A DNA stretch of 48,470 bases from Orenia metallireducens (GTDB lineage Bacteria; Bacillota; Halanaerobiia; Halobacteroidales; Halobacteroidaceae). Location: NCBI RefSeq assembly GCF_003001995.1, contig NZ_PVNB01000026.1:1-48470 (forward strand), given 5' to 3'. How positions within the stretch are numbered: position 1 is the stretch's first letter; every line of letters starts with the position of its first letter. The position numbers were made by a program, and so were the translations under genes. The notes beneath the pieces are model-generated. The model saw only the letters and a program-made list of their open reading frames with translations. It searched no databases and was not told the DNA's origin. This document shows positions 1 to 48,470 of the stretch, piece by piece.

Positions 1-2
1 TC

Positions 3-74
3 GAAAGTAGCAAAATTTATTCTAAAGTTCAGAAAGCTATTAGTTCTTTTCTACGAGATGACAAGATTGCATAG
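3..74 (+). CDS. Possible C-terminal tail of a gene cut by the window edge
   Basis: Frame 3 on the plus strand is open from the window edge to a TAG at 72-74 and encodes 23 residues ending SFLRDDKIA. The composition (Lys, Ser, Ile, acidic residues near the end) looks protein-like, and this would be the end of a gene starting left of the window. Frame 1 is also open here until about position 144, so the assignment is weak. I do not recognise the peptide. A 10-bp inverted repeat (78-87 with 118-127) lies just after the stop and could be a weak terminator or an element end. Confidence 0.35.
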   Translation, partial: ESSKIYSKVQKAISSFLRDDKIA

Positions 75-557
75 TCAAACTTGTAAAGTGGTGTATTATT
101 TTATCTTGTATAGTGAATTTTACAAGTTACCAGTCTTATACTAAATATTTAAACGCACTAAATCTTATACTTAATAGTATTATCTAACATGCTGCAGTTT
201 TTATAAAAAAACATTGTCTTTAGGTAGTTATACTAATCATTCCCTTAAGTATACTAACATTTAGCTTACAGTAATATCCGTTTCTATTTCTCTTTAACAT
301 CTTTTATAAGATTCAATATTCTTACTAGTATTTAAACTATTAAAATTAATGTCGAACTGTATATTTTAATAAAATAAATATTATAGCTGTATAATTAACA
401 TTATTTGCTAAATTCGTTTTATCCACTTATTTGTTACCTAATAATAATTCTAACTCTCTTTGCTACTACAACATCATTTAATTTCTCATATAACAACATT
501 TTATTTTGCCAATCATATGTTCAATAATATTTGTTAATTTTTTCTTTAAAATATAAG
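75..557. other. Long AT-rich stretch without a convincing gene
   Basis: I see no intact gene here. Inverted repeats AACTTGTAAA (78-87) and TTTACAAGTT (118-127) are perfect over 10 bp with a 30-nt loop. On the minus strand a short open stretch ending at 434, with an ATG at 499, encodes 22 residues (start MLLYEKLNDVVVAKR). It reads like protein but has a stop codon just upstream, so it may be the end of a decayed gene. Nothing else is supportable. Confidence 0.4.
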
Positions 558-599
558 AGAACAAGGTACTTCTACAAATTTGTAGAAGTATCTTGTTCT
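558..599 (-). terminator. 21-bp-stem hairpin, likely terminator of the dynamin operon
   Basis: The arms 558-578 and 579-599 are reverse complements over 21 bp with a single G-T pair and essentially no loop. The flanks are T-rich on the plus side (after 600) and weakly T-rich on the minus side. It lies about 100 bp past the last gene of the minus-strand operon and could terminate transcription from either side. Confidence 0.65.
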
Positions 600-700
600 T
601 AAGTGTTTTTTATTTGATTATTTAGCATCCTTTTTAGTAATAAACTTTATCCATATTTAACTTCTAGATATATAATTTTTAACTTAGATATTGTTATAGA

Positions 701-889
701 TTAATTTTGTTCTTTCAACATATTTAAAATATCTATATTACTCATATTAGAATTTAACCCTTTTTCAGCCTCTAGCTTAACACCTTTAACCTCCTTACTA
801 TTGTTATCAATAATATCGTTTAAATCTAAACCTTTCTCTGAAAACTTATCTACATACATCTTAATTCTATCTTCATTTCTTAAAATCAT
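701..889 (-). CDS. Small hypothetical protein at the end of the dynamin operon
   Basis: Encodes 62 residues, charged and helical, with no membrane segment. I do not recognise a family. The ATG lies 5 nt past the stop of the HhH-dynamin gene, and there is no clear ribosome binding site in front of it. It may be translated by coupling, start upstream at a non-ATG codon, or be a leftover of a longer gene. Its place before the hairpin at 558-599 puts it in the same transcript as the GTPase genes. Confidence 0.45.
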   Translation of the reverse strand: MILRNEDRIKMYVDKFSEKGLDLNDIIDNNSKEVKGVKLEAEKGLNSNMSNIDILNMLKEQN

Positions 890-894
890 AAATA

Positions 895-2289
895 TTAATA
901 CTCTATGTAATCATAAATCAAAGAATATCTATATGGTCCGATACCCTTAACCTTTCTAATCTCTTTTATATTTTTAAATTTCTCATTTTCAGTTCTATAA
1001 TCAATAACTCTTCTAGCACAGACTTTACCAATACCCTCTAACTTTTGAAGGGCTTCTAAGCTAATAGCATTAATATCAAGTTTCCTATAATTAACTGTAA
1101 TTTCTTCTTTTATTAGGTTATATTTTCTTCGCCCAATTCCTTTAATCTTCTTTATTTCATTTATTGTTTTGAACCCATTATTATCAGTTCTATATTTAAT
1201 AATTTTTTCTGCATATAAAGGGCCAACTCCTGTCAGTCTTTCTAATTCTTCTTTTGTAGCCTGATTAATATCTAATCCCTTCTTATCTTCTTTTACTTCT
1301 TCTAGCATAAATTGCTTAGATTTAGATATAATTTCTGATTTCAATCTATTATTTAAATTATCTATACCTGATAATTCTTTTAACTGATCTATATTATTTT
1401 CAATATCTCTAAATTTAAATTTTCTAATAATAGGGGTTAATTCAAAGTCAATTGTATCCTTATTTAAAGAAGAAAAATTAACTAATAAATTATATAAGTA
1501 AGCAGAAACAGAAAATAAGTTTCTTTCTGCTAAGTCTATACTACCAAAATATTCTTTATTCTTTAAATGTTTTAACCATTCATCTCTTTGCTTTTTCCAA
1601 TCATCATTTGGAGTATTTAACTTATCTAACTGTGTTCCTACTACATATATCCTATCAGATTTATACTCTCTAGTTGCAAAAACATTATAAATAGTACTTA
1701 ATTCTTGTCCTGTTAAAGAGTCTCCTTTAATACAGACAATTATAGCATCAGCCTTATTGATATACTTTTGGGTAATATCAGAACGATATTTTACTGGATC
1801 ATCAAGTCCAGGTGTATCTACAAGCAATATATATTCAGGGTAATTTAAAGCTTTTAATCCCACCTCGACTTCCTTTACAAAATAGTGAGTATCCCCTTTA
1901 GAAGAAGTCCATCTCTTAATCTCGTTAATAAGGTCTTGGTCATTATCAAATTCCATATACTTTTCTTTAAAACCTATCCATTTACATTTTTGAGCTTCAG
2001 CATTAAGTTCAATATATTCTTCTTTAAAAATATTAGAATGTGAATTTTCGATACTTTTCCATAATTTATTCCATTCCAATTGAGTGTGAAATTTAATCTT
2101 TACATAGTCTTTTTCTTTAGATGCCCTAAATTTAGTTAAAACTGCAGTCTCAGGAGTAACGGAAACAGAAGACACTTCTTTCCCCAGTAATGTATTGATT
2201 AGAGTAGACTTTCCTGCTTTAATTGCTCCAATAAATGCTATATGAAATTCTTTAGCTTGAAATTTATCTTTAGATAAATCTGATACCAT
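895..2289 (-). CDS. Dynamin-like GTPase with two C-terminal helix-hairpin-helix repeats
   Basis: A 464-residue protein. Residues about 14-330 are a dynamin-like GTPase: G1 GAIKAGKST (21-29), a G2 threonine in TPETA (45-49), G3 DTPGLDD (158-164) and G4 TQLD (219-222). Residues about 338-398 and 402-462 are two ComEA-type helix-hairpin-helix units. Each has an LDIN start, a GVGP/GIGK hairpin and a second KGIG hairpin, as in DNA-binding HhH domains. The GTPase core is very close to the paralog at 4838-6295, but the N-terminal helical extension of about 75 residues is missing and the coiled-coil tail is replaced by the HhH part. The ATG has an AAGGGAG site in front. Known family role: GTP-driven membrane remodelling. 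DNA binding by the tail is inferred from the fold. Confidence 0.85.
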   Translation of the reverse strand: MVSDLSKDKFQAKEFHIAFIGAIKAGKSTLINTLLGKEVSSVSVTPETAVLTKFRASKEKDYVKIKFHTQLEWNKLWKSIENSHSNIFKEEYIELNAEAQKCKWIGFKEKYMEFDNDQDLINEIKRWTSSKGDTHYFVKEVEVGLKALNYPEYILLVDTPGLDDPVKYRSDITQKYINKADAIIVCIKGDSLTGQELSTIYNVFATREYKSDRIYVVGTQLDKLNTPNDDWKKQRDEWLKHLKNKEYFGSIDLAERNLFSVSAYLYNLLVNFSSLNKDTIDFELTPIIRKFKFRDIENNIDQLKELSGIDNLNNRLKSEIISKSKQFMLEEVKEDKKGLDINQATKEELERLTGVGPLYAEKIIKYRTDNNGFKTINEIKKIKGIGRRKYNLIKEEITVNYRKLDINAISLEALQKLEGIGKVCARRVIDYRTENEKFKNIKEIRKVKGIGPYRYSLIYDYIEY

Positions 2290-2325
2290 TTATGCAGTAC
2301 TCCCTTCTTACCTTTTCTTAAAAAT

Positions 2326-3204
2326 TTATTCTATATTATCTTCAATTGTATCCATTAAATCATTTACCCAAGTTATTTTAATTAGCTGCTGTATTATATC
2401 TAAAGTCTTTTGTAAATCTTGAATTTTATTCTTCTCATCTTCATTTAATTCTTTTAAATTTTCTATTTTTTTATAGTTTTCTAAGTTATAATTTTCAAAT
2501 TTCTCCTCATATCCTTTCACCTTACTTAATAATTGATCTATTTGATTCTGATATTTATCTAATATTTCTTCTTTAAACATACTAATATTTTCTATAGTAT
2601 TGATGTTTCCTTCTTTTAAGGAATATAAATCCTTTTTCTGCTCTTCTAACCTATCTTCCATCGTCTCAAATATCTTTTGATTACTCTTTTTAATTTCTCT
2701 TTCTAAACTATTTAATTTATCTACTAACTCTTTACTTTTAGTTTCTACTAAGTCTTGTTCTTTATTTATTATATCTATTTTAATATTATTAATATTTTTA
2801 ACAAGAGATTTATTAGACTCTTTAATCAAAGAACCTAACTTTTCTTGTTGTAACTTTAATAGCTCTAATTCATTATTAGATTTAATTTCAAAAGCTTTTT
2901 CCATATTATCTATCTTATCTATAGAAACTTCAATTTTATCTTTGATTAAAGCCTTTAAATTATTATTTGTACTTAGAATTTGTTTATCTAACCCTCTATG
3001 ATTTTCTTGTAATATATTCTTCAATCCACTTTCATTATGTGATATAGTTTCCTTAATATCTTTATTACCTTTTATTAAGTTATCTTCTATTACATCTAAC
3101 CTATTACTATTATTCCGCATAATTCTGTCTAATTTAGCATCTAATTTCTTATAATCATCTTTACTTATCAGCCCAAACAGATTCCATAGATTCACAGCCT
3201 TCAC
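2326..3204 (-). CDS. Long coiled-coil protein of the dynamin operon
   Basis: A 292-residue protein, almost entirely predicted coiled coil, rich in Lys, Glu, Asn, Ile and Leu with heptad-like spacing from about residue 18 to 275. The first 15 residues (start MKAVNLWNLFGLIS) form a short hydrophobic, possibly membrane-touching segment. There is no signal peptide and no enzymatic motif. Only 3 bases separate it from the gene upstream at 3208, so they are cotranscribed. A scaffold or spacer for the GTPases is plausible but not shown. I do not recognise a named family. Confidence 0.75.
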   Translation of the reverse strand: MKAVNLWNLFGLISKDDYKKLDAKLDRIMRNNSNRLDVIEDNLIKGNKDIKETISHNESGLKNILQENHRGLDKQILSTNNNLKALIKDKIEVSIDKIDNMEKAFEIKSNNELELLKLQQEKLGSLIKESNKSLVKNINNIKIDIINKEQDLVETKSKELVDKLNSLEREIKKSNQKIFETMEDRLEEQKKDLYSLKEGNINTIENISMFKEEILDKYQNQIDQLLSKVKGYEEKFENYNLENYKKIENLKELNEDEKNKIQDLQKTLDIIQQLIKITWVNDLMDTIEDNIE

Positions 3205-3207
3205 CTC

Positions 3208-4029
3208 TTATAATTTAATTTCTTTAACAGCTAATTGACAAATATCTATAGTTAAATTAATTTCTGATTTTTTCATTTCATAATCTTTTCGATTACTATC
3301 AATTAGTTCTTCTATTTCTTCAACTTCAGATAATTTTTTCTTATTATTTTTAATTATTTCATCAATCTTATCATTAAAAATATCATCTAAATAATCTTGT
3401 TGTTCCTCAGTAATAACTTTGATACTATCACTTAACTCAAATAGAGTCTCTTTTATAACTTCCTTAGCAAACTCTTTCATTCTGCTTTTTTTACGTTCGC
3501 CTTTTGACATTGCTAAAATTTCACGACACTCATTGTCAGCCAAAGAGACTCTTCTAGAGATATGACGCTTTGAACTTCCTCTGATTTCTTTTTCTATATC
3601 CTTTATATATCTCTTAAACCTTCTAGTATTAATCTTAATATTATATTTTTCTTCCATTTTGTCCATCTCATCAATAAGGTAATTAAAGTACTCTTGACTC
3701 TCATTAATACAACTTTCTTCTAAAAGGTCAATCTTATCTTCTATTCTTCTTTTATACTCATCTAAAATTTTATTTATATGAATAGTTTCATTTAATTCAG
3801 CATTATTCATATCATAAGAATCAGTATTTCCTGTATCTTCCGCTAATTCATCATTCTTTTTTCCACTCCCAAAAATCATATCAAGTACCTTTTTTAAAGT
3901 ACCACCTGGATTTGGCCATGGTACTGGGGAAGGCAAAGGCCCACCCGGACCAGGAAAGGGAAAAGGATTACTAATAATTTTTTTAACAACAGTTTTAGCC
4001 ACATTAACTAGACCTGATAATAATCCCAC
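3208..4029 (-). CDS. Unknown helical protein with Pro/Gly-rich N-terminal insert (paralog of 4041-4811)
   Basis: A 273-residue protein. Residues 1-20 form a hydrophobic and basic amphipathic stretch (start MGLLSGLVNVAKTVVKK), followed by a Pro/Gly/Phe-rich segment (about 21-45). Residues about 80-273 align well with the neighbouring gene product: both contain KINTRR, a RVSL-D-EC block, an EQ-DYL block, KKLSE and an LTID motif near the end. The two genes therefore arose by duplication. The amphipathic start suggests a peripheral membrane attachment, which would fit work with dynamin-like GTPases. Function unknown. Confidence 0.75.
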   Translation of the reverse strand: MGLLSGLVNVAKTVVKKIISNPFPFPGPGGPLPSPVPWPNPGGTLKKVLDMIFGSGKKNDELAEDTGNTDSYDMNNAELNETIHINKILDEYKRRIEDKIDLLEESCINESQEYFNYLIDEMDKMEEKYNIKINTRRFKRYIKDIEKEIRGSSKRHISRRVSLADNECREILAMSKGERKKSRMKEFAKEVIKETLFELSDSIKVITEEQQDYLDDIFNDKIDEIIKNNKKKLSEVEEIEELIDSNRKDYEMKKSEINLTIDICQLAVKEIKL

Positions 4030-4040
4030 TTTTTAACCTC

Positions 4041-4811
4041 CTAAATTTCTAATTTATTAATAGCAAACTCAGAGATATCAATTGTTAACTGTACATCCGC
4101 TTTTTTAGATTCATAACCTTTTTGGTTACTATTCATTAAACTTTCCACCTCTGAAAATTCAGACAACTTCTTCTCATTACTCTTTATTATCTCATCCATC
4201 TTATCATTTAAAACATTTTCCAAGTAATCTCTTTGTTCGGAAATTATCCCTTTGATATCTTCACTTAAATGGCTAAGACCTTCCCTAATAACCTTCCTGC
4301 TAAAATTATCCATCTTCTTTTCTTTATCTCTTCCAGAAGGCATCTTTAAAATCTTTAAACATTCACTATCATCTAAAGAGACTCTTTTAGCTAGATGTGA
4401 CTTTAATTTACCTTTTATTTCTTTTTCGATTTCATTTCGATATCTGTTTATTCTTCTAGTATTAATCTTGATAATCCCTTTTTTATTCTGTTTTTCTATT
4501 TCATTCATTAGATTATCAAAGAAACTCATACTTTCTTTTATACTTTTTCTTTCTAATTCATCCATTTCATCTTTAAGTTGATTACTAAAATCTATTAATA
4601 TTTTATTAATACGTTTAGTCTCTTCAACCCTAGCTCGTTCTTTATCATATTCATTAGTTCGACCAGTTTGTCGCGAAGTTTCAGTACAAACATCTTGAAT
4701 AGCTCTTCCTGCATTCTCAATTGTTTCACTACCAAAAACTTCTCCTACTGTTTCTACTGCTTTTCCAACTTTTCTACCTACACTTCTAACAATATTTCCA
4801 AACCAACCCAT
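4041..4811 (-). CDS. Unknown helical protein with amphipathic N-terminus (paralog of 3208-4029)
   Basis: A 256-residue protein. The N-terminus (start MGWFGNIVRSVGRKVGKAVE) is an amphipathic basic helix, and the remainder is charged and helical. From about residue 65 it is homologous to the product of 3208-4029. It lacks the Pro/Gly-rich insert and has a Cys-containing linker (about 38-60) instead. The start has a good GGAGGTG site. It lies between the two GTPase genes with gaps of about 10 and 26 bases, so it belongs to one operon. I know no named family. A membrane-associated partner of the GTPases is an inference from position and amphipathicity. Confidence 0.75.
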   Translation of the reverse strand: MGWFGNIVRSVGRKVGKAVETVGEVFGSETIENAGRAIQDVCTETSRQTGRTNEYDKERARVEETKRINKILIDFSNQLKDEMDELERKSIKESMSFFDNLMNEIEKQNKKGIIKINTRRINRYRNEIEKEIKGKLKSHLAKRVSLDDSECLKILKMPSGRDKEKKMDNFSRKVIREGLSHLSEDIKGIISEQRDYLENVLNDKMDEIIKSNEKKLSEFSEVESLMNSNQKGYESKKADVQLTIDISEFAINKLEI

Positions 4812-4837
4812 TATAACACCTCCTAAATTAATTTAAT

Positions 4838-6295
4838 CTATCCCTGTTTTCTCATATTTCTTATAGTTTTGTATAATTCATTAGCTCTCTTAGTAGTCAC
4901 TTCTTTAATATATTCTAGTGTTTCTTCCAATTCAGCCTTCTCATTCTGACTCTCTTCTAGTTTTTGTAGACTCTGTTCTCTTTTCTTTCTTATCTCATGT
5001 ATATCTTGATTAGCAGTTTCTAATAAATCTTGTTGTTCATTTCTAATATTATTAAAGAAGTTAATAAGGTCTTCTTTATTATCTAGATACCCTTGTTTAA
5101 GATCATCTAATAATATCTTTTGGTGTTTATTTATAATTTCTTCTCCTAGTTTAAAGTTTAAAGCATCCACTCTAGTTATTTCCTTTAACTTATCCATATT
5201 CTTTTCTATCTTTCTCACTCTAAACTTTCTTGCAATCGGTTCTACATCAAAATAAATAGTATCTTCATCTAACTTATCATAGTTATTTAACAAACTATAT
5301 AAATAAGCTGAAACTACAACTAAGTTTTTTTCTGCTAAACTTATACTTCCAAAACAATCTTTCTGTCTTAAATGCTTTAACCATTCCCTTCTCTGTTCTT
5401 GCCAGTTCTTTTCTGGATTATTTAAAGTATCAAGCTGAGTTCCTACGATATATACTTTTTCAGGATTATATCTGGTATTAGCAAAAACACTATAAATAGT
5501 AGCTAATTCTTGTCCAGTCATAGCATCAGCCTTTACACAAACAAGAACAGCATTTGCTTTATCTATATAATCTCTAGTAATGTCAGAACGATACTTTACA
5601 GGGTCATCAAGACCTGGCGTATCAATAAATACAACCTGTTCAGGTAAATTGAAATCTTTTAAGCCAACTTCTACTTCTTTGACAAAATAATGAGTGGCCT
5701 CTTTAGAAGAAGTCCATCTTTTAATCTCATTAATAAGATTTTGGTCATTATCAAATTCTATATACTTATCTTCAGAACCTATCCATTTTCTTTTTTGATT
5801 TTCAGCATTAAGTTCAGAATATTCTTCTTTAAAGACCTCTGCATTTGAATCTTCTACACTTTTCCATAATCTATCCCATTCATATTTATTATAAAATTTA
5901 AGTTTTATATAGTCTTTACCTTTAGAAGATCTAAATTTAGTAAGTGCAGCAGTTTCAGGTGTAACGGAAGTGGATGCTAATTCTTTTCCTAACAAAGCAT
6001 TAATTAAAGTAGACTTTCCTGCTTTAATTGCTCCAACAAAAGCTATATGAAATTCTGGAGTTTTACACTTTTCTACAAAAGTATCTAGATTTTTCATTAA
6101 ACCATCAGTAGCATACTCTTCAATATTTTGATCTTTAAGAATTAACTTCATCTTATTCATAGTCTGAACATAATTATTCACTGTTTGATTCCACATGATT
6201 TTTTCTGAATAATTTGATAAATCATTAACTTTATTAACAACCCCCTTTAATCTCTTTTCATATTCCTTTTTAACTTCTGGATATTTATATTCCAT
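4838..6295 (-). CDS. Dynamin-like GTPase with helical N- and C-terminal arms
   Basis: A 485-residue protein and first gene of the operon. Residues 1-80 are a helical extension. The GTPase core follows, with G1 GAIKAGKST (88-96), TPETA, G3 DTPGLDD and G4 TQLD. Residues about 365-480 form a coiled coil rich in Glu, Lys and Gln. This helix-GTPase-helix order is the usual layout of small bacterial dynamin-like proteins (LeoA/Eleos-type and related). The core is very close to that of the gene at 895-2289. The ATG is preceded by GGAGG at about 9 nt. Paired, non-identical GTPases in one operon suggest a hetero-oligomer. Anti-phage or membrane-repair work is plausible from known bacterial dynamins, not proven here. 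Confidence 0.85.
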   Translation of the reverse strand: MEYKYPEVKKEYEKRLKGVVNKVNDLSNYSEKIMWNQTVNNYVQTMNKMKLILKDQNIEEYATDGLMKNLDTFVEKCKTPEFHIAFVGAIKAGKSTLINALLGKELASTSVTPETAALTKFRSSKGKDYIKLKFYNKYEWDRLWKSVEDSNAEVFKEEYSELNAENQKRKWIGSEDKYIEFDNDQNLINEIKRWTSSKEATHYFVKEVEVGLKDFNLPEQVVFIDTPGLDDPVKYRSDITRDYIDKANAVLVCVKADAMTGQELATIYSVFANTRYNPEKVYIVGTQLDTLNNPEKNWQEQRREWLKHLRQKDCFGSISLAEKNLVVVSAYLYSLLNNYDKLDEDTIYFDVEPIARKFRVRKIEKNMDKLKEITRVDALNFKLGEEIINKHQKILLDDLKQGYLDNKEDLINFFNNIRNEQQDLLETANQDIHEIRKKREQSLQKLEESQNEKAELEETLEYIKEVTTKRANELYKTIRNMRKQG

Positions 6296-6331
6296 ATTAT
6301 AATTCCTCCTTTATTATTTCTTCTATCAATA

Positions 6332-6365
6332 ATTATAGCTTGTCCTATTGGACAAATAATGTCTA
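6332..6365 (-). promoter_or_regulatory. Candidate promoter and operator of the dynamin operon
   Basis: Read on the minus strand, TATAAT (6337-6332) lies 37 bp before the first start codon. Twelve bases upstream of it is TTGTCC within the block TAGACATTATTTGTCC (6365-6350). TTGTCC is also one arm of the dyad TTGTCC-TATT-GGACAA (6340-6355 on plus). There is no good -35 hexamer at the usual distance. The same 16-base block occurs at the same distance from a TATTAT before the GGDEF gene (12719-12734), so a shared activator, repressor or sigma factor is likely. Confidence 0.5.
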
Positions 6366-6401
6366 TATAAATAACAATCACTAATTAATAGTAAAAATTA
6401 A

Positions 6402-6671
6402 TTAATTTTTTGGTTCTCTTTCAAATGTTATGCACAATATCTTCTCTCAAATTAATTAGTCATAGTAGTTTTTGATTAATTTAGATTAGAGCATTAAATA
6501 CTCTAGGTTAAGATTAATTATATTATTAAACTCTTCAGCGAAACCATTAGTTACTTTAGTTTCAAAGTAATTTACAATTTCTATTTCTCAGTTTCAAATT
6601 CCTCTTTTAGCTTCATTCAACAAGGTTATTTGAATATTAATAACTCTTTTATACCATTGATATAATGCTAA
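6402..6671 (-). pseudogene. Decayed ISL3-family transposase, C-terminal part
   Basis: The minus strand from 6671 downward reads LALYQWYKRVIN, then a NEAKRG segment, then two TGA codons where tryptophans would fit, then EIVNYFETKVTNGFAEEFNN. This matches the C-terminal signature that I know from ISL3-type (IS204/IS1001) transposases: a W-rich block, then NYF-TNGF-EG-NN. Past this the frame is broken, and a last piece (EKILCITFEREPKN) sits in another frame before a TAA at 6402. There is no start codon and no intact reading frame. The relic fills most of the 440-bp gap between the dynamin operon and the kinase-like gene. Confidence 0.7.
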
Positions 6672-6736
6672 TTTTACTTCATTAATATTATTTTCATTTT
6701 TGCAAGTTTATTTTTCACAAAAGTCGTGTAGGAACC

Positions 6737-7423
6737 TTATTTTTTAAAAATCAATCTATTGTCAATCATTGAACACACTTTAGTAAAAACTTCATCTTGA
6801 TTACTTTTAGAAGTATCCAGACGGATTACATCATCTAACTCTTTTTCTAGCCAATCATAATAAGTTTTTTCTTTAAAAAAACTTTCTTTACTAACTTGGT
6901 CTAGATTTTTCCCTATATCTGTCTTAGAGTTAATCCTAGCTTCACATACTTCATAGTCAGCATCTAAGATGATAATAATATCAGGAATAGGTAAAAACTC
7001 ACTACCTTTGGATACTATTGATAACAGAAAGTCGATTCGCTCAAAATCAGCAATCCAATTAACTGCTAAAGTAGACCAAAAAGAGCGATCCATAATCACA
7101 AGGTCATTGCAAGAAAGTTCATTGTCTAACTCCCTTTTTATCTCCATTGTCCCAGAGAAGAAGTATAATGCTGAAGACAGCCAAGAGGCATCAAAAATCA
7201 TTCGTTTTTTTATATCATACTCCATCCATTTATCTGGTGTGCTGAAACAGTATTTAGCGTTAAATTTTTTAGAGATTCTCTTACAAAGGGTGCTCTTTCC
7301 TACACCATTTGGACCTTCCACAGCGATTAAAAAGGGACTATTTTTATCTCTATTCTCTTTTAAGACTTTGGGAATACTAAATTTATTTATGGCCAAATTA
7401 TGTTCTTTTAATCTCTCCTCCAT
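6737..7423 (-). CDS. Thymidylate-kinase-like P-loop protein
   Basis: A 228-residue protein with a P-loop EGPNGVGKST (36-45), a DRSFWS motif (112-117, the DR-x position of dTMP kinases) and an LDADYEVCEARI segment like the lid and LID-arginine region. The family phosphorylates dTMP or related nucleoside phosphates. Sequence alone does not settle the substrate, and the first 30 residues are an extension not usual for Tmk. The ATG has a GGGGAG site 8 nt upstream. It starts 14 bases after the radical SAM gene, so the two are cotranscribed. It could be a specialised kinase acting on the radical SAM pathway rather than the housekeeping tmk. Confidence 0.75.
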   Translation of the reverse strand: MEERLKEHNLAINKFSIPKVLKENRDKNSPFLIAVEGPNGVGKSTLCKRISKKFNAKYCFSTPDKWMEYDIKKRMIFDASWLSSALYFFSGTMEIKRELDNELSCNDLVIMDRSFWSTLAVNWIADFERIDFLLSIVSKGSEFLPIPDIIIILDADYEVCEARINSKTDIGKNLDQVSKESFFKEKTYYDWLEKELDDVIRLDTSKSNQDEVFTKVCSMIDNRLIFKK

Positions 7424-7437
7424 TCTTTCTCTCCCCT

Positions 7438-8799
7438 TTATTTATCAAATTCAGTTATTGAATATTTATTTAAAGGTGTAGTATAAATATAATCACTTCC
7501 ACCTTTACTTTGATCACTAGAAACATAGCCAGCTTTATTTAAAGAATCAATAGTATCTTCTAATAACTTTAGATATTGTGATTGGCTCAGATAATCAAAG
7601 CTTATATTACGGTTTAACCCTCCATAACAGAATTCTTTGAAATCTTTAGGATCAGCAATATTAATTCCATATTTACTAGGGTTATTATAATATTCGGTAC
7701 CAGGAAAAGGTATTAATTGATGAATAGAAATCTCATTTGGTTTTGTCTCCAACATTAAAGAGATTGACTTATACTGTTCTTTTAAGTCTCCTGGCAAACC
7801 ATAAACCCAACCTGTTTTAACCCTTAATCCTGCTTCTTTGGCATATCTTATTCCTTGAATTATCTTATTACGGTTAAATCTTTTTCCTATATTTGTCAGT
7901 ATCTTATTAGATCCTGACTCAACACCAAAATATATCTTTTCGCAATTGGCTTCTTTTAATTTATAAGCAATTTCTTCATCGATAGTATCTACTCTCATTT
8001 GGCCAATCCAACTAATATTGAAATCTTTTTCAATGATACTATTACAGAATTCTAATATTCTTGATTTTTTAAGTAAGAAGATATCATCTACAAAAAAGAT
8101 ATTTTTAGCCCCATAGTGTTGATTTATATAAATCATCTCTTGAATGACATTCTCTACACACCGTACTGAAAATCCTTTGTTCAACATAACCCCTGAATAA
8201 TTACAACAGAATTTACATTTATAAGGGCAACCTCTCGAGCCTACCATAGAGTGATGGGTATATAAATCTAAATTATAGATACTTCGATCAATTAAAGGTA
8301 ACTCATTAACATCTGTTAAAATCTGCTTCTTATTATTCTCCATAATTCTATCATTGTCTCTATAAACTATACCAGGAAAGTCAATAATGCTTTTACCAGT
8401 TTCTAAGTTCTTAGCCAAGGGAACAATTATTGTCTCTCCCTCACCTTTCATAACAATATCAAAACCATCTTCTACTAAATCTTTAGGGAATAACGTAGCA
8501 TGAACCCCACCAGCAATTAAGTGTGACTCACAACCGTCAGCTTTTAATAAATCAATTATCTCTTTTGCGGTTGGGTAGGTTGGCGTAATAATTGAGAATC
8601 CTATTAAAAATGGGGCATATTTATCTAATTCTTCTACTAACCTTTTATTATTACGAAATTCTAGATTCTGATCAAAAATTCTTACTTCATATCCTGCATC
8701 TTTTAGTAAAGTACCTATATATCCAACACCCAATGGATATTCACTATAAGTTCGCTTAGGATTATAAGACCGTGGCACTACTAAAGCGATTTTTTTCAT
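7438..8799 (-). CDS. B12-binding radical SAM protein
   Basis: A 453-residue cytosolic protein. The N-terminal half (about 1-140) is a cobalamin-binding Rossmann-like domain with the AGGVHAT segment typical of B12-radical SAM enzymes. The radical SAM core follows with the cluster motif CPYKCKFC (Cys 191, 195, 198), then the DDIF and GVESGS segments that line the barrel. I place the start at the second Met (MKKIALVV). The first ATG, 15 bases upstream, overlaps the ribosome binding site GGAGGT, which has the right distance to the second one. Substrate unknown; such enzymes often methylate or rearrange unreactive carbons. Operon with the kinase-like gene downstream. Confidence 0.85.
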   Translation of the reverse strand: MKKIALVVPRSYNPKRTYSEYPLGVGYIGTLLKDAGYEVRIFDQNLEFRNNKRLVEELDKYAPFLIGFSIITPTYPTAKEIIDLLKADGCESHLIAGGVHATLFPKDLVEDGFDIVMKGEGETIIVPLAKNLETGKSIIDFPGIVYRDNDRIMENNKKQILTDVNELPLIDRSIYNLDLYTHHSMVGSRGCPYKCKFCCNYSGVMLNKGFSVRCVENVIQEMIYINQHYGAKNIFFVDDIFLLKKSRILEFCNSIIEKDFNISWIGQMRVDTIDEEIAYKLKEANCEKIYFGVESGSNKILTNIGKRFNRNKIIQGIRYAKEAGLRVKTGWVYGLPGDLKEQYKSISLMLETKPNEISIHQLIPFPGTEYYNNPSKYGINIADPKDFKEFCYGGLNRNISFDYLSQSQYLKLLEDTIDSLNKAGYVSSDQSKGGSDYIYTTPLNKYSITEFDK

Positions 8800-8871
8800 A
8801 AATCCTACCTCCATTAATTTTAAATAATTATTAGTTAATCTAGAATATTATAAATATATAATTAATATAAA

Positions 8872-9351
8872 TCACTTATCCTTAATAGCTAATATTTCAA
8901 ATTCTATTGTTCCTACTGGAACTTCAACTTTAACAATATCTCCTACTTTATTATTTAATAAAGCCTTCCCCATAGGAGTATCATTAGCTATTTTACCCTC
9001 TTCTGGGTCTGATTCTGTACTACCTACAATCATATAATCAATAGTATCACCAAATTCTAAATCTTTAACTTTAACAGTAGTTCCTATCCTAACTTTATCC
9101 GTACTAACATTAGTTGTACTAATTATTTGAGCATTTTTTAAAGTGTCTTTAAGTTCTCTTATTCTAGCTTCCACCATATTTAACTCATCTTTAGTATATA
9201 AGAATTCCGAATTTTCTCTTAGATCACCATGTTCACTTGCTTCCTTTAACTTTTTTGCCAGCTTCCTTTTCTTAGGTCCTTTTAAATATTGCAACTCTTC
9301 TTGTAATTTATTGTACCCTTCCTGTGTAACAAATACCTTATCTTCTGTCAT
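8872..9351 (-). CDS. greA: Transcription elongation factor GreA
   Basis: A 159-residue protein, the usual GreA length. Residues 1-75 form the antiparallel coiled coil with the tip motif GDLRENSEF, whose Asp and Glu are the acidic residues that reach into the RNA polymerase secondary channel. The rest is the FKBP-like domain with a DTPMGKALL segment. It rescues backtracked polymerase by stimulating transcript cleavage. An in-frame TAA directly before the ATG fixes the start, yet the only good ribosome binding site is 29 nt away (see the leader entry). The radical SAM gene follows after 72 bases with no terminator visible between. Confidence 0.95.
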   Translation of the reverse strand: MTEDKVFVTQEGYNKLQEELQYLKGPKKRKLAKKLKEASEHGDLRENSEFLYTKDELNMVEARIRELKDTLKNAQIISTTNVSTDKVRIGTTVKVKDLEFGDTIDYMIVGSTESDPEEGKIANDTPMGKALLNNKVGDIVKVEVPVGTIEFEILAIKDK

Positions 9352-9386
9352 AGATTAACATCGCTAATTTAAAGCGATTTCCTCCC
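9352..9386 (-). promoter_or_regulatory. greA leader with a hairpin between Shine-Dalgarno and start codon
   Basis: On the minus strand GGGAGG (9386-9381) is 29 nt from the greA ATG (9351-9349). Between them ATCGCT and AGCGAT form a 6-bp stem (plus 9360-9365 with 9373-9378) and a 7-nt loop. Folding brings the effective spacing to about 10 nt. An out-of-frame ATG at 9361-9359 opens a 7-codon reading frame (MLIYDRR) that overlaps the greA start. Confidence 0.5.
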
Positions 9387-9510
9387 TTCAAATAACTTAA
9401 TATAGATTCTATAACTATAGCTAATCTTGTAAAAATTATAAATATATTCTCTTAAGAAGTGTTTATTGCAGAAAGCCTACCAAACCCCACTTCCAATTAT
9501 TGTAAAAACC

Positions 9511-9521
9511 ATGATAATCAT
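9511..9521. promoter_or_regulatory. Fur-box-like dyad between greA and the WYL gene
   Basis: ATGATAATCAT is a perfect dyad and matches the core of the Fur consensus (GATAATGATAATCATTATC), but the outer parts match poorly. It lies about 160 bp before greA. A single short match in AT-rich DNA is weak evidence. I see no other clear site in this intergenic stretch. Confidence 0.2.
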
Positions 9522-9596
9522 TGAATTTATTGCCATTTATACTTATTATTCTATATATATCTTATATATCCTTTAATGCTACTATTATTAGTTAAT

Positions 9597-10586
9597 TTAA
9601 TTATAATTCCCCATCATCTTCTCCACAGTCTCTTTCATCTCCTTACGAAAACTAAGTGGCTCTATTACCTCTAAGTACTCTGCTTGACTTAATAACCACA
9701 TCTTAATACCCTCTCCATAAACCTCAGCTTTTACAATATATTTATCATCTTCTTGAGCAACTATCTCTGCTGTTGGCAATCTATCTAATATAGCTTCTAT
9801 AGATCTACCCCAGAACTTAAACTTAATATTCATCAATTTTCCTGTATACATAAACTGTACTCGCTTTCTAAACTCTCCTTCTTTAAAATCCTTAACATAA
9901 GGAATCCTAAATCTCTCTGCTTTAATTTCATAGTTCTGAATTCTATCTAAACGATATACTATCGGAAAATCTAAGTCTGAATCACATATATAAGCAATCA
10001 GATAAAAGTAGAATTCAGAGAATATAACTCCTACTGGCTTTAAGCATCTTTTCTTTACTTCTGAAGAGGTAGCCTTAATATAATCAACCTCTACAACCTT
10101 CTTTTCCCTAACTGCCTTACTAAAATCCCAAATAACTTCAAATAAATCCTTACCATGCTCTAGTGGATTATAATAAAAACGCTCACTTTTAATTACTTCT
10201 GTAATATGCTTCCTTTCTTCAGGCTCAGCTTGTAAAATCAACTTATCTAATAATTGATTCATCTCTGCTTCATTGAAAGAACGACTTTCTAATAATACCT
10301 TACTAATAGCAAGTATCTCTTTTTGTGTTAACCAACTACTATCCTCTCTCTTTAATCTATACCCTTTCTTCTTTCTATCATAGATTAACTTAATCTTGTC
10401 ATTATAATTATAAGCACCTACAAAGTAATTTCTAATCTCCTTAATATCCCTTTGAATAGTTTTTTTATCTACCGAAAATCGCTCAGCTTCTTCGGCTTTA
10501 TTTAAAATTTTACCTTGATTTAATCTTTCAAAAATAGATAATAATCTTAATGGCTTTGATGAATCTCCTCTATTAATTATACTCAC
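9597..10586 (-). CDS. WYL-domain transcriptional regulator
   Basis: A 329-residue protein. Residues about 10-60 are a DeoR-like helix-turn-helix (LLSIFERLNQG, then a recognition part around VDKKTIQRDIKEI). Residues about 145-225 are a WYL domain with the PVGVIFSEFYFYLIAY and YRLDRI segments, and the remainder is the WYL C-terminal extension. Members bind nucleic-acid-like ligands and often control defence genes (BrxR and CapW are examples). The start is GTG. It stands alone between a terminator at 10693-10718 and a gap before greA. Its targets cannot be told from here; the nearby GGDEF operon or the defence loci are candidates. Confidence 0.88.
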   Translation of the reverse strand: MSIINRGDSSKPLRLLSIFERLNQGKILNKAEEAERFSVDKKTIQRDIKEIRNYFVGAYNYNDKIKLIYDRKKKGYRLKREDSSWLTQKEILAISKVLLESRSFNEAEMNQLLDKLILQAEPEERKHITEVIKSERFYYNPLEHGKDLFEVIWDFSKAVREKKVVEVDYIKATSSEVKKRCLKPVGVIFSEFYFYLIAYICDSDLDFPIVYRLDRIQNYEIKAERFRIPYVKDFKEGEFRKRVQFMYTGKLMNIKFKFWGRSIEAILDRLPTAEIVAQEDDKYIVKAEVYGEGIKMWLLSQAEYLEVIEPLSFRKEMKETVEKMMGNYN

Positions 10587-10692
10587 CCTCTTTTTTATAA
10601 TTTTATTTAAAATATCTTAACTTATTATTTGTTTATTTTTATTATAAAATTTCTATATAAAACATTAATTTCCTTTATATAAGATAAAATTA

Positions 10693-10718
10693 ATGGCTAA
10701 TATTTTGCTATTAGCCAT
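10693..10718 (-). terminator. Terminator of the GGDEF operon
   Basis: ATGGCTAAT (10693-10701) pairs with ATTAGCCAT (10710-10718), a 9-bp stem with an 8-nt loop. On the minus strand it is followed by a T-rich stretch. It lies 42 bases after the last gene of the operon. Confidence 0.65.
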
Positions 10719-10759
10719 CTCTAATTGTTATTTTAATTATTTTAGAAAATTATACTATT

Positions 10760-11308
10760 TTAAGATAAATTATTACAAATGTTCTTCAACCCTCTAATTA
10801 GTTTATAAATCTTTTTTTGAGAATGATTTGCCATAAATTTTATAGGATTTACAGTCCCTTCCTCATAGTACAGAGAAGATAAACTCTCAAAATCTATACC
10901 AGAAATCAAGTAATCCTCTACCCATTCTTGTGGTACTTTACATTCAACATTCTTCTGGTTATAAGTTTTTAAAGTTACTTTATAATAGATCGCCGACTCA
11001 TCTAAACCTAGCTTAGAAATTATTGCTTTTTGTAAGCCACGATCAGTAAAATTAACCATCACTTGCTCTTGTAGAGAATATTTAAATCTAGTCCTCTTAC
11101 TATCAACGCAGTCTTTATTATCATGATGATTCTCCTTACTTAAAACAGAATATAAATGCTTCATTGAAAATTCTAAGTCAGTAAATTGCTCTTCAAATTC
11201 TTCTCCTAAATTTATTGAATCTTTGATTTTCTTAAATCTTTCATAAAATACTCCATATTCATAACAAGCAACTTGGCATAATTTCCTCCTATAAGCCTCA
11301 CCAAACAT
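10760..11308 (-). CDS. Hypothetical protein, paralog of the upstream gene
   Basis: A 182-residue protein without signal peptide or membrane segment. It aligns with the product of 11344-12042: both have an aromatic N-terminal helix (CYEYGVFYERF against CYYEYMEFYDQF), an LEF/LEYTM segment, a RFKY/RFNY block opening a beta-rich middle part, and an IDFESLSSLY/IDLEAIKSLY segment. This copy is shorter at the C-terminus. RBS AAGGGGG precedes the ATG. It lies in an operon with a GGDEF protein. No family recognised. A role in c-di-GMP sensing is only a guess from position. Confidence 0.7.
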   Translation of the reverse strand: MFGEAYRRKLCQVACYEYGVFYERFKKIKDSINLGEEFEEQFTDLEFSMKHLYSVLSKENHHDNKDCVDSKRTRFKYSLQEQVMVNFTDRGLQKAIISKLGLDESAIYYKVTLKTYNQKNVECKVPQEWVEDYLISGIDFESLSSLYYEEGTVNPIKFMANHSQKKIYKLIRGLKNICNNLS

Positions 11309-11343
11309 CTTATTACCCCCTTAGAATTTAATATTATTCTAGA

Positions 11344-12042
11344 TTATCTAAGACTGAATCTATTTTTAAACTTCTGACTCTGCTTCTGATACCACTCGAA
11401 GTCTTCAAAATCAGATAGCTCTTTAGTACTACTACATATCTTAGCAGAAAGATATTCTCCTTTAGGGTTATAGCATACATTTAAGGCTACCTGACACTGC
11501 CCAAAGTGATCTCTAATTTCCTTAGGTGCATCTAACAATAGCTGATACATCTTTTGATCAAAATTATCTCTAATAAACTCCTCAATTCCAACCTCATCTT
11601 GAATATTATATAATGATTTTATAGCTTCTAAATCAATTTTACAGCCAAGATAACCTGATAACGATTCAGCAGGTAATCTATATTCTCGCTCTTGAGTATC
11701 TGTTTGTATTAAAACTTGATACCATAGCCCCTGTTCATCTACTTCTAAATTTATAATTCTCCCTTTAAACACATTACAGGATGGAAAAGTAACGATAACC
11801 TCATCACCTACACGATAATTAAAGCGAAATTCAGTCTGCTTAGTTATCTCCTCCCATCTGGTTCTGATATAGCCAGAATCAACTGTCCAACTTAATTCTG
11901 CCATCGTATACTCTAAATCATAGAGCTTATGCTTAATACCACTATCTTCTTTATCAATTTCGTCTATATACCTATGAAATTGATCATAAAACTCCATATA
12001 TTCATAATAACATTCTCTGATTCTTGAATATAAACTTTCCAT
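11344..12042 (-). CDS. Hypothetical protein, longer paralog of 10760-11308
   Basis: A 232-residue soluble protein. The N-terminal 60 residues are helical and aromatic-rich. The middle (about 75-130, with FNYRVGDEVIVTFPS) looks like a small beta-barrel domain resembling Tudor- or KOW-like folds, though I cannot assign one. The C-terminus has an extra part of about 60 residues, with NVCYNPKGEYLSAKIC, not found in the paralog. The ATG has a strong GGAGGTG site. It lies 21 bases after the GGDEF gene and 35 before its paralog, so one operon. Function unknown. Confidence 0.7.
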   Translation of the reverse strand: MESLYSRIRECYYEYMEFYDQFHRYIDEIDKEDSGIKHKLYDLEYTMAELSWTVDSGYIRTRWEEITKQTEFRFNYRVGDEVIVTFPSCNVFKGRIINLEVDEQGLWYQVLIQTDTQEREYRLPAESLSGYLGCKIDLEAIKSLYNIQDEVGIEEFIRDNFDQKMYQLLLDAPKEIRDHFGQCQVALNVCYNPKGEYLSAKICSSTKELSDFEDFEWYQKQSQKFKNRFSLR

Positions 12043-12063
12043 AAATACACCTCCACAAATTAA

Positions 12064-12645
12064 TTAATAATTTACTATACAATCCTTACCCTTTTCTTTA
12101 GCTTGATAAAGTGCTGTATCTACTCTCCTTAAAGCATCTTCAGTCTTTATACTATTCTCATCTAATGTATAACAGCCAATAGATACTGCAAAATTTATCT
12201 CTTCATCAAAAATTGAAAGAGAGGCTTGACTAATCTTATTATGTAATTTCTCTCCTACTACCTTAGCTTCTTTGGCTGAACAGTTAAATAAGGCAATAAT
12301 AAATTCATCACCTCCATACCTAGCAACTAAATCTGTTTTACGTATAACTGATTCAGCCTTATTAGCTATATCCTTAATCACCATATCTCCTACCTGATGA
12401 CCATATTGGTCATTAATCTCCTTGAAATTATCTATATCTAACATAAGTAAGGAGTATGGTGTATTGTTTTTCCTTAACTTAGATACAAGATACTCATAAT
12501 TATAAACTCCAGTCATTCCATCTCTAATTGCTCTTTGATACATCTTTTCAGCTTCTGTTTTATAGTAGTTAACCCTATTTCTTAACTTAAGATTATTTAT
12601 GATAAGAAGTAATAAAACACCAATTAAAATAATATGATAAATCAT
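12064..12645 (-). CDS. Membrane-anchored diguanylate cyclase (GGDEF)
   Basis: About 193 residues. One N-terminal membrane helix (start MIYHIILIGVLLLLIINN) is followed by a short linker and a GGDEF domain: DGMTGVYNYEYL at its start, LMLDIDNFKEIND for metal binding, and an intact ARYGGDEFIIAL active site. It converts two GTP to c-di-GMP at the membrane. I place the start at the ATG 15 bases inside the longest frame, because the outer codon is TTG and GGGGTGG sits at the right distance from the inner ATG. No RxxD inhibitory site is seen directly before the GGDEF motif. First gene of a three-gene operon. Confidence 0.9.
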   Translation of the reverse strand: MIYHIILIGVLLLLIINNLKLRNRVNYYKTEAEKMYQRAIRDGMTGVYNYEYLVSKLRKNNTPYSLLMLDIDNFKEINDQYGHQVGDMVIKDIANKAESVIRKTDLVARYGGDEFIIALFNCSAKEAKVVGEKLHNKISQASLSIFDEEINFAVSIGCYTLDENSIKTEDALRRVDTALYQAKEKGKDCIVNY

Positions 12646-12700
12646 TATAATCCACCCCAACTTATAATTTTAATAAACACATCCCCACTTCTTGATTTAT

Positions 12701-12734
12701 ATAATACCATTAGGTGATGGACAATTTATGTCTA
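12701..12734 (-). promoter_or_regulatory. Candidate promoter and operator of the GGDEF operon
   Basis: On the minus strand TAGACATAAATTGTCC (12734-12719) is followed after 12 bases by TATTAT (12706-12701). Block and distance match the element before the dynamin operon: 14 of 16 bases are identical and the 12-base spacing is the same. No standard -35 hexamer is in place. Confidence 0.5.
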
Positions 12735-12778
12735 GATCATATAATTTAAGTAATTTTTATATAATTAGCAGAATAAAA

Positions 12779-12791
12779 TGGGCACCGCCCA
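12779..12791. other. Short GC-rich hairpin upstream of the GGDEF operon
   Basis: TGGGC-ACC-GCCCA forms a 5-bp GC-rich stem that stands out in AT-rich DNA. It is flanked by T-rich sequence on both sides. It could be a weak terminator or a regulatory hairpin. It does not fit any riboswitch I know. Confidence 0.3.
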
Positions 12792-12806
12792 GTATTTTAT
12801 AATTAA

Positions 12807-12944
12807 AATCTTCAAAGATTAATTCAAAATATTTTTTTGCAACCAATCTCGCCAATTTACACGAATTTAAACCAAGACCTTTTTAAAAACCTAATTTAAA
12901 TTGAACTTTATTTTTAATTCGTACAATTCGCGTTAATTCGTTGC
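12807..12944. repeat. Dispersed intergenic repeat, copy 1
   Basis: The ends 12839-12868 and 12915-12944 are imperfect inverted repeats of the GCAAC-GAATTAACGCGAAT type. The inside carries CAAGACCTT and AACCTAATTT. Copy 2 at 47781-47964 has the same ends (GCCAC-GAATT-ACACG), the same inner block and the same left flank (AATCTT, TAATTCAAAA). No coding capacity. Together with the hairpin, the promoter element and the terminator it fills the 480-bp gap between the GGDEF gene and addA. Confidence 0.6.
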
Positions 12945-13036
12945 TACTTTCTCTTTGTTTTAAATACTTTAAAAAGTTATCCACAATCTCTAAAAATGCA
13001 TACTTTCCTGATATTATAAAATATTAATATCAATAA

Positions 13037-13064
13037 AAAAGGACTCTATTAATAGAGTCCTTTT
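13037..13064 (-). terminator. Terminator of the addBA operon
   Basis: AAAAGGACTCTATT (13037-13050) and AATAGAGTCCTTTT (13051-13064) are perfect reverse complements, and the minus strand continues with a run of T. A classical intrinsic terminator about 60 bp after addA. Confidence 0.85.
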
Positions 13065-13123
13065 GCAAAAATTTTAATCTTTACCTAGTTATGTATTTGA
13101 ACTTTTTATAAATTCACCCTTCT

Positions 13124-16100
13124 CTATATCTCTTTCAACCTCTCACCTTTCTCACCATCGACAAGATAAAGATATCCCTTTACTTCTTCCTGTCCACCTA
13201 TCTCTTTAACTACCTGTTGATATATCTTGACTTGTTCTCTATAATTCTCTAATAAATAAGTTATATCTTCTGGCTTATTAATTTTATTCGTCTTCCAATC
13301 AACTACCGCTAATCTTCCATCTTCATCTTTAAAGATTAAATCGATGGTTCCTCTAATCTTCTTGTCTTCAGTTTCTAAATAAAATGGCACTTCTTCTCTG
13401 TACTTAGCCTGAATTATCCTCTTAAATTCATCACACTCTTCTAGTCTAGAGATTGTCTTAACTACTTCTCCTCTTAGATTTGTATACTCTTGATGTTGAG
13501 GATATAAGTTAAAAAGATAATCTAAATCTACTTCTAAACCTTTGGCCATTAATTCAATAGCTTTATGAACAATACTGCCTTTTAATCCTCCATAATTATT
13601 ATTTAATAACGATAGATTAAGAGTTTGATTGCCTTCAACTTCCCCTTTATTCTTTAATAATTGGGAAGGGGTCACGACCTCTTTACCATAGTTAAAGTCC
13701 TCGGACAGATCTAAGCTAATCTCTTCCTTAAAATCTTCCTCTTTTGCATCTTCGCCCAAATCTAGCTCCTTTTTACCTTTACTAATCTCTATAAACAACT
13801 CTCTATCTTTTACCTTAATTTCAATCCTATCACTATTCTCTTCACCGGCTAGAAATTCTGCTAAATCATACTTTAACCCATCCTCTATTAACCACCTAAA
13901 GCTATTGTAGAACTTAGGCTTATCCTGATCTACTACCCCTGATAAAAATAGCATCTCTTCTGATCTAGTAACTCCTACATAGAAGATCCGCTTTTCTTCC
14001 ATCAATTCTTTATCTTCTATTTCTTTTCTTAAGATACCATAAGCAAAGTTCTTTTCTTTATGCAGTTGATCATTATAATACCTTAAACCTAGATAATCTT
14101 TATTTTCTACCTCATCACAGATAATAGGAGAGGCATTAATTCTTGGTTTACTACTAATATTAGCTAAAAACACTACAGGAAACTCCTTACCCTTAGAGGC
14201 ATGAACAGTCATTAATTTAACCTTGCCCCTCTCACTTCTATCTTCAACCTCTCCTGTTCCTTCCTTCTCCTCACTATTAATTAAAAGTTCTAGCTCTTTA
14301 AGAAATTTATATAAATCTCCTTCACTACGATAACTAAAATCAGCAGCCTCATTTAATAGTTTCTCTATATTAGCCAAACGTTGCTCACCTTTAGCCCCTG
14401 CTAAATAACTACCATAGGCTCCACAATCTATTAAAATAATATTGATTAAACGGTCTATACTCACTTTATTCTTTAATTCCGACCATTTATTAAATTTCTC
14501 TTTAACCTCTGGTTTTACCTTAAAGACTCGCTCTAACAAACTATCATCTGTAAATCCATAACCTTTACTATCAACGGTCAAGCTAAATAACTGATCATCA
14601 CTTAAAGCAAATAATGGACTTCTCATTAGTCCAAAAGAATTTAAATCATCTTGAGGAAAGACTAAACTCTTTAAGGCTACGTAGATATCATAGATCTCCT
14701 GTTGCTGATAAAAACCTAAGCCGCCTACTGTTTGATAAGGAATATCATACTCTTCTAAAGCTGCCTCATACTCTTTTAATCTACTTCTACTTCTCATTAA
14801 GATAGCTATATCTCCATAAGTAACAGGTACTTGCTCTTTTTCTTTAGCTATCTTCTTACCTGAATTAGTAACTAACCACTTTATCTTTTTTGCAATATTT
14901 TCTCCTTCTATTTCTGCACTACTATAATCATCATCACTATCAGGCTTACTAGTAACTAATATCTCTAAATGCGACTCTAAGTTCTCCCTAATTTCCTTAG
15001 AAAATGTAACACCGCGACCATATTCAAGGCCTTCATAGGCAACATCATAGTCATTCTCTTCTATCATTATCTCTTTAAAGACAGTATTTACAAAGTCAAT
15101 AATCCCTTGATTAGAACGAAAGTTATCCTTAAGCTTTATAATTCTATCTTCAGTTCTATCTGGTGAAATCTGATCTAAGACTTGATTAAAAATTCTAATA
15201 TCTGCCCTTCTAAAGCCATAAATACTTTGCTTAGGATCTCCTACTACAAATAGCTTGTTTTCATCTAATTTCTTATAGTCACCATCCCTAGTGACCAAAG
15301 GACTAATAATCTTCCATTGTAGTGGGTTAGTATCTTGAAACTCATCAACCATAATAAAGCTAAGCTCATTTCTTAACTCTTCTACCAAATCATAATTTTC
15401 CTCGAATAGTTGTACAGTCTTTTCTTCTAAATCTAAATAATCTAAATATCCTTTGCTATCCTTTAAACCCTGATACTCTTCTTTAATCAATTGATAAATC
15501 TCCAAAAGTGACTCTAATATTTCAGGATCTACTAAAGTATCATTATCTTCATCAACTATAATTGGAGTTTTATTATTCTTAGGCATTAAAGCTAAGATAG
15601 TACTCTTAAACTCTTTATGTAAATTATTAACAGCTTTCTTGCTCTCATTACCACCTTCCCAGTCCCCAGCTTTCATCTTTCTATAAATACTCAGTTCTTT
15701 TCCTTTATCAAAATCATAACAACATCTAATCAAGCCAAAGTGTAATTCTAATAATTCTAGCTTGGTTTCAGTTTTCTGATTCTTAGAGTACTTACTTAGC
15801 TTCTTAGCTATCTTGGGATATAAATCAATTATCTGATTAACTACCATAACCCCTTCTGATTCTTCTTTAGGATAGTAGTCTCCTAAAGCTTTGACAATTT
15901 CTTGAACTTCTTCCTTCTGTAAATAATTTTTTATCACTCTCATATTAATACTATAAACTAGCTCTGCTAAATCACCGTTGACATTAGCAATATCTCTACT
16001 GCTCAAGACTCCATCTAATCTATCTCTTATACCTAACATACTCTTAAAAATATTAATTAACCTTGCTTTGCCATAGATAAAAGTTAAGTACCAGAGTTTT

Positions 16101-16624
16101 TGATAAAGCTCTTTATCTGATGAATTTCTAATCTTATCTACAACATTGATAATTGCCTCATCTTCTAAAGCTCTCTCCTCTACACCTTCTAAGACTTTGA
16201 AATCTGATCTAAGCTTCGCCTTAAAGAAATATTTCCTTAAAGTTTCACTACAAAAAGAGTGGATAGTAGAGATTCTCCCTTGATTCAAATTATCTAAGAT
16301 ATAAAATACCCATTCTGACTCCTTTGAGCTTAAATCACCTCTATTTTCGCTAAGATACTTCTCAAACCTCTTTCTAATTCTATCCTTCATCTCTCCTGCT
16401 GCTTTTCTAGTAAAGGTAATCGCCATAATCTTATTTAAAGCCTCGGGCTGATACATTAAACCGCCTTCTTCAACAGGTCTTAATAATATCTCTAGATAAC
16501 GTTCAGTCAAAACTCTAGTCTTACCACTACCTGCTCCTGCATTGATTGCTAAATTCTTATCTAAAGTAAGTACTGCTTGTGCCTGTTTATCAGTAAAGAC
16601 CATCCCTCGAATCTCTTGGACCAT
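13124..16624 (-). CDS. addA: ATP-dependent helicase/nuclease subunit A
   Basis: A 1166-residue UvrD-type helicase-nuclease. Walker A is in NAGAGSGKT (28-36). Motif Ia FTRKAAGEM, motif II VDEFQDTNPLQW, motif III GDPKQSIYGFRRAD and motif VI near GVTRSEEML follow. At the C-terminus the PD-(D/E)XK nuclease shows GTIDLIF and VVDWKTNK (about 1093-1114). AddAB resects double-strand breaks, responds to Chi and loads RecA; it also degrades phage DNA. The start at ATG is supported by GGGAGGAG. addB ends one base before this start. Length is normal for AddA. Confidence 0.96.
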   Translation of the reverse strand: MVQEIRGMVFTDKQAQAVLTLDKNLAINAGAGSGKTRVLTERYLEILLRPVEEGGLMYQPEALNKIMAITFTRKAAGEMKDRIRKRFEKYLSENRGDLSSKESEWVFYILDNLNQGRISTIHSFCSETLRKYFFKAKLRSDFKVLEGVEERALEDEAIINVVDKIRNSSDKELYQKLWYLTFIYGKARLINIFKSMLGIRDRLDGVLSSRDIANVNGDLAELVYSINMRVIKNYLQKEEVQEIVKALGDYYPKEESEGVMVVNQIIDLYPKIAKKLSKYSKNQKTETKLELLELHFGLIRCCYDFDKGKELSIYRKMKAGDWEGGNESKKAVNNLHKEFKSTILALMPKNNKTPIIVDEDNDTLVDPEILESLLEIYQLIKEEYQGLKDSKGYLDYLDLEEKTVQLFEENYDLVEELRNELSFIMVDEFQDTNPLQWKIISPLVTRDGDYKKLDENKLFVVGDPKQSIYGFRRADIRIFNQVLDQISPDRTEDRIIKLKDNFRSNQGIIDFVNTVFKEIMIEENDYDVAYEGLEYGRGVTFSKEIRENLESHLEILVTSKPDSDDDYSSAEIEGENIAKKIKWLVTNSGKKIAKEKEQVPVTYGDIAILMRSRSRLKEYEAALEEYDIPYQTVGGLGFYQQQEIYDIYVALKSLVFPQDDLNSFGLMRSPLFALSDDQLFSLTVDSKGYGFTDDSLLERVFKVKPEVKEKFNKWSELKNKVSIDRLINIILIDCGAYGSYLAGAKGEQRLANIEKLLNEAADFSYRSEGDLYKFLKELELLINSEEKEGTGEVEDRSERGKVKLMTVHASKGKEFPVVFLANISSKPRINASPIICDEVENKDYLGLRYYNDQLHKEKNFAYGILRKEIEDKELMEEKRIFYVGVTRSEEMLFLSGVVDQDKPKFYNSFRWLIEDGLKYDLAEFLAGEENSDRIEIKVKDRELFIEISKGKKELDLGEDAKEEDFKEEISLDLSEDFNYGKEVVTPSQLLKNKGEVEGNQTLNLSLLNNNYGGLKGSIVHKAIELMAKGLEVDLDYLFNLYPQHQEYTNLRGEVVKTISRLEECDEFKRIIQAKYREEVPFYLETEDKKIRGTIDLIFKDEDGRLAVVDWKTNKINKPEDITYLLENYREQVKIYQQVVKEIGGQEEVKGYLYLVDGEKGERLKEI

Positions 16625-19549
16625 TTAGAACTCCTCCCTTCTACAGATCATCTGACTTTGACAATAGCTACATCCACTCTGTTTATCTCCAATGGAGTAG
16701 TGACCACCTTTTATCCCCTTAATACAAGCTTTAATTAACTCTTTAGTCTCTTCTAATTTTTCTCTAAATTCTTCATTTCTCTTCTCTTGATTACTCTTTT
16801 GCATTACTCCACTATGGATTACATTCTTATAACCGATCTGATCATCAGGTTTTAATCCATAATAGCTACCAAAGGCAACCTCTTTCTCAAATCTTTTCTC
16901 TACTGCTAGAATATAAAGAGGAATTTGAATCGGGTTAGTAGTTAGGGTTTTATTTGAAACTTTACCACTCTTATAATCGATTACACCATATGAACCCTTA
17001 TCTTCGCTATGGTCTATCCGATCGACCCTTCCTGTAAACTTATAACCTTCAATTATCTCTAAGTCTTTAAATTCCCACTCTGCTCGTTCAAAGCTAAAGT
17101 CATCAATCTTTGTTCTTCCTAACTTGGCCTTCTGCTCTGCTTTTAAAAATTCTTCAAATACGGGACCTAACTGATTTTCCTGTAAATAACGGTGCCCTTC
17201 TGCTTGCCAATAAAAATTATGTTTAAATAATGGATAAGAGGAAATGACCTCATTAGCCACCTTAAATAGCTTCTCTTGAGCTTGCTTGTAATTGTCCTGA
17301 TTGACCCGCTCACCTAACTGATCATAGAACTTCTCTACTATCTCATGTAAAATAGCTCCTCTTTCAATAGGGTGTAGTTCTTCCTCATACTCTACCTCAC
17401 CCAATTTAAAGATATAATCAAAGAGAAAGGCAAAGGGACAGCTTCCATAGCTCTCTAATAAATAGGCAGAATAATTAAAGTCCTTATCAAATTTATCCTC
17501 TAACCACTTTAGATTATCTTCATCTTGAAGTATTCCTTGATAATGACTAAAGTCTTCGCTCTTTCTCTCTTTATTTAACTTCAAGCTCTTCTTTAAATTT
17601 TTAAGCCACTGATATTCTTCAGCTAATTGTACTTTAGCTTCTTTATCCAACCTAGTTCCTATAGCCCTTTGAGCCTCCTTGATAGAATAAAAGACTTCAT
17701 CCTCCCTTTTATATTTCAGCAGAATCTCTTGACTGTCTACTACTCTAAAGAGTTCTTGTAAATATGAAGTCAATAAAGGCTCGTCCTCATCTTGAGCTGC
17801 AGAATAGGTAACAACTACCTCTTTTTTAGCAGCTAAGATATTGTTAAAGAGGATATATCTATCTTTAACCTGCTTATCCTCTAAATGAATCTCTAATAAA
17901 TCTAAATATCGCTGTAATGGATTTTTAATTAATGCAGGGTATTGGCTATGGCTCATCCCGATTAAAAAGATATAATCAAAGTCACCTGCCCTTAGCTCTA
18001 AATTACCTGTAACAGTAATCCCTTGCTTATCTGTTAGCTTGTATTTACCTTCTAGGATAGCTACCTTTAATAGATCAATCCATTCTCCCAGTTCCTTCTG
18101 CTCTGTTACAAATACCTTATTTAAGCTTTCAATTGCCCCTTGTATTCCTTTCCAAGCCGCTAATAAATCATCATTCTCTTCTAAACCTACTTTTATTCCA
18201 AAGTTTAAAGAGGTCAATAGCCCACTTATCTCTTCAATACATTGGCTAAAACTAACTTTCTCTTTTAAGTCCCACTCTAGATAATCTCTAAATAGCTTTA
18301 ATATCTCTTTTATTTCTTCTTGTTCAACCTTTTCACTTTCCACTTCCATTTTACTAACTAGGTTCCAGCCTTTGACCTCAAACCTTAATCTTTTTAGTAT
18401 CAGCTCTAGCTCATCAGTCAGTGGTTTTTCTAAGCCAAAATCTATAAGACTATTATCTACTACAACCAATAATGCATCGTTATCAAAGTTCCCATCTAAA
18501 ACCTCCAATAAAGCTAAGACTGCTTTAGATAATGGAGAAGATATCAAAGGAAGAGAAATGCCATTAGTATAAGGTAACTGATAATCACTGAATACCCTAG
18601 CCAAATTTGGTAGATAATCTTCTGGACGTGAAAAAGCTACTCCAATCCTATCAAGTGCTACACCTTCTTTCGCCAATCTCCAGATTTCTCTAGCCACAAA
18701 GTTCAATTCAGCGATACGACTATTAGCCTCTACTATCTTAAATTCATTCTCTAGATATTCTTGCCACTTGTACTTCTCTTCTTTGATCTGATTGGAGAAG
18801 ATATCTTCTAGCAAGAGATTACCTTGACTAGTTTTATTATCTATAATAAATCCTTCTGCTTTTAATCTAGCTACTACACTATCTAGATTAGCAAATAGTT
18901 TCTTTTTATGTTGATGATAATCTAGTAAGATTACGCAATTCTCTACATACTCTGCTACCTTCAAAATTAACTCTAGTTCTATTGCTCTAATCACATAAAA
19001 TCTATCTAAAAATATCACCTCAATACTAGGGTATAGATATCTAAAATCTTCTTCTGTTAACTTATCTAATAGCAAACAATAGGCTTGCCATTTGCTAATC
19101 AACCCTTCCTCTTCCAATCTCTTTTTAAATGAATGATAAATCTCTACCATCTCTGTTAATACTGAATCTTCAATTTTATAGCCTGACAAGTCTATCAACT
19201 CTGCATCAATATTATTGATAAAATCTAATAGATACTTAGTAGAATTCTGATCAAAATAAACATACTCTTTCTCTACTAATACTTCTTCTAATATATATTT
19301 AAGCTCATTATCCTCTAATATTTGATAGCTACCATCAACTTTGAAATATAACTCTTTAAACAGATGGTCAATAGAAGTGATACTCTTTACTTCTACCCCT
19401 TCTCTAGCATTATTTCTTAAGACCTTTTCTTCGATGGTATTCTCCATCTCATAATAAGGTACTACATATAATAAATTATCTTCTTTTAAATAATAATCCA
19501 ATCCTATATCTTGCAATGGATTAATATCACTATAGATTAATTTTTTCAC
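16625..19549 (-). CDS. addB: ATP-dependent helicase/nuclease subunit B
   Basis: About 974 residues, shorter than the roughly 1150 of Bacillus subtilis AddB. The C-terminal nuclease shows GRVDRID and GVIDYKSGK. The Fe-S cluster that clasps the nuclease has its four Cys: one in GSCPFAFLFDY and three in CSYCQSQMIC at the end. The N-terminus lacks the Walker A (GRSGSGKT) of B. subtilis AddB, so ATP binding by this subunit is doubtful and it may act as a Chi-recognition and nuclease subunit (compare RexB). I set the start at a GTG four codons inside the longest frame, since AAGAGGTGATC in front is a near-full Shine-Dalgarno. Operon with addA. Confidence 0.93.
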   Translation of the reverse strand: MKKLIYSDINPLQDIGLDYYLKEDNLLYVVPYYEMENTIEEKVLRNNAREGVEVKSITSIDHLFKELYFKVDGSYQILEDNELKYILEEVLVEKEYVYFDQNSTKYLLDFINNIDAELIDLSGYKIEDSVLTEMVEIYHSFKKRLEEEGLISKWQAYCLLLDKLTEEDFRYLYPSIEVIFLDRFYVIRAIELELILKVAEYVENCVILLDYHQHKKKLFANLDSVVARLKAEGFIIDNKTSQGNLLLEDIFSNQIKEEKYKWQEYLENEFKIVEANSRIAELNFVAREIWRLAKEGVALDRIGVAFSRPEDYLPNLARVFSDYQLPYTNGISLPLISSPLSKAVLALLEVLDGNFDNDALLVVVDNSLIDFGLEKPLTDELELILKRLRFEVKGWNLVSKMEVESEKVEQEEIKEILKLFRDYLEWDLKEKVSFSQCIEEISGLLTSLNFGIKVGLEENDDLLAAWKGIQGAIESLNKVFVTEQKELGEWIDLLKVAILEGKYKLTDKQGITVTGNLELRAGDFDYIFLIGMSHSQYPALIKNPLQRYLDLLEIHLEDKQVKDRYILFNNILAAKKEVVVTYSAAQDEDEPLLTSYLQELFRVVDSQEILLKYKREDEVFYSIKEAQRAIGTRLDKEAKVQLAEEYQWLKNLKKSLKLNKERKSEDFSHYQGILQDEDNLKWLEDKFDKDFNYSAYLLESYGSCPFAFLFDYIFKLGEVEYEEELHPIERGAILHEIVEKFYDQLGERVNQDNYKQAQEKLFKVANEVISSYPLFKHNFYWQAEGHRYLQENQLGPVFEEFLKAEQKAKLGRTKIDDFSFERAEWEFKDLEIIEGYKFTGRVDRIDHSEDKGSYGVIDYKSGKVSNKTLTTNPIQIPLYILAVEKRFEKEVAFGSYYGLKPDDQIGYKNVIHSGVMQKSNQEKRNEEFREKLEETKELIKACIKGIKGGHYSIGDKQSGCSYCQSQMICRREEF

Positions 19550-19660
19550 CAAATAGATCACCTCTTATAGTATTTCTAAGAATATTATCTTTCCTTACCC
19601 TCCAAATTCTATACTTTGATTAATTATCCTGTTAAAAGATTACCCTTAAAAATAACTTAA

Positions 19661-20014
19661 TCAGCCTAAATAATAATCAAAAGGAATCCCACATTCTTTA
19701 AAGATAGCAGATAATCCTGATATATACTGCATTATTTTAAATTCCCTTCTACTTGTTACTGTGAAAATATTGCCTTGTTTATGGTGTAAACTAGATATTT
19801 TATAAAATTTTCTCCAAAACATCTGCTCATTCCTAAGTTCTAAACTTAAACCTAAAATCTTATCAATTTCTTTCTGCAACACCTTCTCTTTAAACTCTTT
19901 TAATAATTCTTTCCTAGCAATCTCTATTTTTTCTTCTCCTTTTTTCAAAGTTAACCTTATTCCCTCAGACTCTAATTGATAATTTAATTTCCTTGCAACC
20001 TTATCATAATTCAT
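19661..20014 (-). CDS. Hypothetical protein upstream of addB
   Basis: A 117-residue soluble protein starting MNYDKVARKLNYQ. The first 60 residues are charged and helical (KEKVLQKEIDKILG). The rest holds an aromatic and basic part (MFWRKFYKISSLHHKQG) and ends GIPFDYYLG. I start it at the inner ATG because AAAGGAG lies about 9 nt before it, while the outer start has none. No family recognised. It precedes addB by about 110 bases and may share its transcript, but a link to recombination is not shown. Confidence 0.65.
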   Translation of the reverse strand: MNYDKVARKLNYQLESEGIRLTLKKGEEKIEIARKELLKEFKEKVLQKEIDKILGLSLELRNEQMFWRKFYKISSLHHKQGNIFTVTSRREFKIMQYISGLSAIFKECGIPFDYYLG

Positions 20015-20101
20015 TATATAAACTCCTTTTTTTCCATGTATAATCTTTACTGACACTTATAAACCATCCATTGTTATTAACTTATCATTATGTAGTATAT
20101 A

Positions 20102-20130
20102 ATTATAAAAAATTATCTTATATAGTTAAA
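20102..20130 (-). promoter_or_regulatory. Candidate promoter for the 19661 gene and addBA
   Basis: On the minus strand TTTAAC (20130-20125), 17 bases, TATAAT (20107-20102). The -10 is perfect and the -35 is weak. It lies about 90 bases before the start at 20014. Confidence 0.4.
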
Positions 20131-20365
20131 TTTTGTTCTTAAAATAGATAATTTCCTGCTACTAAGAAGTAGCTTTTTAGATTTTGATAATATTTTATTG
20201 ATAAAAGTAAGAAAAACCAAGGATATTAGCTATTCAAGCTACAAATTTATTATATTATTAATATGCTCTGCTAAATAAACAGAACCATGAGGTAAACTCA
20301 TGGCATCAAACTTTCTTTATAAATTATTTGATTTTACTTAAATTCTTTTCTTAACTCACCTTTAA
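20131..20365. other. Non-coding stretch with a hairpin after the zor operon
   Basis: The only structure I see is CCATGAG-GTAAA-CTCATGG (20285-20303), a perfect 7-bp stem. On the minus strand it is followed by TTCTGTTT, so it could terminate the zor transcript. Hairpins of this kind also mark the ends of IS200/IS605-like elements, but there is no transposase here. A second, weaker hairpin, GCTACT-AAGA-AGTAGC followed by T, lies at 20158-20178 on the plus strand. Confidence 0.4.
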
Positions 20366-20648
20366 CTAATGAAAGATATTTTTCAAATCCCTTCTCCATT
20401 CTTCTATATATTTTCCACCTCTTTTTCTGCTTAACTTAATACCCTTATCTCTTAGTAATTGAGAATTTTGTTTTATTTTATTATTTATATAGTTAAATAT
20501 CTACCGGTCACTTTCAATATCGTAATTGTATCCCAAAGTATCAAGAAATTGATTACTTACTGTAGCCCAATACTCATTCACATATTCACTATACTCAAAA
20601 TCTCTTTCTTTAGCATCTTTTAAAGCCTTCTTTGATAGTCTAAATCAT
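20366..20648 (-). pseudogene. Broken small gene directly after zorD
   Basis: A GAGGAGG site and ATG (20648) follow zorD at once, but that frame stops at codon 3. The neighbouring frame is clearly protein-like from about 20642 (RLSKKALKDAKERDFEYSEY, then WATVSNQFLDTLGYNYD). It is interrupted by one TAG (20503-20501) and continues in the same frame (LLRDKGIKLSRKRGGKYIEE) to a TAG at 20368. The picture is a gene of about 92 codons with a start-proximal frameshift and a nonsense mutation. I do not recognise the product. It was probably the last gene of the zor operon or of an older neighbour. Confidence 0.55.
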
Positions 20649-20659
20649 ATCCTCCTCAA

Positions 20660-23488
20660 TCACTTAATATCTGATATAATCTCATCCTTAATCTCTTTCT
20701 CTAACCTCTTATTAGGTACAATGATACTCTGAGCTAAGCCTTTTTTCTCTTGCAATAATCGATTTAATTTCTCTTCTATAGTCTCTAAACTAGAAGATGT
20801 AACTATCGGATAATATACTTGAACATCCTTTTTTTGTCCAATTCTATAAGCTCTATCTGTAGCCTGAGCTTCTACTGCAGGATTCCACCAGCGAGTATAA
20901 TGAACTACATGATTAGCACCAGTAATATTCAATCCCGTTCCTGCTGCTTTAGGTGAAAGTAACATGCACCCAAACCCCTTACTATCATTAAATTTATTAA
21001 CAGTCTCTACCCTTCTTTTACTAGAACCATTAATAATCGGTATCCAGTCTAATTTAAACTTTTCTCGGACAACACGCTGAATAATATATTGCATATCTCT
21101 ATAAATAGTAAAGATTAAGACCTTCTCATCTTTAGATTTTATCTTCTCTAGTATCTCAATCAGTTTTTGGAGTTTTGGTCCTTCTGTTATTAATTCCTTA
21201 ACACTTTTAGTCTCCCAATCCTTTTCTACCAATCCAGGATGAGAGCAGAGACTTAATAATTGTTGTAATGCAGGAAGATAACTATGTCCTTCACTATCTT
21301 TAACCATTAATCTAATGTTATCATACAGATACTCTTGCTTTTTACTCATTGATGTTCTACACTCTATTTCATTTTTCTCAGGTAAGTTATCCTTTAACTC
21401 ACCTTCTTTTGTTCGCCGTAAATAAATTGGTTTTATCTTAGCTTTAAGTTCTTTTTCATAATTTCCTAATTCCTTTTGATCATCAGAGTTTTCGATAACT
21501 TCAACAAATTCTTTCTGAAAGGTATTATAGCTATCTAATAAGCCAGGTTGTACATAATCTACAATAGACCATAAATCACTAAGGCCATTCTCTATCGGCG
21601 TTCCTGTCAAAGCTAACCTCATCTCTGCCTTTTGAGCCTTAACTGCATGGGAAGCTAATGTAGACCTATTTTTAATATGCTGTACTTCATCACAAACAAG
21701 CAATTTCCAATCTATCTCTCCTAAAATAACCTGATCCCTTACTAAAGTCTGATAAGTAGTTAATACTACCTCAGATTTTTTAATAGTTCGACTATCCTTA
21801 GTTCTATTAGAACCACGGTGTTTATAGATTCTATCAATAGTTGGACAGAATTTATGAATCTCACCTTTCCAATTATCCAATAAGGTAGCAGGAGCCACCA
21901 CTAAAGAAGGTCCTAGCCCTTCTTTTTCTTTAAGCTTGGCCATTAATGATATTACCTGCAAAGTCTTACCTAAGCCCATATCATCAGCCAATAATCCACC
22001 TAAAGAGGCAGCTTTAAGCCTATTTAGCCATACATATCCATCCTGTTGATAAGGATATAATTTATACTTGGGGTTTAATAATCTAGGTCTTTGATAGCTT
22101 AATCCACCTACTTCTTTAAGCCTTTTCTTTAGATCTAAGAGAGTAAGATTGTACTCTAAACGGTCTACATTCTCGTAAATATCAAATACATAGGGCATTT
22201 TAGTCTGATTTACTCTTCCTTCTTCTTTAAGCTCTTCTACTTCTTTTGTAGCCTTAACAAATTTTTCACTATCCTTGGGAATTTTAATCCACTTATCATC
22301 CCATAAGACATACTCTTCTCCCTCTTCTTTAGCTTCTTGGACTAATTTATCAAAGTCATCAATAGCCAACTCATTCTCCTTATCTTCAGAACTTGGAGTA
22401 GAAGCCAGTTGATCATCTTCTTGTACTAAATCAATTCCTATATCTAACTCAAACCAGTCCATCTCATCAGAGTTTTTAACTCGAACATAGGGTTGTGCTT
22501 CATAGACTCTCTCCTTTAAACCTTTGACTCGGTCGCTAAATCGCTCTAAATCAACTGATTCTGGTAAGAAAGAAGCAGGATTATTAATAAATTTAGGAAC
22601 ATCTGATCCTTTGATATCCTTATTATCTTCTAACTCTTGATAATCTCTTTTTATATTATCATCAAAAAAAATTCTTCTGCTCTTACCCTTTTGGTTCTTT
22701 CTGACACCATAGCTACTTCCATCTTTTAATGACTTATTAGCTTCATCATTTAATTCATCATCTAGATCATTAAATCTAGGCTTTAATTCTAAATGGTCTA
22801 TTGATTTTTCTTCAACTTCGGCATCTAACTCTTCAGGAAAGTAGTAATCTTCACTCTCTAAATACCCATCAAAACTAGCCCCTATTTTCTGAGCCAACTT
22901 CTTAACCTTAGCTAAATATCTAGGTTGCTCGGCTCTCTTACTTGGTGCTTCCTCTACAAGCTCTAGCAACTTGACTAATTCAGCACTTAATAAGACTCCT
23001 TGTTCATTATCTACAGGATAAAAGCTACCTTGGCGTTGGTTGAAGTTACTGATATATCCATAATCTTGATGATATAATTGACAGTCCAAAGAAAAGTTTT
23101 TAGAGCCTACAGATAATTTTGAATTTATCTTTACCTCTAATTGATCATCTTTAATAAAACCTAATAACTTAATGAATTCATCTTCAAAATCATAAATATC
23201 CTCAGTCTTAATTAAATAATCCCCTTCTTTAACTTGCTCTAACTGACCGCTATTCCATAAATCTTCTAAAATCTGTAATGGTAAATAAAAATCCTTTTTT
23301 ACTAAATTTCTAAGATTAAAATAATCAGTATAAGCAATAGGAAAAGATAGCTTTTCTTTACCTTTACTATCTTCTTTGTAAATAGCAAACTGAATACCGA
23401 TCTTAGTAAATAATCGCTTGATTAAAATATCAGGTTCTTTAGCTCCGAGTTTATTTCTTATCCAATCAAAGATAGTATCCACCTCCAT
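20660..23488 (-). CDS. zorD: Zorya protein ZorD, SNF2-family helicase
   Basis: A 942-residue protein. Residues 1-460 are an N-terminal region with a charged, low-complexity middle (about 220-300). The SNF2 core runs from about 478 to 910: YPYQQDGYVWL, Walker A DDMGLGKT (502-509), a DEVQ box (600-603), LTGTPIEN, then AAGTGLNITGA and DRAYRIGQ in the second lobe. I see no clear nuclease motif after the helicase. In Zorya type I, ZorD acts in the cytoplasm on invading DNA once ZorAB has detected the phage at the envelope. Start ATG is coupled to the zorC stop (TAGAATG). Fourth gene in the order A-B-C-D, as in known type I systems. Confidence 0.85.
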   Translation of the reverse strand: MEVDTIFDWIRNKLGAKEPDILIKRLFTKIGIQFAIYKEDSKGKEKLSFPIAYTDYFNLRNLVKKDFYLPLQILEDLWNSGQLEQVKEGDYLIKTEDIYDFEDEFIKLLGFIKDDQLEVKINSKLSVGSKNFSLDCQLYHQDYGYISNFNQRQGSFYPVDNEQGVLLSAELVKLLELVEEAPSKRAEQPRYLAKVKKLAQKIGASFDGYLESEDYYFPEELDAEVEEKSIDHLELKPRFNDLDDELNDEANKSLKDGSSYGVRKNQKGKSRRIFFDDNIKRDYQELEDNKDIKGSDVPKFINNPASFLPESVDLERFSDRVKGLKERVYEAQPYVRVKNSDEMDWFELDIGIDLVQEDDQLASTPSSEDKENELAIDDFDKLVQEAKEEGEEYVLWDDKWIKIPKDSEKFVKATKEVEELKEEGRVNQTKMPYVFDIYENVDRLEYNLTLLDLKKRLKEVGGLSYQRPRLLNPKYKLYPYQQDGYVWLNRLKAASLGGLLADDMGLGKTLQVISLMAKLKEKEGLGPSLVVAPATLLDNWKGEIHKFCPTIDRIYKHRGSNRTKDSRTIKKSEVVLTTYQTLVRDQVILGEIDWKLLVCDEVQHIKNRSTLASHAVKAQKAEMRLALTGTPIENGLSDLWSIVDYVQPGLLDSYNTFQKEFVEVIENSDDQKELGNYEKELKAKIKPIYLRRTKEGELKDNLPEKNEIECRTSMSKKQEYLYDNIRLMVKDSEGHSYLPALQQLLSLCSHPGLVEKDWETKSVKELITEGPKLQKLIEILEKIKSKDEKVLIFTIYRDMQYIIQRVVREKFKLDWIPIINGSSKRRVETVNKFNDSKGFGCMLLSPKAAGTGLNITGANHVVHYTRWWNPAVEAQATDRAYRIGQKKDVQVYYPIVTSSSLETIEEKLNRLLQEKKGLAQSIIVPNKRLEKEIKDEIISDIK

Positions 23489-23489
23489 T

Positions 23490-24692
23490 CTATCTCAATA
23501 AAACCTTAACCTTATTATCGGCTTTTTGTTCCCAATAACCACTAGTAGTATCACGATGAATAATTCTATTATCCTCACTACCTACAAATTTTTCCATTTT
23601 ATGCTTTAACCTGTTATTATTAACTGAGTTATAATCATTCATATAATTAGCAAAATGTTTATTAAAATAAACTTTATCATAAATATAAGCTGCATTTCCT
23701 TTTTCACCAAATTCAATCACAACAAACTTATCAAATACTAAAAATAATTGTAATCTATATCTAATATATTTAACCTTCTCTATAGATTCATTATAATTTT
23801 GCCAATATTCAAATCTTCTTTGTGCTTCTTCTTCATTAGCATCTATACTGGCAAAGAACTCCTTCATCTCTTTATTATTAAACCACTGTCTTGCCTTTCT
23901 TCTAGCTACTTCACTCATATCATTCCAACTACTTAAATAATTCTCTACTGGATCTCCAATTCTGTCTTTGAATAGCTCCATTAGCTCTTCATCAAATTCA
24001 TAGACATTAAAAATCTCTAAGTAATTCTCGGCTGATTTACGAAAGGATTCTGTTCTCAAGCTTGAAAATAGTTTTAAGAGTAATAAGTTATCTTCTTGCT
24101 CAAAGATTCTTCTATTAGCTTTAATAAATAGCCTACCAATAACACTCTGCACCAATTGACTCTTTTCAGTTAACTGAAAATACTCTATCCATTTACTATA
24201 ACTAAAACCTAAATCAATAATGTAATCTATTATCCAATCAATAGGATCTGGAGTACTAAAAATCCTTACTAATAAACTATAAGGAGTATTAGAAAATTTA
24301 ATAACTTTGACTCTATTTATAGTATCATTAAAGAAAGAAGTAATTGCTCGATTATCAGGATTCTTACAAAAATTACCCCACATAACTTTGACCATACTCT
24401 TTTTAAAACGATAGACCAGAATACTCTTCACCACTTCATGTAATTCTTCTGGAATTTGATTGAAATTATAAGCTAAAGAATATACCTCTCTATTTTTTAA
24501 CTGACCAGCATAACTCCTAACTTCACTATTTTTCCACTTTCTAATCCTTGCTAACAGCTCTTCTAAATCTACCTGCTGATATTTATTCTTTCGCTCTTGA
24601 GCCAACTGGTTAGTTGAAGGAAATCTCCTCTTTATATCTTCAGCAGTATCTATCAACTTTTGAGGAGTAAACTTAAATACAAACTTTTTCAT
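23490..24692 (-). CDS. zorC: Zorya protein ZorC, EH_signature family
   Basis: A 400-residue soluble, mostly helical protein. The C-terminal 100 residues carry the EH_signature features: RFEYWQNY (about 291-298), a FDKFVVIEFGEKGNAAYIY stretch with the Glu, and GSEDNRIIHRD with the His. The family is known chiefly from ZorC. It is thought to bind DNA and work with ZorD. It is shorter than the roughly 560 residues of the Escherichia coli protein. AAGGAG precedes the ATG and overlaps the zorB stop, so translation is coupled. The family call rests on these motifs and on the neighbours. Confidence 0.82.
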   Translation of the reverse strand: MKKFVFKFTPQKLIDTAEDIKRRFPSTNQLAQERKNKYQQVDLEELLARIRKWKNSEVRSYAGQLKNREVYSLAYNFNQIPEELHEVVKSILVYRFKKSMVKVMWGNFCKNPDNRAITSFFNDTINRVKVIKFSNTPYSLLVRIFSTPDPIDWIIDYIIDLGFSYSKWIEYFQLTEKSQLVQSVIGRLFIKANRRIFEQEDNLLLLKLFSSLRTESFRKSAENYLEIFNVYEFDEELMELFKDRIGDPVENYLSSWNDMSEVARRKARQWFNNKEMKEFFASIDANEEEAQRRFEYWQNYNESIEKVKYIRYRLQLFLVFDKFVVIEFGEKGNAAYIYDKVYFNKHFANYMNDYNSVNNNRLKHKMEKFVGSEDNRIIHRDTTSGYWEQKADNKVKVLLR

Positions 24693-24697
24693 TTAAA

Positions 24698-25462
24698 TCA
24701 CTCCTTAGATTCCAAAGTTCTTTGTAACTCTTTAATCATATCTTTATCCTTTAATCTAAATTTAAATTCAACTCGCCGTGACCTCTCTCGATCAATTGAG
24801 TTGTCTGCTTTATATATAGGTTGGCTATAAGAACGACCATTAGCAGTTAAGTATTCTAGTAAGATCTTCTTATACTTAAAATCTGAAAATCTATCTCCAT
24901 AGATCTCTTTAACTACCTCTAAAGCACGACCTTGGGAAAGTTCTAAGTTATACATATAACTTCCTTGATCATCTGTATGCCCTTCTACAATAATTTGGGA
25001 AATATGCTTTCTAAAATTATCTCCTAATAATACTGCTACATAATTAGGTACAAACTCCTTTAGATTCTTAATCCCGTCTGTGCTTACCTCGGTACTATCA
25101 ATCTCAAAAAATACCTCACCAGGGATTCGAATTGCCCCAGTCTCATTATCTATCTCTAACTTTAAATCTGTATCTGAAAATTCTTCTTTTAAAGCCTCCA
25201 CAATATCTTTACGTACTCCAAGCATCTCTTCTATCTTACCCTGCTTCTCTTCTATCATAGTTTGCTTTTCCTCGATCATAACCTGCTTAGATTCAATCTC
25301 TCTAGTCTTCTCAGCTAAGGTATCCTTATAATCAAGAATAACCACCATCAGTAATAGTATAAACATCAATAACAATCCTGCCATAATATCTGCATAAGAT
25401 GTCCAAAAATTAGGCTTCTCTTCTTTATCTATATTGTCTGAAGTTCTTTGTAGCCAGTTCAT
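24698..25462 (-). CDS. zorB: Zorya protein ZorB, MotB/OmpA-like
   Basis: A 254-residue inner membrane protein. One membrane helix (about 24-44) starts with WTSYADIMAGLLLMF, and its Asp25 is at the position of the proton-carrying Asp of MotB. A coiled linker with MIEEKQ repeats (about 57-80) follows. The OmpA-like peptidoglycan-binding domain contains IIVEGHTDDQGS and LSQGRA (about 157-180). With ZorA it forms a proton-driven stator-like complex anchored to the cell wall that senses phage attack on the envelope. Tightly linked to zorA upstream and zorC downstream (5-base gaps). Confidence 0.92.
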   Translation of the reverse strand: MNWLQRTSDNIDKEEKPNFWTSYADIMAGLLLMFILLLMVVILDYKDTLAEKTREIESKQVMIEEKQTMIEEKQGKIEEMLGVRKDIVEALKEEFSDTDLKLEIDNETGAIRIPGEVFFEIDSTEVSTDGIKNLKEFVPNYVAVLLGDNFRKHISQIIVEGHTDDQGSYMYNLELSQGRALEVVKEIYGDRFSDFKYKKILLEYLTANGRSYSQPIYKADNSIDRERSRRVEFKFRLKDKDMIKELQRTLESKE

Positions 25463-25467
25463 AATTA

Positions 25468-27564
25468 TCAGCCCCCAAACCTAGCAAAGAGACTCTGCTT
25501 ATCATCCTGTTTTAATTTTTGGTCTATCTCCTTTAATATCTCTTCTTTAATTTGAGATAAATCTTCTCCTAATTTATTGGATAAATCTTGAATATCACCT
25601 TCAACTATATTTTCAATTTTTGTTAATCTGGCTTCCAAGTTGGCTAAATCATTCTTAGATAACTTATCTTTTAAATTTTTATAAATTATCTCCTTAATCT
25701 TATTCTGACTCTCTTTATCTCTAGCTTCTAATTTAGCAACTACATCATTAAATCCACTTTGGAAAATCTTATTCTGCTCTGTGAAATTATTCATAATCTC
25801 TTCACGGTCAATAATAAACTCTTCTAATAACCCTGTTAACTTAGTAAAAGTATTTGGCATTTCCTCTAACATCTCATCAAGTTCAGTAATAGTTACTCCT
25901 AATCGGTTAGCTATCTCCGCCAAATTATCATCAAAGCTCTGGAAGGTTCTCTCTAAACCTTTATGAGTATTCTCAGCAAATTGATTCATACCATCAGTTA
26001 AATTATTATTTAACTTAGTAAAGTTATTCTCAATAGAAGACCAGTAACTTTCAATCTTATTCACCTGTTTATTCATACTAACCATATGACTTCTTCTCAT
26101 CTCTTCAAATTCTTGTTGACTATTGATTAATTTATCTAGTTTATCACCGGTCATCTCTTCTAAAGTAATTAATTTTGAACCTACATCATTTAATTTACTT
26201 ACATTTTTATTTAAGTTTTGATTTACCTGCTCAAATTCAGTGATATAAGTTGATAGATTAGATAACGCCTCTTCAGTAGAGTGTAATAACTCATTCTGTT
26301 GCTTAGCTCCTTGACTGACTACCTCAATCAATCCTTCTGTCTCTTTTTTAGTCTCTTTCTGCCACTCAATAACATCTTCTAGGGTATCCCTTAATGCTTC
26401 AAATTGGTGATCAAAAGCTTCATTAAAGGTACTTAAAAACTTGTTGACCATCTTGTCTATACTTTCAGCCTGTTTGTCCATAGAGAACCCAGCTAAATCA
26501 TCCATAATATTACGCATCTGAGCAATGTGGGGAACAAGATTGTCATTCATAGCCGACTCTATACTATTCACCATATCCTCTCTACTTGCAGCTGATTCAT
26601 CAACAAAACTTTCAATATTAGAGTTCATACTCTGTATAGAAGGAGCTATTGACTGCTCTACTGCTTCTTGTAAACCATTGACCAGTTCAGGAATTAAGGT
26701 ATCACTAACAAATTCCTTAGTGGTATTAATATGCTCCCGTTGATTATCAACTATCTCATCTAATAAGTTACTTTCGATTCTAATCGGTAACACTCTATGT
26801 AATTCATCATTTAATTCTTCAATCTTTCTTTTGGTATGGCTGATTAAAACCTTATCTAATAAAGTCCATAATAATGAAAAACCGATTGCATATAAAGAAG
26901 AAGTAAAAGCTACTCTCATCCCAGAAATTAAAACTGTAATCTGTTGTTTAATCAGATCTACATCAGCGATATTATCTAAACCATCTAATCCCTTAACTAA
27001 CCCTAAAAAAGTACCTAAAATCCCAATTCCTGTTAACAGACCAGGAATTGCATTAGCCAAAGTCCTATTAGAATATTTATTAACTAGTTTATTAACTCCT
27101 AAATAATAATTTGTATCTAATATCTTATTGGGATTAGCTTTACTATTTACTATATTGTAGTAATTTTTCCAATCTTCTTTTAATACATTACTACTTTCAT
27201 TAAAAATTTTATTAATATTTACTATATTATTCTCTGAATTAGAAACTTCTCTTTTTAACTTCTTTATTTCAGAATTCACTTTCCACAATTTTTTATTAGT
27301 TCCAAAAAAACTTATTATTGCAAAACCTACAATAAGTATTTTAAATATTGTTACAATCTTTTCTACTGAATTTGCCTCTGATTGATTTGAAATAATTAAA
27401 ATTAGAATTAATGAGATTACTAAACTAGCCCCATAAAATCTAAGAACACTATTTCTAACCCTATCCTCCTCATCTTTCCACCATAAAGATAATCTAGGAT
27501 TAATCAACCCTATAATTATGAATATAATTGACCCTAAAAGCAATAAAGATAATAATAATTCCAT
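25468..27564 (-). CDS. zorA: Zorya protein ZorA, MotA/ExbB-like with long tail
   Basis: A 698-residue inner membrane protein. Membrane segments lie near 2-21, 43-60, 70-88, 172-191 and 218-240. The last two carry the MotA/ExbB core (GLLTGIGILGTFLGLVKGL and FTSSLYAIGFSLLWTLL). Residues 245-690 are a long helical, coiled-coil cytoplasmic tail, the hallmark of ZorA, thought to pass the signal from the envelope to ZorC and ZorD. RBS GGGGGAG precedes the ATG. First gene of the operon, with an extended -10 promoter 30-40 bases upstream. Confidence 0.92.
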   Translation of the reverse strand: MELLLSLLLLGSIIFIIIGLINPRLSLWWKDEEDRVRNSVLRFYGASLVISLILILIISNQSEANSVEKIVTIFKILIVGFAIISFFGTNKKLWKVNSEIKKLKREVSNSENNIVNINKIFNESSNVLKEDWKNYYNIVNSKANPNKILDTNYYLGVNKLVNKYSNRTLANAIPGLLTGIGILGTFLGLVKGLDGLDNIADVDLIKQQITVLISGMRVAFTSSLYAIGFSLLWTLLDKVLISHTKRKIEELNDELHRVLPIRIESNLLDEIVDNQREHINTTKEFVSDTLIPELVNGLQEAVEQSIAPSIQSMNSNIESFVDESAASREDMVNSIESAMNDNLVPHIAQMRNIMDDLAGFSMDKQAESIDKMVNKFLSTFNEAFDHQFEALRDTLEDVIEWQKETKKETEGLIEVVSQGAKQQNELLHSTEEALSNLSTYITEFEQVNQNLNKNVSKLNDVGSKLITLEEMTGDKLDKLINSQQEFEEMRRSHMVSMNKQVNKIESYWSSIENNFTKLNNNLTDGMNQFAENTHKGLERTFQSFDDNLAEIANRLGVTITELDEMLEEMPNTFTKLTGLLEEFIIDREEIMNNFTEQNKIFQSGFNDVVAKLEARDKESQNKIKEIIYKNLKDKLSKNDLANLEARLTKIENIVEGDIQDLSNKLGEDLSQIKEEILKEIDQKLKQDDKQSLFARFGG

Positions 27565-27596
27565 TTTACAACTCCCCCTTAACTACTAATTCAAAA

Positions 27597-27605
27597 ATTA
27601 TATCA
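27597..27605 (-). promoter_or_regulatory. Extended -10 promoter of the zor operon
   Basis: On the minus strand TGATATAAT (27605-27597) is a perfect extended -10 element. The -35 region 17 bases upstream (TATTAC) is poor, as often with extended -10 promoters. It lies 33 bases before the zorA start. Confidence 0.5.
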
Positions 27606-27700
27606 TAAATACCTAACAAGTAATATTATATTTCATTTACCTTGAATTACATATTTCGCTACTATCTATTATTTCCCTGCAAAAATTTAGCTAAAAACAA

Positions 27701-27724
27701 AAAGAGAGTCAAAAAACTCTCTTT
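27701..27724 (-). terminator. Terminator of the DUF499-helicase operon
   Basis: AAAGAGAGT (27701-27709) and ACTCTCTTT (27716-27724) form a 9-bp stem with a 6-nt loop, followed on the minus strand by TTTTTGTTTTT. It separates the HEPN-CBS gene from the zor promoter. Confidence 0.85.
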
Positions 27725-27764
27725 AGCCATTAATTATTATTAATTTTTTAAAATACCTCGATAT

Positions 27765-28481
27765 TTATTTACTTATCCTATTATAAATCTCTGGCAAATC
27801 CCAGACCGTAATAATCTTCAATAAACTATCTGTAACCTTAGCATTCTGAGTAACCAATATCGCCTCTAACCTTTCCCCACTCTTTTCTCCCTCTTCAAAG
27901 ATTTCAATCACATCTAATAAGCTATCATTTCGTGATAAGAATTTATATTTAAAGGCTTCTTCCCTATATTCCAACACATCTTCAACTTTAGAATTAGCCA
28001 ATAGAATAAACTCTTCATCCTTATCTGCTTCAGAACCTAAATAACGAGTAATAGTATTGCTAGTCAGCAAATCCATAAACTTCTCATCATTATAAACAGG
28101 AACTTGAGAATAAGAGTTTTCATACATTACTTTGACTGCATCCATAACTGAATCATCAATACCTAATGTAAGTACTTTATCTAAGCCAAGAGAATCGATC
28201 CTAGGTGGGTTAGTTAACAAAATATGAACATCACTGATCTTTTTAACTATTTCATCATTAGGTTCAGCAATTATATCCCCTGTACTCTGATGAACAATAG
28301 CATTTCTTAAATAAGCAAACTGTATCAGATCATCTTTATAATTTTTAACCTTCCAATTACCTGCTTTACTTAAACCTTTAACTAAGCTCACAAAGGATTC
28401 TTTAGTAGTTGTATTTGCACTCTGAGCTAAAAATTTATATATCTTATTGAAATAATTTAAGAAATTATTAGAGTTTGACAT
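27765..28481 (-). CDS. HEPN-like domain fused to a pair of CBS domains
   Basis: A 238-residue soluble protein. Residues 1-75 are helical and contain LRNAIVH (58-64), which fits the R-X4-H motif of HEPN RNases (Arg59, His64). Residues about 95-150 and 165-235 look like two CBS domains (TLGIDDSVMDAVKVMYENSY, then a second one ending ILVTQNAKVTDSLLKIITVWDL). CBS pairs bind adenine nucleotides, so a nucleotide-gated RNase is a reasonable guess. The HEPN assignment rests on one short motif in a helical context. RBS AAGGGAGTG. It is the last gene of the defence operon, 46 bases after the helicase, and could be its effector or a regulator. Confidence 0.65.
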   Translation of the reverse strand: MSNSNNFLNYFNKIYKFLAQSANTTTKESFVSLVKGLSKAGNWKVKNYKDDLIQFAYLRNAIVHQSTGDIIAEPNDEIVKKISDVHILLTNPPRIDSLGLDKVLTLGIDDSVMDAVKVMYENSYSQVPVYNDEKFMDLLTSNTITRYLGSEADKDEEFILLANSKVEDVLEYREEAFKYKFLSRNDSLLDVIEIFEEGEKSGERLEAILVTQNAKVTDSLLKIITVWDLPEIYNRISK

Positions 28482-28527
28482 GATGTCACTCCCTTTATTT
28501 TTACAAGGACTACAAACAAATATAATG

Positions 28528-31206
28528 TTACCAAGATTTTTTTAGTTTTTCTAACTTAGATTTTTCATCTAAAACCTTAGTACAAATTTCCCAATCACTT
28601 GTTACAACTTGTTCTTTATATCTAATCTCAAATGGATGCTTTTCAGGTACATAGTCGATAACTTTTTTTGCTTCTTCTTTTTTTCCTATTGCAATATTAA
28701 TCCATACATCCTTTAAAACATCAGGTAACTGTCCAAAAATCTCTGTAATACTTTTTAATCGCTTAGATAATAACTCATGTACTCTATCTTCAACAGAATC
28801 CTTATACCTCATATTATATAGATATATTTTACTAAATCTTTGTCCCCCTCTTTGAATACGACCTTTTCTCTGTTCTAGCCTAGTAGGGTTCCAAGGCATA
28901 TCAATATTAATAAGTCTTCTTAAAACCTGTAAGTTTAAGCCTTCTGCTGCAGAGTCGGTTCCTATTAAAATTTTCAAGTTATAATTTGTTACCATTTCTT
29001 TAATATCATCTTTGGTTTTTCTGTGAAATTGGTCATTAAGAAAATATCCAGATTTATTTCCACCAGCATAGATACCTATCTTTTCACCTTTAAAATCTTT
29101 TGATAGTTTATTAGCAACCCATTTAGCTGTATCATAGTACTGAGAAAATATTATAACCCCTTCTTCTATCCATTTCTCACTTCTTAATAACTCTAACAAT
29201 TTATTATATTTAGGATCTTCAGCTTTATTAGAAGTCAAAGAATATACATATTTACAAAGAACTTGGTACTCTTCTTCAGTTAAATCCTTAATCTCACTAT
29301 AATTCTCTTCCTCTTCTTCAAAAACTGAGTCTAAGTTGCCACCCCAGTCGTTCTTCAGTTTCAAACCTGTATTTTTCCCTGCTTCAATAGAACTTCCTAT
29401 CCTTTTCAAAAGAAGTGTCTTTAAAAATCCACCACCTTTTACCCTGTTAGAAATCATCTCACAAAATTCTTCTGCATATTTGTATGCCTCACTCATATAA
29501 CCAGTTAATAGTAATGGAGCTTCATCTATAACCTCTACTTCAATCTTATCTAAATAAGGCTCTCCTGTTTTAGGGTTTGTTTCATTTTCTAAATACTTTC
29601 TTTCTCTTCTTACTACGTGCCTTATATAAGGATTATAAAGGCTAAAAAAATCTCCCATTAAAAAATCAGCATATCCTTTATTATGTATTTCTAATTCATT
29701 ATAACCTTTAGGAAAAACAACAACTTCATCATCAATATCTTCAGAAACTCTAAGCATTTGAATATTCAAGCCTTCATTAGATGGTGGAAAAGGGTTCTTA
29801 ATCCAACGCCATTTTTCAGTAGGACTTAAACCTTCACCATTCGTTTTTATTAAATTCAGACCTTCATCTATCTTTCCTTTTTTTCTCCAGAAAGAATTTT
29901 GCGAACCCAATACTTTATCAGTTCCTTGTGATAAAACATTTAATAAATCCCAAAGCTCTATTGGATGAAGCTGAATTGGAGTAGCAGTTGCTAATAACAT
30001 ACTCTTAGTTCTAGGAGCAATTTCTAACAAGTATTCATATAAATTATTGCCTTGAAAAGAATGAAAATTTCCATTCTTATCAATCTTTTTTCTCCTTGCA
30101 TGATGAGCTTCATCAACTATAATACATTCATATTTTTTACTTAAGAGATAATCAACAGAATCAGATTTTGCAGTAATAAGACCCTGAGATATAATACCAA
30201 TTCTTCTTGGACACTTAATAATATCTTCTTTTCCTTGACTTGGATATTTCATATCATTTTCATCAATCCAGTTCCTACCATCCCACCTTGCAGTTGGTAA
30301 GTGTAATAACTTTTTTAGTTCATCCTGCCATTGAGTCATTAATGTCTTTGGAGCAATAATCAAAACAGGTTTATCTCCATATAAAGCCATTAATTCTGCA
30401 CTCATAGCTAACTGAATAGTCTTTCCTAAACCCACTGGATCAGCTAAGACATACCTAGCCCCATAAGGTTTCTTATGATCTTTAAAAGCCTTATTAATAA
30501 AATACTTTTGATGTTCCCATAAGCCAAAGTTTTGGCGATATATAGGCGATTCTACACTGACAGAAGCAGGTAGTTCCTCATCATCCTTTATATCTTCTAT
30601 ATCAGCAACAACTTCTCTCTCAGCAAGCCTTTTTATATCTTTTATAATAAAATCAGGCATTTTAATTGCTGCGGGACTATTCCATAAAGCATCAAATTCT
30701 TCTTGAACCCATTTAACTGCTTCTGCAGAGTTATCTTCCCATACTAACTCATAATTTAACTTCCAAGCACTTTTAGATTCATTAGCACTACCTAAAAATG
30801 AAGTTTTCTCACCATTCTCTAAAGTAATAACTCCTGCTTTACCATGAATCAATCCAAACTCTTTATTAGGTAAAACTCGAACTTCTAATCTATCCGACAC
30901 CAAATAATCATATAATTTCTTTAAACGAAAATGACCATTTTCTAACTTTTCCGGCTCACTTTCACACCATTCCCTACGAATTGCTTTCTGTGCATTCTTA
31001 GCAGTTTCAACATCTTCAGGTTGTAAATCAGAGTTACAAACAATTCTAATTTTGCCCTCTATAGAATCAAGAGCTTCTCCTGCGACTTCAAAAATAGAGC
31101 TACTAAAATATCCTGCAATTCTATCATATGACTTTGCATTCTCTAATCTTTTATTAAGAAGAGAGTCCGATATGGACTCTCTTCTTGAAGAATATCTCTT
31201 TATCAT
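28528..31206 (-). CDS. SNF2-type helicase with N-terminal PLD-like domain
   Basis: An 892-residue protein. Residues about 20-170 are phospholipase D-like with the motif HGK in LIHGKAGVI (119-127) and GSANES. Residues about 225-800 are an SNF2 helicase: WEHQKYFINKAF, Walker A DPVGLGKT (256-263), DEAHHARR, then TDSAAEGLNLQ and RKGRIQRGGQ. Only one HxK is seen, so a PLD nuclease would need to dimerise. It follows the methyltransferase gene by 9 bases, with GGGTGAG before its ATG. Such helicases occur with DUF1156 methyltransferases and DUF499 ATPases in defence operons. Confidence 0.85.
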   Translation of the reverse strand: MIKRYSSRRESISDSLLNKRLENAKSYDRIAGYFSSSIFEVAGEALDSIEGKIRIVCNSDLQPEDVETAKNAQKAIRREWCESEPEKLENGHFRLKKLYDYLVSDRLEVRVLPNKEFGLIHGKAGVITLENGEKTSFLGSANESKSAWKLNYELVWEDNSAEAVKWVQEEFDALWNSPAAIKMPDFIIKDIKRLAEREVVADIEDIKDDEELPASVSVESPIYRQNFGLWEHQKYFINKAFKDHKKPYGARYVLADPVGLGKTIQLAMSAELMALYGDKPVLIIAPKTLMTQWQDELKKLLHLPTARWDGRNWIDENDMKYPSQGKEDIIKCPRRIGIISQGLITAKSDSVDYLLSKKYECIIVDEAHHARRKKIDKNGNFHSFQGNNLYEYLLEIAPRTKSMLLATATPIQLHPIELWDLLNVLSQGTDKVLGSQNSFWRKKGKIDEGLNLIKTNGEGLSPTEKWRWIKNPFPPSNEGLNIQMLRVSEDIDDEVVVFPKGYNELEIHNKGYADFLMGDFFSLYNPYIRHVVRRERKYLENETNPKTGEPYLDKIEVEVIDEAPLLLTGYMSEAYKYAEEFCEMISNRVKGGGFLKTLLLKRIGSSIEAGKNTGLKLKNDWGGNLDSVFEEEEENYSEIKDLTEEEYQVLCKYVYSLTSNKAEDPKYNKLLELLRSEKWIEEGVIIFSQYYDTAKWVANKLSKDFKGEKIGIYAGGNKSGYFLNDQFHRKTKDDIKEMVTNYNLKILIGTDSAAEGLNLQVLRRLINIDMPWNPTRLEQRKGRIQRGGQRFSKIYLYNMRYKDSVEDRVHELLSKRLKSITEIFGQLPDVLKDVWINIAIGKKEEAKKVIDYVPEKHPFEIRYKEQVVTSDWEICTKVLDEKSKLEKLKKSW

Positions 31207-31215
31207 ATTCTCACC

Positions 31216-34131
31216 CTATACCCCTTCATTTTTTAATGACTCTCTAAGTAACTTAGCATACTTAGCATCTTGATGCCAATGTTCCATAGTATCTATCATC
31301 TCTAATTTAGAAATAAAAGTTAGTATCTCATTCATAAGTGGTTTTTTATACCAATAATCTTGACTTTGATTAAATACACTTTTGATATAACTACGCCCTG
31401 AAGCTGTAGATTGATTTTTAGCAGCTTCATAAATAGCAACTAATAAGTGCCTTACTAATGACCCCTTAAAATCATTGTCATTTAATTTATTATCAAGGTA
31501 ACTCATCTTATACTCTAATGGTGCTTTTAAACGAGCATTATTAGCTTCAAAGCTATAAAACATATCTTTATAATCTTTAACTCCAAAGCCTTTAGCTAAT
31601 TCTTGATAGGCACCTATACTATGTTCATTATTCATTTCAAGTTCTAAACCTCGGATAAAATATCTTTCAGTATTTGATAACTCAAACCAATGATTCTTTT
31701 CAAATTCATCAGGGATCAAATAACTGTTTGCTACATCTCGTGCTTTTTTGATTAATTTTTCAACTGGATTCTCTTCACTTCTATCACCTGCTAACCAATA
31801 ATCAATATCTATACCATCAATCTCTCCATAACTGGTCAATACTTTCAATGCTGCAGCATATGAAGCCAGTAAATAATCTGCATCAGTAAAATCAGGCAGA
31901 TCTTTATAATCAATCCCTTTCATAGAATCAATCATACTCTGAACTTCATATTGGATCTCATCATATACTTCATCCTGAAAGGCAAAATCATCAGAAGTCT
32001 GCTTCTGTAATACTAATAAAACAGTACCTTTAACATAATTACCCTGTTTAATACCACTAGAACTAGTTTCAGTTGATATATTCCATGCTGAAGCTACCTT
32101 TAAACCTGCTAACCATAGAATCATTGTTAACTCTGACCAAACCTTTACATCTTGATGGGTAAACATCACCACTTGGTATCCATTATCAGGCATATTATCG
32201 GATAAGTTTTTATAAATTTCAACCATACCTTCATTAAAAGATTGTCCCGTTCCTTTAACGGCCAATATCCTTTTAGAATCAGTATACCATTCGGGGAAAG
32301 TATTTTTTAGTAATGACTTATCCCAAACTAAGAAAAATTCAGATAATTCATGGTAATTAACTGCATCTGCATACGGAGGGTCTGTTATCCAAATATCCTG
32401 TTTTTCATTAATATTTCTTGCATCCATTGGTCTTACTTTGCTTTTACTTTCAAATTCATAATTATTAATATTATAAAACCAACTATTACTTAACATAGAT
32501 AAACTTCTTGTACTATAACAAAACAAAGTATTTAAAGCTTGATTATAAAAAGTAGATGAACCTTTTTCATTTGCCGAACTAGAATCCCAAAAACTTAATT
32601 TTGAATTCCAAGTAGAACATTTGTAAACACCCAATAAACTAATAACCTTATCTTTTTGAGTCTTAGCTTTTTCATGAGCAACTTTTATTAAAAGCCCATT
32701 AATTAATAATTGCCTATGATTAAATAATTGATGCCAATATTGCCAACCTCTAGTCCTAATTGGTTCATCAGTTTTTTCACCTGATTTAATTTTATCAATA
32801 GGAATATATCCTTTTTTTTGCCATTTATCAAAGCGTTCTGATAATAACTCAATAGATTTTTCTTCTCTTTCTAAATCTTCTTTTGTTGGACTAGTATAAT
32901 ACCTTTCTCCTTCATTATCAATATATTTTATAGCATATAGCCTTTCTTTAAAAATATCATCTTCAGCAGACATAAATTTTTCTTTTTCCCAAGCTTCTAC
33001 TCCATAAATAATTTCATTACTAGTCTTTTTATCTTTTCTAATGCTTGTTATAGGTGTTTTACTATCGCAATGAGGACAATATACTTTATTGCTTACAACT
33101 GTAGATAATTTATCAGCTTCTTTCATCTGCTTCTTACTTGCACCTTGAATAATTTCAATATCAAAATTATTATTATTGCCATTTTCTTTTAATAAAGCTA
33201 CAGTTTTGGTACCTTTACCAATAATCCATGAAGGAGCTAAGGGAACATCATAACCACATTCAGGACATTCTACTTCAGCACAATAAAGATATGAGTCAGC
33301 ACGATGCCCCTGTTCATTATGTTCAATTCCCCATTCAATAATCTGTTTATCAACCTCATCATAAACTTTTTGTTGAAATTCTTTTAACTCTTCAACCTTT
33401 TCATCTGAACACCCTGTAATATTTAATGAAGCCCAAGTTAAAAGTGAAGCTGCTGGGTTTAAATCTGAAGCAAATACATCAGCCCCCATACGCCCTGCTT
33501 CAAAAGGAATAGATCCCCCACCTGCAAAACAATCTCCAACTTTAGGTGTATGACCAAAACGCTTTTCACCTAACTGCTGTATCAACTCTTGCAAGTTAGA
33601 AGCATTAGTTTCTAAATGTTCATTGATCTCTTTCCAGGCTTTCTCATTGATTAATTCAACTTCTTCAGGTCTTTTACAATAACTTAACTTATCATCATAA
33701 GATAATCTATTAAAAGCTATTCTTTGTAACTCATCTTTCATCTTCTTTTTATTTTCTCTCTTCATACCTAATGGATATTTAGGCTTTTTAGCAGTAGATC
33801 CTTCCCTGAAAAATTCTTTTCTCTCTTCTTCATTAGTTAGTTTCCATAAATCTTTTTTTGATATATTATCTTTCTTTCTTAACCACAATCCATCATCATC
33901 CATAGTCATAATCTTAAGAAATATTTCTCTATCCTTAGAATAATCATTTGATACAGGCATTAAAACCCCTAATAAAGTAGCCCTAACTAAAACTAATGGT
34001 TTTCTTCCCCACCATTTACCTAGTCCTGTTAAAGTTTGTCCTAAATTCGCTTTTCTTTCTTTATAACTTTCTTTAGATATTCTAGAAACTGGAAATTGAA
34101 CCTCTATAAATGATTTGCTATAATCTAACAA
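31216..34131 (-). CDS. DUF1156 DNA adenine methyltransferase with zinc ribbons
   Basis: A 971-residue protein. Residues about 5-60 are the DUF1156 start (FIEVQFPVSRISKESYKERK, then GKWWGRKPL). The SAM site is in GDCFAGGGSIPFEAGRMG (199-216) with SDLNPAA. The catalytic DPPY lies at 584-587, followed by ADAVNYHELSEFF. Two Cys pairs, CPECG (289-293) and CPHCD (352-356), form a zinc ribbon. It should methylate adenine, marking self DNA for the partner helicase and ATPase. I start it at TTG, with AGGAGG 6 nt upstream. Part of a five-gene operon. No separate restriction endonuclease is seen. Confidence 0.88.
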   Translation of the reverse strand: MLDYSKSFIEVQFPVSRISKESYKERKANLGQTLTGLGKWWGRKPLVLVRATLLGVLMPVSNDYSKDREIFLKIMTMDDDGLWLRKKDNISKKDLWKLTNEEERKEFFREGSTAKKPKYPLGMKRENKKKMKDELQRIAFNRLSYDDKLSYCKRPEEVELINEKAWKEINEHLETNASNLQELIQQLGEKRFGHTPKVGDCFAGGGSIPFEAGRMGADVFASDLNPAASLLTWASLNITGCSDEKVEELKEFQQKVYDEVDKQIIEWGIEHNEQGHRADSYLYCAEVECPECGYDVPLAPSWIIGKGTKTVALLKENGNNNNFDIEIIQGASKKQMKEADKLSTVVSNKVYCPHCDSKTPITSIRKDKKTSNEIIYGVEAWEKEKFMSAEDDIFKERLYAIKYIDNEGERYYTSPTKEDLEREEKSIELLSERFDKWQKKGYIPIDKIKSGEKTDEPIRTRGWQYWHQLFNHRQLLINGLLIKVAHEKAKTQKDKVISLLGVYKCSTWNSKLSFWDSSSANEKGSSTFYNQALNTLFCYSTRSLSMLSNSWFYNINNYEFESKSKVRPMDARNINEKQDIWITDPPYADAVNYHELSEFFLVWDKSLLKNTFPEWYTDSKRILAVKGTGQSFNEGMVEIYKNLSDNMPDNGYQVVMFTHQDVKVWSELTMILWLAGLKVASAWNISTETSSSGIKQGNYVKGTVLLVLQKQTSDDFAFQDEVYDEIQYEVQSMIDSMKGIDYKDLPDFTDADYLLASYAAALKVLTSYGEIDGIDIDYWLAGDRSEENPVEKLIKKARDVANSYLIPDEFEKNHWFELSNTERYFIRGLELEMNNEHSIGAYQELAKGFGVKDYKDMFYSFEANNARLKAPLEYKMSYLDNKLNDNDFKGSLVRHLLVAIYEAAKNQSTASGRSYIKSVFNQSQDYWYKKPLMNEILTFISKLEMIDTMEHWHQDAKYAKLLRESLKNEGV

Positions 34132-34166
34132 ATTAATCCTCCTTTTATTTCTTCATAAAAATCTTA

Positions 34167-34703
34167 TTAAAATAACCTTTGAACAAAGCTACCAACCAAT
34201 TTATTATCGACTGGGTTTTCAGTTAGTGCATACCTTAGAGCCACTCTCCAACCTCTCTTATCACCATAATGACCAGTTGAAGCATTGGTCATGGTAAAGA
34301 GCCACCAACGCTCTTCAGGAGATAAACCCAACCAATTTTTTATTGCTAAATCAATTGCTGCTACTTCAGCATCTTCGATAGCCCAAAGTAAAAGCACCAA
34401 CTCTTTTCCTAATAACCTCTCAAAAGGAATTAAGTAATTATCAAAATCACCGCTATTTAAACCATCTTGTTTTAACCTTCTATTGAACTCTTTTTTTATA
34501 ATATTTTTTACTTTATTCCATTTACCTTTATCTAATATTATCTTTTTATCCCTATTATCCATATCATTTATTTGCTCTTCATCATCCCAAGTGAACCTTT
34601 CATAAATTACAATTTTTTTATTTCCTTTAGGAAGTTCTAATAAAAAATGATGATTGGTTTCTTTTGGATTAAAACCAAATCCAAATGTTTCAATTGTACT
34701 CAA
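34167..34703 (-). CDS. DUF3780 family protein
   Basis: A 178-residue soluble protein starting with FGFGFNPKETNHHFLLELP, a typical DUF3780 start. It continues with an ERFTWDDEEQ segment and a C-terminal part rich in Trp (SPEERWWLFTMTNASTG, then GWRVALRYALTENP). DUF3780 is known to me only from operons with DUF499 and DUF1156 proteins; no activity has been assigned. The start is TTG with AAGGAG 8-12 nt upstream. It lies 12 bases after the DUF499 gene and 35 before the methyltransferase gene. Confidence 0.8.
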   Translation of the reverse strand: MSTIETFGFGFNPKETNHHFLLELPKGNKKIVIYERFTWDDEEQINDMDNRDKKIILDKGKWNKVKNIIKKEFNRRLKQDGLNSGDFDNYLIPFERLLGKELVLLLWAIEDAEVAAIDLAIKNWLGLSPEERWWLFTMTNASTGHYGDKRGWRVALRYALTENPVDNKLVGSFVQRLF

Positions 34704-34715
34704 AAAACCATCTCC

Positions 34716-37700
34716 TTAAGATTGATAAAACTTATTTTTAAATTCTTTTAAATTAAAACCATTTTTAGTAAGCCAATTCTGAAAATCTCTTCCTCTTTTA
34801 AACCTAATACCATCAATAATAGCATTAATATCATACTTTTTGCCTTGAATTAAATTATTTGTAATATTTTTAAGTTCATCTTCAATAATATCCATATCAT
34901 CTATTTCCATATTATTAACCGTTAAAGTTATTGAAAATTGCTCTCCACCTCTACCATTAACTATTACTTGTAACTTCTCAATAGATGCATCTGTTTCTTT
35001 TAGGAATTTTAATGCTTCATAAGTATATTTAGTGCCTGACGGTCTTAAGTCTCTATTTAATTTAACTGACTTATCCATATCAATTGTTACTTCAACATCT
35101 TTGACCTTATATTGTAAAACCTCTGAGCGAATATCATACTTTTGGTTTATTGCTATAGCTTGTATGAATTTTGCACCTTTGGGGATTCTAAAAGCTTCTT
35201 TATAAACTCCTCCATTAGCTTCTGGAGAGGAACCATCTGTAGTATATTTAATCTCACAGTCATTTGTTGAAGCCTCTAATTCCATATAGTCATGTCCATC
35301 TTTTGTGAACTCTTTATATTTTAAATCAATATCATTTTCCCATCGAATTGCTTCTCCAGTCTCACTAACACCCGATGAATCTATTGCTAAGAAATAATAA
35401 ACAAGTTCTTCGGCTTTAAAGGCAGATAAATTATCTATTGCTTTAGACGCATCACCTGGTTCTTCTCCAATTTCATACAATACCTTATCAGCATTCATAG
35501 GTGATAGTTGAAGCATAACGGTTCCATCATCTTCCCTATTAATTTCATTAATATTAACACTTGTTATTTTTGCAGGTGGTGTACTATCAATGTAGTTCCC
35601 ATCTTCAAACCAAATCTCTTTATGGAGAGAATCTTCTTTCAGATCATTAAGAGCACTAGGCTTATGCCATAACCAGTTTGTTTCTGTTGCAGTTCTTTCC
35701 ATTAGTTCATTCCATGTCATTCTATCCCTAGTAAAAATCACTTTATTAAATCGTCTTCTTAATTTATCAGGCTCAATATCTCTAGTAAATTTCATTTCTT
35801 CTTCAAGGGTTTGAGCAACTTCTTTTTCTGCATTAAAATTATTCTGAGCAAACTTCATGGTTAAATTTTTATTTTTTAACCTTTTACTTCGAGGATAATA
35901 GATAGTTGTAAAAGTTTCTCTTAAATTAGAATATAACCTTGCAGCAGACTTATCTCTTAAAGTTAATCCTTGCTGCATCTCACTATCTCGCTCACTTACA
36001 TTATCAGCTTGCATCCTAGTGATAATACTCTTTATTGCCTTTACTCTTTTTCCAACCTCTAAGAGATTATTCATAACATTCTTTTGACCTGTCAAGAACA
36101 TTACTCTATTTTTATATTCACATTCTTCATAAAATTGATGAAGCTCTTTCTTTAACCCATCACTATCATCACTTGGCTCAGCAATTATTAATGTTATTTT
36201 ATTTTTATCTAAAGTAATTTCTTCAATTGAAGGAAACACCATTAATTTTTGGTAACAGTCTTTAGCTACTGGCTCAAAATGTTCTTTTAATAAACCTTTT
36301 ATATATAACTTAGACTGTTCTCTTGATATATTCTTTATTTCATCTTGCATTTCAGCTACTATATTTTTTGTCTGTCTAAAAAGTAATTTATTATGATGCT
36401 TGTATAAATACCAGGCTCTTTGTTGTAACTCATCGATACCACTTCTTATTTTAGTAATATCATTATCTGGTCCTGCCAGATATGTAAAAATTTCATTTAT
36501 AGATAAACCAATTATTGCTTCAGTTGCTTTAGATAAAGAAGACATTAAAATTAACTTAGCTACATTTTGGATATCTTCAGACTCTGCTAATTTATCTAAT
36601 CTTTCTGCCACAGCATGTCCATTACTTGCAATATCATGACTTATTGCATTAACAAATTCAGGCTTAATGGACTTTATTTCATTAGCCATTTCAGAATCAT
36701 TTAAATTAATATCATAAGGATTAATTAAATAATTACTAGCTGCCTTATCAGAATCTTTAAAAATACCTTTTAACATTTTTTTGGTTAATCTAATAACTCC
36801 TCTTGTCTTTTGAAAACCTTGATTTTCTTTAAAGCGTTCAACTAACTCTTTAAAAGAAGGATGAAATGGATATGTATCTCTTATCATAGAAGAAAATTCA
36901 CTTGGTATTTCATCTGTATAACCCATTTCAACTGCTTCTTTTATGCTTTTACGATACCCTTTAACAACTTTTTCAATCTCAGCTTCACTTGGTAACTCTT
37001 CAAACATTCTAGTCTTTAAAATTTCATATAAATCATTAGTATTACTTGATACAGGTTCAAGATTTAAAGAAAAACGACTAATTTCACCATCAAGTTCTTT
37101 AAACATTCCTTTGATTACTTCAGATTCTTCTTCATATGTTGCTTCTAAATCAGATATTACAAGACAAACATTAGATAACTCTTTCTTATTTATTGCATTA
37201 AGTAAATTAGCTATAGCTGTTGTTTCAATATCTAAAAGTGTTCCTTGTCCATACTCTCGAGTCTTAGCATTATTTAAATATGGAGGTAATTCATCCAGTA
37301 AAATTAATGTTGGAGTAGAACTTTCAAGTAAATTAATCCATGCTGTTTGACCTGGAGCTTTAAGAGGAGAATAGTATTCATTAAAAAGTTCTTTTCGTTT
37401 TAATTGCTTTGCAATCTCCCCCCAAGTTCCAAATTCCATATCAGATTCTCTTCCAGTAATAGAAACCGTTCTGATTTTTCCTTCTACATCATTATATTTA
37501 CCATCTAATATTTTCCTTCTCAATTCAGGGTTTTGTGCAAGTAATCCCAAGGCAATCATATTATGAGTTTTACCTCCACCCATTGCCTGAGTTAATTTAA
37601 TTATACTATTACCCGATCTATTTCTAAACTTATTCATTGCTGTATCGAATAGTATTTCCATATTTTCTGTTATAAATGTTTCTTCAAAAAATCTTTCTGC

Positions 37701-37805
37701 ATTTATAGAATCATTCCTTAAATCAGATAAATCAAGAACTTCATCTTTCATTTCTTTACTATAAACGCTTTCTCTAACTTTTACAGCCTTATTAAGTTTT
37801 TTCAT
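34716..37805 (-). CDS. DUF499 P-loop ATPase
   Basis: A 1029-residue protein. Walker A is in QAMGGGKTH (73-81) and Walker B in LILLDELPPYL (about 165-175), within an AAA-like domain of the DUF499 family. The C-terminal third contains a chitobiase-like small beta fold (YTTDGSSPEANGGVY, then KFIQAIAI), perhaps for protein or DNA contact. The family accompanies DUF1156 methyltransferases in defence loci, an arrangement (helicase, methylase, ATPase) that I recall being listed as Hma. First gene of the operon, ATG with GGAGG 13 nt upstream and a candidate promoter about 90 bases before. Confidence 0.85.
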   Translation of the reverse strand: MKKLNKAVKVRESVYSKEMKDEVLDLSDLRNDSINAERFFEETFITENMEILFDTAMNKFRNRSGNSIIKLTQAMGGGKTHNMIALGLLAQNPELRRKILDGKYNDVEGKIRTVSITGRESDMEFGTWGEIAKQLKRKELFNEYYSPLKAPGQTAWINLLESSTPTLILLDELPPYLNNAKTREYGQGTLLDIETTAIANLLNAINKKELSNVCLVISDLEATYEEESEVIKGMFKELDGEISRFSLNLEPVSSNTNDLYEILKTRMFEELPSEAEIEKVVKGYRKSIKEAVEMGYTDEIPSEFSSMIRDTYPFHPSFKELVERFKENQGFQKTRGVIRLTKKMLKGIFKDSDKAASNYLINPYDINLNDSEMANEIKSIKPEFVNAISHDIASNGHAVAERLDKLAESEDIQNVAKLILMSSLSKATEAIIGLSINEIFTYLAGPDNDITKIRSGIDELQQRAWYLYKHHNKLLFRQTKNIVAEMQDEIKNISREQSKLYIKGLLKEHFEPVAKDCYQKLMVFPSIEEITLDKNKITLIIAEPSDDSDGLKKELHQFYEECEYKNRVMFLTGQKNVMNNLLEVGKRVKAIKSIITRMQADNVSERDSEMQQGLTLRDKSAARLYSNLRETFTTIYYPRSKRLKNKNLTMKFAQNNFNAEKEVAQTLEEEMKFTRDIEPDKLRRRFNKVIFTRDRMTWNELMERTATETNWLWHKPSALNDLKEDSLHKEIWFEDGNYIDSTPPAKITSVNINEINREDDGTVMLQLSPMNADKVLYEIGEEPGDASKAIDNLSAFKAEELVYYFLAIDSSGVSETGEAIRWENDIDLKYKEFTKDGHDYMELEASTNDCEIKYTTDGSSPEANGGVYKEAFRIPKGAKFIQAIAINQKYDIRSEVLQYKVKDVEVTIDMDKSVKLNRDLRPSGTKYTYEALKFLKETDASIEKLQVIVNGRGGEQFSITLTVNNMEIDDMDIIEDELKNITNNLIQGKKYDINAIIDGIRFKRGRDFQNWLTKNGFNLKEFKNKFYQS

Positions 37806-37892
37806 TATAAAATTATTCCTCCTTCTATTTAATAACTCATCATAATCTTATCATATCTTTAGTTAAGTATGTAGCTCACCAATGTCTTTAAA

Positions 37893-37921
37893 AGAATAAA
37901 GATACTTTAACCAATTTTCAA
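37893..37921 (-). promoter_or_regulatory. Candidate promoter of the DUF499-helicase operon
   Basis: On the minus strand TTGAAA (37921-37916), 17 bases, TATTCT (37898-37893). Correct spacing and moderate hexamers, 88 bases before the DUF499 start. I see no strong terminator between it and the gene at 38060, so some read-through from the upstream operon is possible. Confidence 0.45.
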
Positions 37922-38059
37922 CCTCTTATTATTACACTTAACTATTAGAAATAATCTAACTTTCCTAATATTCACTTCTATTATAGATATTACTTCTATA
38001 CTTATCCTTATTTTCCTGTTAAAAATAAAGCAATTATTCCTTATCTTTCTTTATTCTAA

Positions 38060-39001
38060 CTAATATAATTTATAAATTTTTTCACTCAACTCAACAGCAC
38101 TATACCTAGTCCATAATAACATCGTCCATTTTCTCTGCTCTTTACTTAAATCTAATTTCTGTAATTTCTCTATCATATCCCAATAAGTTATAATCTTAAA
38201 CTTTTCACTTCCTCTTTTTAATATACTTTGAAACTCTTGAGCTTCTTTAATCTTATGCCCTTCAGGAGTAAACAAACCTGTTACTATATAATCATACTTA
38301 CCACTACTTAAAGCCTTTTCAGCAATTAATTGATTTCTAAATAATTGATTAAACTTTTTACTCTCTACATAATCTTCATAATCCTTTAAGAATTCACTCC
38401 TTGAATTACTGAATATTCTAAAATAATTATCGTAATTCTTATTTCCCTTTTGACCATAATATAATTTGCTATTACTCGGCTTAGCACTAAAATCATCAAT
38501 ATATTTAACTTCTAAACCAAATAGCCCCAACCCATCACCAATTTTAAATTCAAAAACAACATCAAAAGCTGAATTATCTCCTATCTCAGCAAACTTTGGA
38601 ACATATTCAAACTTAACATCTAAAACCTCTGTTACTTCAGGTATATAGTATTCCAGAAAACTTTTAGCTAACACTTTATCTAATTTAAACTCTGCAAAAA
38701 AATTAAAAGTTGCTGGCTGACTAGATAGTAAATTATTATGTAATCTTTTAGTATTCATAATTCCAGAATCATATTTATCTCTAGATTCTAAAGTTTCTCT
38801 AACTACTTGCCTAATATTCTTAGTCAAGAAATTTACCTTACTACCTTCTCCATTCTTCATTACATTACAAGCTGGATTATCTTTACTACTCTCCCCTTCT
38901 TCTTCACCTAAAACAAAAGTTCTCCACCATCCCTGATGAACTCTCATCCTTTTGCTAGTCTTTCTTGAGGTCCCTACTAAAGTTTTGAAAGTTTCTTTCA
39001 T
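38060..39001 (-). CDS. PD-(D/E)XK nuclease of the PGN_0703 type
   Basis: A 313-residue soluble protein. The family marks are NNLLSSQPATFNFF (89-102) and the nuclease core with Asp147 in NSAFDVVFEF and Glu164-x-Lys166 in GLEVKY, giving D-X16-ExK. The N-terminus has GWWRTF (24-29). PGN_0703-like proteins are predicted Mg-dependent nucleases; few have been studied. It is the last gene of the six-gene operon, 15 bases after the gene upstream, with GGAGG before the ATG. It is the only apparent nuclease of this operon, so it is the best candidate effector. Confidence 0.75.
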   Translation of the reverse strand: MKETFKTLVGTSRKTSKRMRVHQGWWRTFVLGEEEGESSKDNPACNVMKNGEGSKVNFLTKNIRQVVRETLESRDKYDSGIMNTKRLHNNLLSSQPATFNFFAEFKLDKVLAKSFLEYYIPEVTEVLDVKFEYVPKFAEIGDNSAFDVVFEFKIGDGLGLFGLEVKYIDDFSAKPSNSKLYYGQKGNKNYDNYFRIFSNSRSEFLKDYEDYVESKKFNQLFRNQLIAEKALSSGKYDYIVTGLFTPEGHKIKEAQEFQSILKRGSEKFKIITYWDMIEKLQKLDLSKEQRKWTMLLWTRYSAVELSEKIYKLY

Positions 39002-39016
39002 TGTTTAAATACCTCC

Positions 39017-39538
39017 TTATTTAATCAATCTTCTCACCCCAACTATCTTACCTTCCCCATCCTTAACTACTGAATCTGCACAGGTATCGGGAGCAACTAA
39101 ATCCATTCTATGATTTAAAGTATTCTTTACAAAACCACTTACAATATAGATAATTCCTGGTCTAGGACTTGGCAGATTACTAACTATACGAGTATTCTTG
39201 GTTATAACTGGTACTCCTCCAACCTTCATCTTCTCTTCTTTCTTCTGTGATACTCTAGCAGGATTTTTGATACCTTTTAAATCTAATAAAACTTTATTAT
39301 TATCACCCAGCACCCTTATCTGATGAGGAGTACAATTAACAAACTCTACTTTATTACACTGCTGTAAGTTTCTTTTGTATTCCATCTTAACTCGATTCAC
39401 ATCTTTTTCTAATAAGCATCTACTAAATACCTGAGTAAGACCATAATCTACTTCTGAATTAAAGCTATCTAAAAAAACTTGTGACTTATCATCAACTTCT
39501 AACAAGAATTCATCTTCAAGCTTTTTTATTGCTCCCAT
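39017..39538 (-). CDS. Conserved hypothetical protein with NCTPH and VAPDT motifs
   Basis: A 173-residue soluble protein. The N-terminal 65 residues are helical and charged. The C-terminal 110 match a small family that I know only as hypothetical proteins, common in phages and mobile DNA: VNCTPHQIRV, then a PARVS segment, IIYIVSGFV and VAPDT, ending GEGKIVGVRRLIK. Function unknown. RBS GGAGGGG precedes the ATG. It lies 57 bases after the beta-propeller gene and 15 before the nuclease gene. The extra N-terminal part seems specific to this copy and may tether it to a partner. Confidence 0.7.
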   Translation of the reverse strand: MGAIKKLEDEFLLEVDDKSQVFLDSFNSEVDYGLTQVFSRCLLEKDVNRVKMEYKRNLQQCNKVEFVNCTPHQIRVLGDNNKVLLDLKGIKNPARVSQKKEEKMKVGGVPVITKNTRIVSNLPSPRPGIIYIVSGFVKNTLNHRMDLVAPDTCADSVVKDGEGKIVGVRRLIK

Positions 39539-39595
39539 TTTATCCCCTCCACAGATAGATTAATTGTACATTATTTTAGATACACTATTAATAAA

Positions 39596-40951
39596 CTATT
39601 TTTTTATATCTCTTATTACTTTTAAAAGTTCTATAGCTTGCTCTTTATTCTCTTTATCATGAGCATTTTCATCTATAAATTCAATTAAATAATTTATACA
39701 TTTATCAAATCTTGTCTCTCTTGTCTTAACCTTTTCTCCTTCAAAATAATTTGCACTACTATGCCTACTATTACCACCAAACATTGGCCATGGCGAATCA
39801 CCAATTCCTACACTATCACCCCTAATAGCATATAACTTTCCGTTATCAGTACTAACGTAAATAGTCCCATCTATCCCTAATACAGGACTTGAAGATATTT
39901 CACTTTCTAAACTAATACTCCACTTTTTAATTCCATCAGGATTAATAGCATATATTTTCTTTCTATTAGCGAGATAAACAGTTCCATCTTCTGCTACTGC
40001 CGGAGTAGTCTCAACATAATCTTCTTCGCTTAATTTATAATCCCACTTTAGAGTGCCATCTGAATTTATAGCATGCAATTTTTGCCCATAGTCCCCACTA
40101 CTGCAAATATAAACTGTACCTTGAGGACCAATAACTGGACTAGCTTTCTCAATAACTGTTCCTAAACCACCAAGATTTGTACTCCACCTCTCACTACCAT
40201 CTGGATTGAGAGCATGTACTTCTCCATTAGAAGTTCCAAAATAAATATTACCCTTATTATCAATTGCAGGAGTTGACTCAATATTTCCTCCAAATTTAGG
40301 AAAAAATGCATTACCATCTGTATCATAGCTCCATTTTATATCTCCTTTAGGTAAAACAGCATGTAGTATATTGTTATCACCACCAATATAAACTACTCCA
40401 TTTAATCCAACTGATGGACCTGCCAAATCAAGATAAGTTAAATTTTTAACCCACTTTATTTTCCCATTACTATTTAGAACATATAAATTTCCTTCTTTAT
40501 CTCCAGCATAAATACTCCCTGCTTTACCTAAAGCTAAATTATACTTCAAACTATTTGTGAAAATATCTTTTATAAGACGTAATTTCCATTTGAAAGTTCC
40601 ATCTTTATTTATAGCAGCTATGTACCTTGATGTAGTAACATAAATAGTTCCATCCATAGTTACTGCTGGATAACCATAATTAAAAAATTCTACATCACCA
40701 AATTTTAAATCTCCAATAATCTCTTTAGAACTAATACTCCAAATCTTTTCTCCAAAAGGATTTATAGCATATAATTTTTCAAAGGTAGTAATATACAACT
40801 TTCCTTCTGGTCCAATTGCTACAGGAGATAAAGACATATCACCTAGCTGTATACTCCACTTTATTCTATTTTGAGCTTCTGATAATTCAAAATTTACCCC
40901 AACTACAATAACTATTAAACAAATAATCAGTACTAACTTTTTAATAATCAT
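39596..40951 (-). CDS. Exported PQQ-like beta-propeller protein
   Basis: About 451 residues. A signal peptide or membrane anchor (MIIKKLVLIICLIVIVVGVN) ends near SEAQN. At least seven PQQ-like blades follow (repeats of the type INPDG-KW-GTIYVST). A WPMFGGNSRHS motif comes after the last blade and a helical tail of about 50 residues ends the protein. Such propellers bind partners; no catalytic residues are evident. It should lie outside the membrane, which is odd among DNA-acting neighbours. The ATG overlaps the upstream stop by one base (TGATG), so translation is coupled. It could sense envelope events or a secreted ligand. Confidence 0.8.
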   Translation of the reverse strand: MIIKKLVLIICLIVIVVGVNFELSEAQNRIKWSIQLGDMSLSPVAIGPEGKLYITTFEKLYAINPFGEKIWSISSKEIIGDLKFGDVEFFNYGYPAVTMDGTIYVTTSRYIAAINKDGTFKWKLRLIKDIFTNSLKYNLALGKAGSIYAGDKEGNLYVLNSNGKIKWVKNLTYLDLAGPSVGLNGVVYIGGDNNILHAVLPKGDIKWSYDTDGNAFFPKFGGNIESTPAIDNKGNIYFGTSNGEVHALNPDGSERWSTNLGGLGTVIEKASPVIGPQGTVYICSSGDYGQKLHAINSDGTLKWDYKLSEEDYVETTPAVAEDGTVYLANRKKIYAINPDGIKKWSISLESEISSSPVLGIDGTIYVSTDNGKLYAIRGDSVGIGDSPWPMFGGNSRHSSANYFEGEKVKTRETRFDKCINYLIEFIDENAHDKENKEQAIELLKVIRDIKK

Positions 40952-41655
40952 CACTCCTTATAAAGCTGATTGTATTCTCCTAACCAGATACTATCAAAAT
41001 CATCATTTATCCTTAACTTAATCCTATCCTCTATACTTTTAGGACCACCTTGCTCCTTAATCTCTTCAACCTCTGCTTTGAACTTCTCATAATTACCCCA
41101 CTGAGCATTACCTCCATTGCTCAGCCCTCCATCAACTCCAACACCAAAAGGACTAACCAACACTCTCTTCTGATCCCAGTACTTCTTGATAGGATAATCA
41201 ATCAATAACTCATTACCAACTACCCCTCCACAAACCTCTAAATACAGATCATAATCTTCATCATCCCAAAAGTTATACTTACCAAACTTATCTTGAAACT
41301 TTACGTATATCTCTTCAAAGTTACTAAACTCCTCATAAGTACAGAAACCTCTAAAGAACCACTCAACATCTTGATGATCTCTTTTAGGTCCTTTAGGCAA
41401 CTCTCTTCTACCGATAAAGATTATACCATCAATCTCCTCTTGGAAGTATTCAATTACTGAGCTATTCGCCTTCATTAGTTCTTTTATATTATCTAAATCA
41501 TCCTCTATCATTATCTCTTTACATACCTTGTTAGCTTCCTTTATTAATTCTTTAGACTCTTCTAACTCTGGATTTCTAACCGCTTTTTTCAAAGTAATAT
41601 CAATCTCTTGAACCCGATTAGTCAACCTCTTCTCTACCAAACTCTGTTCACTCAT
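40951..41655 (-). CDS. Unknown protein of the HsdM/HsdS-like operon
   Basis: A 234-residue soluble protein. Residues 1-70 are helical and charged. The rest is rich in Trp, Phe and Tyr with VEWFFRGFCTYEEF, YNFWDDEDYDLYLEV and a Gly-rich VSPFGVGVDGGLSNGGN. I recognise no family and see no catalytic motif. The start is the ATG one codon inside the longest frame, because GGAGG sits 8 nt before it. It lies 33 bases after the HsdS-like gene and overlaps the start of the beta-propeller gene. Given its place it is probably a core part of this system. Confidence 0.7.
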   Translation of the reverse strand: MSEQSLVEKRLTNRVQEIDITLKKAVRNPELEESKELIKEANKVCKEIMIEDDLDNIKELMKANSSVIEYFQEEIDGIIFIGRRELPKGPKRDHQDVEWFFRGFCTYEEFSNFEEIYVKFQDKFGKYNFWDDEDYDLYLEVCGGVVGNELLIDYPIKKYWDQKRVLVSPFGVGVDGGLSNGGNAQWGNYEKFKAEVEEIKEQGGPKSIEDRIKLRINDDFDSIWLGEYNQLYKE

Positions 41656-41687
41656 CAAATCATCCTCCTCTATTTGTTATTTCAACC

Positions 41688-43070
41688 TTAATCTAGAAAT
41701 CCTCTATCCTCTGCAAAACAATCCATCAACATCTCTGATAATTTTCTATCCTCATCCTTACAACTCTCGTATCCTTTAATAATTTCCTCATAAACCCCTC
41801 TAATTTCTTTACTTATCCTTTGCTGCACTTCTTGATTAGGCAGTAGAATCTTCATATCTAACAGAGAATCCAAATTGATATTCTTATGAGCCACGCCCCC
41901 AGAATACCTTTCAAATTGTTTCTTAGCTAATTCACTATTTAGGAATATCACTATATAATAAGGGATTACATCATCTTTTAACCTTAAACGGTAAATATGA
42001 TTATTAAAACTTAAACCCTCACCTTCCTTATTAACCACAGTAGCATATCCCAACTTATAACCAGCATTAACTATTAATATATCTCCAGTACTTAACCTTG
42101 CATATTCCTTTTCTTTTAAGTTGCCATTATTCAATTTTCTCAAATCCAATTCAAACCTATTAATATTTCTACTACTGATATAAAGCAACTTACCTTTAGC
42201 ATTACTAGTCAGTGACGAACCTATAGTCAAATCCTCAACTACTTCTCTTAATTTTATACTCTGGTATTGACTATCTTCCATTACTTGATCAACTACTAAA
42301 TGTTCAGGCTTATAAAATGATGGATGTAAATTCTCCTCTCTTAAAAGCTCTCCTTTAACTTTAAAATTATTTTTGTAATCTACACTATCCAACTTAACTC
42401 CTAACAAATCTAAGAATCTCTTCTCTATTTCTACAAAACGATTATCATATCTCTGTATCAATGATTCTTTTCTTTCCTTAAAAATCTCTACCCTACTCTC
42501 TAATATACTCTTTAAATCTGCTGGTGTAGGAATAGGAATTCTAATCCTCTTAAAATCACTATTTGATATCCTTACAGCTGTAGCACCATAACCATATCGC
42601 TGAAACTGTTTAATAATATCATCTAATTTCAAAATATAAGCTAACAAATCTGAAGAAATATCTATCCTAGGTCTTATAATCATAAAAGCATTAGTTGCTA
42701 CACACCCATCATGCTCTTCACCGACAACTACAACTGTATAATTTTCAACCAACTTAGAAACAATTATATCTCCTCTTCTGACAACCTTCTTAGCTCTACT
42801 AGGCAGATTCTCATAACTATACTCCTCTAATTTATCAACCTCTTCTATCTTTCCAGTATTTTTATTAATAGATCCCAACTCAATATAACGATATTTTTTT
42901 CCTTTCTTTGGCTTTCTGTTTATAATTTCACTTACTTCTCCTAACTTTTTTAGAAAAACCTCACTAAAAGAAGTATCTTTAAATTTAGGATGATGAAACA
43001 TCGGATCCATCCTATCTACAAATAAATCACTATCAAAATCAACCAAATAACTTATCTTATCATCCACCAA
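41688..43070 (-). CDS. HsdS-like DNA specificity subunit with two TRDs
   Basis: A 460-residue protein with the two-fold plan of type I specificity subunits. TRD1 lies at about 20-180, ending FKRIRIPIPTPADLK. A helical spacer (about 185-215, SILESRVEIFKERKESLIQRYDNR) follows, then TRD2 (about 240-415, ending MKILLPNQEVQQRI) and a final helical spacer. Each half opens similarly (RMDPMFHHPKF and LHPSFYKPEHL). It should bind a bipartite DNA sequence and carry the HsdM-like partner, whose gene it overlaps by 8-11 bases. The start is TTG or, with better RBS spacing, the GTG one codon later. Not a fused or broken copy; both halves look intact. Confidence 0.85.
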   Translation of the reverse strand: MVDDKISYLVDFDSDLFVDRMDPMFHHPKFKDTSFSEVFLKKLGEVSEIINRKPKKGKKYRYIELGSINKNTGKIEEVDKLEEYSYENLPSRAKKVVRRGDIIVSKLVENYTVVVVGEEHDGCVATNAFMIIRPRIDISSDLLAYILKLDDIIKQFQRYGYGATAVRISNSDFKRIRIPIPTPADLKSILESRVEIFKERKESLIQRYDNRFVEIEKRFLDLLGVKLDSVDYKNNFKVKGELLREENLHPSFYKPEHLVVDQVMEDSQYQSIKLREVVEDLTIGSSLTSNAKGKLLYISSRNINRFELDLRKLNNGNLKEKEYARLSTGDILIVNAGYKLGYATVVNKEGEGLSFNNHIYRLRLKDDVIPYYIVIFLNSELAKKQFERYSGGVAHKNINLDSLLDMKILLPNQEVQQRISKEIRGVYEEIIKGYESCKDEDRKLSEMLMDCFAEDRGFLD

Positions 43071-44454
43071 AGATACCTCCCCACCTCTTTAATTCTAAGA
43101 TAACATCCTTTAACTCTTCTACATTTTCAGGAGTAGCCATAAAAACTTCATCCTGCTTTTCATCTTCAAACCCCTTATTTTTAACAATAACCAAACTTGT
43201 ATTAATAGCAGTATAAGGTCTATAAATTCCCTCTGGCAAGCTAATTACAGCTTTCAAAATAAACTTATCTAGAATAAATCCTCTAATATCTTTATCTCTA
43301 CTATTAGTCAAGATCCCATCAGGTAGAACAATTCCTAAATATCCACCTTCTTTAAGTAAACTCTGATATAATTCTAAATATAATGCTTCAATCTTAGTAC
43401 TTCTTCCTTGACCTAATTCATATTCTGATAGCAAATCCTTGTCTCTAATCTTTAAACCAAACATAGGACTAGATAATATTAAATCCAAACCATCAGTTAA
43501 TCCCTCTAATTGAGATTTATCAGACCTTAACTTCAAAGTATCTCCGACTAAAAATTTATTATCCTGTCCTAAAATCAAAGACCTAAGCTCTGCTAAATTA
43601 ATTAATCTATGATTATTATCCATCCCAAAAACTTTAATATCATTATTAATAACTTTAGCATCAGTTAATAACCGACCACTTCTTGCCACCCCATCAAAGA
43701 TATTAGATATCTTTTCAAAATAATCTTCAAAAATATCTCTCATAGAATTTGATATCTCTTGGGGAAGAAAATATTCTCCAAAGGCTTTGCTTTTATTTTC
43801 AAACAATTGACTATCTAAAATTTTCATCAATTCCACTCTATCCACATTTTTAAAATCTATATTATTAAATTCATCAACCACTTCTTTCAATGCCTTAGAA
43901 CTTAACTTAATATCACCTTCAAATTTATTCCCATCCTTTCTTATCAGCTCACAATATAAATCCTTTATATTGTCTATTGTAAATCTATTATCAACAGCTT
44001 CTAAATTTCCATTATCTAACTCTAACTTAATCAGAACTAACTTATAAAGCTCTATAAATAATTCCAAAATAGAAAATGATTCAATACTATAAATTCTATC
44101 CAAGACTTCTTCTATCCACTTAGTTATCTCATCTATTCTTGATTCCTTTACTTCTTGTAATATAGGCATCTTATTTAAAGTAGAGATATTACCTCCAATC
44201 AATTGATACCAGTTCCACTCTTCTCTTTCTAGATTAAAAAACCCATAATAATTGATCTGATCAACTTGACTTAATTTAGCTAAAATACCAACTCCCTTTT
44301 CAGAACCACCTTCACTTATATCAACTCCTACAGTTGCCTCTCCCTTTATGTAACCAACCAAATCAAAAGCTATCTTATCATCAACTTCTATAAAAACCTC
44401 TTTTTTTATCTCTTCACAACCAATCGCTTTCAACTTATCAATTCCTATTTTCAA
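43060..44454 (-). CDS. HsdM-like protein with degenerate methyltransferase motifs
   Basis: A 464-residue protein. An N-terminal part (about 1-115) with FDLVGYIKG resembles the HsdR-N-like nuclease fold but lacks ExK. A helical part follows, then an N6-adenine methyltransferase domain (from about 215) with GEYFLPQEI, VLPDGIL and AINTSLVIVKN as in HsdM. Motif I reads FDGVARSGRLL where HsdM has DPACGSGG. Motif IV reads SSPMF (328-332) where NPPF is needed. Both changes predict loss of catalysis and perhaps of SAM binding. The start is TTG (44454-44452) with GGAGG 8 nt upstream. The ATG at 44502 lies between the -35 and -10 of the promoter and cannot be used. First gene of the six-gene operon. 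Confidence 0.82.
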   Translation of the reverse strand: MKIGIDKLKAIGCEEIKKEVFIEVDDKIAFDLVGYIKGEATVGVDISEGGSEKGVGILAKLSQVDQINYYGFFNLEREEWNWYQLIGGNISTLNKMPILQEVKESRIDEITKWIEEVLDRIYSIESFSILELFIELYKLVLIKLELDNGNLEAVDNRFTIDNIKDLYCELIRKDGNKFEGDIKLSSKALKEVVDEFNNIDFKNVDRVELMKILDSQLFENKSKAFGEYFLPQEISNSMRDIFEDYFEKISNIFDGVARSGRLLTDAKVINNDIKVFGMDNNHRLINLAELRSLILGQDNKFLVGDTLKLRSDKSQLEGLTDGLDLILSSPMFGLKIRDKDLLSEYELGQGRSTKIEALYLELYQSLLKEGGYLGIVLPDGILTNSRDKDIRGFILDKFILKAVISLPEGIYRPYTAINTSLVIVKNKGFEDEKQDEVFMATPENVEELKDVILELKRWGGIFGG

Positions 44455-44470
44455 AAAGAACACCTCCAGT

Positions 44471-44564
44471 TCACTCGTTATGTTTATTATATCTTTATTC
44501 ATTCTTTATGTCAAGTTTTAATAATCACCTTTTATGTTTAACCTGATATTCACTTGATATGTTT
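44471..44564. promoter_or_regulatory. Four direct repeats TCAY-N4-TATG around the promoter
   Basis: Plus-strand copies: TCACTCGTTATGTTT (44471-44485), TCATTCTTTATGTCA (44499-44513), TCACCTTTTATGTTT (44525-44539) and TCACTTGATATGTTT (44550-44564). The shared parts are TCAY and TATGT; the four bases between vary freely. Start-to-start distances are 28, 26 and 25 bp. The first copy lies at the transcription start, the second covers the -35, and the others lie upstream. This is an operator array. Confidence 0.7.
44486..44514 (-). promoter_or_regulatory. Consensus sigma-A promoter of the HsdM/HsdS-like operon
   Basis: On the minus strand TTGACA (44514-44509), 17 bases, TATAAT (44491-44486). Both hexamers are perfect and the spacing ideal. 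Transcription should start near 44479, leaving a leader of about 25 nt before the TTG start. A perfect promoter of this kind normally needs a repressor; see the repeats that overlap it. Confidence 0.85.
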
Positions 44565-44589
44565 TGTAAAATGGTGCTGTTTTAAATAC

Positions 44590-44623
44590 AAATACCTTCT
44601 AAGTAATTACTCAGAAGGTATTT
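44590..44623. terminator. Nested hairpin upstream of the HsdM/HsdS-like promoter
   Basis: AAATACCTTCT (44590-44600) and AGAAGGTATTT (44613-44623) form an 11-bp stem. The loop contains the palindrome AGTAATTACT, so nearly the whole element is one dyad with a single mismatch. T and A runs flank it on either side. It could be a bidirectional terminator insulating the operon from the lipoprotein gene. Confidence 0.6.
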
Positions 44624-44696
44624 TAAAAAATCTATTTTATTCTATTTAATATTGAATATATTATATGCTGAATTAATTTTATTATTTAATTATAAA

Positions 44697-44734
44697 ATAG
44701 TCATATAGATGTGAATTCACATCTATATGACTAT
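44697..44734 (-). terminator. 38-bp perfect palindrome after the lipoprotein gene
   Basis: The arms 44697-44715 and 44716-44734 are exact reverse complements (centre GAATTC), with no loop. The minus strand continues TTTTATAATT. It lies 54 bases after the lipoprotein stop and is probably its terminator. Confidence 0.6.
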
Positions 44735-44787
44735 AAAATCACCTTGAATTTATGTTAATTATATTAATTTATCTAGTAATTTTTATT

Positions 44788-45759
44788 TTACAAATTATAA
44801 ATTTCATACTCTAATGGACTCTTTAATTTGATTGTACTTAATCTCCAACCATCTATAGGAATATAATCATATATAATTTTAAATTCTCCTACAAACAATT
44901 TTTTGTCATATTCCAACTTAATTTGAGCAATAATCAACCTTTTCTTTCCTTTATCATTAATTTTCTGATCAATAACTTTTAAATCCCTAACCTGCCCTTC
45001 ATTGATCTTCCATTTTGAAAAAACATTATAAGAAAACTCATGATTAACTATATCTTTTTTTACTTGTTCTATATCCATTGATCTATCATTAACAAATTCA
45101 TGATCAAAATCATTAATTAACTCGATTTTTTCTATCTTCCAGTGGTCATGATTAAATACATAAATTAATTTTAAATTTCCACTTACCTTTAGCATTTCAT
45201 TTTTTAACCTTAAATTAATAATGACTTCATCTGTTTTTTGATTTATATCAGTATTTTGCTCAACAATATCTATTTTACTAATTTCATCTTTATTTAAAGA
45301 CCATAGCCGATTCCAAAAACCTATAGATCCATACCATTCACCAATATTAATGTTCTGATTAATTAAAGACTCTTTTATCTGGGCTTCATTTATACCACCA
45401 ATAAGAGTATATGAAAAGTTCTTATCTAAGTTCTTGCTTACATCATCAAGTACCCAGCCCCCTTTATCGTAATAGTTATAAGTTAACTTTAATTCTCCTT
45501 CAGATTGAATTCCACCATCTACTAAAGTTACTCTAATAAAAGATTTATCATTTTTATCTTTCTTATTTGTTTGTCTTCTAACTATTTCTATATCTTTAAT
45601 ATTATTTTCATTAATATTGGTATATCCTATGCTAACTAGTTTATTTGATAATTCTTGCTTCATTACCTGTGAATTCGGGGGGGAGCTAATAGTACACCCA
45701 CTAATACTAATCATCAATACTAAACTGATTAAACAAATAAATTTAAACTTATTCTCCAT
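44788..45759 (-). CDS. Lipoprotein with three similar domains
   Basis: A 323-residue protein with a lipoprotein signal peptide ending ISISGC (Cys22). The mature part holds three related units of about 90 residues. Each has a helical start, a D-I/L-K/D-I/V strand (DIEIVRRQ, KIDIVEQN, DLKVIDQK), a GELKLTYNYY/GNLKLIYVFN/GEFKIIYDYI strand pair and a W-L/K core (GGWVLDD, DHWKIEK, DGWRLST). The fold may be NTF2- or cystatin-like, but I cannot assign it. It sits outside the cell membrane. A run of seven C (45677-45683 on plus as G) lies just after the lipobox. GGAGG precedes the ATG. Single-gene unit; function unknown. Confidence 0.75.
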   Translation of the reverse strand: MENKFKFICLISLVLMISISGCTISSPPNSQVMKQELSNKLVSIGYTNINENNIKDIEIVRRQTNKKDKNDKSFIRVTLVDGGIQSEGELKLTYNYYDKGGWVLDDVSKNLDKNFSYTLIGGINEAQIKESLINQNINIGEWYGSIGFWNRLWSLNKDEISKIDIVEQNTDINQKTDEVIINLRLKNEMLKVSGNLKLIYVFNHDHWKIEKIELINDFDHEFVNDRSMDIEQVKKDIVNHEFSYNVFSKWKINEGQVRDLKVIDQKINDKGKKRLIIAQIKLEYDKKLFVGEFKIIYDYIPIDGWRLSTIKLKSPLEYEIYNL

Positions 45760-45945
45760 CCTTTACGCCTCCATAATTACTTTTTATAATAGTATAGTTT
45801 ACAAAAATTATAATAATATTAGTTTTATTGTATTATTGTTTATTAAATACATAAAATCCTATTTTAATATTTTTGGCTATTAAAAGATTTTTTATTATTT
45901 CTAATTACTTTGGATATAATAATACTCTGAGAAAGGAGTGATATT

Positions 45946-46590
45946 TTGACTTATAAAACTCATAAAACAGTAGGATTATTTCTCGCTATGGCATTTATTA
46001 TAGGCAATAATATAAGTAATCATCTTATAAACTCAAATATATCCAGTAATGTAGTAGCTATAAATTTAACCAACCCTACAGTAACAAATAGTATCCCTGG
46101 TGGGCTAATCTTTTTCTTAGAAGTCTTTTACTATCTATACCTTGCATATTTAGGATCATTATATCCTGATATAGACCATATAGGCAGTCATCTTGGCCAT
46201 AGGCGTAAAGTACTATCCTATTACATAGCAATGAAATTTGGTCATAGAACCATCACCCACAGTCTTTTAGGAATGCTTATAGGCACCTTACCCGTCTTCT
46301 TAATTAGCCAAACCACCTGGATATTCTTTAACTTTGGAAAAATAGCCTGGTTCTACTTTACCATAGGATATTTTAGTCATCTCTTTACAGATACTATGAA
46401 TCCTAAAGGCATCCCTTGGTTATATCCTAAAAAGACTATGTACTCTTTAAATCATTTCCAAATGGGTACTAGCTCAGAAGAATGGATGAACGTTGGAACA
46501 GGAGGATTCTTATTAGCCTCTTCCTTTCTATTCCCAACTCCAATCTCTTATGCTTTATTTGTATATCTATTGATTTTAGTAATAAAATAA
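45946..46590 (+). CDS. YdjM-like membrane metal-dependent hydrolase (DUF457)
   Basis: A 214-residue membrane protein with about four or five hydrophobic segments. The His/Asp motifs of the family are present: KTHKTVG at the start, PDIDHIGSHLGHRR (about 79-92) and GHRTITHSLLG (about 104-114), then HLFTDTMNPKG. These residues probably bind metal. The family resembles zinc-dependent phospholipase C in its motif layout, but the substrate is unknown. The start is TTG with AAAGGAG in front, and a TATAAT lies at 45915-45920. It is the only clear plus-strand gene of the window, divergent from the lipoprotein gene. Confidence 0.85.
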   Translation: MTYKTHKTVGLFLAMAFIIGNNISNHLINSNISSNVVAINLTNPTVTNSIPGGLIFFLEVFYYLYLAYLGSLYPDIDHIGSHLGHRRKVLSYYIAMKFGHRTITHSLLGMLIGTLPVFLISQTTWIFFNFGKIAWFYFTIGYFSHLFTDTMNPKGIPWLYPKKTMYSLNHFQMGTSSEEWMNVGTGGFLLASSFLFPTPISYALFVYLLILVIK

Positions 46591-46689
46591 GTATATATTT
46601 ACAGAAATTAAAAGTAACTTCAGGATATTACCCATCTCAACTGAACCTTTAATCAAAAACTAGTAAAAATTTTTATACATATAAAAAGA

Positions 46690-46715
46690 CCTCCTAAGGA
46701 TTTCTCCTCAGGAGG
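46690..46715 (-). terminator. Terminator of the lysis module
   Basis: CCTCCTAAGGA (46690-46700) pairs with TCCTCAGGAGG (46705-46715) through 11 bp including one G-U pair. On the minus strand the loop is GAAA and a TCTTTTT run follows. A strong intrinsic terminator directly after the gene at 46722. Confidence 0.85.
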
Positions 46716-46721
46716 CCATCA

Positions 46722-47096
46722 TCAAAACTCACCACCATATTTAATCTTATACTCTCCTTTATCAAACTCCAACTTCACCCCATCTTCCTTCTTCACCTTA
46801 GCCTTCAACCTATTCTCAATTTTCTTCTTATTTTTATTACTAACCTCATAACCAGCCTCCTCTAACTCACTTAACACTTTATCTAACAAATCATTAATGC
46901 TATTCAGCGACTTATTATCAGGAAACTCCAATAAAATACCATCAATCACATCATCAACCTCAGCCAAAATAAAAGCTCCCGTTCTAAAATAAGGATCCAG
47001 CCCTGGTTTCCACTTCCTTAATCCTATAATCAATATACTCAACAATGATAACCATCCTATTGCCTTAGCTACCAAGTCAATAATAATATCTTGCAT
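46722..47096 (-). CDS. Phage holin LLH-like small membrane protein
   Basis: A 124-residue protein with one N-terminal membrane helix (about 5-25, ending SILIIGLRKW) and a charged, helical cytoplasmic part with a Lys-rich C-terminus (KNKKKIENRLKAKVKKEDG). This plan fits LLH-type phage holin-like proteins, though the match is by plan more than by motif. AGGGGG precedes the ATG. It follows the amidase gene after 66 bases and ends at a strong terminator. It may be a second holin or an accessory lysis protein. Confidence 0.6.
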   Translation of the reverse strand: MQDIIIDLVAKAIGWLSLLSILIIGLRKWKPGLDPYFRTGAFILAEVDDVIDGILLEFPDNKSLNSINDLLDKVLSELEEAGYEVSNKNKKKIENRLKAKVKKEDGVKLEFDKGEYKIKYGGEF

Positions 47097-47137
47097 CTCA
47101 ATCCCCCTCTGATTCTATCATTTTTTATCTCTTGACC

Positions 47138-47172
47138 CTAACTGTCAATTGTACATTGTAAACTATAAACTG
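47138..47172 (-). repeat. Five-unit 7-bp repeat, copy 1
   Basis: Read on the minus strand from 47172: CAGTTTA TAGTTTA CAATGTA, then CAATTGA CAGTTAG. It is a degenerate version of the repeat at 48417-48451, in the opposite orientation, and overlaps the last codons of the amidase gene. Confidence 0.5.
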
Positions 47173-47681
47173 CTTTCAATCCCCTTAACAACCGCCAAAG
47201 CTAACTTCAACTGATACTCTGCTGAATTAAGTAACTTCTCTTCATATTGGTTAGTTATAAAGCCAACTTCAACTAACACCGCAGGACACTTGGTTCTCTT
47301 CAGCACATATAAATCATCATTATCCTTAACAAGTCTATCTACACTCTCAGTCACCTTAATCAAACTTTTATGAATTGATTGAGCCAATTGCTTACCTTGC
47401 TTACTACCAACATAATAAAAAGTCTCAATCCCTTGAGCAGACTCATTAGGAGCACCATTACAATGGATTGAAATGAAAATATCTTCCTCGCTAGACTCAA
47501 CTCTCTCAGCCCAGATTGGAAGACAATTTTTATCCCTTGTTAACTTAACCTCATATCCTAAATGCTCTAACAAGAATTCAATTAATTTAGCTAGTTTCAA
47601 GTTAATATCCTTCTCACAAGAAAACTCACCAACAGCACCAGCATCTTTACCTCCATGCCCTGGGTCTATAATAATTTTCAC
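47163..47681 (-). CDS. N-acetylmuramoyl-L-alanine amidase (Amidase_3), endolysin-like
   Basis: A 172-residue single-domain enzyme. The zinc ligands and catalytic Glu are in place: His9 in DPGHGGKD, Glu23, His73 in SIHCNG, and Glu138 in LVEVGF. It cleaves the bond between MurNAc and L-Ala in peptidoglycan. There is no signal peptide and no wall-binding domain, so export would depend on a holin, as for a phage endolysin. The start is GTG with GGAGGG about 8-10 nt upstream. It lies between two holin-like genes, forming a phage-type lysis module. The module may be a prophage remnant or serve lysis or DNA release in another setting. Confidence 0.92.
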   Translation of the reverse strand: MKIIIDPGHGGKDAGAVGEFSCEKDINLKLAKLIEFLLEHLGYEVKLTRDKNCLPIWAERVESSEEDIFISIHCNGAPNESAQGIETFYYVGSKQGKQLAQSIHKSLIKVTESVDRLVKDNDDLYVLKRTKCPAVLVEVGFITNQYEEKLLNSAEYQLKLALAVVKGIESSL

Positions 47682-47780
47682 CTATTAACCCTCCTTCTAC
47701 AGAATAAATTGGGGCTATTGCCTCTACAGGTTCAAACTACTAAACCTTTCGTGCAAGTTTATCCACTCTTCTATAATCAA

Positions 47781-47964
47781 AATCTTTAAAACTAATTCAA
47801 AACAATTTTCTGCCACAGATATTCACGAATTTACACGGATTAGTTCAAGACCTTCTTTGAAACCTAATTTTATAATTATGAATCCTTTATTTTATTAAAT
47901 TACTGACTAAATGACTAACTTATCTTTTGATTTTATTCGTGTTTCATCCGTGTTAATTCGTGGC
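47781..47964. repeat. Dispersed intergenic repeat, copy 2
   Basis: The ends GCCACAGATATTCACGAATT (from 47812) and the reverse complement of AATTCGTGGC (to 47964) are inverted repeats of about 30 bp. Inside are CAAGACCTT (47846) and AAACCTAATTT, shared with copy 1 at 12807-12944. The left flank also matches. It fills most of the 318-bp gap between the amidase and the holin genes; I see nothing in the remaining 47682-47780. Confidence 0.6.
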
Positions 47965-47999
47965 TAAAATAATCTTTGGAATTTAAATTTGATTATATT

Positions 48000-48404
48000 T
48001 TATTCTTCATTCCTAAGTTGCTTTAAGGCTTTTCTCAATGAATCAGGAATCGGAACCCCAGCCTCGCCCAAATTCTCCAAAGCACTAATCCCCTCCTTAG
48101 AGATATAAAACCAAATTGCCATCTGCCTAACCATTCCCCCACTCCCTAACACTTGGTCCACCAAATGAGCTATAGCCACAGTAAAAAATAGCCCCACCTT
48201 ACGGGCTATCCCCTCTCTACCAATATCACTATCCAACTCCTTCAAGACATAAGCAGATAACAATCCAGTAATATAATCAATCACTACCATCCACATTAAA
48301 ACTTCTAAACCCTTATCATATCCACCCACTCCATAGCAGATAAAACCACCTACTAGCCCCACAATATAATGAAAATAATTCAATAACCTTTCAAAAACAA
48401 TCAC
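48000..48404 (-). CDS. Phage holin, Holin_4 family
   Basis: A 134-residue membrane protein. Hydrophobic segments lie at about 11-30 (YIVGLVGGFICYGVGG), 34-55 (VLMWMVVIDYITGLLSAYV) and 70-90. The VVIDYITGL segment and the following GREGIARKVG are marks of the phage holin 4 / toxin-secretion holin family. The C-terminus (ISALENLGEAGVPIPDSLRKALKQL) is typical as well. It forms lesions that let the endolysin reach the wall. The start is GTG with a GC-rich but imperfect ribosome binding site. The amidase gene follows after 318 bases, a wide gap for a lysis cassette, caused by the inserted repeat. Confidence 0.88.
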   Translation of the reverse strand: MIVFERLLNYFHYIVGLVGGFICYGVGGYDKGLEVLMWMVVIDYITGLLSAYVLKELDSDIGREGIARKVGLFFTVAIAHLVDQVLGSGGMVRQMAIWFYISKEGISALENLGEAGVPIPDSLRKALKQLRNEE

Positions 48405-48416
48405 CCCACTTAAGAG

Positions 48417-48451
48417 CAGTTTACAGTGGACAGTTGACAGTGAACAGTAAA
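48417..48451 (+). repeat. Five-unit 7-bp repeat, copy 2
   Basis: CAGTTTA CAGTGGA, CAGTTGA CAGTGAA and CAGTAAA follow each other directly, consensus CAGTNNA. It lies just upstream of the holin gene and is inverted relative to the copy at 47138-47172. Both copies begin AGCAGTTTA. Confidence 0.65.
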
Positions 48452-48470
48452 AGAACTAAAAATATTAAAG

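Follow-up and report, generated by a model that had tools for sequence, protein, structure and literature searches.

Gene content of the locus

The window, meaning the entire stretch of 48,470 nucleotides of Orenia metallireducens DNA that was analysed, carries on its minus strand an operon that opens with homologues of the type I modification and specificity subunits and continues into defence-related genes:

43060..44454, minus strand: degenerate HsdM with an N6_Mtase fold; DGVARSG replaces DPxxGxG in motif I, and SPMF replaces NPPF in motif IV
41688..43070, minus strand: HsdS with two TRDs; Methylase_S matched in two stretches, TRD1 resembling 5YBB/3OKG and TRD2 the PacII S subunit
40951..41658, minus strand: p235, matching no known fold; one of the shared-module proteins, with relatives in other genomes that lack the array
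39596..40954, minus strand: PQQ-type beta-propeller; missing from the sister locus
39017..39538, minus strand: Unk_01 family protein (Unk01); member of the shared module
38060..39001, minus strand: PDDEXK_13 / REase-ARP nuclease
28528..37805, minus strand: Type-2 BREX-related block, composed of the four genes below
34716-37805, minus strand: DUF499
34167-34703, minus strand: DUF3780
31216-34131, minus strand: DUF1156 methylase
28528-31206, minus strand: PLD-helicase

The downstream block contains the DUF499 ATPase, DUF1156 methylase, DUF3780 and HKD/PLD-helicase of the Type-2 BREX-related systems (PMC12839542), with DUF1156 and the PLD-helicase scoring above the NCBIfam cut-offs and DUF499 and DUF3780 falling below them while being matched over nearly their whole length. 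Co-transcription of this block with hsdMS is uncertain because a 254-bp gap precedes DUF499; neither an array nor a strong promoter was found in that gap. No known fold was matched by the structure model of p235, and the HsdM model from AlphaFold was not good enough for use. The beta-propeller (39596-40954), encoded between the p235 and Unk01 genes, has a signal-peptide-like N-terminus.

The HsdS resembles that of a type I system in having two TRDs, both of which align to solved S subunits, whereas the HsdM lacks intact DPxxGxG and N/D-P-P-Y/F motifs and no HsdR motor-nuclease is encoded among the ten operon proteins. The specificity of the PacII TRDs (CCC and RCAAY, PMC9613975) was considered as a guide to the HsdS target and set aside as not transferable, the similarity being too low. 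The N-terminal domain of the HsdM is unlike the usual HsdM N-terminus and is confined, within the class, to two genomes.

Promoter and probable operator array

A promoter matching the consensus at 12/12 positions lies upstream of hsdM and is interleaved with four same-strand copies of a 15-bp site (window 44471-44564), spaced 28, 26, and 25 bp from start to start:

44471..44485, minus strand: operator copy 1, AAACATAACGAGTGA (plus strand TCACTCGTTATGTTT, from 44471); immediately 3' of the -10 and spanning the predicted transcription start
44486..44514, minus strand: promoter TTGACA-17-TATAAT (TTGACA 44514-44509, 17-bp spacer, TATAAT 44491-44486)
44499..44513, minus strand: operator copy 2, TGACATAAAGAATGA (plus strand TCATTCTTTATGTCA, from 44499); overlaps the -35 and the promoter spacer
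44525..44539, minus strand: operator copy 3, AAACATAAAAGGTGA (plus strand TCACCTTTTATGTTT, from 44525); upstream of the -35
44550..44564, minus strand: operator copy 4, AAACATATCAAGTGA (plus strand TCACTTGATATGTTT, from 44550); upstream of the -35

On the plus strand, TCAY and TATG are invariant in all four copies and enclose four variable bases; in the direction of transcription the site reads AAACATA-N4-RTGA. When the upstream region was searched, with no motif supplied, for the highest-scoring set of four non-overlapping 15- or 16-mers, the same four copies came out, with the register within two bases, and none of 500 dinucleotide shuffles reached the score of the array. The sequence-only reading had described four direct repeats at 44471-44564, built of TCAY and TATG parts around four freely varying bases and covering the -35 and the transcription start, and this description holds at the exact positions given: copy 2 (44499-44513) shares five of the six bases of the -35 and extends through much of the spacer, and copy 1 lies over the start, which is itself a predicted one. 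Across the 4.1-Mb genome, ACATAN4RTGA is present 42 times; the array, with four sites in 92 bp, is its sole cluster. The start codon of hsdM is probably TTG 44454, preceded by GGAGG at 44467-44463 and preferred since the ATG at 44502 lies 5' of the predicted transcript. No Rfam match was obtained.

A sister locus with two further arrays

Among 59 genomes of the class, only one other, from the same family, encodes the set HsdM-HsdS-Unk01-p235. The proteins of this sister locus (L013) are 45% (HsdM), 41% (HsdS), 43% (Unk01), and 33% (p235) identical to those of the window, and the genes downstream are AddB-like and RecB-like, where the window has its nuclease and BREX-related genes. The sister locus contains two 12/12 promoters, one before hsdM and one before the genes for Unk01, p235, and the RecB-like protein. 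The second of these (L013 8168-8263) lies 3' of a terminator-like hairpin and separates hsdMS from the effector genes. Each sister promoter bears a four-copy array with nearly the offsets of the window: relative to the -35, the copies lie at -50/-25/+1/+29 in the window and at -58/-24/+1/+29 and -49/-25/+1/+29 in the sister arrays.

Fixed-register tests were restricted to the promoter-free upstream copies and run against 5000 shuffles. The score of sister array 1 with the window matrix was reached by 74/5000 shuffles, that of the window array with the matrix of sister array 1 by 9/5000, and that of sister array 2 with the combined matrix of the window and sister array 1 by 11/5000; in this register the upstream copies are significant by themselves. 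The unsupervised search missed sister array 2, placing its best set elsewhere with a score that 70/500 shuffles reached, and the assignment of this array therefore rests on the register test together with its promoter portion, which matches exactly. Two upstream copies of sister array 2 also lack A5.

The site in the sister locus, AAACAYA-N4-WTTAA, is related to but distinct from that of the window; A3, C4, T13, and A15 are invariant in all 12 copies of the three arrays, and the copies of either genome score well below those of the other when the other's matrix is applied. The left half (AAACAYA) is the better conserved and may correspond to TRD1, which is 50% identical between the loci, while the right half changes from RTGA to WTTAA and may correspond to TRD2, which is 41% identical. 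This pattern of half-site conservation agrees with recognition by HsdS as far as sequence can tell. Upstream of the -35, the sister arrays agree with each other at 27/70 positions and with the window at 23-27/70; they are thus no closer to each other there than to the window, and an obvious recent copy does not account for the half-site that they share. In the core promoter region, agreement is 37/46 between the sister arrays as against 32-33/46 with the window. It had been proposed to check whether homologous operons carry arrays of a different bipartite site matched to their own TRDs; the sister operon does carry its own arrays of a related but distinct site, but the match to the TRDs is suggestive only, as just two loci are available for comparison, with TRD identities of 50% and 41% between them. 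Co-variation of the operators with the TRDs is accordingly no more than a suggestion, and an ordinary co-evolving repressor would look alike, given that the sister sites differ by few bases.

Distribution of the array and the module

A three-copy pattern of the array, searched in the 59 class genomes, occurs at these two loci only, besides two apparently unrelated short tandem repeats. The exact promoter-array was searched in the same 59 genomes and in a sample of 398 genomes of the phylum and gave three matches, all in these two loci, with zero exact matches among the controls and none in viral contigs. Within the class, both genomes that have the module thus have arrays (2/2), and none of the other 57 does (0/57). 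Homologue searches of genome contigs, viral contigs, and plasmids returned no further module, the negative for genome contigs being a weak one because the patterns were narrow; the plasmid matches proved to be unrelated methylase loci. Phylum samples queried with HsdM and with its N-terminal domain yielded the sister locus only.

Relatives of p235 and Unk01 occur elsewhere. Two relatives 50% identical to the p235 of the window lie outside an hsdMS context in two genomes of the family (L039 10366-11082 and L040 275-991); these genomes lack arrays, and none stands upstream of these genes. Similarly, Unk01 relatives are found in unrelated loci, e.g., with RAMP or RecT genes. One of them shares its operon with RAMP (type III CRISPR-like) genes (L028 6370-15999).

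Identity of the regulator

The array is likely, and with considerable confidence, the operator of a regulator that the module itself encodes, since the exact promoter-array occurs in no other genome sampled. The regulator must be a product of the shared module or else an unlinked factor that has one target only; if it is any of the module genes, the sites overlap the promoter of its own gene in the window and in the sister locus. The best candidate, favoured here on balance from sequence comparison, is the degenerate HsdM-HsdS complex, HsdS being the only one of the shared proteins to belong to a family that reads bipartite DNA. The site has the form of a type I target, as the sequence-only reading had noted, with two half-sites around a fixed spacer and an adenine available on each strand: A5 and T13 are separated by 7 bp and A3 and T13 by 9 bp, and the adenine spacings of known type I sites are 6–9 bp (PMC12707154, Table 1).

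The main competing reading, considerably less probable, is that p235 or Unk01 reads the operator and that HsdM-HsdS has a separate role, such as sensing or defence. Both proteins are encoded in both loci, their genes are the first behind the second sister array, either of them could bind DNA, and a small dedicated repressor acting on a direct-repeat array is known at a type I island (RptR, PMC12255303). Against this, the relatives of p235, including the two at 50% identity, sit in array-free genomes, those of Unk01 are scattered over unrelated loci, neither protein matches a DNA-binding family, the p235 model has no known fold, and a bipartite, non-palindromic site is unlike that of a homodimer. 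An unlinked host transcription factor, for which the module would merely carry a responsive promoter, is improbable: the two genomes belong to one family and ordinary regulators typically use interdigitated direct repeats, but neither genome holds a second target in the form of the exact promoter-array, and within the class the arrays follow the module without exception.

A control in which HsdM still methylates, or pairs with an active HsdM, so that site methylation rather than occupancy sets expression, would accord with the type I spacing of the adenines on the two strands and with the methylation-controlled promoters of type II systems (PMC12707154). It is nevertheless very improbable, as both homologues are altered: the first glycine of the GxG in motif I is gone, and motif IV is SPMF in the window and NPEF in the sister HsdM (whose motif I is DGSAKMG), whereas complete ordinary HsdMs found in the class retain DPxxGxG and NPPF. 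These degenerate SAM and catalytic motifs also lend support to the earlier description of the HsdM as dead. Least credible of all is an array that arose by chance or as leftover repeats of an AT-rich promoter region; the sequence is indeed AT-rich and copies 1 and 2 are partly promoter sequence, but no shuffle out of 500 matched the array and its layout recurs twice in the sister locus.

Proposed mode of action

If the regulator is the HsdM-HsdS complex, it would retain the bipartite DNA binding of type I enzymes without methylation. Occupation of the array, whose four copies are grouped about the -35, spacer, and transcription start, would deny RNA polymerase access to the promoter and so keep expression of the locus low by negative autoregulation; such exclusion is predicted from the positions of the sites and is to that extent inferred. 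In the sister locus, the complex would act in trans on the second promoter as well, and hence on the effector genes. DNA binding by S needs two M subunits (M2; PMC12707154), which would give a reason for a dead HsdM to be kept under selection; the window and sister HsdMs have lost the same motif positions and yet remain 45% identical. Relief of repression by phage DNA is a guess.

A broader proposal, made tentatively and held with less than even confidence, is that an HsdM-HsdS pair which lost catalysis became a portable, TRD-programmable repressor placed before varied anti-phage effectors, with operators that co-evolve with the TRDs and with titration as a possible means of relief. If true, the dead HsdM-HsdS repressor would constitute a new class of bacterial transcription factor with operators predictable from the TRDs, TRD specificity would be naturally readable from DNA alone, one regulatory module would be common to different defence effectors, and a recognition that once marked self DNA would now set defence gene expression.

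Comparison with known systems

The transcriptional control of type I loci is little known according to a recent review (PMC12707154), and no description of a degenerate HsdM-HsdS repressor was found in searches of open-access papers. The nearest likeness in layout is RptR, a small homodimer that binds a 6-bp palindrome in 9-bp repeats at the promoter of the EPEC RRDM defence island (PMC12255303). There too, direct repeats cover the promoter of a defence operon with type I restriction genes, and repression by RptR is cooperative. The sites in the window are instead bipartite, non-palindromic, and 25–28 bp apart, the copies contain no TAGCTA, hsdM follows its promoter with no small regulator gene in between, and nothing RptR-like was noticed at the head of the operon, where the candidate regulator is HsdM-HsdS. 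Methyltransferase proteins that act as repressors of their own locus are represented by M.SsoII, M.Ecl18kI, and M.EcoRII, which do so through a fused repressor domain (PMC3978073, PMC3695355, PMC12707154); these are active type II enzymes, whereas here the methylase is degenerate and HsdS would recognise the operator. Similarly, C proteins autoregulate restriction loci from promoter-overlapping operators, and the hsd locus of Mycoplasma gallisepticum has a C gene, as cited in PMC12707154, but C proteins are small HTH regulators and no C gene was found at the window locus.

The M2S methyltransferases of type I systems, such as EcoR124I and KpnBI, share with the window a two-TRD HsdS, a bipartite site, e.g., CAAA(N6)RTCA for KpnBI (PMC12707154, Table 1), and adenines spaced by 7 or 9 bp; the window differs in its degenerate SAM and catalytic motifs, in the N-terminal domain of HsdM, and in the absence of HsdR. 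The hsdMS module and its array lie outside the described core of the Type-2 BREX-related systems (PMC12839542), and in the sister locus the module precedes unrelated RecB-like genes. HsdM and HsdS weakly resemble MAD2 and MAD5 of the MADS system, their scores (71 of 720 and 85 of 400 bits) staying far short of the curated cut-offs, and none of the MADS models is matched by the other operon proteins that were tested.

Other features of the window

Downstream of the BREX-related genes, positions 20660-27564 hold a Zorya-like set in which ZorA and ZorB are joined by a diverged ZorC and by a protein that matches ZorD strongly. A WYL-domain regulator of the defence-associated kind is encoded at 9597-10586, not adjacent to the array-bearing operon, and two dynamin-like GTPases with weak matches to LeoA/LeoBC occur together with coiled-coil proteins at 895-6295. 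A perfect 38-bp palindrome followed by a T-rich stretch (44697-44734) is terminator-like and lies behind a lipoprotein gene.
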